From Morinoia aosen (lineage: Eukaryota > Arthropoda > Malacostraca > Amphipoda > Talitridae), in the NCBI GenBank assembly GCA_030386875.1, contig CM059575.1, forward strand, positions 40,268,859 through 40,332,858: DNA of 64,000 bases, in the 5' to 3' direction. Shown piece by piece: positions 1 to 64,000 of the stretch (its first letter is position 1; the number at the start of each line of letters is the position of its first letter). The position numbers and the translations under genes are program-made. The notes beneath the pieces are model-generated. The model was not told where the DNA came from, did no database searches, and saw nothing but the letters and a program-made list of their open reading frames with translations.

Positions 1-149
1 TGAAGTGAATTGACTGTTTGTTTTAAAAGGTCTGCTACAGGAACTAAAAAAAGCTGAGAAGTGTTTTCATTGGTCGGTTTTTGCATAAAATGAGAATAGT
101 TGACTGAACTAATCTCATTCTAAGCAAAAACTGACGAATGAAAAACACT

Positions 150-233
150 TGTCAGAAGTGGGATTCGAACCCACGCCTGGAGAACCAGACTGCGACCTGA
201 ACGCAGCGCCTTAGACCGCTCGGCCATCCTGAC
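150..233 (-). tRNA. tRNA-Leu (anticodon CAG), copy 1
   Basis: Reads leucine at CUG codons. On the minus strand the 84-nt gene folds as a type II tRNA: a 7-bp acceptor stem (GTCAGGA with TTCTGAC, one G-T pair), a CTGCG/CGCAG anticodon stem closing the 7-nt loop TTCAGGT (anticodon CAG), a long variable arm TCTGG/CCAGG, and a T arm with the loop TTCGAAT. The discriminator base is A, as usual for tRNA-Leu. No intron is present. Just downstream on the minus strand is a T5 run (plus 141-145), the expected RNA polymerase III terminator. A second identical copy lies about 480 bp away on the same strand. I see no arm mismatches that would suggest a pseudogene. Confidence 0.95.
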
Positions 234-627
234 TCCTTTATTCTTCACAATGAGGGAAATTTATTTACGTGTTTATTTTGAAACTCGAATGTTACGTATT
301 TTGTGGTTTTAGTGAAGTAGCCAAAATGTATTTAATGACAGCTGTCTAAATAATTAATCAAAAGTTTACATGATAGAGCTACAGAGTAAAGATTGGCCAA
401 ACATTCAAGTTACCTTCTGAAAACAAATATGTAATGAAGTATACGAGTTTCGAAATCAATACTTCCAATTAGGTGCAGAAATGTTATGTGACCACTTCAG
501 GTGGGTAAATGTACGGTCAACAAAATTCTGTTCAACACACACACACATCGTCCTCGTGATATCTCTTCGCCTGAACTGAAACCAAACAGTATCATCTCAG
601 ACATGGAAATGCGCATCGAAAAACCTC
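234..627. other. Spacer between tRNA genes, nothing recognised
   Basis: This AT-rich spacer shows no coding signal. It holds a short (CA)n tract near 537-546. The open frame at 501-692 is a shadow of the second tRNA gene. Confidence 0.6.
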
Positions 628-711
628 TGTCAGAAGTGGGATTCGAACCCACGCCTGGAGAACCAGACTGCGACCTGAACGCAGCGCCTTAGACCGCTCG
701 GCCATCCTGAC
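628..711 (-). tRNA. tRNA-Leu (anticodon CAG), copy 2
   Basis: This 84-nt minus-strand gene is base-for-base identical to the copy at 150-233, with the same acceptor stem, CAG anticodon, long variable arm and T loop. A T5 run follows on the minus strand (plus 619-623), again fitting a Pol III terminator. Flanking sequence on both sides differs from copy 1, so the duplication is either old with the gene held by selection or gene conversion, or came by short-segment duplication. Both copies look functional. Confidence 0.95.
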
Positions 712-792
712 TCTCAAGTTATTAGGAAAAATGGTAAAATTATTTAGGCCTAAACATTGATTTCGAAACTCGCATGCTTTGCCTCACATGGG

Positions 793-819
793 TTAAACAA
801 TTTAAACAATTTAAACAAT
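793..819 (-). repeat. 3' tail repeat of the downstream LINE, 9 bp x 3
   Basis: Three exact copies of the 9-mer TTAAACAAT (plus strand) lie downstream, on the minus strand, of the LINE coding region ending at 1191. L2/CR1-type LINEs end in short 3' microsatellites instead of poly(A), so this is a candidate element end. The 370 bases in between would be the 3' UTR. No target duplication was found to prove it. Confidence 0.45.
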
Positions 820-1190
820 TTATTTACCACAGGTGATACAGAGATAAAATGTTTCTTAAGTCTAGTACAATGGTCAAATTTGAGTATAGCTACCTGTTGG
901 CCCGAATAAGTTCAGTGACTTCTAGGGCATCCTACCATCAAGGTTAGTCTTAGGAGTACAATAATGTTTAACCTAATTCACTTAAACTAGAGACGCATTA
1001 GACTGATCAATGAGATAATTAACTCGAAATTAGATACTTCATTTCACAATATAGTTCATATGGACTAGATTTAACAGTATATTCGACAAACGATCCAAGA
1101 ACAGACTGAAGATCGGCGAAATTAACCAAGGCAAATTACATTATTAGGACCAGTTATGTAGGGAACAAGGTTTGACTCTGTGATCTACGA

Positions 1191-4100
1191 CTAGTAATCT
1201 GATAGGAAGTGAGACTCAAGATTTTTTTTGAATACCTTATAAGAATTACTTTCACGGATCTCCGCAGGTATTGAGTTCCAAGTTTTAGTTCCAACGAAGA
1301 GGATACTGTGTTGTGACCGAGCCTTTGAGTAATAAGGAAGCATGAATTTACTTCTATTTCGGGTTAAATGGTCGTGATGACCAGTTTGCGCAGTTAATAG
1401 TTGTTTTAGGCTATTGTCGCCATCATTTGTTAATGTTTTGTAAATGAAATTGCAAATGGAGATTTTGTAGAGATCCGAGAGCTTAAGTATTCGTAAATTT
1501 TTGAATGAGTCATTTGTGTGAGCATTATATTCTAGATTCTTTACCGCTCTTATGGCTCTTTTTTGCAGGGTAAAAATTTTGTTGGTTTTATTTTTATCAG
1601 TTCCGTGCCATGCTTCTATTCCGTATTGCAAGTATGGTGAAATGAGCGTTCAGTAGAGCATTTGTAAGGCTGTTTCAGGCAGGAAATTTTTAACTTTATT
1701 TAGGATTCCGATAGATTTTGATAATTTAGAACTAATACGAGCGATGTGCTCTTTAAAGGATAGATGTTTGTCTATTATGATGCCCAGGAATTTACTCGAG
1801 TTGGTTTCTCCGATTTCACCTTCGCCAATTTGAATGCGTGGGAGAGATATATTTTTCTTGTATGAGAATGTAATATATTTTGTTTTATCGATATTAAGGC
1901 TTATTTTATTAGCTTTAAGCCACAATGAAACCTTATGAAGTTCATTATTTATACGCTCCGCCATCCTAGCGGGATTTTGGTCTGGAAGGACCGCAGAAAG
2001 GGTACTGTCATCGGCAAAAAGTATGAATTTGAAGAATGATGTAGATTTAATGATATCATTGATAAAAATTAGAAATAGGAGAGGCCCAAGGACAGATCCT
2101 TGTGGAACTCCCTGGCTAATTGTCTGTGGGTCTGATTTTGCGTCGTCAATGACAACGTATTGTTTCCGATTTGCTAAGTATGATCTGAACCAATCATGGG
2201 CAGCCCCTCGAATGCCATAACAATGTAGTTTCGAGAGTAATACGTTATGGTCCACACAATCGAATGCTTTTAAAAAGTCAAGAAATACGGATAAAACAAG
2301 CTTTCCTTCATCTATATTAGAATAAAGGTATTGCAAATGATTTAATTCAGCTTGTGTCGTAGATTTCTTAGAACGAAAACCGTATTGTTTGGCGTAGAGG
2401 AAAGATTTTTGTTCAAAATACGAATACACTTTTTTATACACAATTTTCTCGAATATTTTGCTAATAATTGGTAGTACAGAGATATGTCTATAATTGTTAA
2501 TGCAGTTTTTATCACCATTTTTAAAAATAGGGGTGACTCTCGCAATTTTGAGATAGTTGGGAAGATACCTTGAGAAAGGGATTGGTTGATAATATAAGGT
2601 ATGCACGGTGCTATTGTATCAGCTATAGCCTTAAGAACTTTAGCCGAAAAATTTTTCAATTCACTTGATTTATTTTTCAAGTTGTTTATGCACGTAATTA
2701 CATCGGAGGGATTAGTTGGCGTGAAAAAGAAAGAGTTAGGTTCACGGACATGGTCCATGTACTGCAAGTGGTCTCTGGGTTCACTGAAGACACTATCGGC
2801 TATATTTTTTCCTATGTTTACAAAAAAGTTGTTAAACACAGTTGCAATATCTTTTTTCTCGTGGTATTTTACATTTTCGTGAACGACGGACTCAATTGTT
2901 TTCGTAGTATTATTATTCGGTTTATAGCATGAATTAAGCAGGCGCCAAGTTTTTTTAATATCAGTTTTGTATTCAGTAAATTTGCGCGTGAAGTAGTCTC
3001 GTTTTGAGGTTCGTATTTGATTTGTCACATGATTCCTGAATCTGTTATACGTTACTTTAGATATTCGCCCTTCGTATAGTAAGGCTAGGTACGCTTGACG
3101 TTTCTTTATATTGATCACGATATCTTCAGTAATCCCGGGCTTTTGTTTATTTTTCGGCGTACTTGTGCGGGTGATTATTGGACAACACTGGTTATATGCG
3201 GTCGTTATAATTTCAGTTAAATTTAGTAGTGCTTCATCAATGTTTATCGCATTACTGTTCCATTCGTAGATGTTTAATGATGGCATTAATTCTTCTAGAA
3301 CAGTTCGCATTGTTCCCAAGTTGTATTCGTTTACACAACGAAATGAATAAGTATCAGCCTGTGGGCTGGTACAAGGATTATAGACATTTTTCTTGATGAG
3401 AAACACCGGGAAATGGTCAGATAAGTCAGAAATTATTATTCCTTTAAGAAAATCAGTCGGATCTAACATAAAAATATTATCGAGTAACGTAGCCGATTCA
3501 GAAGCAACACGTGTAGGTTTCGTGATGATTGGAAGGAAGGAGCTAGACTGAAAAACATTTATGAAGTTTGAGATTTGCTCACAGCTATCATCTTGTAGAA
3601 GATCGTAGTTGAAATTCCCTCAGATTATTATGTCATTATATAGAGACTTGTTGAACTGAGATATTATGCTTTGAAGCTCGTTCAGGAAAGAGACGTTACA
3701 AGCTGTTGGGGGCCTATATACTGTCCCAAGCACAATCCGTTTATCATTTTTTGTTAGTTCTATAAATAAAGTCTAAATATGTTCACGATTCATAGTTGCA
3801 CTTAAAATGACTTTCGAAGATATATGTTTAGATATGTACGTACTGATGCTACCACCACGTTTGTTACTACGGAGTGAATGATGGCTATAATAATTTTGAA
3901 TTTGAATCAGGTCTTTAGATGAGTCATCTAGCCAACTTTCGGTGAAACTGAGAATATCAAAATTGCTGTTCAGCTCAGTGATAGTACAAGATATTTCATC
4001 TATTTTCGGATAAATGGATCTACAGTTCCAACATAATAGAGAAAAATCGTTACAGGTCTTCCTCATCGATTCATTGAATTTTTTAATATTTAGGTATTTA

Positions 4101-4192
4101 CAGTTTCCAGTTTCATTTAGGTTTGGGTGCAGTCTATTCAAATGATTGAGATCTGGATCAATATTGTCGAATATGTCAACATGGTCAGTCAT
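1191..4192 (-). pseudogene. Decayed CR1/L2-like LINE: endonuclease and reverse transcriptase
   Basis: ORF2 of a non-LTR retrotransposon, which would nick target DNA and reverse-transcribe its own RNA. From 4192 downward comes an APE-type endonuclease N-terminus (LLCWNCRSI, then FTESWLDD), a linker, and the reverse transcriptase with NYRHISVLPIISKIFEK, FLDFLKAFDCVDH, QGVPQGSVLGPLLFLIFIND and the catalytic FADDS. A C-terminal tail follows (LQKRAIRAV...FKNLRILKLSDLY), as in CR1/L2/Daphne-like elements. Breaks: a TAG at 3773-3775, a TGA at 3620-3622, a frameshift near 2545-2560, and a TGA at 1647-1649. Both TGAs sit where family members have Trp, as simple TGG-to-TGA changes. The 5' end and ORF1 were not found. 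The clade is uncertain between CR1, L2 and Daphne. Confidence 0.88.
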
Positions 4193-5628
4193 TAGAATTA
4201 AGAGACAGTAAGTAAAATGTAACGTAAAAATAAAAATGATAAAAACTACAGGATCAAGGTAAAAATAAGGACATTCCTACTTATAATTTAATTAAAAAAA
4301 GAGAAACCAAAAATATACAGAGATTATTAGTCTAAATTGTCTAAAACCTAATATGATTTCATAAGGAGAGCGCAAATTCAGTTCATGAGCAGGAACATTA
4401 GGGATCATAAATGGCAAATAATGTAGTTACAAAGCTGTCGTACCAGTGGTTTCCGCATATAACACTTATAAGATGTAGCAAGGACGAAATGGATTTAAAA
4501 ACGAAGTGACAGTGAAGTTATTTATGGAATTTAAAAATCTTGACTATCTAAATTATTCACAGATTTAGAAACATATAAACGAGTTAAGTCTGAGCAGCAA
4601 GTTCGGTATGAGCATTCGATAAAAAGGAGAAAAGAAAGAAATTGAAAAACAATTTAGTAATTGAAAAACAATTTAGTAAGCAGCAAAACAAGGCTGCAAG
4701 GTCGACGTGGATGCCTTGAAGAGGCAAACGTAATTCAATCAAAAATCAAGAAGAAAACATGTGGACAGATATCAAAATAATATTAAACTCAATACGTCAG
4801 TCCAAAAAAATACTAATCACGAATCATTTCCTCTGAGGACTTGCCGACATGTTGCAACAAGTACTTGTCTAGTTCTTCAGGTGTAGTTTCGAGAAAGTGC
4901 TTAAAATGTTATAAATGGCCGACTGAAGGCCAGTATTTAAAATAATGTCGTGTGAACGTTCGCAATTCCGAAATGTTCCACATAAATTTTAAAAAATCAA
5001 TTCCACTTTTCACTAACTTGGAACGAAGCTAAATAAAATATAGACTTATTTTGTACGACGCAAGTTTAACATTCGTAAGCTCAAAAATATTTTTTTACCC
5101 AAGAGTTCGGAATTTTATGGTTATGAGACTCTAAACAAAAAAGAAACTCGAATAATAAATTATCAACCAGTGGGAAGTTTTACCTCTAAAATCTTACGGT
5201 AACGGATTGAGTTCATGTAGTGTTTTTAAACTATTTTCATCACAGTGAATAGTTTTTGCAGCTCACGAATATGTTAAAAAGATTTTGATTTGAAATGTAT
5301 TACGCTATAACTGAAGTTTAACTGTGCATGTGTTGTTAGTTGGACTTGACCAATTACAAGGTTTACATTTTTTGCCAGGGCTGACGACTTCAGTCGTTGA
5401 GTTAATGTGCAGATAAGATTAGATTAGTTAGTTTAAGCCTCCATAACTGCCAAAAACCAGTCTTAAGGGAGGAAAGATAAAGGCCCCATTTTAATGAATT
5501 ATAAGTTAGTTTCCACGTCCCTTACCACAACAAACATGTTCAAAGAGAGGAAGGATAAAAGCACCCTTAATATGGAATTGAAGGAGCACGGAATCTATGC
5601 ACTAGGTGTGTTCCCATGTCACAGCGGC
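4193..5628. other. No gene recognised; holds a 19-bp tandem duplication
   Basis: This AT-rich stretch has no supported ORF. It may include the unrecognised 5' part of the LINE to its left. Positions 4641-4678 are two perfect copies of ATTGAAAAACAATTTAGTA. Confidence 0.5.
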
Positions 5629-5631
5629 TAA

Positions 5632-6133
5632 AGGCTTGTTGACACGGACAGTGGGCGAGCGCTTCATCACTGAAGAGAGGCTCAAACCCCGCCCATTTTC
5701 TCTCGTTTCAGACTGAATGGAGCACTAAACAACAGTGTGTCTAGGTTTGGTCTTCGTCGAGCTATCCAATGCTTTCCAGTGCCATTTGAGATGCTGAACG
5801 TGTATGGTGTGTCGTCTCTGCTCCCTGCCTACACGTTCTCTTGGAAAATTGGCGCTTAGCTGCCAAAAACGGACTTTTTTAAGCCAACGCTTCACCCACA
5901 TTTTCCTCATTCGTTTTTGTTTCCTCTTTATAGCCGGGATAACTGATAAAGATTGAAAGCGCCATTGCCTGTCGCAGAGCCACCTTCGTACGTTCTCTCT
6001 CTACCGCTGCTAGGAGCAGACTGAGGATTTTACTTAGAACAGCGCTGCACCTCTGTCATGGTCCGTGTGGACACACTGACTCCACCACGTACTCGTGATG
6101 AAGTGCTCACCCACTGTCCTTGTCAACAGGCCT
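5632..6133. mobile_element. Foldback MITE, long form (copy A)
   Basis: A 502-bp non-coding element with roughly 40-bp terminal inverted repeats. The left end begins AGGCTTGTTGACACGGAC; the right end in reverse complement begins AGGCCTGTTGACAAGGAC, and the match runs on through the GAGCxCTTCATCAC segment with few mismatches. It is flanked by TAA on both sides (5629-5631 and 6134-6136), a 3-bp target duplication like that of PIF/Harbinger elements. Interior motifs (GAAGAGAGGC and CCCCGCCCA) match the neighbouring copy at 6137, so they belong to one family. No transposase is encoded. Confidence 0.8.
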
Positions 6134-6136
6134 TAA

Positions 6137-6402
6137 AGGCCTGTTTACACGATCATCGAGTGCGCGCGTGAGCAGTGTAGAGAGCCACAAGCCCTGTCTA
6201 CTTTATTTCGCTTCAGGCTCATTTACTGCTGAATAACAATGCGGACCATGCTCGTTTCATGGCGTTGGCCAGAGCTTGTCAGTATAATTACAGCCACACT
6301 GTTTTTGAACAAGTAAATGCTCCTGAAGCGAAAGCAAGTGGGCGGGGCTTGCGCCTCTCTTCACTGCTCACGCGCGCACTCGATGATCGTGTAAACAGGC
6401 CT
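6137..6402. mobile_element. Foldback MITE, short form (copy B)
   Basis: A 266-bp element whose two halves are nearly reverse complements. Both ends read AGGCCTGTTTACACGATC inward and then share GAGTGCGCGCGTGAGCAGTG. TAA flanks it on both sides (6134-6136 and 6403-6405), and the left TAA is shared with copy A, so one inserted beside the other at the same target triplet. It has no coding capacity. The near-complete palindrome predicts a stable hairpin. A close relative lies at 17691-17952. Confidence 0.88.
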
Positions 6403-6405
6403 TAA

Positions 6406-6806
6406 TGCCACGCAACTCACTAGTGTCAAGAGAGCGCCAGGCTACGAGGAGAGGATTACAGCCCTCGACAGGGGGAGAGGAAGAAGGTGAGAAATTAGAG
6501 AGGAAAGGTACATAGAAAGAGAGAAATAGGAAATAGAGAGGGTTCTTCATACTCTGTATTTGCTCGATCGACATGGGGATAATAACAACCAACTGAAAGA
6601 TTACCACCAGTTAATTTAAAGTAAACACGTGAGTAAAAGAAAATCCTCGTGAATGAGCGCCCCACCTCGCACAGCCCCATAATGAATACAAGATCCCCAC
6701 AATAATTCACCGACACAGGGTCGACCACAGCAGAACATGAGATTTAAGATGCCATATCTAGTCACCACATTATAATTCCCCCTCCAAGCACACAGTCAAG
6801 GAAGAG
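6406..6806. other. No gene recognised
   Basis: A purine-rich plus strand (GAGAGA tracts near 6480-6540) with no supported ORF. It directly precedes the first long direct repeat. Confidence 0.5.
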
Positions 6807-8787
6807 TGTTACGGAACGTTTCTCGGTCAGAGCACGTAACGCAGGGGGACTCGAAACCCCCGACAGCAAGAGAGAGAAAAATAAAGATATGAAATACACA
6901 GTCTGAGAGTTGGACAGAAAGGTAGGAAATTAACAGTGTTTAATTGGTGTGTACTCCGCGAATACCGAGTTGACAAGCATGGGGAGAATAACAAACTTTG
7001 AAAGATTAAAACACATTTATTTTTGAGATGAACACGTGGATATGTGCACAAGGCATTTAGACAGAATTGACATGAGAGAGCACAACTGCGTTAATGACAG
7101 GTACGCACATTTCTACCGCCATTAAACTTTAAACACGACATGATATAAATGTGATGCTTACCGAGAATTCAAGTTACCAATACTCCATCGCCGACAACAA
7201 TTTACGCATCCACAAAATTGCAGGTTCCACAAGCAACACAAAGCACAATATTTGCGAGAATAACATATCACGATTTAACCTGGACTTGTAACAAGGTGTC
7301 GAATTATATGAAGCGCCGCACCATTCACAACGTGAATTCGAACCTCGACTAAATAAACACAGGAGACCGATTGCCTATAATTTAGATGATTTTGCGCGAT
7401 ACTTTGAAAAGCACTTTTCTGGGTGCTGTTCTACATTTTGAAATTGAACTGCTATCACCACCTTAAAGAGCTCTCACAACCATAAAACACTCGCCCTTTT
7501 AATAATAAGTGATTCACTGATAGATATTCACTGCCGATGTGCTATCGTTCACTGCTGATCTCCTTCGTCGTTGCTTAGAATTCGCAGCTGCCCTGGTGCC
7601 TGGAATTTCTTAAGAGTTTCGTTCAGCCCAGGATTCCTTGAAGCGTTGGTGAGCCAATTCACTGTAGTTGGTGCGTTGATCTTCGCATTGTTGGTGAACG
7701 GACTTAACTGTTGACATTCGCAATGTTAGCGATTGCGTGGCTCCAAATCTTGATGCTGAAGTTGCCTGTGAGTTCGGCCCCGATGCAAAGATATTTGAAT
7801 GCTCTCGGTTGAATCTCTGACGCGTTTACACATGACGACCACCGATGCGAGGCTGGTTTGCTTCGATCAGGTTTCTTTTGTAAGACGGTGCTTCAACGGT
7901 TGCCGACGTCCAACGTTGTTTCTTGCACTTCGAATTGTTAACTTTGCTCCAACATTCAGATTGCAGTTTGGTAGAAGGCAAGCCGGCGCTTGCCGACCTG
8001 CTATGTGGTGCACCCTCAGACGTCGTGCGCCTCCTCTCACGTGCGTCCAAAAATCCTCCCGAGGCTTCATCTTCCCTCCTTATAAGTGTTTCGCTTCCTT
8101 CCTTCGAGATGGATCCAGATCATTCCATTCTACAGAGGCAGCATCTGCATTCTGATTGGCGGAATCCTTGTTTGTTCTGACGTCTGGGACTCCCGTTGGT
8201 GTGTGCTCAGACACACCTTCTTGCGTCATTCCTTTCACGAGCGGTGATTCGCTCAGGTCGTGTGGGCCTCTGTTCCTACGTCACGTCATCCTCTTGCTCT
8301 CCGTAGCCTCGCCTGGTGTGCGCCTTGTGTTGAGTGTGTGCCTGTGTGTGTGTTGATGTGCGTCGTGTTTTTTGTGTTTTTCTTGTGTGTGAGAGTCGTT
8401 TACGATGCCTGCGCTCGCAGTTCTGGTGGTGTGCTGGCCGCAACACGGTTGGCATTGATTAATGTTGGCTCTTGAGCCCGGGAAATATGATACACACCTC
8501 TACTCCAGCTCAGCTTTTCTTATGTCGAGCTAGCCCTTGCGATATCGCCAAAACAACCGCTGCTTGTTTTCGACAGAACAGTGAAGAATTGAACTTACAC
8601 ACACGGGTTAACTTTGGTTGCTATATTCTCACGCTCAAGAATACCAGTGATAACGGTTTTTTGACTTTTCCTAAAGTGAAGTATTTTCCCAAAAACATTT
8701 TACGAGCATGTTTCCCCAAAAAATATTTTACGAGAGTATTTCTTAATAATTCCCAAAAACATTTTATGAGAGTAGTATTTCCTGACA
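6807..8787. repeat. Long direct repeat, copy 1 (LTR-like)
   Basis: This copy pairs with 13531-15509. I counted roughly 15-20 differences over 1.98 kb, mostly single substitutions plus a 2-base indel near 6942. It includes GT-rich low-complexity sequence near 8330-8400. ORFs such as 7799-8155 recur in both copies but match no family I know and overlap equally long ORFs on the other strand. Confidence 0.9.
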
Positions 8788-11700
8788 ATACCCTCTTCGC
8801 CCCAGAAAAATTTGGGCCAACTTGCAAAGTTGGTTCGAATTTTTAACCGTTAATTTCAATTATAACCGTGACGTACCCCTTACATTAAAAATCTAGAAAA
8901 TGTTCACCTCCCTTTTTGAATCCCTTCGCTTTTCCCGACACCAAAATATCCTTACATATCACCTCATGATTTACCTTCTTGCAACACGCCGATGTTGACG
9001 CATTCATAAAAAATGTTCATCAATACCTGAGACACACTAAATAATTGAAATGCACATTTCTTATACACATTATTGTAGTACGCAAACAGAAAAGAACACA
9101 GTAAAGATACCGCACATATCCGACAACTTGAACGCATAAAATAAAACACACACGACATCTTATTATTCTCGACTTGCTCTCGGCCAATTCATCGACATAG
9201 ATAAACATATAAATTAGAGATCGAAAAATAGGCGAATTTGGTACAAGCAGATACATCCTTTCGGCATTCTCGGTTGCAATGCACCTAAAAACAATATTTA
9301 AAAATGGAGGTGATTTTCCAACCTCAACTCTTTTTTCTTCATCATTTTATTTCATCCTGTGTCTCAAAATTTGACGTATTCTCCTGGACAAAACTTGCTG
9401 TTGCTCCTCCAATGCGCCTAGCTACAGCTTTTTGTTGTTCTTCTTGTGACGTGCTACTGCTCTTCGGCTTGCTACTGATCCTGGGGAGGGCCCCCTCCTG
9501 AGAATCGAAGTATGCTGAAGCTTTTCCATTAAAAAAATTCATCCTTGGCGTCGCGTGAACTCTTTGAAAATTCCGTAGATCCTCGTTGCGTCAATTCGCG
9601 GACAAATTCTGTAGATTACTGCGTCAATGCGCGTTGGACTCCCACGTAGGAGCTCGTCAGCTCTTTCATAATTGCAAAAAATGAAGCACATTTCTTTGCG
9701 AAGACCGTCAAGTTCGGTGTCCGTCCGCTCGTCGACTAGCGTGACATTAACCCCTGAGGTTCGCATTAAAAATTGCTAAGATTAACTTCCGTAAAATACG
9801 CGTTTAATTGTCTAACCTGGTAAGTTTGTACTCGAGAGACAGCGCATTACTTGGTTGATCCACGTAAGAATTGTTTCCTCGGTTTCCTTCAAAATCTGCC
9901 CTGAGTGAGGCGGAAGTGAGATCATCCAGGAGTTTCCTACATTCCTACATAAATTAGTTACTTTCCGGTATCCTCAACCAATTCTAGATAAAAGCCGAAA
10001 TTCGTTCGACGGTGTCACTAATCAGTCAAATCACCTAAATATTTCGAAGATAAACATTCTTGCACATGACGTACGAACTAGCAGGAGATTTACCAGGTAG
10101 GCCGAAATCCCGAATACGCACCAATATAATAAAATGCATATATAAATTGGGTATTGTCAAGGCGTCGAACTTTACGTCATACTCTGCCGCGAAGGCTTTT
10201 CTAACGATCCGACATTGTGACAACACCGACACACAAAAAATGCAGAAATAGACAAAATGTAGTGTTAACAACCCGTCAGACTTCGCGTCGCACTATGCCG
10301 ATAAACCTCTTCTGACGATCTGACTTTGCGTTAACACTGACACACAAAAATGTAAAAAAATAGATATGACATAAAATTCTATCTGATTCTCAGCCCCCAG
10401 AGTCAGTGCAGCACATTTAAATGATTCCACCTTGCCACAAGATTATATAAACATTCACACAAATATTGTACGCTAAATCGGGAGATTTACCAATTAGGCT
10501 GAAATCCCTAACGCACTTAATATAAAAACCAATTAGGCTGAAATCCCTAACGCACTTAATATAAAAATGTATACACAATGTGTCATCACTCTGTCAGACT
10601 TTACATCATACTTTTGCTGAGAACAGCCGTTCTGATGATCTAACATCCTGATAACACACACAAAAATGCAAAAATGACATGATTATTCACCTAATTCTCA
10701 GTCTTTGAGACATTGCACAATTGTTATTCAATGATGTCATTTTCTTCGTCGTCCTTCAATTTCAACGCATTTAATTCAATGCTACTGATAACATTTAATA
10801 TACATTCTTTCCTTGTTCTCACAACATCCTACATTCTTGCGTTCCTTAATACCACACCAGAGTCATGACCACATCAGCTTCAACGTTTCGCCACAATTTC
10901 TTAGTTGCGTGAGCTATCCATAAAGCAATAAAAATTCCGACCGATGCTCTCGGCTGCACGGTGTACCTCTCTTACATACATTCTCAATGAAGATTTCACT
11001 TGTACACTCCAGTCGTAATTCATTTTCAATTTTTACGCTATAATTAATGCGTCTGCAGAAATTACACTCCATCTCGAAATATTGAGCATTTTCGTTGTAG
11101 AAAATAAACATATTCTGATGAAGCTGATAAGTACATCCTAATTATGCAAACACACTCTCGCCATCAATTAAAGATTGACTTTCAACTACTGACGAAACGG
11201 TTCACACAATTTGATTAAAGTTACTGCCTAATCATGTTAAATTCAAAGCATTATCGTTTGTTTCTGCTCCTCCAATCTCGTACTCAAACACAGATGGCTC
11301 GTTAATTTGAATTACTTTGTTGATCAGGTAAAATTAATTCTCATGAACCAGTCTGAAATCCGCGCACGAACGAAAGAGAAAGCGTAGACAAATACGAGGA
11401 ATGCATTATAAAAAATCCGAAAAATATTCTGTAGAATTCTCAGGGATGTTCCATTCCACCGATATAAATTTATATTAAACACCAGGTAAATTACCTTTAT
11501 ACGACAAGTAAATCCTCCTGTTCAGGGAGACAATAATCCCAGGCGTACGCAGGAAATATTCATCTCTCACACGAGGCAATACTTTTACTTTGCGATAAAA
11601 TACGAGGTTGAATACCACTCGAGAAATTGCGTAGTATTTCTTCAAAATCTACACAACTCTATCTCTTTCGCTGTAGTTGAATTCAGTGTCAGTAAGACAT

Positions 11701-13530
11701 AATTTGCACCTCTCACATGAGTATAACTTGAATATTCCCTTAGACAACCAACGACTTGAAGAAAAATACACAATTTTTCAATTAACGCACACTTCAAAAA
11801 GAAAATTTATTCATTGGCGACATGTAACCGTTTAGACTACAAAAAAAAATTTGCATTCAAATCCACGTGTTCCCTTAAAATCTACAGATACTTAATGTAA
11901 TACAGTTCCCCCCAACTGAAGGTAGCTGGGATTGAATAATCTTAAATTCATCATAAGCCTTGCACAGTCGAATCCACTTAAAAATTTTAATTATCATGAA
12001 AATCTTAAAAGTTTCAGTGTGATGCAGCACAGATCTTATGCTCAACTAAATTTAGTATAAAGGCATTGATTGACTTCTGTCAGGGGCGGAACCGGTTGGT
12101 TACTACATACGTGATAAAGTTTACTCAGAGCACTAGATTTTAGTGGATTATTACTGAAAAATTATTTAAATTCTCACTCTGATGTACTGGAGCTTTAGCA
12201 TGATGCTGATGTGAATAGAAAAACGAATTTACTTTAATTAACACACGAGCAGAGGCATCATTAATATCTAAACAAATAAAATTAGACCACGAACTAAATT
12301 CGCAACATCTTTGAACTTACAACTATTCTAAAAACTACATTTAAAATTTTGTTTTTTAAGTGCCGTCGCTTAATTCCATCAACAATTTGCAACACAAAAA
12401 TTTTCGCCCCATTGATAGCACGGAAATTGATTCTCAAACAATCCCATTACTGCTTCTTCGCAGATGTCAATTTAAATAATTGAAGCACTCAAATATCAAC
12501 GAATGAAAATATGAATTATGTTGCTAAAGCTGATTGGAGAAGCTTGACGCACACGAGGCCAAAAAAAATTCTGTAAATTATTTTTTAAGTGAGGCGTCAC
12601 AAAAATGAAAAATTCCAACCGGATTAATTACTCAATGCCTCAAACCTTGGTAAACTTTACCTTGCTTCAAAGATTCACTTGAGATGAGGCGGTATTTGCT
12701 AAAATTACGGCGTTATTTTCCAGGGCCATCGCTGCACACCTAAATTCAGTTAAACCTAATAATTGTACAGATCATATAAAATTCAACCAAAAAATTTTAG
12801 CACTCAAGAAAAATTTTATAGAACATATCGTCAAGAAAATAGAGCAAGTATTCTCCTAGCAAACGCAGCAGAGCTTATCTATTGATGAACAATGATTATT
12901 TCTACTCATAACACTTTCAACTGTAAATTTCCACTGAAGAATGAAGGACATTTAAATTTGATGACTCACTGCAGCATTTGACAGGATTTTGATGGTTTTG
13001 GAAGTTCAAGACAATGAGAAATGCTCAGAAAACCATGCTCCATTATTCTAAATAATTGGGGCTAGATTGGCTGTGGAAAGTTAAATCAAAGCAACTCAGC
13101 ATTATGACGAGCTTGAACACTTTGTGTAATACTGATGAAATGAATTTCTCATTTGATTTAGAAAAGCTAATGTTCATGGATCACTCAGCTTCAAATGACT
13201 TAGTCGCGCTCGTTTAAATTAGCCACTTTAGGAAATGGTTGGCTGCGGTCACAAGTATTTGGTTTATTGCCTCACGAACAGCATCCAGTGCTTGCCTCTG
13301 TCTCCCTAAACTCTGGGCCGCCAATTAGACTGTACTCAAAATGACTCGAGGAAATTTCTAACAGGCAGAAATTCTATTTAACATTGAGCACTCATATGAT
13401 TGAATTGACTGTTTGATCATTACACACACAAAAAAAAATTTTCGGACACCGCATAACTCATTTAAAAAAAAATTCACCCATGCTGACAAATAGATATCAC
13501 GAAGCACACAATCCAATTTGCATTTTATCC
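8788..13530. other. ORF-poor region between the long repeats
   Basis: About 4.7 kb of AT-rich sequence with no ORF over about 80 codons until close to its right edge. Two minus-strand frames, 9539-9766 (75 codons) and 9342-9542 (66 codons), lie end to end in different phases and look more protein-like in composition than the rest, but I do not recognise them. Degenerate tandem repeats occupy 10055-10690. Confidence 0.5.
10055..10690. repeat. Degenerate tandem repeat, ~200-bp units, with a 40-bp duplication
   Basis: Three diverged units share the order GTCAGACTT..., then CTGACGATCTGAC, then AACACTGACACACAAAAATG (best seen at 10265-10350, also about 10155-10240 and 10590-10670). An opening segment GGAGATTTACCA..AGGC.GAAATCCC is present in the first and third units. 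Inside the third unit a ~40-bp block containing AATTAGGCTGAAATCCC is perfectly duplicated (about 10491-10567). Confidence 0.65.
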
Positions 13531-15509
13531 TGTTACGGAACGTTGCTCGGTCAGAGCACGTAACGCAGGGGGACTCGAAACCCCCGACAGCAAGAGAGAG
13601 ATAAATAAAAATATGAAATACACAGTCTGAGAGTTGGACAGAAAGGTAGGAAATTAACAGTGTAATTGGTGTGTACTCCGCGAATACCGAGTTGACAAGC
13701 ATGGGGAGAATAACAAACTTTGAAAGATTAAAACACATTTATTTTTGAGATGAACACGTGGATATGTGCACAAGGCATTTAGACAGAATTGACATGAGAG
13801 AGCACAACTGCGTTAATGACAGGTACGCACATTTCTACCGCCATTAAACTTTAAACACGACATGATATAAATGTGATGCTTACCGAGAATTCAAGTTACC
13901 AATACTCCATCGCCGACAACAATTTACGCATCCACAAAATTGCAGGTTCCACAAGCAACACAAAGCACAATATTTACGAGAATAACATATCACGATTTAA
14001 CCTGGACTTGTAACAAGGTGTCGAATTATATGAAGCGCCGCACCATTCACAACGTGAATTCGAACCTCGACTAAATAAACACAGGAGACCGATTGCCTAT
14101 AATTTAGATGATTTTGCGCGATACTTTGAAAAGCACTTTTCTGGGTGCTGTTCTACATTTTGAAATTGAACTGCTATCACCACCTTAAAGAGCTCTCACA
14201 ACCATAAAACACTCGCCCTTTTAATAATAAGTGATTCACTGATAGATATTCACTGCCGATGTGCTATCGTTCACTGCTGATCTCCTTCGTCGTTGCTTAG
14301 AATTCGCAGCTGCCCTGGTGCCTTGAATTTCTTAAGAGTTTCGTTCAGCCCAGGATTCCTTGAAGCGTTGGTGAGCCAATTCACTGTAGTTGGTGCGTTG
14401 ATCTTCGCATTGTTGGTGAACGGACTTAACTGTTGACATTCGCAATGTTAGCGATTGCGTGGCTCCAAATCTTGATGCTGAAGTTGCCTGTGAGTTCGGC
14501 CCCGATGCAAAGATATTTGAATGCTCTCGGTTGAATCTCTGACGCGTTTACACATGACGACCACCGATGCGAGGCTGGTTTGCTTCGATCAGGTTTCTTT
14601 TGTAAGACGGTACTTCAACGGTTGCCGACGTCCAACGTTGTTTCTTGCACTTCGAATTGTTAACTTTGCTCCAACATTCAGATTGCAGTTTGGTAGAAGG
14701 CAAGCCGGCGCTTGCCGACCTGCTATGTGGTGCACCCTCAGACGTCGTGCGCCTCCTCTCACGTGCGTCCAAAAATCCTCCCGAGGCTTCATCTTCCCTC
14801 CTTATAAGTGTTTCGCTTCCTTCCTTCGAGATGGATCCTGATCATTCCATTCTACAGAGGCAGCATCTGCATCCTGATTGGCAGAATCCTTGTTTGTTCT
14901 GACGTCTGGGACTCCCATTCGTGTGTGCTCAGACACACCTTCTTGCGTCATTCCTTTCACGAGCGGTGATTCGCTCAGGTCGTGTGGGCCTCTGTTCCTA
15001 CGTCACGTCATCCTCTTGCTCTCCGTAGCCTCGCCTGGTGTGCGCCTTGTGTTGAGTGTGTGCCTGTGTGTGTGTTGATGTGCGTCGTGTGTTTTGTGCT
15101 TTTCTTGTGTGTGTGAGTCGTTTACGATGCCTGCGCTCGCAGTTCTGGTGGTGTGCTGGCCGCAACACGGTTGGCATTGATTAGTGTTGGCTCTTGAGCC
15201 CGGGAAATATGATACACACCTCTACTCCAGCTCAGATTTTCTTATGTCGAGCTAGCCCTTGCGATATCGCCAAAACAACCGCTGCTTGTTTTCGACAGAA
15301 CAGTGAAGAATTGACCTTACACACACGGGTTAACTTTGGTTGCTATATTCTCACGCTCAAGAATACCAGTGATAACGGTTTTTTGACTTTTCCTAAAGTG
15401 AAGTATTTTCCCAAAAACATTTTACGAGCATGTTTCCCCAAAAAATATTTTACGAGAGTATTTCTTAATAATTCCCAAAAACATTTTATGAGAGTAGTAT
15501 TTCCTGACA
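13531..15509. repeat. Long direct repeat, copy 2 (LTR-like)
   Basis: This copy is about 99% identical to 6807-8787 in the same orientation. The match starts exactly at TGTTACGG and stops exactly at CCTGACA. Flanking sequences differ completely between copies, so the boundaries are sharp. Confidence 0.9.
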
Positions 15510-15580
15510 GGAGCTATCATTCACCCCGTATGCTCTGTGCATTTTTCCGTATACAATAATTGGACACTTGTTGGCCGCTT

Positions 15581-16811
15581 CCCAATTGAAATTCTGAGCC
15601 TTTTACAGATCGTTTTCAGGCAGTTATAAGCCAAGAGTTTAGTCGTTTTCAAGCAGTAAATTAGCCTTTTTCGGAGCAAATGTCTAGTATTTTAAGCCCT
15701 TTTAAACGGCTATTTCTGGGCATCGAAACGGCTAATGCAACGGCCATTTTGGGCTTCTCTACTACCTGAACGAGGCTATTCACGACCATTTTTGGCTTTT
15801 CCATTGCTTGAACGAGTCTCGTCCTGGCCTTTTTGGGCTTCCTTACTGCTTGATCAAGGCTAATACCGGCCCTTTTGGGCTTCTATACTGCTTGATCAAG
15901 GCTAATACCGGCCCTTTTGGGCTTCCTTACTGCTTGATCAAGGCTAATACCGGCCTTATTAGGCTTCCGTACGACTTCTAGTGGGCCTTGCAACGACCTC
16001 AAAGAGCTCCAACATCAGATTTTTTATACGATATAAAGAGTTTGTAAGGCCGGGTCTTGTGGCTGCTTCGCCTAGTGAGTTCCGATTTGAGGCGAGTGAA
16101 GCAGCGGACTTACGTTTATACTTCTCCGGCTGTAGGTATCGATGATGATAAGCGGCGGAGAAGTGGGAACTTTTTCTAAAATAAATTTACATTGGCATAT
16201 ATTAAGATTACTGAACATAGAAGGACTAGAATCGAGGTTTGAGGGGTAACTAGGGTAAAGCACTACAAGTTGAATGCTCAGCGTTCGACAACCCAAGTGT
16301 TCCAACAGTTATAAGCTATCATTCATATTTATTTTATATAATGCATTAATAAAGTGCCAATTTGATGTTATGCTCAGCAGTTAGCTTTTCTATCCTAGTT
16401 TTCATGTTGACTGGAATAATTATTTATAGTATTGTTGAAGATGTTTAACGAACCTTACCTAATCTAACTTAACTAAGTTAGGTTAGTTGAAATTCATTTA
16501 GTTCTTTACATTTACTGAAGTAATACGACTTGTACAACATTTACGATTACGAGTCTTTTTACAATCTATTACACGTCCAAATAGAGGTCGTCGAAAAGGC
16601 TTGAAAACGACTTTAAACGACCCAATGAGCCCGCAAACAGCCATTGACTAGACCTATAAAAGGCCAGTTGAATGAAGAGCCCTTTTCAAGCCCTAATAGG
16701 CCAAGTATAGGTAGGAGTCGGTTTGAAGTCGTGATTTTTGGCCCTTATGGGCCGTTTTCGACCTTTTACGACTAATTTACTACCTGAAAAGGGCGATAAT
16801 TTTCAATTGGG
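15581..16811. mobile_element. Terminal-inverted-repeat element starting CCCAATTGAAA
   Basis: The left end reads CCCAATTGAAATT. The reverse complement of the right end reads CCCAATTGAAAATT, and both ends continue with imperfectly matching CCTTTT...TTTTCAGG.AGT blocks. The interior is non-coding and dominated by GGCC/TTTTGGGC-type motifs, including a tandem array at 15735-15975. No clear target duplication is visible (GCTT left, TTCT right). It is probably a non-autonomous DNA transposon of unassigned superfamily. Confidence 0.55.
15735..15975. repeat. ~50-bp tandem repeat
   Basis: About five units of the form GGCCCTTTTGGGCTTCC-TTACTGCTTGATCAAGGC-TAATACC. The last three are nearly identical (15830-15970) and the leftmost two diverged. 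Each unit holds the palindromes TGATCA and GGCC. It lies within the CCCAATTG element. Confidence 0.8.
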
Positions 16812-17687
16812 TTCTATCTTGCTTAGCCTCTTGAAAAACTACCTTTCCTTGACTCGTCTTGAAAAACAAGACAATCATCCCACTTTACACTTCATCTAAA
16901 GCTCTTCTACTTCACGTTTCACTCGACTGTTTCTGATTCTGCCAGCCTTTTTTCACTGTTTAAATTTAGCATTCCGAATCATTCTAACGTCTTGCCGCTC
17001 GTCATCGCTCGCACGACGTAGTCCCTGCCAGCCTCCTCCATGGTCACCGCTCGCCCTGCGACGACGTCTACCAAAACTCCCCCTCTGAAGGTTACTAAAC
17101 ATTTGCACTGACATATTCGTGTGCTCGCTATTGCGTCGGCTTATGTTCCAGTACTCCTCATACCGCGGTACTCCTTGTGGCACCTCTTGCGTTACGTTTA
17201 GTTCGCACACCCAACGTTTTTCGCGAAATTTTTACTGAGAGCCTTCTTCATGATTTATTCCCCTGCAAATTACTAAATCTAAAGAAGTTCATACCCGTAG
17301 CAGGAATGCACAAAGAACCATTCTCTGTTTGTCTCAGAAAATGCACTAAATTACGACTGAAAAATAAACGACTCATTTCCGCATTAATACAAAAAAATGA
17401 GAAATAGCACTGAATTAACTAAAAGCTTGAACAAAATCCCCGACTTTGAAATGATTCAAGATGGCGTCGCTAATCCTAACCAGTTATGATATTACAATTG
17501 ATATTTTTTCACTATTTCCTAATCCACAAAATAATCTTCATTAACTCCCTAAGTGAAAAAATAGTTTTAATTAATCACGTACCTGCCGTTAAAACAATTC
17601 TGGTTTTACATCTCGTTGGTTAGTATGCTGTGCGTGCGGAACACCGACAGTCTTGCTTGCAGAGGAGGCCTCTCTGCGCCCCAAGCC
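16812..17687. other. No gene recognised
   Basis: Small ORFs on both strands (16953-17210 minus, 17177-17407 plus) match nothing I recognise and overlap each other. The stretch 16975-17080 is locally GC-rich. Confidence 0.45.
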
Positions 17688-17690
17688 CTA

Positions 17691-17952
17691 AGGCCTGTTT
17701 ACACGATCATTGAGTACGCGCGTGAGCATTGAAGAGAGACGCAAGTCCCATCCACTTGTTTTTGCTTCAAGAGCATTTACTTCCTCAAAGACGGCTGTAA
17801 TGATACGGACAAGCTCTGACCACCGTCATGAAAACGAGCATGGTCCGCCTTGTAATTGAGCAGTATATTAGCCTGAAGTGAAAAAAAGTGGGTGGGGCTT
17901 GCGCCTCTCTTCACTGCTCACGCGCGCACTCGATGATCGTGTAAACAGGCCT
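17691..17952. mobile_element. Foldback MITE, short form (copy C)
   Basis: A 262-bp relative of the element at 6137-6402. Its ends read AGGCCTGTTTACACGATC on both sides, with GCGCGTGAGCA following. It is flanked by CTA on both sides (17688-17690 and 17953-17955), a 3-bp target duplication. The right half is nearly identical to copy B; the left half has a few substitutions. Confidence 0.87.
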
Positions 17953-17955
17953 CTA

Positions 17956-18740
17956 GCCTCGCTCAATTAATACCCTCCCCTGCTCTGCCCTGCCTTCTCT
18001 TCCGTGGAGGATTCTCTGAGCTCCGGTCGGCAACCCTCATGTGAACCTCCAAAATTCCTTCGCATAATTTTTTAGATTTTATACGCACATCTATCACCCT
18101 TATTCTTTAAATTGTAAACCCCTGAATGTAGCATTGAATTTGTATCACTAAGTTTCAAGAATCAATTCTTCCCAAAAGTATGTTCAAGGAAGCTCCTTCC
18201 CCCCAAACTTTTAGGGAGGTTGAAGTTTCTTCCAAAGAAACGCCGTTTCTTAGCGCGCTTTGGCGCCGTGTTTCGTTATACCCCCATAAGATCCCCAGCA
18301 CTTAGAAAACAATAAGTTAAGAGAGAAACTTATGAATCAGGACAAAATTTGAAAAAGAAAGTCAGAGGTGCTGAAAAACAGGACAGCAGTGAAGTGAAAA
18401 AAGATGGTCCGTAACAATACAAAAAATGTATTCTATTTCAGCAAAAAGAACCCCAGGTTATCCTTCAGCTCAGGACCGCACATTTTCACAAAAGGAGCAC
18501 TAATTCACATGTTTGATGTAGAAATGCTTCGCAAAGCTGCAGCTATAGTCATTAACAAAAAGAATAAAGGTTAGACGCCGACTGGAAACGACTTGTTGGG
18601 ACAGTTTCCATTTGCACAAACACTTTGATACGGTTCTGCGATGATCGCAGATATTTCAGAAAGTCTGTCTGGTCGAAGTTGGTTTTCCATGCAATACTAA
18701 AAGGTCGACTGATAGCAAAATTTAAACTAACTCTTCCTAA
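17956..18740. other. No gene recognised
   Basis: No supported coding or structural feature apart from a short imperfect palindrome around AGAAACGCCGTTTCTTAG (18236-18253). Confidence 0.45.
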
Positions 18741-19237
18741 CTAACTCTCAAACAAGGTAATGAAAAAGTTCTGTCCAGTTTTAAAGAAAAAAAGAAAACT
18801 CTTCACATTATGGTGTAACTTATATTTAGTCTTCGAAGTAATTGCCACCGGCATCCAGTAACCTTCTGCCAACGTGTTCAATCCCCTTGCGGTAAAACTC
18901 AGGGGTTTTGAACGCAAAGAAGTTCGTGAGCGCTTGGTGCAAGTCTGCTTCATTGGTGAAGGACTTCACAAAGCTGGGCGTTATCGCGGTAAATTATCGC
19001 GATAGTTTATCGCGATAACGATTTCAGGTTATCGGTTATCCGATAATTTTTTTCCCCGAGTTATCGATTTATTGGTATCGCCGATACTTTTGGGTCCAGA
19101 CTATCGATAATCGATAATTTCAGTTTTTTCCGCTGGGATTCGACATGACGTGGCGGGACGAGTTCGGGACAGGAACTATACGTGTAGGATGTACGTGTTA
19201 AGGTGTAATAAGGCGTACGTGTTATGGTGTACGTGTT

Positions 19238-19660
19238 ATGGTGTCAGAGGTCAAGTCCCTGATGGAGAGAAAGGTGAAGGAGTTCTTGCAGCGTGCTGAC
19301 CTGAAGACCGCCAGCAGCAGCGATGACATGGAGACGTATTACTACTACGCCAGCATTTGTGATGAGGAGGATGACACTGGCGGTCATAACAGGTCTACTA
19401 AGTCCAAGGTCGCTCATATTGTGCATGTGTGGCTGCAGACCAGAGGGGCTGACAGTCTGGCAGACCCTCCCTTCAACAGCGAGAAGGTCCTCATCGACCT
19501 CTTTTTGAGGTACAACACGGCGATGCCGAGCAGCGCCGCGGTGGAGCGTTTGTTCTCCCTTGGAAAGGACATCCTCTGGGCCAAGAGGAGCTGCCTCTCT
19601 GATGAAAACTTCAATATTCTTATGTTTATGAAGGGGAACATGCTGCAGAACCTCGTCTAA
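19238..19660 (+). pseudogene. hAT transposase C-terminal dimerisation domain
   Basis: A 140-codon frame whose second half is the conserved hAT C-terminal dimerisation region (FLRYNTAMPSSAAVERLFSL, then GKDILWAKRSCLSDENFN). In intact hATs this domain oligomerises the transposase. The zinc finger and the DDE catalytic core upstream are absent, so this is a remnant about a fifth of normal length. The first Met is arbitrary. Codon use is noticeably more GC-rich than the flanks. Confidence 0.9.
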
Positions 19661-20397
19661 ATTTAGTTATTTTACTTTAAACCGCAGTTTTTATTAGTAG
19701 ACAGGATAAACATTTATTATTTTTTTTCTAAAAGCTTTAAAAGACTTCTATTTTTTCTAAGATTTTTCTGTTTTCTAAGATAAAGATTAAAAAAAAAATT
19801 TCGATTTGTTTTTTTATTCAAAATACCAATATCGTCATCGAAATTATCGGAATTTTGGATTTATCGATTTATCGGTGATCGATTATCGGCGATAAATTTT
19901 TCGGCCAATTATCGATTATCGGTTATCGCCGATAAGGTTTTTGTTAAGGAAAATTTGATTGTGTGAATTTTACAAAAACAAAATTAGAAAAAAAATCAAG
20001 TATCTTTAAAAAAAATACTTCATTGGGTTTTGCTTTATGTGTTGTAAAAACATTGTAGGGTTCGCATTCAGCAGTACAGAGAGTAATCGAGTCCACACGT
20101 TCGTTGAAAGAATGTTGCGGTAAGGCTATTCTGAAGAGCATCGGGCAGTTTTGTATTTGTATGACCACGAAGGAATGTGTGAGGGAACTTGGTTACAAAG
20201 ATCTCTTACCTGGCAGAGAAACCTTTCCACAAAAGTGTTTGTAGACAGGGCGATCTTAAAATAACATGGGGGAGAAGAGGCCAGCGAAACTTGAGAGGGT
20301 TCGGCTGAACTACATGGAGAGAAATTTATAGCAAGCACTTGTAGGCGTTGGGGCTGAGGACGCTGGACAGAAGAGGGTGACAGATTTATGACACACC

Positions 20398-20739
20398 ATG
20401 GTAGGCTTAGGAGGTCCGTTAGAAAGCGAGCGATATTATCGAAAAGCAAACAACCTCAGAAGAAGGCGGAAATTACTGCGCGCTTGGCAAAACATTTCAA
20501 CAGCAAATAAGAAAAGGACAGCCTCAGGGAAAACCAATGGGAACGTTATAGGGAAGTGTAGGAGGACGCTCAAGAAGCCCCGTGAGAACACGATTGATCT
20601 CACGAAAAGGGGGAGTACAGCTTTGAACGGAGGGACAGTGCTGATGAGAGGCGAGCAGTCTAACGTGGTACAGCTTCATAGAAAGAAGTACGTGGAACCA
20701 AGGGTCACACTGAAAATCATTTCTGAAAAATATAAATGA
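20398..20739 (+). CDS. Unrecognised ORF in hAT cargo block
   Basis: A 113-codon open frame, strongly basic (many Arg/Lys, e.g. NNLRRRRKLLRAW). I recognise no domain. It lies in the non-TTATCG part of the hAT element. It overlaps minus-strand frames of similar length, so it may be chance. Confidence 0.15.
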   Translation: MVGLGGPLESERYYRKANNLRRRRKLLRAWQNISTANKKRTASGKTNGNVIGKCRRTLKKPRENTIDLTKRGSTALNGGTVLMRGEQSNVVQLHRKKYVEPRVTLKIISEKYK

Positions 20740-22599
20740 AAATATTGAATATATTGCGCGTATAGAGGAAGTTGAATAAATTGTTTTGAGCCCGTAAATT
20801 AAAAGTGAGATTAAAAATATCACGTCTATTTTCCAGAAATGAAAACATCGTGACCAAACTGTGCAGTATATGAAGTACTAATTTTCGACGTCAGTTGGGA
20901 GGGTAAGGAGTGTTTTGAATCTTAAGATGTGCAGTTCCCTTTTGAAAAGAAGTTTTGAAATAAATGTTATGGAAAATAGTGTCGCATTAACGTAAAAAAA
21001 TAAAATAATTTTGAGCACAATTTTGGCAATTAAAAAAAAAAAAAAAGTAACGAGTTGATAAATTATTTGCAGGCGGGGCGGTCGTCGCATATGTCTAACG
21101 TGATTGGAGGTTACGCACTAGAAGTCAGAAGTGGAGATTTGGAAGGTGGTCGTCATAAATTTTTGAACTGAGAATCACTCGTGGAGACTGAACTGGAGTT
21201 GTGCCTTTGAGAAGGAACGTGTGAACGAACGTTATGACCACATTTTGTACTGCTGAACGCCACAATAATTGAGGGGTATTCTGTCATATTCATGTGTGGG
21301 AAAGTGAGGGAAGGGCTGGCCAGCCAGATTTACTGGGATATGAATTGTGTGTAAGTCAGTAGGGTAGGGCTTTGAGGCAGGTTGTGAATTGCACTGTGTC
21401 CTAATAACATGTTCATAGATTGTGAGTCTACGTTATCGTATTGTATCAGTTCTGCCGTAATTATAAATTCATGCTAAATTCATATGGTGTATATAAATAT
21501 CCGTCAACGCAAAGGCAGCTCATCGATACAGGTGCGCACAGAATCGCGCTGATGTAAGTCGTGTATCAACTCATCGGTGAGTACCGCTCTAAATTTAGTA
21601 TACAATAATTGTGTGTCTTTTCTTAATGACTGTGTTCTTCATACATTCTCGCATTTTTTTTGTGTGTGTTAGGTATGTACCTGGAGGTGTGCCATTCCTC
21701 TATTCCGAGAACCTGATCATCTTGTTAATGAAATGTTAACAAGGAGGAGAGGACCTTTTCTCGTGACATTTTCGTTATCGATTTATCGGTTATCGCGATA
21801 ACGTTTTTTCGTTATCGTGCCCACCACTGGGACTTCATAAGACGAAGATTATCCAGGGAGTCGAAGAGGTGGTAATCGGATGGCGCAAGGTCAGGAGAAT
21901 AAGGTGGATAGAACAAGGCCTCACACCCAAGTTGCTCTATGGTATCCCAGACCACTCGCGCGACATGCGGCCTGGCGTTGCCATGGAAGAAAAGCACACC
22001 TTTGCGATTCACCAGTGCTGGCTCCTTCTGACACAATGCCTGTTGCACACGTTCCAATTTGCCTCGAGTAGGCTATAGGTCTCCAGTGACCGTTTGGCCC
22101 GTTGGTAGCGGCTCATAATGAATCACTTGACGACCTGTCCATCACACACATAGCATAATCTTGCGCGGGTGAATAGGTGGTCTTGCGGTGTGAGGGACAG
22201 CATCCTGAGGTGACAACCAATGTCTGGAACGCTTGGGAGTTTTGTACAGAACTCACTTTTCATCACTGGTAAGCATTCAATTGGATAAGGATGCGGTACT
22301 GTGGCGAGAAAGCAGCAATACGTAGGCTGCTACTCGTTATCTCTTGTGGATATCCAACAGCTTGTGCGAAACTCACCTGCTCAGTTTGAACGTCTTAACT
22401 AGGCGGTGCAGGTGAAGTTTAACTTTTTCATCGGAAACATTGAACAGTCTTGTAAGTTCACCACACGTTAGACAACTGTCCTACTCAATGGCCCCATTCA
22501 TGACTCCGTCATTCAAGACCTGTGGTTGTTCACTGCGGGGCTCATTGTTGTGATCCCGATTCCCGATCATAACGTATGAGAAACGATCATACAGTGGAG

Positions 22600-23400
22600 A
22601 ACGCTCTACTTGTTTGAATCGATCGCACTAGCCTTGAGGGCTCTACATGTCGAAGTACCACACGCTAACGGCCGCTCGAATCAGCTTCGTCACTTCGACT
22701 ACAAGACGACGAACGAACGAAGGACGTCGTCTAGCCAAAGGAGTTACCGTACGCCGACATCGGGAAAGGTTCTGGTGTAATTATTACTTATACCATTATT
22801 TTACAGTGTCAATTAGATTATCGCTCCAATTATTGAAAATCGATGTTCCTATTATAAACATAGTTCAATGCGCTAGACTCAAATGAAACCGCTTGCTCGT
22901 GGAATTAACCTGTCGTAAGACTGTAAAGTGACCATTCAGGCGTTAGATGTTTACGCTACTAAATATAACTGATTGAATTAACGTCGATATTTCGTACTAA
23001 AGAAATATCGTTACGACTAATATTCCCTTTTCGGGTGGTGGCAGCATGTCTATCAATTAATTAATATTTATGACGTGGACATTGAAAAGCCTCGTCTAAC
23101 TTTGATCAACTAAAATAAAATAATGTGGTCACGACAGAGTGTAGTAACAAAATGATGACAGCGATGACATAATAATAGCGTTATCGGTGGAATTTTAGCA
23201 TATTTCATCCATTTAAAACCTACCATCATAACAACTGTTATGCAACGGGGAAACAACTTAAATATATCGCATCATAACACATCAAGGCGGGACAACAAAA
23301 AAACAAAAAAAAAACAAAACCGTTTATTTCCAAGTTGTCACATGAGATACATATGCCAACATATTGGCTTTTAAAAGTTCCTTAATATAAGACGTCCTAA
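22600..23400. other. No gene recognised
   Basis: AT-rich sequence with no supported ORF. It may include the mariner 5' end near 22600-22700. Confidence 0.4.
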
Positions 23401-23410
23401 AACAAAAGAT

Positions 23411-23835
23411 CCATACGAGGAGTATTAATTGACAAACCATCCGAGGTGTAAAAATAGATAAGCCATACGAGGCATAATAATCGACAAACTATATGAGGTG
23501 TGCTAATAGATAAACTATCAGAGGTGCACAAATAGATAGACCATACGAGGCATATTAATAGACATAATATACGAGGCGTACTATAATAGACAAACCACAC
23601 GTGGTGTGCTAATAGTCTAACAAAGTTCCATACGAGGAATACTAATTGACAAACCATACGAGGTGTACAAATAGATAAGCCGTACGAGGCATAATAATAG
23701 ACAAACTATACGAGATGTAATATTAGACAATACTATCATAGGTGTACAGATAGATAGACCATACGAGGCATATTAATAGAAAAAATATACGAGGCGTACT
23801 AATAGACAAACCATACGGGTCGTGCTAATAGTTTA
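23411..23835. repeat. Minisatellite with 217-bp higher-order period
   Basis: About 16 units of roughly 27 bp with a core CCATACGAGG-xGTAxTAATAGACAAA. Eight diverged units form a block that repeats almost exactly: CCATACGAGGA occurs at 23411 and 23628 with the same succession of variant units after each. Two inverted units of the same family lie near 30225-30283. The long minus-strand frame across it is repeat-derived. Confidence 0.9.
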
Positions 23836-23908
23836 ACTCTGTCAAGGGTAGTTGAATGAGAAATGAGAAATATTATCTCTTGGATATTTTATATTCCAAG
23901 AGATTCCG

Positions 23909-24047
23909 GTACAGCGCTTCTTGCCTTTTTCCTACTTCGATAATTTCAACTAAGAACTTGGCAGTTTCGAAGAATTCTTTAGTATTTTTCGAATTATTTA
24001 TAAGATCATCGAAGTAGGAAAAATACAAAAAAAACGCTACACCGTAC
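23909..24047. repeat. ~140-bp hairpin
   Basis: TTTTTCCTACTTCGAT at 23926-23941 is perfectly complementary to 24008-24023, with weaker pairing outward to GTAC...GCG at both feet. About 66 bases separate the perfect arms. Confidence 0.75.
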
Positions 24048-26148
24048 TAGATTGAAACAACACCGTAAATGACAATCAAGTATTGAGAAAAAGATAGTCT
24101 CGAAATAATTTGTAAAGAACATCGCGCAACACAGCACGCACATCTAGGAATGCGTAAACAAACTTACACTCAAAATTGAAATGCATGGCTTGTTCGGCAT
24201 ACAAATATAGAGATAATTTTTGCACGAGTGCTTTATTTCCTTTGTCTGTTTATACTTTTTAATTTCTTCTGTTCACAGAAATGCCCTTCGGGGTCGTGAT
24301 AGAGCGATTTATAAATCATAAAGCAAGCGCAATCAATTTGTTTATTTCTGAAATTTGGTGCAGTGTTAACTGATCGCAGAGCTTTAGGTAAAATGTAATG
24401 TGTCTTGAGGTTTTGCTTTTTATGCAAAAAGTAGAAATAGAAACCGATATATGTACATGTGTGCGAAACGTGTGCATGTTTACACTGATACATAAACATT
24501 CATGTTTGCGTGCGCACACGTACATACGCACACACCAACACACATATTCATATATATACGTATTGAAAACGAATATAAGAAAAATGCTAATAGACATGAA
24601 AAATAATCTTACTCTTTCAATATTTAAAATGACAGCCCAAGCTCTGATGAATCGTAAGAAATAACCTGAGGAAAGATAAGGAATAGAAAAGGACTTCGAA
24701 AAACGTATAAATGGAATGGTTTTTTAATTTTCTAAAGGAAATTTTAAGAAAACTCTAGTTACCGCTGAGGAACAACAACAAAAAAAACATATATCTTCAA
24801 TATATCATATCATATATCATACCTTCTCGATATTCTCTGCAACATCATGCGGACATGGGTACATGGGATAAAATGGAGATGCAGTGTAGGCCAGTTACCA
24901 CTCATGATTGATAAATATCTACAAAATTTTGGCAGAAATGCGCAAACAAACATATACTCAACATCAAAATTTGCTTGTACAACATACGGACAGAAAGAAA
25001 ATTTTACCACGATTCATACGCTCAAATTACGATTAATTTCATTAATTGTATTTGTCATTAATCCGATTCACAGAGACGTCCTCTGGTGTAAGTGGGAGAT
25101 CTATTTTTGAATCATTTCGCTAGTGCAATAAAATTTATTAACCGGATGGTTTTTGTGTAAAGAAATGAAATAGAAACATGTATATCTATTTATGTAGATA
25201 TATATATACCTATATACGTACACACACATATTAATATATGTACTTATTGAGAATGAAATATAAGAAAAAAATACAAATATAAAATAAGAGGATAGAAACA
25301 ACCTACCATCTATTACACCGATAATGACAGTTGAGCTCAGTGTAATCCTAAAAAATTATTCGAAAAAAAATAACTAAAAGGAAAAGAAGACTTCGGAAAA
25401 CGTAAAATGAACTGGTTTTTAGTTTCTTCATAGAAATTTTTAAGAAAACTCAGGTTACAGTCAAGAAACAACACAACTCTTCAGCATTATACAGACATGG
25501 GTACATGGGATAAAATGGAGTAATATTGTGGCCGGATATCACATTTGAGTGGAGAATATTTACAAAATTTGGCACATATAGGTAGATTAAGCAATGGTCC
25601 AAAGTGATAATTTTGATAACAGAAATTAACAGTTTTTTTCGATTTCAAAGTTTAGTGCTGGTGTGCACTGAACGCACGGAAAAATATTAAAAGACTAAAT
25701 GAAAATGCTTAAATTAACCCCTCCCCCCAGCTCAGCCGAAATCGATTGAAAACATCTTCGAGAATGATTTTGAAATAACGAGACAACGTTAGCCAAAATT
25801 TAATTCATTATAAACTTTGCACAATCCTCACATTTATAAACCTGTATATTGGTGTACACACAAAATGTATTTCAGAGTATGTTTTCCATACGGATGTTAA
25901 ATATTAACACAGAGAAGAAAAAATAACAAAATAAAGATGAGGAAATACTCCTAATTATGGAAAAAACGTTCATTCTGCTGTATTGAACTCACGGCTGGGG
26001 TGCTCATTATTGTCGACAGAAATAGTTAAGATGAATGCACGAATGGCTTAGCAAACGTACAATGAAATAGTTTCTAATTTTCTAACAGAAATTTCAGGAA
26101 AATTAAAATTTCTGGTATATGGGAAATTCACACCGAAATGCTGCAGGT

Positions 26149-26876
26149 CTATAGAGATGCAAAATGACGTGACACATTTACTCTAAATTCTTTTACAGTT
26201 TTAGAGTTTTTGATATGCTGGGGAAGCTTGTTCCACAAAAAAGCTCCAGAAACTGAGAGAGCTTTTTGTCCCACGTTAGATGAACGGTAACTGACTAAAA
26301 CATCATTCCTCCGATTTGGTTTTTTGTTTGGGATATTAGATGGAAAAAATTTTACCACCTCTGCATTACTTTGGGGGAGGTACAGTGAGGAGAACACTCG
26401 TCGAGCTTTTTGGATCATGAATCTGTTCGGTATTGGGATCCAGTCGAGTTTTCTTAAAAGAGGGGTGACATGATCGTATTTATTGAAATTTCCTTTGCAC
26501 ACCACTTTGGCGGCGAAGTTTAGACATTTTTGCAACTCTTCCTGACGATATTGAGGTAAATTTCCCCATACAAGACTGCAGTAGTCCAGGCGCGATAAAA
26601 CTAAAGACTGAATCACTAATAATCTAGATTTTTCGTCAAGTGTGTTCTTAATGCGATGAAAGAACATTAAGGTTCCGTTTATTTTGTTGCACATTGTTTC
26701 GACGTGTGAATTGAAAGTCATATTTTTGTCAAACCAAACACCCAGATTTTTTACCGTCTCTACTGGTTCAATTTTATCGTCTCCAAATGTTAGCTTGAAT
26801 GGTGGTAAATTTTTAGTCGCATTCTGTGATCCAAAAATAATGCATTGCGTTTTACTTGCGTTAAGTTCTCCCTCTT
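26149..26876 (-). pseudogene. LINE reverse transcriptase C-terminal fragment
   Basis: An open 190-codon frame (26149-26721) plus an upstream segment to 26876 encodes the thumb and C-terminal tail of a CR1/Jockey-type LINE (VLSRLDYCSLVWGNLPQY, ELQKCLNFAAKVV, SGAFLWNKLP). The segment 26735-26876 is the same sequence, inverted, as 28187-28335 in the neighbouring copy. It breaks off at 26876 against a mariner fragment. It would have no activity alone. Confidence 0.85.
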
Positions 26877-26877
26877 C

Positions 26878-27015
26878 AACAAATCTCCCGACTTGAATTT
26901 TTTAAACCAACGCCTTGCAGTACTTTCATTCACAGCCCTATCCTCAAACGCTTGACATATGCGGCGACTTGATGGAGCTGCTGATAAGTTTACTTTGAAG
27001 TCGTCATGGAAAGAA
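26878..27015 (-). pseudogene. Mariner N-terminal helix-turn-helix fragment
   Basis: Minus-strand residues RRICQAFEDRAVNESTARRW followed by FKKFKSGD are the DNA-binding N-terminus of a mariner transposase. Only about 45 residues remain. It sits exactly between two opposed LINE fragments and is unrelated in position to the mariner at 18.8-22.6 kb. Confidence 0.8.
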
Positions 27016-27058
27016 CCCCGAGCGAGACCTGTATATATAGACACTTCTTCCTTATGAA

Positions 27059-28335
27059 TTGTTGGCGGCAAAACAAAACCCAAAAAGAACTTGGGAAATC
27101 ATTAGAGAAGTCGCTCAGTATAAAAAATCAAACTGCAAAAGCACTTTTGGCAACCCATTAAAAACAGCGAATGACTTAATAAACACTTCCTTCTCAGAAG
27201 TTGGCGAAGATGTTATCAATGAGGTGTCTCGGACAGTTTCAGACCCATCTACAGGTGCAAATCTGAGCTATGTTTCATCCCCAAATACTGGAAACAAATC
27301 GTAACCACAGCCGGTTAACGTAATAGAGATACGAAAAATCTTATACCTGCTAAAAAATACTAAACTGACTGGGCATGATGGCATTAGCCTCCAATGTATA
27401 AAAGATAGCTTCCATGTCACAGCACCCCTGATTTGTTTGATATTAAATGCATCTATAGCCACAAAAAAGTTTTCTGATGAATGGAAACTATCCAGTATTA
27501 AGCCATTAAATAAATCTGGTGATATTGACATAGCGTCAAACTACAGACCAGTCAGTCTCCTGCCTGTTATGTCCAAAATATTAGAAAAAGTAATAATAAA
27601 CCAGCTCTCGTCTTACAGAGACGAGTCACATCTACTTCACCGCAATCCATATGCTTATAGAAGAAACACCAGTCCTCAAAACTGTTGGCGGCATGTCTAT
27701 CAATGAATTATTTTTTATGACAGAGCTGCTAGCCACATAAATGATTTCTTCAGGTACAACATAACAGAACAAATTTACAATGATATGGACCAAAAAAATT
27801 AACTCTCCTATTGCTTGATCTCTCCAAAGCTTTCGACAGTGTTGAGCATAAAAACTTCTGCAAAAAAAATTTCAAACCTCAGAATAGACTCTCAGTGGTT
27901 TGAAAGCTACCTAGTAAACCACTCCTCTCACACAGTGTGCTTGACTAACAAAATGTCACCATTCATACCAAATCATTTTGGCGTTCCCCAAGGTTCAATC
28001 ATCGGCCCTCTCCTATTTTCAATTTTCATCAATGATTTCCCCACTATGCCGAAAACACAAAAATCTCAATGTATGCTGATGAACAAATTGCCATGACAAG
28101 TTCGACAGCGGATTTGAAAGAAACACAAGCCAACGCTGAAAACCTTCTAAGAAATCTAAAATTAGGGTATGACCATAATGGCCTCAAACTTAACGCAAGT
28201 AAAACGCAATGCATCATTTTTGGATCACAGAATGCGACAAAAAATTTACCACCATTTACACTAACTTTTGGAGACGATAAAATTAAACCAGTAGATAAGG
28301 TAAAAATCTTGGTGTTTGGTTTGATAAAAATATGA
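27059..28335 (+). pseudogene. LINE reverse transcriptase, N-terminal and central part
   Basis: Broken frames of the same LINE family as 26149-26876, on the opposite strand. They encode the linker before the RT (27059-27304), SSIKPLNKSGDIDIASNYRP and VSLLPVMSKILEK (27437-27706), a SKAFDSVEHK motif near 27822 that needs a frameshift, then FGVPQGSIIGPLLFSIFIND (27815-28096) and a YADDEQIAM catalytic motif reached by another frameshift near 28070. It ends at a KTQCIIFGSQN segment shared with the inverted copy. At least three frameshifts are present. Confidence 0.87.
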
Positions 28336-30285
28336 CTTTCATTTATTGGTCAAAATTATTTTTGTCGACTATGATGAGCAACAAAACTGTCAGCTAAATG
28401 CAGCGGAATGAAGGTTTTTTTCATTATTAGTACTGTTTTCTCATCTTTTCTCATTTTTATTGTTTATTTACTGTATTTATATTTAACATCCGTGTGATAT
28501 ACAAACTCTGAAACATATTTTCGTGTGTACATAAGTATACAGGTTTATAGATGTGAGGGTTGTGCTATGTTTTTAATAAATTAAATTTGGCTAACGTTGA
28601 CTCCCTATTTCGAAATCATTCACGAAAATGTTTCAATCGATTTCCGCTGAGCTGGGGGGTGGGGGGGAAGGGGGGGAATTTATTACTTTTTAATTATTTT
28701 AATTTTTCTGTGGGTTTAGTGCACACCAGCACTGAACTTTCAAATCAGAAATAACTCTAAATTTTACTAATTAAAATTATTACTCTGGACCACTGTTTAA
28801 TTTACCTCTACGTACCAAATTTTGTAAATATTAGCCATTTAGAAGTAATATCTGGCCACGATAGTATTCCATTTCATCCCATGTACCCATGTCTGTATAA
28901 TGATGAAGAGAATACCGATATGGATGTGAAACCCGAGATGTTTTCTTTGTTGTTGTTCCTTGACTATAAACTGAGTTTTCTTAAAAATCTCAATTTGGAA
29001 ATTAAAAACCTGTCTATTTTTATGTTTCTCGAAGTCTTTTTCTTTTTAGTTATTTTTTCCAAATAATTTCTTACGATTACAGTGAGCTCGACTGTCATTT
29101 TAGATGTAGTAGGAGGTACAACGGTGTTTTGTATCTTGTAATATTTAATATATATATATGTATTTTCCTCATATTCATTTACAATACGTGCACATATATT
29201 AATACGTGCATGTGTATGTGCATACATATGTACGCACATGCATGGATATATCTGTGCGTACCTGTGTAGGTATATGTATATCTGTATAAATATATATACA
29301 TGTTTCTATTTCCATTTTTTTACTTGAAAACAATCCGGTTAATTAATTTTATTGCACTTGTTAAATGATTTAAAAATAGATCTATTACTACTCCAGAGAG
29401 CGTTCCTGTGAATAGGAAAAATGAAAATTACAATTCGACAAATGAAATAAAGCACAATTTGAGCATATGAATCGAGTAAAAATTATCTTTCCGTCCGTAT
29501 GTTGAACGAGGTATGAATTTTCATTTTGAGTATATGTTTGTTTACGCGTTTCTGTCGAAATTTTGTAGATATTTGCTGCTCATAAGTGATATCAGGCTTT
29601 CACTGTATCTCCATTTTATCTCATGTACCCATGTTCGCATGATGTTGCAGAAAATACCGAGAGAATATGCAATATGATGTTTTTTTGTTGTTGTTGTTCC
29701 TCGACCGTAACTTGAGTTTCCTTAAAATTTCTCTTAGGAAATTAAAAAGCGTGTCATTTTTTACGTTTTTCGAAGTCTTTTTTACTTTTACTCATTTTTT
29801 CTTCAGGTTATTTCTTACGATTACACTGAGCTTGACTGTTATTTTAGATGTAGCAAGAGCAAGATTGCTTTTTATGTTTGTTATTATTTTTCTTATATTC
29901 ATTTTTATTACGAATATATATGAATATGTGTATGTAAGTGGGTGCGTGTATGTGTGTGTGCGTACGCATTCATGTATGTCTATGTGTGTGTATATGCACA
30001 TGCACATGTTCATATATATATATATATATATATATATTTAAACCCATATGTGTATATTTGCCGCTATTTCTATTTTTGCGTTAAAGCAAAACCTCAAGAT
30101 ACATTACATTTTACCTAAAGCTCTGCGACCAGTTAACACTGAACCATAATTCAGAAATAAATATATTGCACTTGCTTAATGATTCAAAACTGGATCTATC
30201 ACTACCCCACAGGGCGTTTCTGCAAATACACCTCGTATAATTTGTCTATTAGTACACCTCGTATGGTCTGTCTATTAGTACAGTG
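28187..30285. repeat. Right arm of the large imperfect inverted repeat
   Basis: Reverse-complement partner of 23411-26876. It is shorter, because the LINE C-terminal segment (about 580 bp in the left arm) and most of the minisatellite are missing. It contains the same repeated modules (CCCATGTACCCATGTC at 28878 and a diverged copy at 29619). The TATATA and GTGTGT tracts near 29930-30040 correspond to similar tracts in the left arm near 24460-24560. Confidence 0.78.
30225..30283. repeat. Two inverted minisatellite units
   Basis: ACACCTCGTATAATTTGTCT and ACACCTCGTATGGTCTGTCT are reverse complements of the 27-bp units at 23411-23835 and mark the outer edge of the right arm. Confidence 0.85.
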
Positions 30286-30350
30286 GTTTCCAAACTGGGA
30301 TCCCCGGACCCTTTTGGATCCTTGAGAAGGTCCTTGGGGGTGGGTCCACT
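30282..30350 (+). mobile_element. hAT-type terminal fragment
   Basis: The sequence ACAGTGGTTTCCAAACTGGG followed by GATCCCCGGACC resembles the terminal repeat of Charlie-like hAT elements. It begins immediately after the minisatellite units. No partner end was found downstream before the Penelope element. Confidence 0.45.
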
Positions 30351-30976
30351 ACACAATTAAAAAAATTAACTCTAGACAAAAAAAAATTTACAGCACTGAT
30401 TCTGTGTCATTATAACAGGTGGTATCGTTAATTTGGTGTACAAGCAGCCAGCAATTCTCTATGAAATTTTTATACTTGTCATAATATTTCATTTAGGTTT
30501 GCTGGCTCACACTTCTTACCGGCTTAATTGGAGCACGGTGTTTACTTTTGTTGTGTGTGTTATGTTTTCCAGAATGTGTGTGGTAGGTTTTTAGCATGTG
30601 TGAAGATGTTGAAGAAAGCCTATGTATTTGTAGGCCTTTCTGTATTTTATTTTCGAATTAATGTCATTAGCTTAATTTGAATTTAGTACAACGTAGCAAC
30701 TTCGATTCTTCACCAGTCTAACTGTCACTATCGTGAGTCTTGTGACCGGCAGTCTGGCCCCAAGTCCATTTAGACCGGCTGTCTGACCGGTCTGGCTGCT
30801 ACACATTCGCATTGTACGCAGACGGCATTCGCTACATGTTGCTACAATATAAAAAATGACAGTATATCGGTAGTGAATTATTCATAATTAACAAAACTGT
30901 ATTTGGCAAGTTTGCCTAAATAACCTGTAACTGTAGACAGCTCTGTTTCTTTTTAATTACTATTTAAATACATTCA
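30351..30976. other. No gene recognised
   Basis: AT-rich sequence, possibly interior of the hAT fragment. It contains CCGGC/GACCGG-rich patches at 30740-30800. Confidence 0.4.
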
Positions 30977-30978
30977 TT

Positions 30979-33359
30979 GTGCTGCCTTCGCAGCATTTTA
31001 GAAAATTCCTACTGTCGAACAGCGATCGAATATTTATACTTTCGAACCTCGATGACATTTTTAATGTCATGCATAAATTCCTACGATTTAAGCTGTATAA
31101 ACGGTCGTTGCACACAACCTCTTTCTACAAATCTTGGCAATCCAAGTTACTTGCACGGGAACTCTGCAGCAAAAGAAGAACGCTCGCCGACCTATCTACG
31201 CAACTGGAAGCCATCGAGGATGAAGTACGGTCCACTTACTCTACTCTTGACGTTCACGTCGTCAGGAGACATGCAAGAGTCTCCAGGGACCAGTTTCAAG
31301 CACATACCAAACGAATTCATTTGAAAAAACTAAGCACCTTGGGCATCTACAACGAAATTCAACCTTTTGATCCAGATAAAGTAGTTCACAATTTTAGTTC
31401 AGTTCAGCTACCTCATAGGGTAAAAATTCTCTTAGCATTCGATTTAGAGTTCTGTCTGCCTGTTTATAAACTAAATTTGTTTAAATATTTTCTAGCTTAT
31501 GAGAAATTAGCTCTTGCACTTAAAAACAAAGCGTGGACTAACTATCCGGAATTCATAGACAATTTGAAAACATTAGCTCATTACCAATATTACAGCTTTA
31601 ATCCACATAAAATATAGAAGTGACATATTCCTCTCGAAATCGATGGCCGCTACCGAGAACTTATTAATCTGCAAACCTGACAAAGGTAAAGGAGTTGTGT
31701 TGATTGAACGCCAAAAATATCAAGAAAGTATGCTTCATTTAATATCTGACACCTCCAAATTCGTTCCGATTACAGAACCAATGAATAAAATAATACTGAG
31801 GGTTGAAGACAGAATTAATAATTTCTTACGTGGCTTGAAACAAGTAACTAACGCGCAATTAGAAAATTTAAAGACTTTGCACGTGTCAGGCTCTTCTTCT
31901 GCGGTACTGTATGGTCTACCAAAAATTTACAAACCTGATTTTCGTCAAAATTTCAATTTAGGCCAATTGTAGCAGCGTATAATAGTCCGAGTTATAAATT
32001 ATGTAAACCAGTCCTCAATCATCTAACTTCAAATGAGTTTGCAGTCGATAATGCCTTCAAATTTAGCGATAATATTAGAAGAATTCCAAATGTAAAAAGT
32101 TTAATCATGCCTTCATTTGATGTTGAATCTCTTTACACTAAAATTCCTCTTCAGGAAACTATTGACATTTGTCTAAACCATTTATTTTTAAGATGGAAGC
32201 TCAAAATTCATGGGCTTAACCCGCAAAATGTTCAGTACACTGTTGGAACAATCTGTAATGCCATATTTCTTCATATCCGCAGGCAAACTTCATAGACAAA
32301 TAGACGGTCTAGCAATGGGGCTCCCGTTGGCACCGACCCTTGCCAACATCTTTATGTGTTTCCACGAAACAAAGTGGCTAGATGAATGTCCCTCTGATTT
32401 TAAACCAGTTTTTTACAATCGATACGTAGACGATACCTTTGTCCTATTCAGCCATCCATCTCATGTTGAGCAGTTCTTAAACTATCTAAATCATAAGCAT
32501 CAATCGATTAAGTTCACCGTTGAAGTTGAAAATAATAACTCCCTGACCTTTCTTGACTGTCTAGTGACGAGAGACGGAGATCACTTTCAGATGTCAGTAA
32601 ACTGTGAACCAACTTTCACAGGACTAAGCTCCAGTTTCTTCAGTTTTTGTTCAATAAGTTTCAAAATTAATTGTGTTCAAACTCTAATCAATAGGGGCTA
32701 CAAAATATGTTCAACCTTCAAAAATATTCATCGTGAATTTGAATTTTTGCTCCCATTTTTTACAACTAACGGTTTTCCATTGGGTGTGATCAATTCGCAA
32801 ATTTAGAAATTTCTGTCTAAGCAATACGCGTCGCAAACTATTAGAGAAAGCAATAAAGACTATCTATACTGCTCGTTCCCGTATTTCGGAACGCCTTCTG
32901 AGAAATTGTCATTAGAGTTAAAATTATTGTGTGAAAAATACTTTGAAAACCTTCAGTTATGCGTTGCTCTAGTTAATAATTTTAAGGTGGCATCTTTTTT
33001 CCGGTACAAGGGTACGCTTCCGATGGGGATGCGGGCCTCTCTGATTTATTCTTACAGTTGTGTGCAGTGCACATCATCGTACGTCGGCATGACGTCACGG
33101 AATTTTTATACCAGAGTGGCTGAACATGCAGGGTAGAAGCTTCCGCACTGGGAATCAATTAGCACATCCCTCTCATTCCGCAGTACGCAATCGTGCAGAA
33201 AAATACAACGTACCGATAACCTCCAAAGACTTAAAAATCTTAGATGCAACTTCAAATTCGCATGACCTTAGGATTTTGGAGTCGTTATATATTTTTAAAC
33301 GAAAACCAGTCCCCAACAATACCGATAGCTCATATCCTTTGCAAATAGTGACTAGGTAG
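30979..33359 (+). pseudogene. Decayed Penelope-like retroelement (PLE-1)
   Basis: A single-ORF retroelement coding for a Penelope reverse transcriptase with a C-terminal GIY-YIG endonuclease. In order: N-terminal region (30979-31617), CKPDKGKGVVLIER (31643-31972), FDVESLYTKIPLQETIDICL (32107), GLAMGLPLAPTLANIFMCFH and the catalytic YVDDTFVLF (32210-32806), then the endonuclease YVGMTSRNFYTRVAEHAG (32906-33136) and HPSHSAVRNRAEKYN...ILESLYIFKRK (33126-33359). Frameshifts near 31613, 31965, 32285 and 33126 and a stop near 32805 kill it. It shares layout and clear similarity with the better-preserved element at 55789-58591. A hammerhead motif follows at 33476. Confidence 0.95.
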
Positions 33360-33469
33360 CCATCTTGTCGATTTTATTTTGTAATATTTTTATTCTATTT
33401 TCGTGATCTCTTTTAATGATTGTCTACAATATTTTGTTTTTCTTTTATTGCAGACATAATGTTTGTATT

Positions 33470-33512
33470 TTTGAACTGATGATGGAGCTGCACTCCGAAA
33501 CGTTTTCCAATT
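33470..33512 (+). ncRNA. Hammerhead ribozyme motif of PLE-1
   Basis: The core reads CTGATGA (33476-33482), a stem II GGAG-CTGCA-CTCC, then GAAAC and GTT, which fits the conserved hammerhead order with a cleavable GUU after a two-base-pair stem III (A-U, C-G). Stem I pairs GAA before the core with TTC after it. PLE terminal repeats are known to carry such minimal type I hammerheads. The position, about 120 bases after the endonuclease stop, fits that rule. Confidence 0.75.
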
Positions 33513-33662
33513 AAATATGATTAAGTTTTTTGGAATTTTCCTCGTTTTTAAATTTCTAATAAAGTTGCGATTAAAACAATCAACTAACCCGTTCAAAAAT
33601 ATACTTTTCTATTCTTTAGGTCCCGGGATCAAGCAAATCAATTTTTTGAGTTCGCTAATGTA

Positions 33663-34433
33663 AGATCCTTCCCGAGTTTTCTGTATAAGCCTCATTTTGT
33701 GTGGGTCATAATTTCTAAAATATTGCACCTAACAATTTGAAAGTAGTCTCATTATAAAGATCGATTTATTCTCCAAATGTGAGTGTATAATAAAACTGTC
33801 ATACGCTCCCTGGAAGAAGATGAAGAGCAAGTTTCTCCTAGTTTCTGACCGATTTTTCAAAAGGCTCATTTTGTGTGAGTCATAATTTCTAAAGTATTGC
33901 ACCTAAAAATTTGAAATTAGTCTCATTTTAAGCGTCAATTCATTCTCCAAATGTGAGTGTATAATAAAAATCTCATACGCCCCTCGGTGGGGGACCGGCG
34001 CGCCATTTTAGAGAACTTATCTAAGATCCTTCCCGAGTTTTCTCTATAAGCCTCATTTTGTGTGAGTCATAATTTCTAAAGTATTGCACCTAAAAATTTG
34101 AAATTAGTCTCATTTTAAGCGTCAATTCATTCTCCAAATGTGAGTGTATAATAAAAATCTCATACGCCCCTCGGTGGGGGACCGGCGCGCCATTTTAGAG
34201 AACTTATCTAAGATCCTTCCCGAGTTTTCTCTATAAGCCTCATTTTGTGTGAGTCATAATTTCTAAAGTATCGCACCTAAAAATTTGAAATTAGTCTCAT
34301 TTTAAGCGTCAATTCATTCTCCAAATGTGAGTGTATAATAAAAATCTCATACGCCCCTTGGGGGATGAAAATTACCCTTTTTGTTGGGGTAACTCGGGAA
34401 GGATCTAAGATGGGTTCTCTAAAATGGCGCGCC
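33663..34433. repeat. ~185-bp satellite, four units plus an inverted end
   Basis: Units begin near 33663, 33843, 34024 and 34211 with AGATCCTTCCCGAGTTTTCT or a diverged form, run through CCTCATTTTGTGTGAGTCAT and end with CATACGCCCCTCGGTGGGGG and CGGCGCGCCATTTTAGAGAA. The last two full units are almost identical (187-bp period). At 34386-34433 the unit edge recurs inverted (AACTCGGGAAGGATCTAAG ... AAAATGGCGCGCCGGTG), so the array closes on a foldback. Confidence 0.9.
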
Positions 34434-34434
34434 G

Positions 34435-35060
34435 GTGTCTACAAAGGTCATTTTGACAACGTGTAAAACTTTATTGCTAAGAAGCGCGTACCAAATAGTA
34501 CCCAAAGAGTTGGAATATCTGCACAATATTTTTGTGCGCAACAATTATCTAAAATATGTTGTCAATCAAATACCCTCCTGTAACTTTGACCGTACCGAAA
34601 CAGAAAATATTCATTGGCCTTCCGTTCCAAGGTTACATTAACAGTGATTTTAAAAGAGAGTTTTTGATCGTTGTGCGAACATTTTTATACAGCAGTTGAC
34701 GTGCACGTTCATTATAGGAATACATTTAAGATAGCGTCTTTTTTTAACAGGAAACAGCGATAGGGTGTAAGCTGAAAAATAACTGGATATATGTGTATGT
34801 TTGTGATTGCTGCCAGCAATCGTTCGTTGGAGGCATTACCCTCCAACTATTTATCGGTCACAGCCAACATTCAGGATTTTCTCACATAAGTGGCCGCTCA
34901 TTTGCCTGTCCCCCCAGTTCGCCATTAGAAGGCATTGCAATAGCTCCAATCACCCTTTCAAAAAGTCTAATTTTTCTTTCCTATGCAAAGCCTCTAATGA
35001 ACAAGACTCCTGCATTCTCCAATCTCTTTATATATGTACGAATAAACCATCACTAAGTTA
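34435..35060 (+). pseudogene. Fragment of a second Penelope-like element (PLE-3)
   Basis: Plus-strand frames encode a PLE C-terminal stretch: KELEYLHNIFVRNNYLKYVV (34435-34641), then VYVCDCCQQSFVGGITLQ and GHSQHSGFSHISGRSF (34793 onward), corresponding to the linker and GIY-YIG nuclease region. It is more diverged than the other two PLEs and has several frameshifts. The upstream RT is absent; the satellite abuts its 5' side. Confidence 0.65.
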
Positions 35061-35394
35061 TGATTTCAGCGTGACTAAATTATTTGTGACCCTACTTTCT
35101 GTATGCTGGCGTTTGCGTGTTGGTAGTTGTATGTAAAATGCTTCCGTATGTATGTGGTATACGGCTGTATGTACTTAACGTGCTTGCGTACGAAGCTTTA
35201 GTCGTGTCACGATACAAGGTCGCACTCGTGCGAGTCTCTCTTGTCGATATAGAGATTTAAACCTCGATAGTCAGATGGAGAAAGGAGGATTAAAGAGATG
35301 AAATGCACAGGAAGTGGATGGACAGAAAAGGTAGGAAGTTAGGATAGCAGGATTCGCATAGAGTGCACCACGAGTCTTCCTCAGTGTAATCAGT
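35061..35394. other. No gene recognised
   Basis: No ORF or repeat that I can support. Confidence 0.4.
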
Positions 35395-36425
35395 TAGAGC
35401 TGTGCCATTGCATAACTTGCATATATGCACGCCAAGAAATATGCGCAACGTTTTATGCAATGCAAAAAATCATCTTGTGCAAATGCAAAATCACATATGC
35501 AATTATGCATATGCAATATAACAAATGTAATATGCAAAAAGTGCTTTATGCATATGCACGATATCATTGCAAATATGCTGTAATGCGAGTGGTGTTATTT
35601 GGTTGTCCTCTTTTTAATGTAAAACTGCAAATTTCTTCCTTAATCCAGAAATTTAGTACATTGATGGGACCTCTCGCATACATACTCTCGGTTGCTTAAA
35701 GCAACATCACAAGTTTTACCTGGTGCGCTGTGTTCAGTGCCTGATACCCAGGTTACCTTCTTGACCTGTTCTTCAGTTGTTAAATTTGGTTCATCAATAA
35801 AATACAATAGAGGTGTCCGAACTGAATTTAATGAAGTTTGAAGTTTTTAAGAATTGCATAATGTAATAGTTTTTATACACCTAGTGATGGTTTTCTTGTT
35901 CTGTTCTACACATAGGCCTCCCTATACGTACAAAGTGCTGAACTAGAAATGCAACTGTGAAATTTGTATAAATTCCCGAAACATATGCATTTATTGAATT
36001 AATAACAAATACCGTTGTTGCATATGCTCTGCTTGTTCATAAAAAATGAGAAATAACTCAATGAGGTAATCCCTCAAATTCCGGACATCCCACGAATTCC
36101 CAAAATATACATCATTATAGTGATTTCGCTTTCTGGACTTACATAAGGACAATAAAATCTGCAATTGACATTTAGTGATTATATACTGATTTGAATATCC
36201 CTGCAATATTTGGTTATTCAAAACCTAATGCAAATGTTTGGTATTCGTGGGGTGTCAGGAATGAGAGGGATTACCTAGAGGAAGATTATAACAACTTTTT
36301 TGTAATTTTTCTTAATAAATTACGTATTGAAAGTTACAGATGTATTAGATAATATGTTGATGATTGAAGAAGTGAACAAATTTCTTTTAGTATTCTAATG
36401 GTTATCATTATTTATTAGTTACACC

Positions 36426-36530
36426 ATGCCCAAAGTACCCCAAAGTGTAAGGAATGATACTCTCAAGAATGAATTCCTAGAATATGACTTTCGGGACGGA
36501 AATCTGTATCGTACTTATTGCCGGAAAACT
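36426..36530 (+). pseudogene. Possible hAT zinc-finger exon fragment
   Basis: Starts ATG CCC AAA GTA and encodes a basic leader followed by LYRTYCRKT. It is followed directly by a good splice donor (GTAAGT at 36531-36536), so it may be a first coding exon. The Y-C motif resembles the start of BED/CGGBP-type fingers of some hATs, but the partner cysteine is missing. No further coding part was found. Confidence 0.3.
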
Positions 36531-36739
36531 GTAAGTTTGTCAAGCAATCTAATAAGAGTATACACTGTTATTGTCCAAATTTCGGCTGCGACTTCATAGA
36601 TATGTATAACGAAGATAATCCTTTTGGTTCAGAATAAAGGTAGCCAAAATTACCCATTTTCATCTACGATAAAATCACTGAAAGCTGGTAGTTTAAGCTC
36701 CATGTCTCATTTAACTTGCGAAACCAACTTTTTGTACTC

Positions 36740-36925
36740 GCTGTGACCAAGTGGTTGAGAACGCACCCTTCTGTGAAGGTGTCAAGGGTTCGAAACCCGT
36801 CGCTGCGAAGCGATTTTTCGCTCTGGGTAAAAGGAAAACTCAAACACAATACCCCACTCTACCCAGATATCTGAAATGGGTACCGGCTCTACCGGGGAGT
36901 AACCGTCCTGGTGTTAGTTATACAG
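36740..36925 (+). mobile_element. tRNA-derived SINE
   Basis: The head (36740-36809) resembles a tRNA: CGCTGTG can pair with CGCTGCG (six of seven), the A box is TGACCAAGTGG (36745-36755) and the B box is GGTTCGAAACC (36788-36798). D and anticodon arms are degraded. The body continues with GAAATGGGTACCGGCTCTAC and CGGGGAGTAACCGTCCTGG. The Pol III promoter boxes are intact enough to be recognised. Parent tRNA, 3' tail and target duplication could not be fixed. It lies inside the hAT-like element. Confidence 0.6.
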
Positions 36926-37587
36926 CATTTGAAAAACCAATGCACAAGATGATACTTATCATGCTTAATTGATTGGAATAAAGTATCCTTTTTCCAGATT
37001 GCTCGCACGAGAAAATCTTCCACTAATTAAGAAAGTCAACTAAATTTTGCATGGCTATCCTGTTGAGGAAGTCAACGAAGTAGTTAGTCAACTCTCTTCA
37101 TCTGACATGGAGAATCTTAAATTTGTTCCCCTGGTGTTTACGATATAGAAAGAGTGTTTTTGCAATACAGAAGTATTCTGGCCCATAAGCGAAAAAGTGT
37201 CCAATTCGAAAACATTATACAAGTACATTATTATTAAACGTAATCACTTACGTTAAACCTTGTTTTACTTTGAAATCCTGTGAAATCCTATTTTCATGTT
37301 TTCTTCATTAGTAGCAAATGCTCGATATTGTAAATATTGAACACTATCGTAAAGAATCATTACTTTAGGGTTCAATATTTGAAATATCGCATAAGTTCCA
37401 ACTAATTGAAGTCGGTCATTCAGCAGTGCATGTGCAAGACTTGATCGCATATTGCTTGCACATAAGTGCGAGTACTGTGCATACGACACTCCGCAATCGC
37501 AAATATCTAACCTGAAGCCGCATATTTTATGCGCTGACGATTTCATATGCGCGTGCATATATGCATGTGCATATTGGCACAGCTCTA

Positions 37588-38020
37588 TTGATAACACACT
37601 TCTTGATTGTCGGAGTTGCTACTGTCATTTTGAGAGGTTGAGGAATTTGAACGAGTGATTTTACGTGCGAGGTTCATGGTGGTTTTCACTTCCGATTTAT
37701 GATTGGTTCAGATGATTAGGATTCCGCTTTTTTGTACTTAAGTTTTGATGCGGAGCTATGCTAATGGATGTTATTCTTCCAGATAGAGCTGCTTTCGGAG
37801 TAGCTCAGCGAGTTTCGCATGAATACCACGTGAAATTATATTGTGACGTGCATGGATAGTGATAATTTAATTTTGTTCACTGAGTAGAAGTTATGGAGTG
37901 GATAACTTTTGTCATGCCTAAAAAGATAACTATTTAAATGAAATTAAGGGCTAGCTGCTCATTAATAAAGTCGCGAAAGCACCGCGTTTTTACCATCGAT
38001 AAAGGAAACCGCACGCGGGA
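37588..38020. other. No gene recognised
   Basis: The flank between the hAT-like element and the Ty3 element, with no supported ORF. Confidence 0.45.
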
Positions 38021-38024
38021 AAGG

Positions 38025-38798
38025 TGTGGTGGTATGAACACACACCACCACACAAGCTTAGAAGCGCCACCTCATAGCCTCAAAGCGCCAGTACTAAACG
38101 ACCGATAATCAGAGCTAAAGTCTGGCGCTGGGGTGCCGGACCGAGCTTTATAAGCAGCCTGCTTCGAACAGTCAGGCAACGTCGATAGAAACCTCCGTAA
38201 GTATAGCACAAGCCTAGACGGCGAAAAGAGGGCACCCCAGTCTTGGCCAATCGGAGACCTGGACGGGTAGAGTCGGCCTCCAGCGAGGCCTATATAAACA
38301 GCCGCGCAGCCAGCGGAGCCTCAGTACACTCGCAGCGTCCCTGATATTCACACTAAGTCTCGACGCTCCGCCAGCACCTCACCCGTGGCCTTCCCCGCCT
38401 CCTCGGCTGCCAGCCGCCACGCCTTGTTGCTTGCTAGACGCACCAGTTCCCTGCTTGCGCCTCTGGTACTCCCTGGTCGGACGCTCTGCCAGCAGCAGCC
38501 CCACCGGTCTGCTCTCGTCCTCCAGCTACGCAGCGTCTGCCCGACTACCGTCGGTCCGCCAAGACGTCATCGGTTGCTGTACTGCTCGACTGTCATATTC
38601 CCTTGTGCCATTATTGTCGGCAATCTTTATAATAATACGGCGTTTATTCCAGTTGTGTTTTCCTTATCCTGTCGGGTTCGTTTGCACCTCAGGCACTCAC
38701 TTCGGGGAAAGATATTTCACAAGTCTATCGATATTCACAAGTCAATAGATATTCACAAGTCTGCCCGGAGGTAAAGCAGCCTGAGGGAGAACACCACA
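38025..38798 (+). repeat. 5' LTR of the Ty3 element
   Basis: 774 bp, TGTGGTGGTATG...GAACACCACA. The first 30 bases form a GTGGTG/CACCAC foldback. It matches 41524-41968 plus 43157-43490 with only a handful of substitutions and short indels. Confidence 0.93.
38291..38325 (+). promoter_or_regulatory. LTR promoter: TATA box and initiator
   Basis: TATATAAA at 38291-38298 is followed 30 bases later by TCAGT (38321-38325), the arthropod initiator consensus. A CCAAT motif lies upstream (TGGCCAATCGG, about 38247-38257). Transcription would begin at the A of TCAGT, defining the U3/R border. The same arrangement recurs in the 3' LTR near 41790-41825. Confidence 0.75.
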
Positions 38799-38799
38799 C

Positions 38800-38817
38800 T
38801 GGTGACCCCAGAGTGAC
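38800..38817 (+). other. Primer-binding site (tRNA-Trp type)
   Basis: TGGTGACCCC begins two bases after the LTR end and matches the complement of the tRNA-Trp 3' end over ten bases, then diverges (AGAGTGA where the tRNA predicts GACGTGA). Confidence 0.75.
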
Positions 38818-38832
38818 CCGGCAGGGGGAAGC

Positions 38833-39651
38833 ATGGCTGGGAGAGATGTCCGGTTACCCGCCTCCAGTGGGGATATCAAGGGATGGCTCCTTCACTGCGA
38901 TGTTTTTCTCGCACAAATCCCGAATCTGGACTACGGTTCAAAGTTCGGGGCGCTCCTAGGAGGACTACCCACGCACATTGTATCCGGAGTACAAGAGATA
39001 CTACTGAATCCCCCGGCAAACGGAAAATACGACGCATTAAAGGCGGCGTTGACGCAACGTTTCGTGCGTCACGACGAAGAAACAAACTACAACGCCATCG
39101 TTAAAATAACGCTGGGAGACAATACGCCTTCCGAGTTGCTCCTGGAAATGACGCGTCTCAACAACTGTAGACAAGCTCCGCTACCCCCGTCAGTCATCCG
39201 CTCGATGCACCTTTCAAAATTGCCAGTGGAAGCACAGCCACTGATTGAAGCTTTAGGAAGAGGAAAAACGGACGAAGAGTACAGGGAAATTGCTGATCAA
39301 GTCACAGCAAGGCAATCCGCGTGTCGGTCCTCAACTGCTGAGCCCCTCACCGTAAACACTGTCAAGCCATCACTGTCTCCGACAGTGTCAAGAGCCGAAT
39401 TCGACGCAGCTATGAAGGAGATAGCAGAACTTAAAGAAATGTTAGGAAGGGCGTTACGCCCGCAAGAAAATGTCCACCAAGCAGACAATTGGCGGAATCA
39501 AGCCCCGGCGCCCAGAAACGTCCAAAACGCTAACAAAGGAAGCAGGCTCGAACAAGTTTACTGCTACTACCACCGTACCTTCGGCGATCGTGCAAGAAAG
39601 TGCACGCAACCGTGCAGCCTTGCGGGAAACGACGGCCGCGGAGGATGGTAG
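38833..39651 (+). CDS. gag: Gag of the Ty3 element
   Basis: 272 codons; the structural protein that packages element RNA. Residues 1-165 are a compact capsid-like region (DIKGWLLHCDVFLAQIPNLD near the start). A helical, probably coiled-coil, segment spans about 186-208 (AEFDAAMKEIAELKEMLGRA). A CHCC zinc finger lies at 244-261 (C244, H247, C257, C261: CYYHRTFGDRARKC), the form found in CsRn1 elements instead of the usual CCHC knuckle. The start is the first ATG after the primer site. The frame is intact and ends after a -1 slippery site at 39624-39630. Confidence 0.92.
   Translation: MAGRDVRLPASSGDIKGWLLHCDVFLAQIPNLDYGSKFGALLGGLPTHIVSGVQEILLNPPANGKYDALKAALTQRFVRHDEETNYNAIVKITLGDNTPSELLLEMTRLNNCRQAPLPPSVIRSMHLSKLPVEAQPLIEALGRGKTDEEYREIADQVTARQSACRSSTAEPLTVNTVKPSLSPTVSRAEFDAAMKEIAELKEMLGRALRPQENVHQADNWRNQAPAPRNVQNANKGSRLEQVYCYYHRTFGDRARKCTQPCSLAGNDGRGGW
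39624..39630 (+). promoter_or_regulatory. -1 ribosomal frameshift heptamer G_GGA_AAC
   Basis: GGGAAAC sits in the phase needed for tandem slippage: in the gag frame the codons are GGA AAC (39625-39630), and a -1 shift gives GGG AAA in the pol frame. It lies seven codons before the gag stop, inside the gag-pol overlap (39600-39651), and GC-rich sequence follows. The same heptamer drives -1 frameshifting in the retrotransposon-derived gene PEG10. Confidence 0.75.
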
Positions 39652-41504
39652 GCGCCCCATCTTTCGCGCAGGCAAGAGCAGGCGAGCTGTTGTACGTTAA
39701 AGACGCGAACAACGTCCGATATCTGGTCTTGAAGAACGAGATTTCCCAGCTCACCATGTTAGCGCACCCGGCTCCAGAAGGCAAGACAATCCTAGTTACG
39801 GACGCCTCTGCCACCGCGGTGGGGGCCGTATTGCAACAGGAAATCGAAGGAGAGCAACTACCAGTAGCCTTCTTTTCAAAGAAGTTGGACGACACGCAAC
39901 GCAAATACAGCACCTACGACCCGGAGTTAATAGCCATCTTCTTAGCAGTCCAACACTTTGAACATTTCTTGGAGGGCCGGAGTTTTGAGATCAAAACGGA
40001 TCACCGACCACTCTGCTTCGCTCTTCACAAATCTACGGAGGGCAGCAATCCACGCGTGGCCAGGCAACTGTCGTATCTCTCGCAGTTCGACTGTGAGATC
40101 AACCACATCAGTGGCACCACCAACACTGTAGCAGACGCGCTATCGCGTATGGTGTCGGCAATCTTGCCAAAAGAACCTTCAATCGACTACGAGGAAATAA
40201 TGAAGGAACAGAATGAAGATCCAGAATTAGAAGAGCTCCTGAATCCAGCGTCGATGAGTGCTCTGAAGATACGACCTATCAATACACACGGCGGCAAAAT
40301 ACCCCTGTGGTGCGACGTGTCCACCGGCCAGGAGAGGCCGTACATCCCCAAGAGTTGCCGAAAAACAATATTCACGCATTTTCACGGAGCCAGTCACCCC
40401 GGAATTCAAGCTACGCGAGATCTCCTGAGACAACGAGTAATCTGGCCCGGCCTCAACAAAGATGTCGGCAAGTGGACACGAGAATGTATTCCGTGCCAAT
40501 CGAGCAAGATTACGAAGCACGTCAAGAGCCCACTTGGAAAAATGCCAGTTCCAAATGAACGATTCCAAACCACACACGTGGACATCGTCGGACCGCTGCC
40601 CGTATCGCAGAATTACCGGTACCTTCTTACGTGCATCGATCGTTTCACAAGATGGTGCACGGCTATACCAATGATGGATTGCACAGCAGAAACGTCTGCC
40701 CGCGCCTTTCTCCAGGGTTGGGTGTCTTCGTTTGGAGTTCCGACGACGATCATCACGGACCAAGGAGTACAGTTCGAATCAACTCTGTGGAGGAACCTCC
40801 TAGCAGCTTTGGGCACAAAGCGACACCGGACTACAGCCTACCATCCACAAAGCAATGGCTTGGTGGAAAGACTACATCGACGATTGAAAGAAGCCCTGAA
40901 AGCTACTGTGACCGACGCGAACTGGGTGGACGCTTTGCCCCTCCTACTTCTTAACATCAGAGCCACACCACACTCAGACGACAACGTTTCGCCGGCAGAA
41001 ATGGTGTACGGGCAGACGTTACGCCTCACCGGAGAACTACCTGCAATGAAGAACGAAACTCTCCCAGCGGGAGAATTCCTGCAAAGGCTACAAGAAACAA
41101 TGACACGATAACAGCCAGTACTCCCAAGGCAGCAGGGGCCTACAGACATCAATGTCCCAAACGCCCTGCTAACGGCAACCAACGTTTTCGTTAAACATGG
41201 AGGGGTCAGAAAATCATTGCAGAGACCGTACGATGGCCCTTTTCGCGTTCTAGAAAGGACCCCGAAGTACTTCACCTTAGACATACGAGGGAAACCTACC
41301 AATATAACGATTGACAGGGTGAAAGCAGCGCACCTACCCGACAGCAGCGAAACAGAAACGGAGCACGTGGAACCAACAAGCGCAAAAGTACACGATGTCT
41401 ACGAAGGAGTTCCCTTCCCCCAGGCAGTGGTGGCTCCTGAACAAGGAATCGTAACTAAATACGGAAGAAGAATCAAACCTCCACTGAGATACTCGGAAAC
41501 TTAA
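39624..41504 (+). pseudogene. pol: Pol of the Ty3 element: truncated protease, RNase H, integrase
   Basis: Read by -1 frameshift from gag. A protease start (ELLYVKDANNVRYLV) runs to about 39728 and then jumps in frame to LKNEISQLTMLAHPAPEG and RNase H (TDASATAVGAVLQQ, YSTYDPELIAI, TDHRPLCFAL). The protease DTG and the whole RT palm are missing. Integrase follows: an HHCC finger (HFHGASHPGIQATRD...CIPC) and the DDE core with VDIVGPLP, ITDQGVQFES and NGLVERLHR. One nonsense codon (TAA, 41109-41111) separates the core from a C-terminal tail (41112-41504) ending GRRIKPPLRYSET, typical of the group. Integrase could still be made up to that stop. Confidence 0.9.
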
Positions 41505-41510
41505 AAAACA

Positions 41511-41523
41511 ACGGGGGGGCACC
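41511..41523 (+). other. Polypurine tract
   Basis: A G7 run within ACGGGGGGGCACC abuts the 3' LTR start, where plus-strand DNA synthesis is primed. Confidence 0.65.
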
Positions 41524-43490
41524 TGTGGTGGTATGAACACACACCACCACACAAGCTTAGAAGCGCCACCTCATAGCCTCAAAGCGCCAGTACTAAACGA
41601 CCAATAATCAGAGCTAAAGTCTGGCGCTGGGGTGCCGGACCGAGCTTTATAAGCAGCCTGCTTCGAACAGTCAGGCAACGTCGATAGAAACCTCCGTAAG
41701 TATAGCACAAGCCTATACGGCGAAAAGAGGGCACCCCAGTCTTGGCCAATCGGAGACCTGGACGGGTAGAGTCGGCCTCCAGCGAGGCCTATATAAACAG
41801 CCGCGCAGCCAGCGGAGCCTCAGTACACTCGCAGCGTCCCTGATATTCACACTAAGTCTCGACGCTCCGCCAGCACCTCACCCGTGGCCTTCCCCGCCTC
41901 CTCGGCTGCCAGCCGCCACGCCTTGTTGCTTGCTAGACGCACCAGTTCCCTGCTTGCGCCTCTGGTACTGTTATGGAGCTCTGTTCTTGATGTCATTCTT
42001 TCTTTTCTTTTCGTCTTTATAGCTCTCTTTTGACGGTCGTGATTGACGATCACATTCTTATATTTTTGTTAGCCAGAGATAAACTGGGACCTTTCAATGT
42101 CCACAAATTTAATTAATGAATAAGCGGCAAATGAATGCAATTTTGGAATAAATTGGTAGCGTGGGATACTCTCCACAGATATTGATAATCCATCTTTCTA
42201 ATTAACGGGAAATTACACGAGGAAACGCATCGACAATTTATTCCTTAATCTCATTACAAAAGGATATTCTAAAAGCGAAGTAGACCTAACATACTAAGTT
42301 ACATTTTGATTAATACTTTCAATATACGCTGAAGGCAAAGACATAATGTGCGCTGAAGGCAAAACCTAGTGTGCTGAAGGCCAAGTAATTAGAAGTAAGC
42401 GCTTAAGGCGCGACGACGACAACCTACGCACAAGAGAAGTCGACACGGGGATGCACATTTGGAAACGTATTGAATGAGAACTCATCTTAAATTCCGGTTC
42501 CGATGTGGTGTTGCTTTATATCGAGCGGTCAGCCATTTTATATTATATTACGTTATCGTTAGAAGAGTGATCACTTTAATATGACACAGGACAAATACAA
42601 CGTCAGTTGAACAGGGAACCCATAGGGGCCGCCCGAGGGCAAGGAGGGAAATCTTATGTACGTGCTCTCTCTTAGGCTGCCGCGCTCTCTCTCTCCTGGC
42701 TCACCCTTGGTAGCTGTGCGTCTGCACCTCCTCAGCAGGGTTGGCATCGTACGATAACCTAAATCTTTAAAATGGATTGATTCATAATTGAGCGTTATAA
42801 ATAACTCTATCGTCTTTAATTACTTCGTAATGTGAAATATCAATTTATGATGATAGCATTAATGATCTAAGAAAAGTTAGGCATAGAATAATACGGACAT
42901 TATTTAGAGTAGACCTTCTAGTAGCGATGTCTAGGAATTCCTCTTCGGTCGGTTGACACCTTGCTTCCTTGCGCGGTCTTGGAGTCGACGTACAGTAGAA
43001 GTAGAAGGAAGGAAGAATAACTACTTATCCCGACCTGCGAAGTCTGATAACCGTCTTCGAAGCACACGGCGTCTCTCTCTCTGCTTTGGATCATTCCGAA
43101 CATAAAGAGGCGTCCCTCGTTCTAAAAGATCCTCACGTTGTGATAAGATCACAACAGTACTCCCTGGTCGGACGCTCTGCCAGCAGCAGCCCCACCGGTC
43201 TGCTCTCGTCCTCCAGCTACGCAGCGTCTGCCCGACTACCGTCGGTCCGCCAAGACGTCATCGGTTGCTGTACTGCTCGACTGTCATATTCCCTTGTGCC
43301 ATTATTGTCGGCAATCTTTAAAATAATACGGCGTTTATTCCAGTTGTGTTTTCCTTATCCTGTCGGGTTCGTTTGCACCTCAGGCACACACTTCGGGCGA
43401 AGATATTTCACAAGTCTATCGATATTCACAAGTCAATAGATATTCACAAGTCTGCCCGGAGTGTAAAGCAGCCTGAGGGAGAACACCACA
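41524..43490 (+). repeat. 3' LTR of the Ty3 element, split by an insertion
   Basis: LTR sequence runs 41524-41968 and resumes at 43157-43490. The intervening 1,188 bp is a separate element flanked by GTAC. Confidence 0.92.
41969..43156. mobile_element. Solo LTR inserted in the Ty3 3' LTR
   Basis: A 1,188-bp block beginning TGTTATGG and ending CACAACA, flanked by a 4-bp duplication GTAC (41965-41968 and 43157-43160). TG...CA ends, a 4-bp duplication and absence of coding sequence fit a solo LTR left by recombination. It holds short repeats (GCTGAAGGC several times near 42330-42380). The parent family is unknown; it is unrelated to the host LTR. Confidence 0.72.
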
Positions 43491-43494
43491 AAGG

Positions 43495-44686
43495 CTTCGA
43501 TTTCTGAATTTCTTACATGTCTTCGTCCGCTCGAAGGAAATCGTTCAAACAGAAGAGCGACAGTTGGTGGTTGTAAGCATTTGATATATTCTTAAAATTT
43601 CTGCTCGGTTGAGTTTAGAAATAAACCAGAGGTAGCCATGAACAGCATAACGCTTAAATTTTCTTTTTTGATCACATAACTAGTCCACCCACAGCGAGTT
43701 GATTTCCAAAAACATTTTGCTTCCTAAATATCGCTGGACAGCAGTTATTCTCTGGTTTATCAAGAATTAAGTCTGTTCAAATACCTCGTGCATAGATGAG
43801 CTTGAAATTACAAGCTGTCATGCTTGTTTCAGAAGTTTCGGCAAGAATTTAATCATATTTTCTGTTTGACCTCCTTCACAACCTTTTGGCACAAACAAAA
43901 CGTTTTCGCCCACGAATAGGCTCACTGGAGGTAGTGCCAGAATCTGAATGTCGTTTCCATACGTTGTTTTAGAGCACACATTCACCTTATTTGTTATGTC
44001 GTTGTTGATGGTTCAAGCGATTTTAAGACACAATTTGATCCCGAGTTACTTTGGATGACATTTTTTCTGAGTCTTTGTTACAAATCAATCAGACAAACCG
44101 TGTGCGTGCGAGCGAAACTTTCGACAAACGCAATGTAAAAATTTACGTATTCTTGTCGATATTCTTATATTTTCAATCGATTGTAGAAGTGAGCAATTCC
44201 TAATAGAAAATTCGAGTTATTGAGGAGAAAAAATTGCGATCTTACGTTCTTCGTAAAATCGGCTAGAGCCGGACAAAAAGTTGGCCTGAGCACCTTGGCA
44301 CGACAAAATAGAGGACACCAAAACATCTACGCGTGATGACTGCCGGCACATTACGTCAGCTCGTCACGGGAGAGGTAGAAGAGAAAATAAAATATGAATT
44401 AACAGGCAAGTTCACCATGTGCAAGTCACAGAGTTCCTGTGTAGGCGGTCCCATGTTTCACTATGGAGAGCAAGTTGTGAAGGCCCATCGGCGAAATTAA
44501 ATGATCGGCGAAAATTTATCCGGAATCCAACAAATCAACTGAATCTAAGATTTTAATGATCTGCCAGGTAGTATTTCTCAAAGATGTGCAATAATCACAT
44601 CCTACTGAGTAGAATCCCAACAAATTACGTCTCGTAAATGTATCCATATTATTTCAAAAATTTGGAACAATAACCGAATTTAATTA
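43495..44686. other. No gene recognised
   Basis: AT-rich sequence between the Ty3 element and the I-like LINE; no supported ORF or repeat. Confidence 0.45.
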
Positions 44687-44860
44687 CTATTTCTCGCAAA
44701 TAATAATAATAATAATGAGGGGTGTTGATACAATCAACATTAAAGCACGGACACGGGTCCTTTACTGCTCCCCTTTATGCATGTCATCTGCGATCGCAAG
44801 GTCAATTTAGAAACTCATCATTAAAGGCAAGTCAATTGCAATGCAAAGTTACTGAAACAT

Positions 44861-47800
44861 TTAAATTAGGTCGTAGACATCTATCACACGAAGATAGTTC
44901 ATTAATTCCTTGACGTCTAAATGGCGTCCCAATACCGTCTCGACGGTAGGTTGTAGCGTTTGGCAAGCCTTTATACAATTTCTACTAATTGTTAGACTTT
45001 CACATTCTATGATTAGGTGTTTGACAGTTAGTGTTGAGTTGTTGCAAAACTCGCACACTGGTGCAATATCAGGTATCTCGTTGTTCATCAGGTAGCCATG
45101 CGTTAAGAATGTGTGTCCTATTCTGAGTCTGTTAACTATTATTTCCTCTTTACGTGATATTTTACCGAAGTCCAACTCTATTCCTGGTGATGGTTGTATT
45201 TCCCTTAATTTGTCTCTGCAATTTTCCCACCTAGTTTTCCACTGGTTAATCACGGCTTGTCGAATTAATGGTTTCCAATCTGTGTAGCAAATTAGGATAA
45301 ATTCTTCGTTTTTTTGGGTTGCGTTCTTGGCTGCAGTATCTGCAGCATCGTTATCGCCTATTCCGACATGGGAGGGGATCCAGCATATGTTGATGGCTTT
45401 GCCGCCTTTTTGTTTTTCGTGTATGTCGTGTTGTATTCGGCGTAGTACTGGATGGTATGTCTCGTACTTTAGGCTGTTAACGACACTCAAGGAGTCGCAG
45501 TATATTACGAATTTTTTATCTCTTTTTTCATTAATGATGCCAAGGGCCAAGTGGATGGCGTGTATTTCGGCTGAGTATATTGAGGCCTCTTTCGGTAGCG
45601 TTGCAGAGCGAACAATGGTGCCACATACTGCTGCCGCTCCTGTGCCATTTTCTCCTCTTGAGCCGTCTGTGTATATAGTTACATATCCGTCATATTTTTC
45701 TTTTGTCATTCTTTTAAACTCTTGACGAATTATGTATTCAGGGGTTTCGTTTTTTGGTAGTTCGGTGAGGTCGGTATTTATTGTTGGTTTTGTTAGTGCC
45801 CATGTGGGAGTATTAATGTTTAGTAGTCGGTATGAAAAGTCTGGTTTAACTCGATTTTTCCGGAGGCCAAATTTTTCTATCAGTATTTGCATTTTAATAG
45901 CGAATGTTGGAGTTATTTTCCTATTTTGGAAGAGTAGTCGGTTACTCGGCGTCACAGTGTAATTGAAGGCGGGGTTTCCATGTTGACTTCGGATTTTGTA
46001 GTAATAACAGAGGGATAGATAGTTTCGCCTAATATCGGGAGGCATTTCATTGCAAATAATGTATAGACTATTTGTTGGGCTGGATTTAAATGCTCCTGTA
46101 GCGATTCGTAGTGCTTCGGATGTAATAGACTCGATGGGCTTTAGAGTTGTTTGGCTGGCAGAGTTATAGATTATTGATCCATAATCGAGGATTGATCTTG
46201 TAATGCTTCGATAGATTTTGAGGATCGTGGTTTGGTCTGCTCCCCAGCTTTGAGCTGTTATTGATTTTAATAAGTTCAGGCTATCATTCCCTTTTTTCTT
46301 TAAAGCAGTGATGTGTTGTTGCCAGTTCAATTTTTCATCGAAGATCAGGCCGAGGAATTTATGTGAGTTTGTGTATTGAATGTTTTCATCATTGAGTTTA
46401 AGTATTGGGCTGAGGAAGAGTCCGGGTATGGTATTGAAATGTATTGCTTTGCTTTTACTGGATGAGAATTTGAAGCCATGATTTTGGGACCACTTAAATA
46501 TTTTATTGATACAGGATTGCATTTTGTCTTGGATAACCTTGAGGTCTTGGTGGTGGTATCCAACTTGTAAGTCGTCAACGTATAGTGAGTGGTGGAATTT
46601 GTTGTCCGGTGGGATCTGCTTGGCTATGTCGTTTATTTTGAGGGCGAATAACGTGACCGAGAGGACACTGCCTTGAGGGACTCCGTTTCGCTGTTCGTAA
46701 ATATTTGAGCTATAGTTGTCTATTCGGACACTTAGTGTTCTACGTTCTAGGAATTTGGCGACAAAAGTTGGTAATCTGCCCCTGAGTCCGATATCGAATA
46801 AATCCCGTATGATCCCATATCTCCATGTTCTGTCGTAAGCTTTTTCAAGGTCGAAGAACACTGAGATGAAGTGTTCTCTGTTTGCGAATGCTAATCTTAT
46901 GGTTGAGTCTAGTCTGACCAAATGATCTGTAGTGCTACGCCCCTTTCTGCATCCACACTGCTCTTTACTAATTATATTGTGCATATCTAAGTATTCGATC
47001 AGTCGATTATTGATCATTCGTTCCATTAATTTGCACAGACAGCTCGTGAGTGCGATGGGTCTGTAGTTATTTGGTTTACTATGGTCTTTCCCGGGTTTTG
47101 GGATTGGTATTATTATCGAGTGCTGCCATTGTGGTGGGAAGTAGCCCGTTGTCCAGAATTTGTTAAAAGTGTTCAAGATGTATTGTTTAGCTGGTAGTTT
47201 TAGGTGTTTGATCATGTCGTATGTTATTTTGTCGTTTCCTGGTGATGTGTTTTTAGTTTTTCTTAGGGCGGATTCAAATTCATGCATATGGAAAGTTTGG
47301 TTATAGATTTCTACGTTTGGCGAACTGAAATGGATCGGTATAGTTTCATTTGCGGTTTTGATTTGTTGAAATTCAGGGGAATAGCTTTGATCGCTTGACA
47401 CTTCGCTGAAATTTTCAGCCAGTTTATTCACAATATCAGGGATTGTGCTGTAGTGTATATTGTTTTCGATCAATATATGGACTTTTCTTTGTACTCGACC
47501 TTTTATTTTCCTTATTGTTTCGTATACTCTGGCCATTGGTGTATATTTATTAAGTTGGTTTACGAAATTCTTCCACGTTTCCTGTTTGCTTGCTCGAATT
47601 TTGTATTTATGATTTGCCCTTGCTCGTTTCCAGTTAATTAAGTTAGTAAGATTTTTATTGCGGTGGTATTTCTTGTAAAGTTTTTCTCTTTCTTCTTTTG
47701 ATTCTTGGAGTTCTTTTGTCCACCATGGTTTGGGGTAGTATTTTCCTGGTATATAAGTTGGGATGGCTTTTTCAGCTGCTGAGTAGAACCGCTGGTATAA

Positions 47801-48523
47801 GTCGGTGAGTAGTTGTTCGTTATTAGTTGTTGTGTTCAACATCGGCTTGTTCCATGCATTGTTATTGGAATATAGATCCCAGTTAGCTTTTGAGTAGTTC
47901 CAGATAGTTGATGGGGGTTGGTTGGGACGATTTTCGTTAAGGTAGGTGATCAAAATTGGGCAATGATCGCTATCACCCGGCGAGTCGAAAGCAACCCAGT
48001 CTAATAGCACGGCCAATGTAGGTGAGCAAATTGTCAGATCGATCGCTGATTCTGAATTGTATCCTATTCTAGTGGGTGAACCAGTATTTAATAGGCAAAG
48101 GTTATTGTTTGTAATAACAGTTTCTATCAGCTTCCCCCTATTATCTGTATTTTTGCAGCCCCATATGGTGCTGTGTCCGTTGAAGTCGCCGGCTAGGATG
48201 AAAGGATTCGGTAGTTGGTGGATTAGGTTATTTAGTTTTTCGTTTGTGACTGTTTGTCTACCGGGTATGTAGATGCTGCAGATGGTTATCAGCTGTCCTA
48301 TGTTTACTTGAATGGCAACGCTTTGTAGTTCAGTCTGTAGATTCAGTTCACAAAAAGGTATTGAGCTATGGACATATATTCCAACACCTCCATGGGGGGT
48401 TCTGTTGTAATGACCGTGTCGTAGCACATTACTGTAGCCGTTTATTCTAAACTGGCAGTTATCCCATAGCTTTGTTTCTTGAAGTGCTATTATACTGGGT
48501 TGGTGGTTGTTTATTGTTTCCAT
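44861..48523 (-). CDS. LINE ORF2: endonuclease, reverse transcriptase, RNase H
   Basis: 1,220 open codons. The APE endonuclease is at about 1-190 (QETKLWDN, GDFNGHSTIWG, SDHCPI), the RT at about 400-720 (CGCRKGRSTTDHL, FFDLEKAYDRTW, NGVPQGSVLS, catalytic YVDD), RNase H at about 960-1095 (IYTDGSRG, SAEIHAIHLAL, YCDSLSVVNSL, WIPSHVGIGDNDAAD), and a C-terminal finger (CEFCNNSTLTVKHLIIEC). The natural start is probably ATG at 48586, in the same frame, which adds the conserved ILQWNCQGIRG endonuclease motif, but codon 5 is TGA (48572-48574). Starting at 48523 would omit the conserved Asn of that motif. Presence of RNase H places it with I/Nimb/Loa-like elements. Confidence 0.95.
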   Translation of the reverse strand: METINNHQPSIIALQETKLWDNCQFRINGYSNVLRHGHYNRTPHGGVGIYVHSSIPFCELNLQTELQSVAIQVNIGQLITICSIYIPGRQTVTNEKLNNLIHQLPNPFILAGDFNGHSTIWGCKNTDNRGKLIETVITNNNLCLLNTGSPTRIGYNSESAIDLTICSPTLAVLLDWVAFDSPGDSDHCPILITYLNENRPNQPPSTIWNYSKANWDLYSNNNAWNKPMLNTTTNNEQLLTDLYQRFYSAAEKAIPTYIPGKYYPKPWWTKELQESKEEREKLYKKYHRNKNLTNLINWKRARANHKYKIRASKQETWKNFVNQLNKYTPMARVYETIRKIKGRVQRKVHILIENNIHYSTIPDIVNKLAENFSEVSSDQSYSPEFQQIKTANETIPIHFSSPNVEIYNQTFHMHEFESALRKTKNTSPGNDKITYDMIKHLKLPAKQYILNTFNKFWTTGYFPPQWQHSIIIPIPKPGKDHSKPNNYRPIALTSCLCKLMERMINNRLIEYLDMHNIISKEQCGCRKGRSTTDHLVRLDSTIRLAFANREHFISVFFDLEKAYDRTWRYGIIRDLFDIGLRGRLPTFVAKFLERRTLSVRIDNYSSNIYEQRNGVPQGSVLSVTLFALKINDIAKQIPPDNKFHHSLYVDDLQVGYHHQDLKVIQDKMQSCINKIFKWSQNHGFKFSSSKSKAIHFNTIPGLFLSPILKLNDENIQYTNSHKFLGLIFDEKLNWQQHITALKKKGNDSLNLLKSITAQSWGADQTTILKIYRSITRSILDYGSIIYNSASQTTLKPIESITSEALRIATGAFKSSPTNSLYIICNEMPPDIRRNYLSLCYYYKIRSQHGNPAFNYTVTPSNRLLFQNRKITPTFAIKMQILIEKFGLRKNRVKPDFSYRLLNINTPTWALTKPTINTDLTELPKNETPEYIIRQEFKRMTKEKYDGYVTIYTDGSRGENGTGAAAVCGTIVRSATLPKEASIYSAEIHAIHLALGIINEKRDKKFVIYCDSLSVVNSLKYETYHPVLRRIQHDIHEKQKGGKAINICWIPSHVGIGDNDAADTAAKNATQKNEEFILICYTDWKPLIRQAVINQWKTRWENCRDKLREIQPSPGIELDFGKISRKEEIIVNRLRIGHTFLTHGYLMNNEIPDIAPVCEFCNNSTLTVKHLIIECESLTISRNCIKACQTLQPTVETVLGRHLDVKELMNYLRVIDVYDLI

Positions 48524-48629
48524 TAGTTCATCTTTCTTTCCCCTGATGCCTTGGCAGTTCCACTGCAGGATTCATACGTTAGCCATGGGGTGTGTTTGAT
48601 TTGATTTTGTTATTCAATCGTTCAATTAG

Positions 48630-51173
48630 TTACTTTCTTTTGGGTGATCTATCTCTAATCCTAGAGTCACGAGAGTAGTGTGATTGTTCCTCATCTGAGT
48701 AAATTTGTCGTTTATCATGTCTGTTGCGGCTGTAGGTGGGGGATCGTGATTTTGATCGTGATCTTGGTCGCTTCTTGTTTTGGGTTTTGGAAGGTTTGTG
48801 CTGCTTTGGGGGTTTGAATTCGTTGAATATTCGTCTGGCTTCTTGTCTCATAATAGGGTTGCATTCGCTCGTGCCATCTTCCTCATTTTCAGATCCTTCG
48901 GCTGTAGTTTCAATATTAATTGTGGATTTGAGCAATTGTGTTGGGTTGGGTTTAATGCGGAGTATCTCTTTTTCGCATGTTTCGTGGTCGCGTTGTGAAG
49001 TTTGCGGTGGTTTGGTTTCTGGTGTATCGGTTGTGTTATCAGTTGTACCTGGTTCGTTACAAAGTGGGGGAGCCATATTTTGTTCGGTGATCGTTTGGTT
49101 TTTGGGAGCCGCCATAAAGGGTTGGGGGGTTGGTACTTTGGGTATTTGATCCGTTCGATTTCTGGTTATTTGTGCGTAGCTTTGGTCGAGTTGTGGGGAT
49201 CGTTTGTGGTATATTATAAGGGCTTGTTCTCTTGATACGTTTTGTTTAGTACGGATAGAAATTAGTTCTTGTTGCTTGCGTTGTTCCGGGAAAGTCCGGT
49301 CTCCAGTTTTGTGATTGTTTCCGCAGTGGTAGCATGTCAAGTTGTTTTCCGTGCAATTTGTTGCTTCATGGCCTTTTGTTGCGCATTTTCCACACACGAA
49401 CTCTTCACTGGTACATCTTTTAGCAGTATGGTTGTATTCCAAGCACTTTTTACACATCATAGGGGGGTCGAAGTGTTCATATATCCTACTCTTGCAGTCT
49501 TGGCCAAGGATGTCGATATACTCAGGGGGGGTTGAGCCTCTGAAAGTTAGAAGTATTGCTTTTGCATTTGTGTTACGGCTTTTTATCCAATTTGCTGGTT
49601 CGACATTTTTGATTATATGGTTTTCCATTAAACCTTGTTTGAATTTCTCGAAGTTGGTGAAGTCGTAATTATAGATGTAGGCGAGTCCTTTTGAAAGATT
49701 TACATAGTTATTTTCTGTTACTTGCACAGGGATGTTGTTTATGTCTTTGATTTTCTGTATTTCATCTTTTTGTCGTGTGTGATCTAATTCTACAATAAAT
49801 GTGTTTTTGCCACCCGATCGAATAGATTTGGGTTTTCCTTGGATTTGGTTTGCAATACATTTTTCTAGGAGCCATGGAGTAATTTTCCGCTTTTCGTTTT
49901 CCTGCATTGTTATATTGAAATGAGTTGTGGGGGTGTTCGTATCTGATATTGGTATCTCGGAGTGTCCTGTGACTATCTGTACAGCACGACGCCTATTAAC
50001 TCGTTGTTCTTGTTGGACTTTGCATATTTCTGTTTCCATGATATGTTTCGGGCATTCTCTGTGGCCAGTTTCATGTTGACGCTTGCAATGCATGCAGGAG
50101 AGGGCGCTGCCACAGTGTTCGCTGTCATGGCCTGTTTCTCCGCAGCGTTTACAGTTTGCTTCGTTATGGCAGTGTTTGGCTGTGTGGCCGTAGTTTTGAC
50201 ATTTGTGGCAGATCATTGGTCTATTAATAAATGGGTATACTATCGTATCTGATTTTTCGCCTGGGATATATATAGAGTCTGGTGTAGTGTAGCTATTAAA
50301 GGTTAGTAGGAGTGGGGTGGTTTGGGAGAATCGAGTTTTAATGAAGCTGGCACGGACAGCGTCACTGATATTGTACTGACTCTTTAGGCCTTCCACAAAA
50401 TCTTCCATATTATCTACATCGTATTCTTGAATATATATTAGTCCTTTGGATTGATTGTAGTATGGGTGTTCGCTGATCTGGCAATTAATGCCGTCGACGT
50501 TATTAAGTCTGGTGATGCGCTCAGATTGGGGTTTGTTTCGAGTTTCTATGATAAAGCTATCTTTACCTGAATAAGTTATTCTTTTCGCCTTCAAACCAGT
50601 TATTTTGACTATTTCTTCTTGGAGGCAAAATGGATTTATTTGGTTTCTCTCTTCGACTTTGAATTTGACCGAGAAGAACTTTGTATAATGGTCGTTCTTC
50701 GTCATTTCTTGGTTCAACGATATGGGTGTGTATTTATTAGCTTTGCTTTGTTTTCTCACATTTTCTTTCTCGCAGCCCATGATTTTACTGTTTTTCTCTA
50801 TGTTCTGCGCTTTCGTCATTTCTAGGATTTTTTCGAGTGTATTTTCGATTTTCCTTATTCGATCGTCTACATTTTGTGCTTCTTTTTCAACTTCATGTTT
50901 ATCGGGGTTGATGCATTTGGTTGCATCACCTGCCGCAAGTCTATTCAGCACTTCATTTAATTTAGCCTCCAATTGGTCCACCTTACAGGTAGCACCGTTT
51001 GGTTCCGGTAGAGTTTTTTCGGTTGTTTGGTCAGATGTTTCATTGTTTTCGCTTATCTTCCTGGTGATGGTGTTAGTTTTGGGGTTTGTTGCACCTACGT
51101 TGGTAGCAGTGCTTAGGTTGTTTTTGTTGGGGTTTATTCGTTGTTTGAATTTGTTTTTATTTTTGGCGTACAT
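48630..51173 (-). CDS. LINE ORF1: gag-like protein with duplicated domain
   Basis: 847 codons; the nucleic-acid-binding ORF1 protein. A Lys/Asn-rich leader and a predicted coiled coil (about 64-125) precede two tandem copies of the same module. Copy 1 (about 163-400) and copy 2 (about 417-645) each have an RRM-like part (SKGLIYIQEYD / SKGLAYIYNYD; LLLTFNSYTTPDSI / ILLTFRGSTPPEYI) followed by three zinc knuckles starting CHKCQNYGHTAKHC and CKKCLEYNHTAKRC. In the last knuckle of copy 2 the fourth Cys is replaced by Phe. A Pro/Thr-rich stretch and an Arg/Ser-rich basic tail (RPRSRSKSRSPTYSRNR) end the protein. The frame is intact. Confidence 0.93.
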   Translation of the reverse strand: MYAKNKNKFKQRINPNKNNLSTATNVGATNPKTNTITRKISENNETSDQTTEKTLPEPNGATCKVDQLEAKLNEVLNRLAAGDATKCINPDKHEVEKEAQNVDDRIRKIENTLEKILEMTKAQNIEKNSKIMGCEKENVRKQSKANKYTPISLNQEMTKNDHYTKFFSVKFKVEERNQINPFCLQEEIVKITGLKAKRITYSGKDSFIIETRNKPQSERITRLNNVDGINCQISEHPYYNQSKGLIYIQEYDVDNMEDFVEGLKSQYNISDAVRASFIKTRFSQTTPLLLTFNSYTTPDSIYIPGEKSDTIVYPFINRPMICHKCQNYGHTAKHCHNEANCKRCGETGHDSEHCGSALSCMHCKRQHETGHRECPKHIMETEICKVQQEQRVNRRRAVQIVTGHSEIPISDTNTPTTHFNITMQENEKRKITPWLLEKCIANQIQGKPKSIRSGGKNTFIVELDHTRQKDEIQKIKDINNIPVQVTENNYVNLSKGLAYIYNYDFTNFEKFKQGLMENHIIKNVEPANWIKSRNTNAKAILLTFRGSTPPEYIDILGQDCKSRIYEHFDPPMMCKKCLEYNHTAKRCTSEEFVCGKCATKGHEATNCTENNLTCYHCGNNHKTGDRTFPEQRKQQELISIRTKQNVSREQALIIYHKRSPQLDQSYAQITRNRTDQIPKVPTPQPFMAAPKNQTITEQNMAPPLCNEPGTTDNTTDTPETKPPQTSQRDHETCEKEILRIKPNPTQLLKSTINIETTAEGSENEEDGTSECNPIMRQEARRIFNEFKPPKQHKPSKTQNKKRPRSRSKSRSPTYSRNRHDKRQIYSDEEQSHYSRDSRIRDRSPKRK

Positions 51174-51956
51174 ACTCCCGGCTTCAGAGGGGGTTTCCCC
51201 GCCTCGAAGTCGGGGTTTGAGGTATTCGCTGATTGTTGCCAGAAGTGCTTAAAGTTTTACTTTGGGATCCAAAGTAGTAATCCAAAATGGACTATTGGTC
51301 TGCGTAACTTAAGTCTATTCTTATAGGCTATTTAAGGGCCCTGGAATATAGGGCAAATTAAAGAGAAAATAACTACGCAAAAGAGACCCAAGCTCCGAAG
51401 AGCTCGGGCCGCCGCCCGACTTTGTTCTACCCAACAACAGGGAATTGGAAAAAAAAACTAAAATCTTAATCCCTCGAAAGAAAACTCAAAAGATAGAGGA
51501 AAGAGCAGTTGGGTATTTCAACGGTACCACCACGAGAAGGTGCCGGGTCAGCTGGATACCTGCTCGTGAGTAGGTATTCCTGTATCAATCCTTGTCTACG
51601 ACTTCTTTCCCTTCACCAAGCTCAATAATTCAATAATTTGGTACCAGTAAAATTGGTAAAGGGAACAGTGAAAATTCTATTTCTCGCAAGAACCCGATTG
51701 TTCCTTCATCTTGAATGTTTAATAGAGGGGTGATATAATTGCTTAATAGCTGTTTGGAAACGAGCTACACGCCTTTAGGAAGTAATTGAAGTGATGCCTA
51801 TTTACATTAATCTATTATGAGCTTTCAAATACTTTCATGCATGCTAGCCAAATTGAAGACAGTTTAGGCAGCAAAATCTAGCGGTTTGAATCAGAGCTTT
51901 TTTGTGCATCAAAAAGTAATCGTTAATTATTATTATTGTTTGTGGTCGCTTTTCCA

Positions 51957-52662
51957 CCGGGGTCGCCAGCTAATAGCAAATGTGGACCCCTCCGCTTTCG
52001 CGAAGCAGTAATCGTTAATGATTACTGTATTGTAATCTTCATATCTTTCGGTATTAAAATAAACAAATTAAAAAGAAGAACTTTTTATTTACACAGTCAA
52101 AAGTCGATAAAATGATACTGCGCCTATCTCACAGAGGCTCGCGACAGTAAAATGATACCGCGCCCATCTCACAGAGGCTCGCTACAGTACAATGAACAAA
52201 CTGGACAAGCGCCGGCACCGAGGCAGCTTAGCATGGCCAGCTCAATGTATATTCCAGAGAACACTCGTACTTTGACGAGGCTTCAAGCTCTTCAGCTGTA
52301 CACAGTATACCTCAACGCACACAGACGAGCTATGCCTCGCATCACACAGGTTTGTCAACATTGATCACGATAACTCACAAAGATACGCATGACAAAGAGG
52401 GGAACACATATTTGAGACGAAGATGCTGGACGTTTCAACAGAGAGAAAGGATATGTCAATGACCTATGCTTAACAGGCCCGCGACCCCGAAAGGGCAGGA
52501 ATCAAAAGAAAGCTGGCGAAGCGCTAAGGTGTACTTGAATGCACCTGAACCGAGGAACGATGCTCAACATGCCGAAGAGTTTCTTGACTTCCACCAAAAT
52601 CTCCAAGTCCGATCAAAGATCAAAATTTTACAGACGAGAACCCCAATATCTGCGCCTCACAC
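51957..52662 (-). mobile_element. Possible LTR remnant with primer site (minus strand)
   Basis: On the minus strand, TGTGAGGCGC (from 52662) could open an LTR that ends GGTCCACA at 51981, followed after 12 bases by TGGCGACCCCGG (51957-51968), which looks like a primer-binding site. AATAAAAAG lies on the minus strand near 52082-52090, where an R-region poly(A) signal is expected. No internal coding region follows. A 42-bp tandem duplication lies inside (52109-52192). Confidence 0.35.
52109..52192. repeat. 42-bp tandem duplication
   Basis: Two copies of a unit containing AAAATGATAC, ATCTCACAGAGGCTCGC and ACAGT with three or four mismatches. Confidence 0.8.
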
Positions 52663-55441
52663 CTGGGTAATGGGATAGCATTACTACCATTCCAATTTAA
52701 TGCTGTCTTGATGAAGTCAAACATCGGCATAATTATTCGTTCGCTTTAAAGAGAACTATTTTAACGCAGATATTTGTTAACTACTGAGTGACTTTCTCAT
52801 ACCATAACAATAATAAAGTGAGTATTTTAAGGAGAAAGCATCGTCATGTGTGTGTATATACGTTATTTTGATAATGCAGCTCAATCTCTGACTTATGACT
52901 TTTTGAATGAGTGCTTTTAGCCACCGTAGCACAAAAGTTCCAACGAGTATTTCAACATTTGCTTTAGTTAGCACAAAATCCAGTAAATTTTGATAAGTGC
53001 CAGTCGGACGCAGAAGGGCACAAATGCAATGTACTTTTAGTCAAAATTCGAAAATAGTTTACCGCCCTATTTTATTGAAGTACCCAAAGCAAAACTGCAG
53101 CTTCTTGAGTGTCAACTTGTGATGTTTTCCCTCACACCTCGGTAGACAGCGAGATGTTCAGTAGCCCTGATGGCGCCCGCACCCCCGCAGTTGCCTGCTC
53201 CCCTCGCTAACAGCCCCCACTGCTACTCACTCCACCGAGCGCGAAAAATCTACTTTCGTTCACTTCTGTTCAGACTGCGTGAAGAGAACGACGTAACTGA
53301 GCCTCGTCACGTAGCTGCTTCAAGACCCAATGCAGTATTTACCCTCGCACTAGAATGTTCACGTAATTCAGACAGCGACATTTCACAGCGAGACAAAATG
53401 AACATAACTTTCTCACACAATCACGTTATATGAGTATGTTTCATGCTGCACTTCACTTCTTACAGAAAAATATCTTCAAAAAAACAGACTACGTAAACCA
53501 GAAAAATCTTAGCTGAAATCCATCATTTCGATGTACAAAATAAATACAGCGAAAAGAGACTTCCAGCTTTGCATAAATGCTTTGAAAAAAATCGAGGAAA
53601 CGAACCCGACATTGAGTAAAATATTAGTGCAAGCTTGAGTTTAAGCAAAATGTTAAATAAAGCCTTCTCCAAAAATCAGAAACAGTCCTTGCCTCAAGCT
53701 AGTGCAACCAAATATCGCTGAGTATCATAAATGTCTAAAAGCAAAATATCGCCTTTAAATAAAAAGCTACTTCAATTCCGCTCATTTGCCAAGTACACGA
53801 GCATATTTAGGCAACACAACTTATTAGTAATGATCAATGCCGATACAAAAGAGTGGTGAATAACACACTTGCTCTGCGCACCATGGCAGCCTCAGCTGCT
53901 GGCCCCGCGCTGCCCGCACTGGCAGTGGTGACAGGCGCAGTCACTCACTTCTTCCACGTGACTTTTTGTCATACTAAAATAGCCACTCATGCTGTCAGGT
54001 GAACACGTCAAATTCACAAAAAACAGGCACGTGCTCCTAACGTAAAGATTATCGTAACTATTCGGGAAAGAGCTGAAAGATCCGTTTGAGCTAATAACAT
54101 TAGTATGTAAAGTAATGGCTGCAAGTTGAGATAATTAAAATGCAAAAGATAAAAATAAAATCGGTATCGCTTAGGAGTAATAAAATCTGAAAAACCTGAA
54201 AATGATGATTGGGAAGCTCAAAAGAGCTCAATAAAGCTATAGAATAAAGTAACAATATCTCTAAAAATACGCGTCCAATTCTAGCTCTACACATGGCACT
54301 AGCACCATGGCTTAACATCTGACTTTGGAGAAAAGCTAAGCAAAAATATAGATTGCTCATCTCACTCACTTCTATGGCACTAGGAACACTAAATCGTGAA
54401 CCGTTCGAAGATTTTCACTTGTCTAACTATTAGCCTAGAGCAACGTAAGTAGGAGCAAGCGCACAAGAACCAGAAGATTAGAAGTAGACCAGTTTATGAA
54501 CGCTGAAAGTTGAGTGCAATCTTGTAGGTTAAAATAAACAGCATCGCCAAGTTAATTCAAGCGCAAAAACAGCACCACGAAGTCCCTAATGTTTTTATAG
54601 AAAATATCTAGCCTAAAAAAAAGCTATATTGACGTGAACAATGTTTATTAGAGGAATCAGACTGATTACTCGAGTATTCAATAAGAATGGTAAACTGCTC
54701 ATGAAGGAGACAAGTTCACCTTAAAATAACCCTAAGTTCGTCAGTAATATACGGCAGCGTGAAAGATCCGATATTATGTGGATGGTGAACAAAGAACTTT
54801 GAAGGGACAGTAAAATCACTAATTATTAAACTGTAACGTCTTTTCTCATTCCTTATCACCCGATAGAGAATCAGAAACAGGACTCGTATAGTTAGTTTTC
54901 ACTTGGGACTTATGATACAGATATGAAATGAGAAAAATTTCTGGCGATGCGAACGGATGCTGCAAATGTCGGAGAGCAGAAACTACGGCGCCGTCACAGC
55001 GCAGTTCACAGCACTCCGACTTGCGTTTAGACTGCCACGGCTAACACCTCCAAAGGTGCATAGTACCCACCTAATTCTTGCACAAGAAGATTAAAAAAGA
55101 TTAACAAGTCATTATTCGAAAAACTCACATTTTTATTATAGTAAAATTCATTGAAAAATATCTCGCTTTTTACCGCAGCACCCATTGCAAAAAAACGCTT
55201 GTTTTTCGTCAGCAACAAACAGCTGATCTTGGAACAGTCGAAAACATTGATGCTGAAAACTATAAACTCGGTGCGGGATTTCCGCTAACAGCTCCAGAAA
55301 ATATATTTCATCTACAACTCAGCGTTCGCAAAAGCAACGTTTAAAAACATGCCTGCAAATTCTTAGCACACTTCTAACCCAAGCAGACGAGGCTAACAAG
55401 TGAGAGCTGCCGCGCTGGCATCACAGAGCCGGACGAGCTGC
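52663..55441. other. 3' flank of UGP, no further gene recognised
   Basis: Mostly AT-rich with isolated GC-rich patches (53165-53260, 53880-53960). An 87-codon plus-strand frame at 53170 has a Pro/Ala-rich start and no recognisable domain. The part next to 55441 should include the UGP 3' UTR. Confidence 0.4.
55132..55137 (-). promoter_or_regulatory. Candidate poly(A) signal for UGP
   Basis: AATAAA on the minus strand, about 305 nt past the UGP stop codon. It was chosen only by position and motif; other AT-rich hexamers lie nearby. Confidence 0.3.
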
Positions 55442-55549
55442 TCAGTGGTCGAGGATCCTGAGGTTGCCCGACACAATCTTGTTCTCAAGGATGGCGCCGG
55501 GGGGGATGTCGATCCTGTCGCCGTGGTTAGCGATGATAATCACCGTGCC
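55442..55549 (-). CDS. UGP: UTP--glucose-1-phosphate uridylyltransferase, last exon
   Basis: UGP makes UDP-glucose from UTP and glucose-1-phosphate in the cytosol, feeding glycogen, trehalose, chitin and glycan synthesis. This exon encodes the highly conserved C-terminus: [20 protein letters not shown] then [15 protein letters not shown] and TGA (55442-55444). The region forms the left-handed beta-helix used for oligomer contacts in animal UGPs. The acceptor is TTTCAG just before GGCACGG (AG at 55550-55551), phase 0, and joins the exon at 58693-58791. The intron between them is filled by a Penelope element in the same orientation. Confidence 0.97.
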
Positions 55550-55788
55550 CTGAAATGGTGCACGGCTACTGAGTTGCCACTTATACGAGACTAGCACTGA
55601 TCATTGCTCGGAAATGGCGGACGGTCACACAATTGTTGTTGAAGGAAAGAGGAAATGATGATTGCAGGGCGCTCAAGTTCGAAACGGAGACCAAGTTCAA
55701 ACGAAGGGACTAGCTCGGAGAATCATTGATCTCTAATTTAAAGGTGACTCACTGTAACAAATTTCAAATGCTATGTATTGGAACTTCT
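55550..55788. other. UGP intron sequence, 3' part
   Basis: Intron DNA between the splice acceptor and the Penelope element; no other feature seen. Confidence 0.6.
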
Positions 55789-56103
55789 AAATTGAAGATT
55801 ATAGTGAAGACAATAGATTTAAAATACATATCTATTAAAAATTAGGACGTTTCGATCATCTAGATCATCATCAGCTATTCTGAAATACAAGAAATGACAA
55901 ATTAAGACCGGCAATAAAAACCATTCAGTAAGTAATATAGTATGTACACGAATGAAAATTAAAAAAGAAAATTACGTAATACCTATTTTCAATGGATAGG
56001 AAGACTGCATGTCATTAAGGTTAGGTTTTAATTTGCTAATAAAGAGGGATTCAAGAATGCGTAAATTAAAACAAGAACCTGCAGAACCTAATATTGAAAA
56101 ATT
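55789..56103. repeat. Inverted terminal repeat of PLE-2, left
   Basis: Reverse complement of 58276-58591 with very few mismatches near the outer edge (CTTCACTAT against CTTCGCTAT). Confidence 0.93.
55840..55882 (-). ncRNA. Hammerhead ribozyme motif, sense to PLE-2 and UGP
   Basis: On the minus strand the core is CTGATGA (55868-55874), stem II GATC-TAGAT-GATC, then GAAACGTC (55846-55853). Stem I starts TAG/CTA. GUC is the preferred hammerhead cleavage triplet, and stem III is the minimal A-U, C-G pair seen in PLE hammerheads. Stems differ in sequence from the PLE-1 motif at 33476 but keep pairing. Confidence 0.78.
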
Positions 56104-58346
56104 TTCGAGTGAGATATTTGTATTACATTTTTCAGCATGGATTCTAATAGCGGAATGGGAAGGCCTACTTAATGGAATACCAGTCCTAAAACTTCTACCA
56201 CTGTGTTCAAATACCCTCGTAGATAGCAACCGAGATGTCGAACCGACATACACAGACCCACACAGTGGGCAACAGTACTTGTACACAACAGAGGAAAGCA
56301 TTGAAATGGGTAGTCTATCTTTAAAATGAAAAAATGAACCAATTTTGAAATTATTAACCAAAATAATTTGAAGGTCAACACAGGGAAAGTATTTCACAAC
56401 TAATGAGAGCAATTGTTCTTTTAACTTCTCAGACTGAACACCGAAGTAAGGAATGGTGACGAACAATTTCTTCTTATCTACAGTCAACACAGTAGCAATG
56501 GTGGAATACTTTTTATTTAAAAATTGCTTGAGATACTTTTGAATAAAATATAAAGGATAACCATTTTTTACAAAAAACTGCTTTAAAAATTCAAACTCAT
56601 CATGCAATAATGAATAACTTGAGCATATTTCATAAGCCCGAAATAAAAGAGTTTTCATGCTATTTATTTTAAATAAAAAAGAAGAATACGAGAGATAACT
56701 TAAACCCAAACCAGTAAAAGTGCTTTTCCTATAAACAGAGGTACAAAAAGTGGAACCTGATCGTTGGACAAGACAGTCTAAAAAAGGTAATTTATTGTTT
56801 GCTTCAGTCTCCATGGTAAAATTAATATTTCGGTGTTTACTATTAATATAATCAAGAAACAAAAGAGAGTGGTTTCTATCTCGGAACAAAACAAAAGTAT
56901 CATCAACGTATCTGCGGTAAAATATTGGTTTAAAATTATTTGGACATTCAGACAGCCATATTCGTTCATGATGTGACATAAAAATATTCGCGAAAGTTGG
57001 ACCCAAAGGCAGCCCCATACCCAATCCCTCTATTTGTTTGTAGTACTTGCCATTAAAAATGAAAAATGAGAACCTAACTGCAAGATCTAACAGGGTTTTA
57101 AATGCTACACGACTAAGGTTGCAAACGGTCTGTTCCACTTCAAATAATTGCTGCAAACAAATATCAATTGTTTCAGTTAACGGAATATTGGTAAACAAAT
57201 TTTCGACATTAAATGACGTCATGTAAAATTTGTCAGCATCAGGAATACTAGCGATCTCCTTCGCAAAGGAGGATGAATTAAAAACGCTGTATTCATTGGT
57301 ATTATGGGGCTTAAAATAGGTACTAAAAATTTAGCTAATTTATAACTCGGAGTGTTGTAGGCAGCAAAAATCGGTCTTAGTTGAAATTTGGATTTAAAAT
57401 CTGCTTTATGTACTTTGGGAAGACCATAGAGTATTCCCGGACCTGAACCGGAAACATGTAAGCTACTATATATAGTTTCAGTAATAACGGAAGATTTACT
57501 AAGTTTTCGCAAGAAATTATTAATTTTATCTTCTATACGGAGTACATATTTATGGATAGGTTTACATATTTCCGAGAACCTACTGCTGTCTGAAATAATA
57601 GTACCCAAAGCTCGCAAATAATTAGACCTGTCAAGTAAAACTACACCTCGACCTTTGTCCGGTCGAGTCACAACTATAGTCTTGTTTGCAGCAAGAGACT
57701 TGAGAAGAGATATATCATATTTTGTGAATATAGCAGAAAATATCTTATACGATTTGAAATTATAATAATACTTCATTGACAATGATTTGAGATTGCTAAC
57801 GAACTCATTAAAGTTGATACATGGAAGATCATTCAAAATGGTGACCAATTTTTCAAATGATAAAAAGTACTTATAAAAATTCAAATTATAAACTGGGAGA
57901 TTAAAATCAAGACCAAAAGCTAATAAAAATTTCAATCTAGAAGATAAATCGAGAGAACTATAATTAAAAATTACAGAGTCAGGGTCACAAGGCTTTAGTT
58001 CATTTTGTACTCCAAGGTCGTTGAGTTTACGAGTATGGACAGATTTGGTTAAATTGGAAAAATCTCTAAGTACAGAGTTAACATTTCGTTCAATAAGAGC
58101 AACTATAATGGGCGTAAAATGCTGCACTATCTGAGCCTTGCCATTAATCAACTGGGAGGTCAGGTTAGTTATACTTTTCCGTTTGCAGTGGATCTCTTGT
58201 ATGAGAAGTTTTTCTTGCCACGATCTGTAGAAGCGGGTGGTGTGAAGCGTTTTCTTGTACAGCTTGAATCGCAGGAATTTTTCAATATTAGGTTCTGCAG
58301 GTTCTTGTTTTAATTTACGCATTCTTGAATCCCTCTTTATTAGCAA
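55972..58346 (-). pseudogene. PLE-2 reverse transcriptase and GIY-YIG endonuclease, one frameshift
   Basis: The first frame (58346-57219, 375 codons) has the N-terminal region and VTRPDKGRGVVLLDRSNYLR, then SGPGILYGLPKVHKADFK. The second (57222-55972, 416 codons) has FNVENLFTNIPLTETIDICL, GLGMGLPLGPTFANIFMSHH, catalytic RYVDDTFVLF, FLDCLVQRSG, and the nuclease YKYCCPLCGSVYVGSTSR with TRVFEHSGRSF and a conserved ILESLFISKLKP. Comparison with PLE-1 places the break at the short C run around 57306-57309 (G run on plus), where one base appears to be missing. Otherwise the protein has full family length, about 780 residues. Confidence 0.94.
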
Positions 58347-58591
58347 ATTAAAACCTTACCTTAATGACATGCAGTCTTCCTATCCATTGAAAATAGGTAT
58401 TACGTAATTTTCTTTTTTAATTTTCATTCGTGTACATACTATATTACTTACTGAATGGTTTTTATTGCCGGTCTTAATTTGTCATTTCTTGTATTTCAGA
58501 ATAGCTGATGATGATCTAGATGATCGAAACGTCCTAATTTTTAATAGATATGTATTTTAAATCTATTGTCTTCGCTATAACCTTCATTTTA
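58276..58591. repeat. Inverted terminal repeat of PLE-2, right
   Basis: Partner of 55789-56103. It includes the start of the PLE ORF (58346 inward). Confidence 0.93.
58499..58541 (+). ncRNA. Hammerhead motif, antisense copy in the right repeat
   Basis: CTGATGA at 58505-58511, GATC/GATC stem II, GAAACGTC at 58526-58533. It is the same motif as 55840-55882 on the opposite strand, so it is antisense to both UGP and the PLE ORF. Confidence 0.75.
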
Positions 58592-58692
58592 AAGCTTTGC
58601 CGTGTGGTGCAACCTAATCTAATTAAGTTCTAAATTATCGTACAATTCTTAAAAAATCAGCAAACCTGAAAAAATCATCCTAGTAGACTTAC

Positions 58693-58791
58693 CCTGAGGG
58701 AGACCCCTTTCCCAAAAGTGACGTCACCAGATACAGTTAAGTGATCGAGCTCAAGCATGTCCGGCACAGACGCAAACCGCTTGAGGAACTC
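58693..58791 (-). CDS. UGP: UGP exon (penultimate)
   Basis: 99 bp, 33 codons, phase 0 at both ends: EFLKRFASVPDMLELDHLTV then SGDVTFGKGVSLR. This is the start of the C-terminal beta-helix, strongly conserved in animal UGPs. The acceptor is TTGCAG before GAGTTCC (AG at 58792-58793); the donor is AGG followed by GTAAGT (58687-58692). The match continues exactly into the last exon. Confidence 0.97.
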
Positions 58792-59426
58792 CTGCAACAA
58801 CGAGTAAGGCGCTTACAATGGGACATCATTGGCGCGTTTCAGATGCAACTACAGAAGAAGCGAAGGGTGAAGTGAAGTGAAGGTGCTCTTCTAAATTTAA
58901 ATATTAAAATTCGGTTACTTAAGTTCATAGTGGTGGGGTTGAAGTCGTGGTTGACGCATGGAGCCCAATGGACTCATGTGTCATATAAATGATGAAATCG
59001 CGATCTTCCAGAACTTGTTCGATATCTTAATGCAGGTAATTATGGTGATTCAGACCTTGACTCTAAGTATAAGATTATGACAACCCTCTAGATCACATCA
59101 TACCTAATTTTCACAATTTTAACCAACGTAGTTATCTCTGTTCGTAACAGTTTACAGCAACGGCTCATTTTTTTAATGATACAGGGAAATACTTTTCAGT
59201 AACTTGAGTTACATTGGATATTTCAACTGATTCTGAAGGAGTTTTAGATGCTGATTTCAAATATGAAATTGTTTTTTTTCAGCAAGCTCTAGTCTATATG
59301 CAACTTGAGATTAATGAAATTGTACTAATGTGAACTTGCGTGTACCATGTATAAGCATTTTCACGTCCAAATATATAGATAGCTTCTAATATTTTCATCA
59401 TTCTTTTTTTTTGTTTCAGTTCAAAC

Positions 59427-61076
59427 ATGGCTTCCAAAGAGAGACATCATTGCAAAAACAAGCCTGAGGCCTTCTACTACAAATGTGGATGCTACACACT
59501 CAATCGTCAGAGACGTGATATATCCTCGTTCGTCAAGCGTGCCTACAAGGCATATTTTGAAGTTCATCTTGGTGATCAGACAAGTAATGGGCTCCATGTT
59601 GTTTGCCACAACTGTGAGGAAATGCTTCAAGACTGGACCAAAGGAAAACGTAAAGGTATGGCCTTTTGAAGTTTTGAAGATTTGGCGCGGACCAACCAAC
59701 CACGTAACTGACTGTTATTTGTGCATGATAAACAGAACGGTTATTGGGACGAAAACCGACATAAGATTCCGTATCTGAGCATTCCCTTACGTATTCTGCC
59801 TGCTTCCCATTCTGAAGAAGTTCCGTTTTCAGTTTTCAAAGGCTTTCCTTCATTGGACATGATACAAGCGAACAAGACAGTTGCAACAGTGAATTGTCAG
59901 AGAAGTGCTCACAATCGAGAACTGTTCTTCAGACACTGAACCTTTCCCCCGTCTCAAAGCTCTTCCCCAGGCTGAACTGAATGATTTAATGCGAGATTTA
60001 GGTATTTCAAAGAAACCAGCAGAGCTTTCGGCACCAAGATTACAAGGCAGAAATCTTGTTGATCACTCTGTTAAGGTATATTTCAGAAAGCGTGACCAGC
60101 TTTGTATGACCTTTTACAAGACATCCCACAGCTTCTCAAAGAACTGGGTGTACCTTTCTACAGTTTTGCTGAATGAAGACTCTTTTTAAACAGTTCAAAA
60201 CGCAGTCGAAAGTGTGTTCTTTTACATGATGGTAAGGTTTATGGAGCAGTACCTGTCGGTTCCTCAGTGCATTTGCGGGAAGACTATGATGATATGAGAA
60301 TGGTCATGGGCTTATTGAAGTATCATGAGCACAATTGGATCATTTGTGCAGACTCACAGATGGTCACCTTTCTTCTTGGACAACAGAAAGGTTTCACCAA
60401 GTTTCCATGTTTCCTCTGTATGTGGGACAGCCGAGCACGAGACAGACATTGGGCCTGGAAGGACTGGCCTATTCGTAACACCCTTGAAGAAGGCATGCCA
60501 AATATAATATGAGACCCAATTGCAAGCAGCGATAAGATCATCTTTTCTCTTCTTCACATCAAATTAGGGTTTGATGAAGCAATTTGTCAAGGCACTGGAA
60601 ACCGAAGGTGGATGTTCCAAACACCTCATCACAGCTTTACCAGGGTTATCATTTGATACCAAAGCAGGCGTGTTGGATGGCCCACAGATTTGAACCTAAT
60701 TCGTGATGATCAGTTTGTTGCTACGATGACCACTTTAGAAAATCAGCATGGTTATCCCTTGTGGCAGTCGTAGAGAACTTCCTTGGAAACAATAAGGCGG
60801 AGAACTTACAGTGAACTTGTGAACCAAAGGCTCCTCGCTTTTCGTGATCTCGGGTGCAACACGAGCATCAAGTTTCATTTTTTGAACAGCCACCTTGACA
60901 AGTTCCCCGACAACCTGAGGGCTGTGGGTGACGAACAAGAAGAACGATTCCACCAAGACCTAAAGGTCATGGGAGGTCACTACCAAGGGCGCTGGGACAA
61001 AAGTATGATGGCTGACTACTGCTGGAGCATTAACCCGTCGCCACGTCCTGGACTCTTAGAAGGTCGGCAAAGCTAG
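59427..61076 (+). pseudogene. Decayed intron-borne ORF of a multi-copy, TE-like protein family
   Basis: Plus-strand broken frames antisense to UGP: a Cys-rich N-terminus (59427-59669: FYYKCGCYTLNRQRRDISSF, LHVVCHNCEEML), then WRGPTNHVTDCYLCM (about 59685-59730), PRLKALPQAELNDLMRDLGI (59905-60189), LGQQKGFTKFPCFLCMWDSR (60267-60512) and NTSIKFHFLNSHLDKFPDNL, QEERFHQDLKVMGGHYQGRW, SMMADYCW (60783-61076). I recognise this as a family repeated widely in insect and cnidarian genomes as uncharacterised proteins, probably carried by a transposon; I cannot name a superfamily. There are at least four frameshifts or stops and no introns. Confidence 0.75.
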
Positions 61077-62753
61077 CACATGTTTCACATCAGCAAACCT
61101 AGGGTTGCCATATATGGTCTTAAGCGTCTCGTTGAGCGCTATTCATTGGTGTAAGGTAAAATTAGGTGGGAGGAACAGGGAAGGAGAGGTATCAAGCTCA
61201 AATCTGTATGAATTCTTCTGCTCAGCCTGGAGTGTAGCTACCGGCGCTGCACAACCTCTTAGAAGGCCAGGAGTGTAGCTGAGGCATACCAGCACACACT
61301 CTGCCTCTAAGAAGGTCGCCATCATTTTTATTTTCTTATGTTTTTTGTTCCAAAAATGGGAGTCCAAATCCACAGATTTACTCCTACGCACAAAATAATA
61401 CCACCATTGTATTCGGGAGGAAAAGCTCTATGCATATCAAACTCTTTACAAACAATGAAACTGCTTGATAACAGCCTATACACAAAATGAACTAAAAAAT
61501 AAAAACTGTGTTTAACATATAGTGCACATAACTCCGGAACTATTGGACCTGAAAAAAAATTCACATACCACAAGATTCAGCAACTCAGAATCTATGAAAA
61601 TGCATCATAAAAAAACATAAAAGTGCAATAAATAAAAAATGGCCAGTGATTTTCTGATTTCTGTTTTTTGTATTTTACCGAAATAAAAACTCGAATTTCG
61701 TAGATTTTCATTGGGTAGCAGTATTTTTTTCCCCATTGACAGAAAGAGCAACTCTCTCTCTTTACAATGAACTCCCAATGAAACTTCTAACATGATTAAT
61801 GAATGTACAGTAAGTTGCACAGTTGACCCAGTTTCTTCAAACCTCTTGGGAGGTCGACCATGTGGAGACGGGTTAAACGAGATTGCCCAGATGAAGTGTA
61901 TAAACGTAAAAGTTACAACGTAAATTATTGCCTTAATAAAATACTGACACAAACAGATAAGCTTTCATCAGCTGTGATAATGTTCTGAAAAATGCAATGT
62001 TCTGTTTCTTTTACCTTAATAAATATACAGAAATGACTTGCATACCGTTTCAAGACTCAAGTGAACAAAATAATTGTGGCTGGTATTGCAATTTTGTATA
62101 ATAACTAAAAATTAAAAAATTGAAAATGTCAACTTACATAAAATCTGTAGCTGTAACTTTACCATTTTTAGTTTTATAGCCATAATAATTTTAAAAAAGT
62201 ACCTTACTTATGGGCCCCCCGGTATTAAAGAGCCATGATGAACTTGAAGAAAACCTGCTCAAATAATAATTCAACTTTCTAATGGGCTGCATAGTTTCTC
62301 ACAGATGGATCGTCAAGAGCATACATAAAAGGAAAATCAGTGTAATATCTACAAGAGAAAAGTAAGTGATGGATGCTAATCAGTAAAGTCTCAAGACAAG
62401 TAGCATGGTAGCACAATGACAACAGGTCTTGAGCAGAAAAATGAAAGGCTGCACTTTGTGCAGCAGAGTGGTGGTTAAACATACGAAAATGGAGAATAGG
62501 TTAGTTAAGAAAACGAATACATTTCATCCTGCGAGCATTAATAATCTAACACTTCTTCAATATAATCTAACATTCCTTCGCTTGATGCGGTTAATTTCAA
62601 CTGGTCAGCTTAAAGAAAGGGAAACTTTGACCCCATATTCGAATAGCGAAAGTAATTCTAATGAAGAACAAAGTCCAATTTTCAGCCATCCCTTCAGCAA
62701 TATCAATTCAATAGCACGAGTACATAGCAGTAGTATTGATGCGAGCAAGTTAC
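61077..62753. other. UGP intron sequence, no gene recognised
   Basis: AT-rich intron DNA between the decayed ORF and the next UGP exon, with short ORFs only. Confidence 0.5.
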
Positions 62754-62926
62754 CTTAACTTTGGCGAAGTGATTAGGCCCGAGCTTGACGAGAGGGGTGG
62801 TGGGGAACATCCTCAGGGGCGACATGATGAGCGCCCCGTTCTGCAGGCGGTACAAGTTGGACATGACGAGGAGCAGGTCGTCTGTCTTCTTCACCGGCAA
62901 GAAGCGCGACCTCGGCACGTTGATGC
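62754..62926 (-). CDS. UGP: UGP exon
   Basis: 173 bp encoding GINVPRSRFLPVKKTDDLLL, VMSNLYRLQNGALIMSPLRM and FPTTPLVKLGPNHFAKVK. NVPRSRFLPVK is a signature of the uridylyltransferase catalytic domain, containing the sugar-binding lysine region. The acceptor is GTTGCAG before GCATCAAC (AG at 62927-62928); the first codon is split (G from the upstream exon). The donor is AAG followed by GTAACT (from 62753 down), phase 0, joining 58791. Confidence 0.97.
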
Positions 62927-63773
62927 CTGCAACCACATCGCTTTGAAATACATCAAACACAAAATTATACATCGCTGCTACCTAATACAGTACATATAAC
63001 GGATTCATCTACCGAAAAAACCGAGTCCCAGAGATATAAAGAACAGTAGGAAAATTGCATGTTTCATAAGGATGCACTAAAAGCAGAATGGAGAGGAGTC
63101 ATTTCTTTTCTTAAACTTTCGTTTTCTCCGTAGCGGTCTGCCCTTGGCACGTTTTCGCTGCTCTCCACACGAACGTAACGGAACGCAGGAACGGGAGCCC
63201 TTCAGCTGCACGCGGGTTCTTCCGAACTCCACGGAGCTGGAGCAGCGCGGCTCTACAAGAACTCAGGTAATCTCAGCACTGTGGAAGTCTCAAAGATACT
63301 AAGCCTATAAAGTAATACAGAGACACACTCAGCAATACAGAGACTTGCTCAGCAGTACAAAGACACACTCAGATGTATAAGTAGTAGGAAATGAACGCGC
63401 AAAACCAACAAAAATACACGCTCGCAACTTCCACAAATTTTTTTTTGTTTTATCAAATCGCTTCACCACCAACATTTAATTTCAAAATTATAGAAATACT
63501 GTGAATACCGTAAACATTTTGCAACTCATCGATAATGGCAGCTAAATTCTAAATCTACCACCACACTCAATACTTGAACCACAACCACAAGACCAATTGG
63601 CGGGAGTCGCTACAGCAGCAGCAGAAGCAGCCAGCTGCAACAGCCACTCCACGCGCCACACATCGCAGAGGCGTCGCGGCGTCCGTGCTCTCGGTGAGGA
63701 CACATCGCTAGCTAAGTTTGTTACTTCCTCCTCCACCTCCTCCTGAGCTTAGAGTTGCGGTGAGATGACTCAC
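62927..63773. other. UGP intron
   Basis: 847-bp intron bounded by the donor GTGAGT (63768-63773) and the acceptor at 62927-62928. It contains a small imperfect ACACTCAG.A repeat near 63320-63375 and no other feature. Confidence 0.8.
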
Positions 63774-63911
63774 CGTGAGCTCCATTGAAGCTCTTGACCG
63801 CAGCACCGACGGCCTGCTCCAGCTGGATGATGTTGAGGCCGTTGTCCAACGTCTTATGGTTGACGATCACTTCCATGTCGAGCGTCCTCTCTTCAACTAC
63901 ACGCGCCATCG
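63774..63911 (-). CDS. UGP: UGP exon (most upstream in window)
   Basis: 138 bp encoding MARVVEERTLDMEVIVNHKT, LDNGLNIIQLEQAVGAAVKS and FNGAH, with split codons at both ends. It matches the UGP segment that links the nucleotide-binding core to the NVPRSRF block. The acceptor is TTGTTGCAG before CGATGG (AG at 63912-63913); the donor is CACG followed by GTGAGT. Upstream exons with the UTP-binding loop lie outside the window. Confidence 0.96.
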
Positions 63912-64000
63912 CTGCAACAATCAACGCACCATCAAGCATCTAAAACAAAACAAAACTCCCCTGATGAAATTAGTCAGTTTCTCTTTCTGGGTGTGGTGAA

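Follow-up and report, generated by a model that had tools for sequence, protein, structure and literature searches.

Minimal hammerhead motifs in two diverged Penelope-like elements of the amphipod Morinoia aosen

The two elements and their surroundings

The stretch of Morinoia aosen DNA analysed here (the window; 64,000 nucleotides) holds two elements, PLE-1 and PLE-2, which are Penelope-like by the sequence of their coding regions. PLE-1 is represented by ORF remnants on the plus strand (30937-33347), in several broken frames that share 45-67% protein identity with PLE-2 over the matched stretches. The PLE-2 ORF lies on the minus strand in two parts, an N-terminal one at 57219-58355 and, in another frame, a C-terminal one at 55972-57330. 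RVT_1 matches above the Pfam cut-off were obtained in both elements (E 2.9e-08 and, for the C-terminal part of PLE-2, 8.9e-08). The GIY-YIG endonuclease domain (PF01541) scored under the cut-off on the PLE-1 piece (E 0.069) and gave no match on the PLE-2 piece; the C-terminal part of PLE-2 has by eye a YVG...R..EH region, which we take to be an endonuclease-like motif. The predicted structure of the PLE-2 protein, with a mean pLDDT of 40.5, was too poor for use.

The 3' arm of PLE-2 (55788-56103, minus strand) is a pseudo-LTR in the sense orientation that includes the 3' end of the ORF. It recurs inverted at 58276-58591 (plus strand), the two arms making up a 316-nt inverted repeat (99%) with a head-to-head junction at the 5' end of the ORF, whose first codons lie inside the inverted arm. 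The layout is like that of the inverted pseudo-LTR Penelope elements of Adineta vaga, which join an ORF head-to-head to a shortened inverted pLTR, the pLTR including the first 12 ORF codons (PMC3846280); the word "hammerhead" is absent from the text of that paper, whereas the arms of PLE-2 carry the motif described below. No 5' pseudo-LTR was found for PLE-1 at its locus. The ends of the PLE-2 arms share no word of at least 6 nt, which means that no target-site duplication was recognised. The element is inserted in an intron of the host gene UGP2, on the gene's own strand, between its last two coding exons (55442-55549 and 58693 to about 58795, minus strand). They code for the C-terminal end of UTP-glucose-1-phosphate uridylyltransferase (E 1.6e-36 to 4r7p and 3r2w), and their inner borders, flanking PLE-2, read GTAAGT and TTTCAG.

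Directly downstream of PLE-1 is an array of ~187-bp tandem repeats (33655-34436, plus strand) that ends in a 46-nt inverted copy, followed by a third, strongly decayed PLE C-terminal remnant without a hammerhead (34559-35058, plus strand). Elsewhere the window contains direct repeats of ~2 kb, 99% alike (6807-8787 and 13531-15509), and two sets of near-identical direct repeats (38025-38470 / 41524-41969 and 38466-38798 / 43157-43490), between which an ORF at 39534-41111 with RNase H and integrase domains is LTR-retrotransposon-like. A LINE-like element on the minus strand (44861-48571 and 48630-51248) has an endonuclease, reverse transcriptase and RNase H frame beside an 872-aa frame without a Pfam match. 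Two tRNA-Leu (CAG) genes (150-233 and 628-711, minus strand) sit in a 97-nt duplicated unit, 98% alike, and a minisatellite of 26-nt units (23401-23837) has a unit related to it, by eye, in the other orientation at 30227-30282.

Hammerhead motifs in the window

Both elements contain a motif of the general form CTGATGA-T-stem II-loop-stem II'-GAAACGT-H, starting at 33476 (plus), 55874 (minus) and 58505 (plus). The PLE-1 hammerhead (33473-33507, plus strand; core match 33476-33501, predicted cut after 33504) consists of stem I GAA/TTC, the core CTGATGA, an extra T, stem II GGAG/CTCC with loop CTGCA, GAAA, CGT, and T as H17. PLE-2 has stem I TAG/CTA, stem II GATC/GATC, loop TAGAT, and C as H17, and has them twice: in the sense 3' arm (55843-55877, minus strand; core match 55849-55874, predicted cut after 55846) and, antisense to its ORF, in the inverted 5' arm (58502-58536, plus strand; core match 58505-58530). 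An earlier note made from the letters of the window had reported the same motif order and spacing in both elements, with the extra T and with stems I and II differing between them; all of this, the places of the three matches and a 5-nt loop II were confirmed. Its view of the sites as specific instances stands for two independent sequences and not for three, because the two PLE-2 sites are one sequence lying in both arms of a single inverted repeat and are to be counted once.

In hammerhead residue numbering, both elements show the core CUGAnGA ... GAAA with A15.1-U16.1 and H17. The single T inserted after CTGATGA is within the 1-2 nt at most reported for inserts between CUGAnGA and the stems (PMC10085705). 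The palindrome ACGU, able to join two cores, stands in place of the absent stem III, and the motif lies in a Penelope-like pseudo-LTR. That PLE terminal repeats host minimal hammerheads, as the earlier note stated, is in print, with minimal forms lacking helix III (PMC6155905, PMC7761336), and the window cores are like the PLE-type minimal type I hammerhead (Cervera and de la Pena 2014; Luense, Weinberg and Breaker 2017) in pseudo-LTR position, lack of helix III and conserved core. They share their core and stems I and II with the canonical type I hammerheads of animal retrozymes, which unlike them have helix III and loop-loop contacts and lie in retrozyme repeats of 170-400 nt (PMC7229834).

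The loose pattern CTGATGAN{6,36}GAAAC has three matches in the window, where shuffles average 0.40 and one in 100 reaches three. A strict descriptor requiring a 4-bp stem II, GAAACGT and H17 finds just three sites, and none in 300 dinucleotide-preserving shuffles; relaxing it to at most two core mismatches and a stem II of at least 3 bp brought no further site in the window. Rfam gave no hammerhead over the whole window at gathering score, so that the window cores are not assigned to its hammerhead families, and none at E<=10 in 33380-33600 and 58440-58600. The earlier note had proposed this search and had said that lack of a covariance-model match would refute it; for Rfam, that is formally the outcome. 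Rfam hammerhead models expect a stem III, which the PLE-type class does not have, and this presumably accounts for the missing match.

Between PLE-1 and PLE-2, five of the seven stem pairs have changed on both sides and none is broken, all 14 cells pairing. If the partner is slid by 1-3 columns, no more than one such two-sided change is left; the shuffle control for the five compensated pairs is weak, with two sequences only, 21 of 500 shuffles reaching that number. With a covariance model of PLE-2 alone (two identical rows, with structure), PLE-1 came out as the best non-self match of the window (25.4 bits, E 2.6e-4); the runner-up, at 12458, scored 18.4 bits (E 0.024) and lacks the core. A sequence-only model built from those letters gave PLE-1 just 4.1 bits (E 6.5) and ranked it under other matches. 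Short calibrations make these E-values rough. Judged from the sequences, covariation supports stems I and II in the window cores. The selection that kept the pairing acted on the source elements, not necessarily on the window copies.

Hammerhead cores across the genome

The host assembly (1,990,973,590 bases, or 1.99 Gb, in 29 contigs) contains 9,203 matches to the core pattern (4601 + 4602), as against 37 (20 + 17) for the reversed pattern, a ~250-fold excess in a count that includes related copies within families and is thus not one of independent events. The pattern fixes CGT, so says nothing on CGT constancy, and it misses cores mutated in any fixed letter. The exact PLE-1 core occurs three times, one of these being the window copy. 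A hundred places were listed, all on one contig (C1, 0-19.7 Mb), and the insert and orientation counts are those of that stretch: 73 of the 100 have a 4-bp stem II, as do 33 of their 50 distinct inserts (mean 8.6, maximum 17 in 2000 end shuffles).

When 48 distinct sequences from the window and fetched loci are taken together, pairing holds in 297 of 336 stem cells, while shuffles, which take no account of kinship, average 196 and reach 213 at most; stem I by itself pairs in 116 of 144 cells. All seven pairs are kept in 23 of the 48, and 25 lack at least one. GC, AT, TA and CG are all seen at the third stem II pair, and AT, GC, CG and TA at the second stem I pair. H17 is T in 38, A in 5, C in 3 and G in 2, and so anything but G in 46 of the 48. 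These cells, the five compensated pairs of the window and the success of the leave-one-out structure model uphold the claim that pairing is kept while sequence changes. Of 55 distinct contexts (loci L121-L170), 33 have a match to PLE protein upstream of the core, at no more than 1.5 kb and on the core's own strand. In 26 of these the match extends to the ORF C-terminus (residue 440 or beyond of the PLE-2 piece), at 80-294 nt from the core; in the other 22 contexts the queries used detected no PLE ORF over that distance. The motif's sequence, its pairing, the compensatory changes and the repeated occurrence downstream of PLE ORF 3' ends are shown by these data.

Neighbouring cores point mostly away from each other. 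Of the pairs within 6 kb among the 100 places listed, 17 are minus-then-plus, one is minus-minus, one plus-plus and none plus-minus; within 11 kb the figures are 20, 1, 1 and 3, all counts being blind to partners with a mutated core. Same-strand neighbours thus make up 2 of 19 pairs within 6 kb, and only one of these is of one family, the plus-plus pair being of two. PLE-2 has the same outward-pointing arrangement, and at loci L153, L158 and L167 PLE protein matches stand head-to-head between two cores. Orientation matters because PLE-type hammerheads are described as cleaving as dimers with a palindromic stem III, a model that needs tandem sense copies in cis (PMC6466107); unlike the tandem hammerheads described there, inverted outward pairs dominate here (17 of 19 within 6 kb among the places listed). 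A second sense copy in tandem, which the literature ties to activity in cis and not to class membership, was found at neither the PLE-1 nor the PLE-2 locus. Composites with outward cores at both ends were also seen on C1, of ~1.0 kb (7622059-7623121, 9185955-9186990, 15060983-15062011 and 16065914-16066975) and of ~1.3 kb (825021-826342, 6920942-6922265 and 9391922-9393226). Their copies are 88-99% alike over the long stretches compared, and the match runs through almost all of the sequence fetched, which left their borders out of reach.

When the extra T is swapped for A, C or G, the genome yields 324 + 336 matches (control 66 + 44), several of which resemble T-to-C changes of common families. 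Set against 9,203 matches with T, this makes the extra U a nearly fixed trait of the genome's cores of this form. A9 and the extra T begin an AUG in 47 of the 48 distinct sequences, where stem II starts with G. Frames from this AUG are mostly short (MEF, MI, MS and ME, of 2-3 codons, in several loci), some running to 26-88 codons, and those of the window stop after 10 codons (PLE-1) and 2 (PLE-2). A coding reading of the motif was rejected, since the frames stop soon or differ between elements. Reading on from the predicted cut, one meets the first ATG between +6 and +16 in 32 of 56 contexts (loci L121-L175 and the window; mean 9.2, maximum 18 in 300 shuffles of the next 60 nt), and in several loci this ATG opens a similar hydrophobic peptide. 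In PLE-1 an open frame of 48 codons begins 12 nt after the cut (MIKFFGIFLVFKF..., 33517-33660, plus strand), resembles post-cut peptides of several other loci, and from its sequence is possibly the start of the PLE ORF of a downstream unit. In PLE-2 an open frame begins 16 nt after the cut (MYFKSIVFTIIFNL, 55788-55829, minus strand).

Splice-like sites adjoin the core. From its sequence, a putative PLE-1 intron (33348-33453, plus strand) would run from a GT at the conserved ORF end to a pyrimidine-rich ...TTGCAG 22 nt before the core, and a putative PLE-2 intron (55880-55982, minus strand) from AAAATAG|GTATTA to ...TTGTATTTCAG, 5 nt before it. In 45 of the 56 contexts the 25 nt preceding the core include a pyrimidine-rich YAG, as do those preceding 332 of 2240 positions drawn at random from these loci; in 27 of the 45 it is 0-2 nt from the core, that is, inside stem I. 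The putative 5' splice site, a GT[AG] close to the conserved end of the ORF, is seen in 21 of 34 contexts (controls, 547 of 1700 positions) and is weaker than the acceptor-like site. Introns are known in Penelope-like elements in general. One lying inside an ORF is mentioned in PMC3846280. Splice sites adjoining PLE hammerheads were found in no paper of the literature searched, which did not extend to the founding 2014 and 2017 PLE-hammerhead papers; PMC7761336 speaks of backsplicing only.

Activity and alternative explanations

On this sequence evidence, both sites are very probably PLE-type minimal hammerhead ribozymes, with dimeric cleavage proposed for their source elements. The class is already known, and what is new here is an extra U that hardly varies, a mostly inverted arrangement of neighbours and an acceptor-like site beside the core. 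The layout would be type I, of stems I and II and the catalytic core, with self-complementary ACGU replacing stem III and one unpaired U between A9 and stem II. In the source elements two sense copies on one transcript, or two RNAs meeting, would pair ACGU with ACGU, and each core of the dimer would then cleave after H17, probably aided by the element's own protein. Cutting would leave a unit whose first ATG stands close to its 5' end, at a distance of 6-16 nt in 32 of the 56 contexts. The window copies are probably relics that do not cut in place; cleavage there is doubtful because neither element has a second sense copy and because the PLE-2 core can be buried in its own hairpin. Inside the UGP2 intron the sense copy faces a near-perfect antisense one, and in a predicted two-arm fold with a 30-A spacer replacing the real 2.2 kb it is fully paired to the inverted arm, at -503 kcal/mol.

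A drawing of the homodimer that has both stems I, both stems II and ACGU/ACGU needs neither a crossing nor a non-canonical pair, and completion of each core only by a second through ACGU would fit the residues and the layout. In the folding model this dimer is not the minimum-energy pairing (-7.9 against -25.5 for PLE-1, -6.3 against -24.8 for PLE-2). By analogy, an unfavoured dimer and a competing monomer hairpin agree with the protein need of the Anolis element, whose hammerhead cleaves only with PAc protein added (PMC11167929). There, C3G or G8C abolishes cleavage and the double mutant partly restores it; earlier self-cleavage of a PLE hammerhead at 3-25 mM Mg2+ is cited in the methods. Frangieh et al. 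saw no RNA-seq reads that fell on the cut site, and in their in vitro assays mutating the hammerhead left insertion unaffected (PMC11167929). PAc (Poseidon of Anolis carolinensis) is like the window cores in its stems I and II and in a core overlapping the ORF start region, and the text of that paper suggests that it has the same extra U, C3 and G8 preceding a start codon and the ORF running from stem II, consistent with CUGAUG|AUG. Its cut lies 26 bp inside its ORF (PMC11167929), unlike the cores here, where the nearest ATG past the cut is 6-16 nt away in 32 of 56 contexts.

The competing hairpin could itself be what selection has kept, for some role that involves no cutting, protein binding or priming for example: stem II lengthened by a U-G pair, and GAUG pairing with CGUY, would make one long hairpin of the core itself. 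As a monomer the 35-nt piece has this as its minimum-energy fold in both elements (-5.7 and -6.7, where stems I and II give -2.8 and -2.2), and the unimpaired insertion of the Anolis mutants suits it (PMC11167929). It leaves stem I unused, yet stem I covaries (116 of 144 cells, with all four pairs seen), and it does not predict CUGAUGA, GAAA and H17, which makes it improbable. Still less can be said for a motif that is mainly a translation signal, CUGAUGAUG placing stops and starts (UGA UGA / AUG AUG) between tandem PLE units and its hammerhead likeness being secondary. An AUG from A9 in 47 of 48 sequences, the near-universal T and the place of the PAc start codon, where stem II begins (PMC11167929), would accord with it, yet the A9 frames stop after 2-3 codons in several loci and after 10 and 2 in the window, and neither the covariation of the stems nor GAAACGT is explained; we consider it very improbable.

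A chance match in an AT-rich, repeat-laden window has next to no probability. Loose matches do arise in shuffles, and core matches are common in large collections: 120 were listed in viral contigs for CTGATGATN{9,30}GAAACGT. Among those listed, however, 7 had a 4-bp stem II, 10 a 3-bp stem I, and one both with H17, and this control, the strict-form shuffles (0 of 300) and the genome excess refute the chance reading.

Taking the sites as PLE-type minimal hammerheads, one may imagine them as a splicing- and translation-linked switch, with the acceptor at or over stem I, the extra U forming an upstream AUG, and the product AUG 6-16 nt past the cut. Cleavage would remove both the leader that carries the intron and the upstream AUG, the main ORF staying behind, and inverted outward pairs would put a sense ribozyme near the 3' end of each strand, giving active dimers in trans. 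We regard this elaboration as unlikely. What PLE hammerheads do is described as unknown (PMC7761336), and the 9,203 exact cores, in many families and with stems varied and the extra U hardly so, form a rich natural data set on the features kept by selection, the need for tandem partners and the tie to splicing or ORF start.

No PLE relatives were found in viral contigs. A candidate hammerhead-like sequence of the same minimal form, which may be a chance match, does occur in contig IMGVR_UViG_3300034084_000080 (3007-3044, minus strand), at the end of a small mechanical ORF; its stem II pattern had no match in the phage collection, and the candidate none in Rfam. With stem II GGGC/GCCC and stem I TTA/TAA, it is the one match to that stem II pattern in the viral contigs and scores 31.3 bits with model R2, the best in 80 loci.
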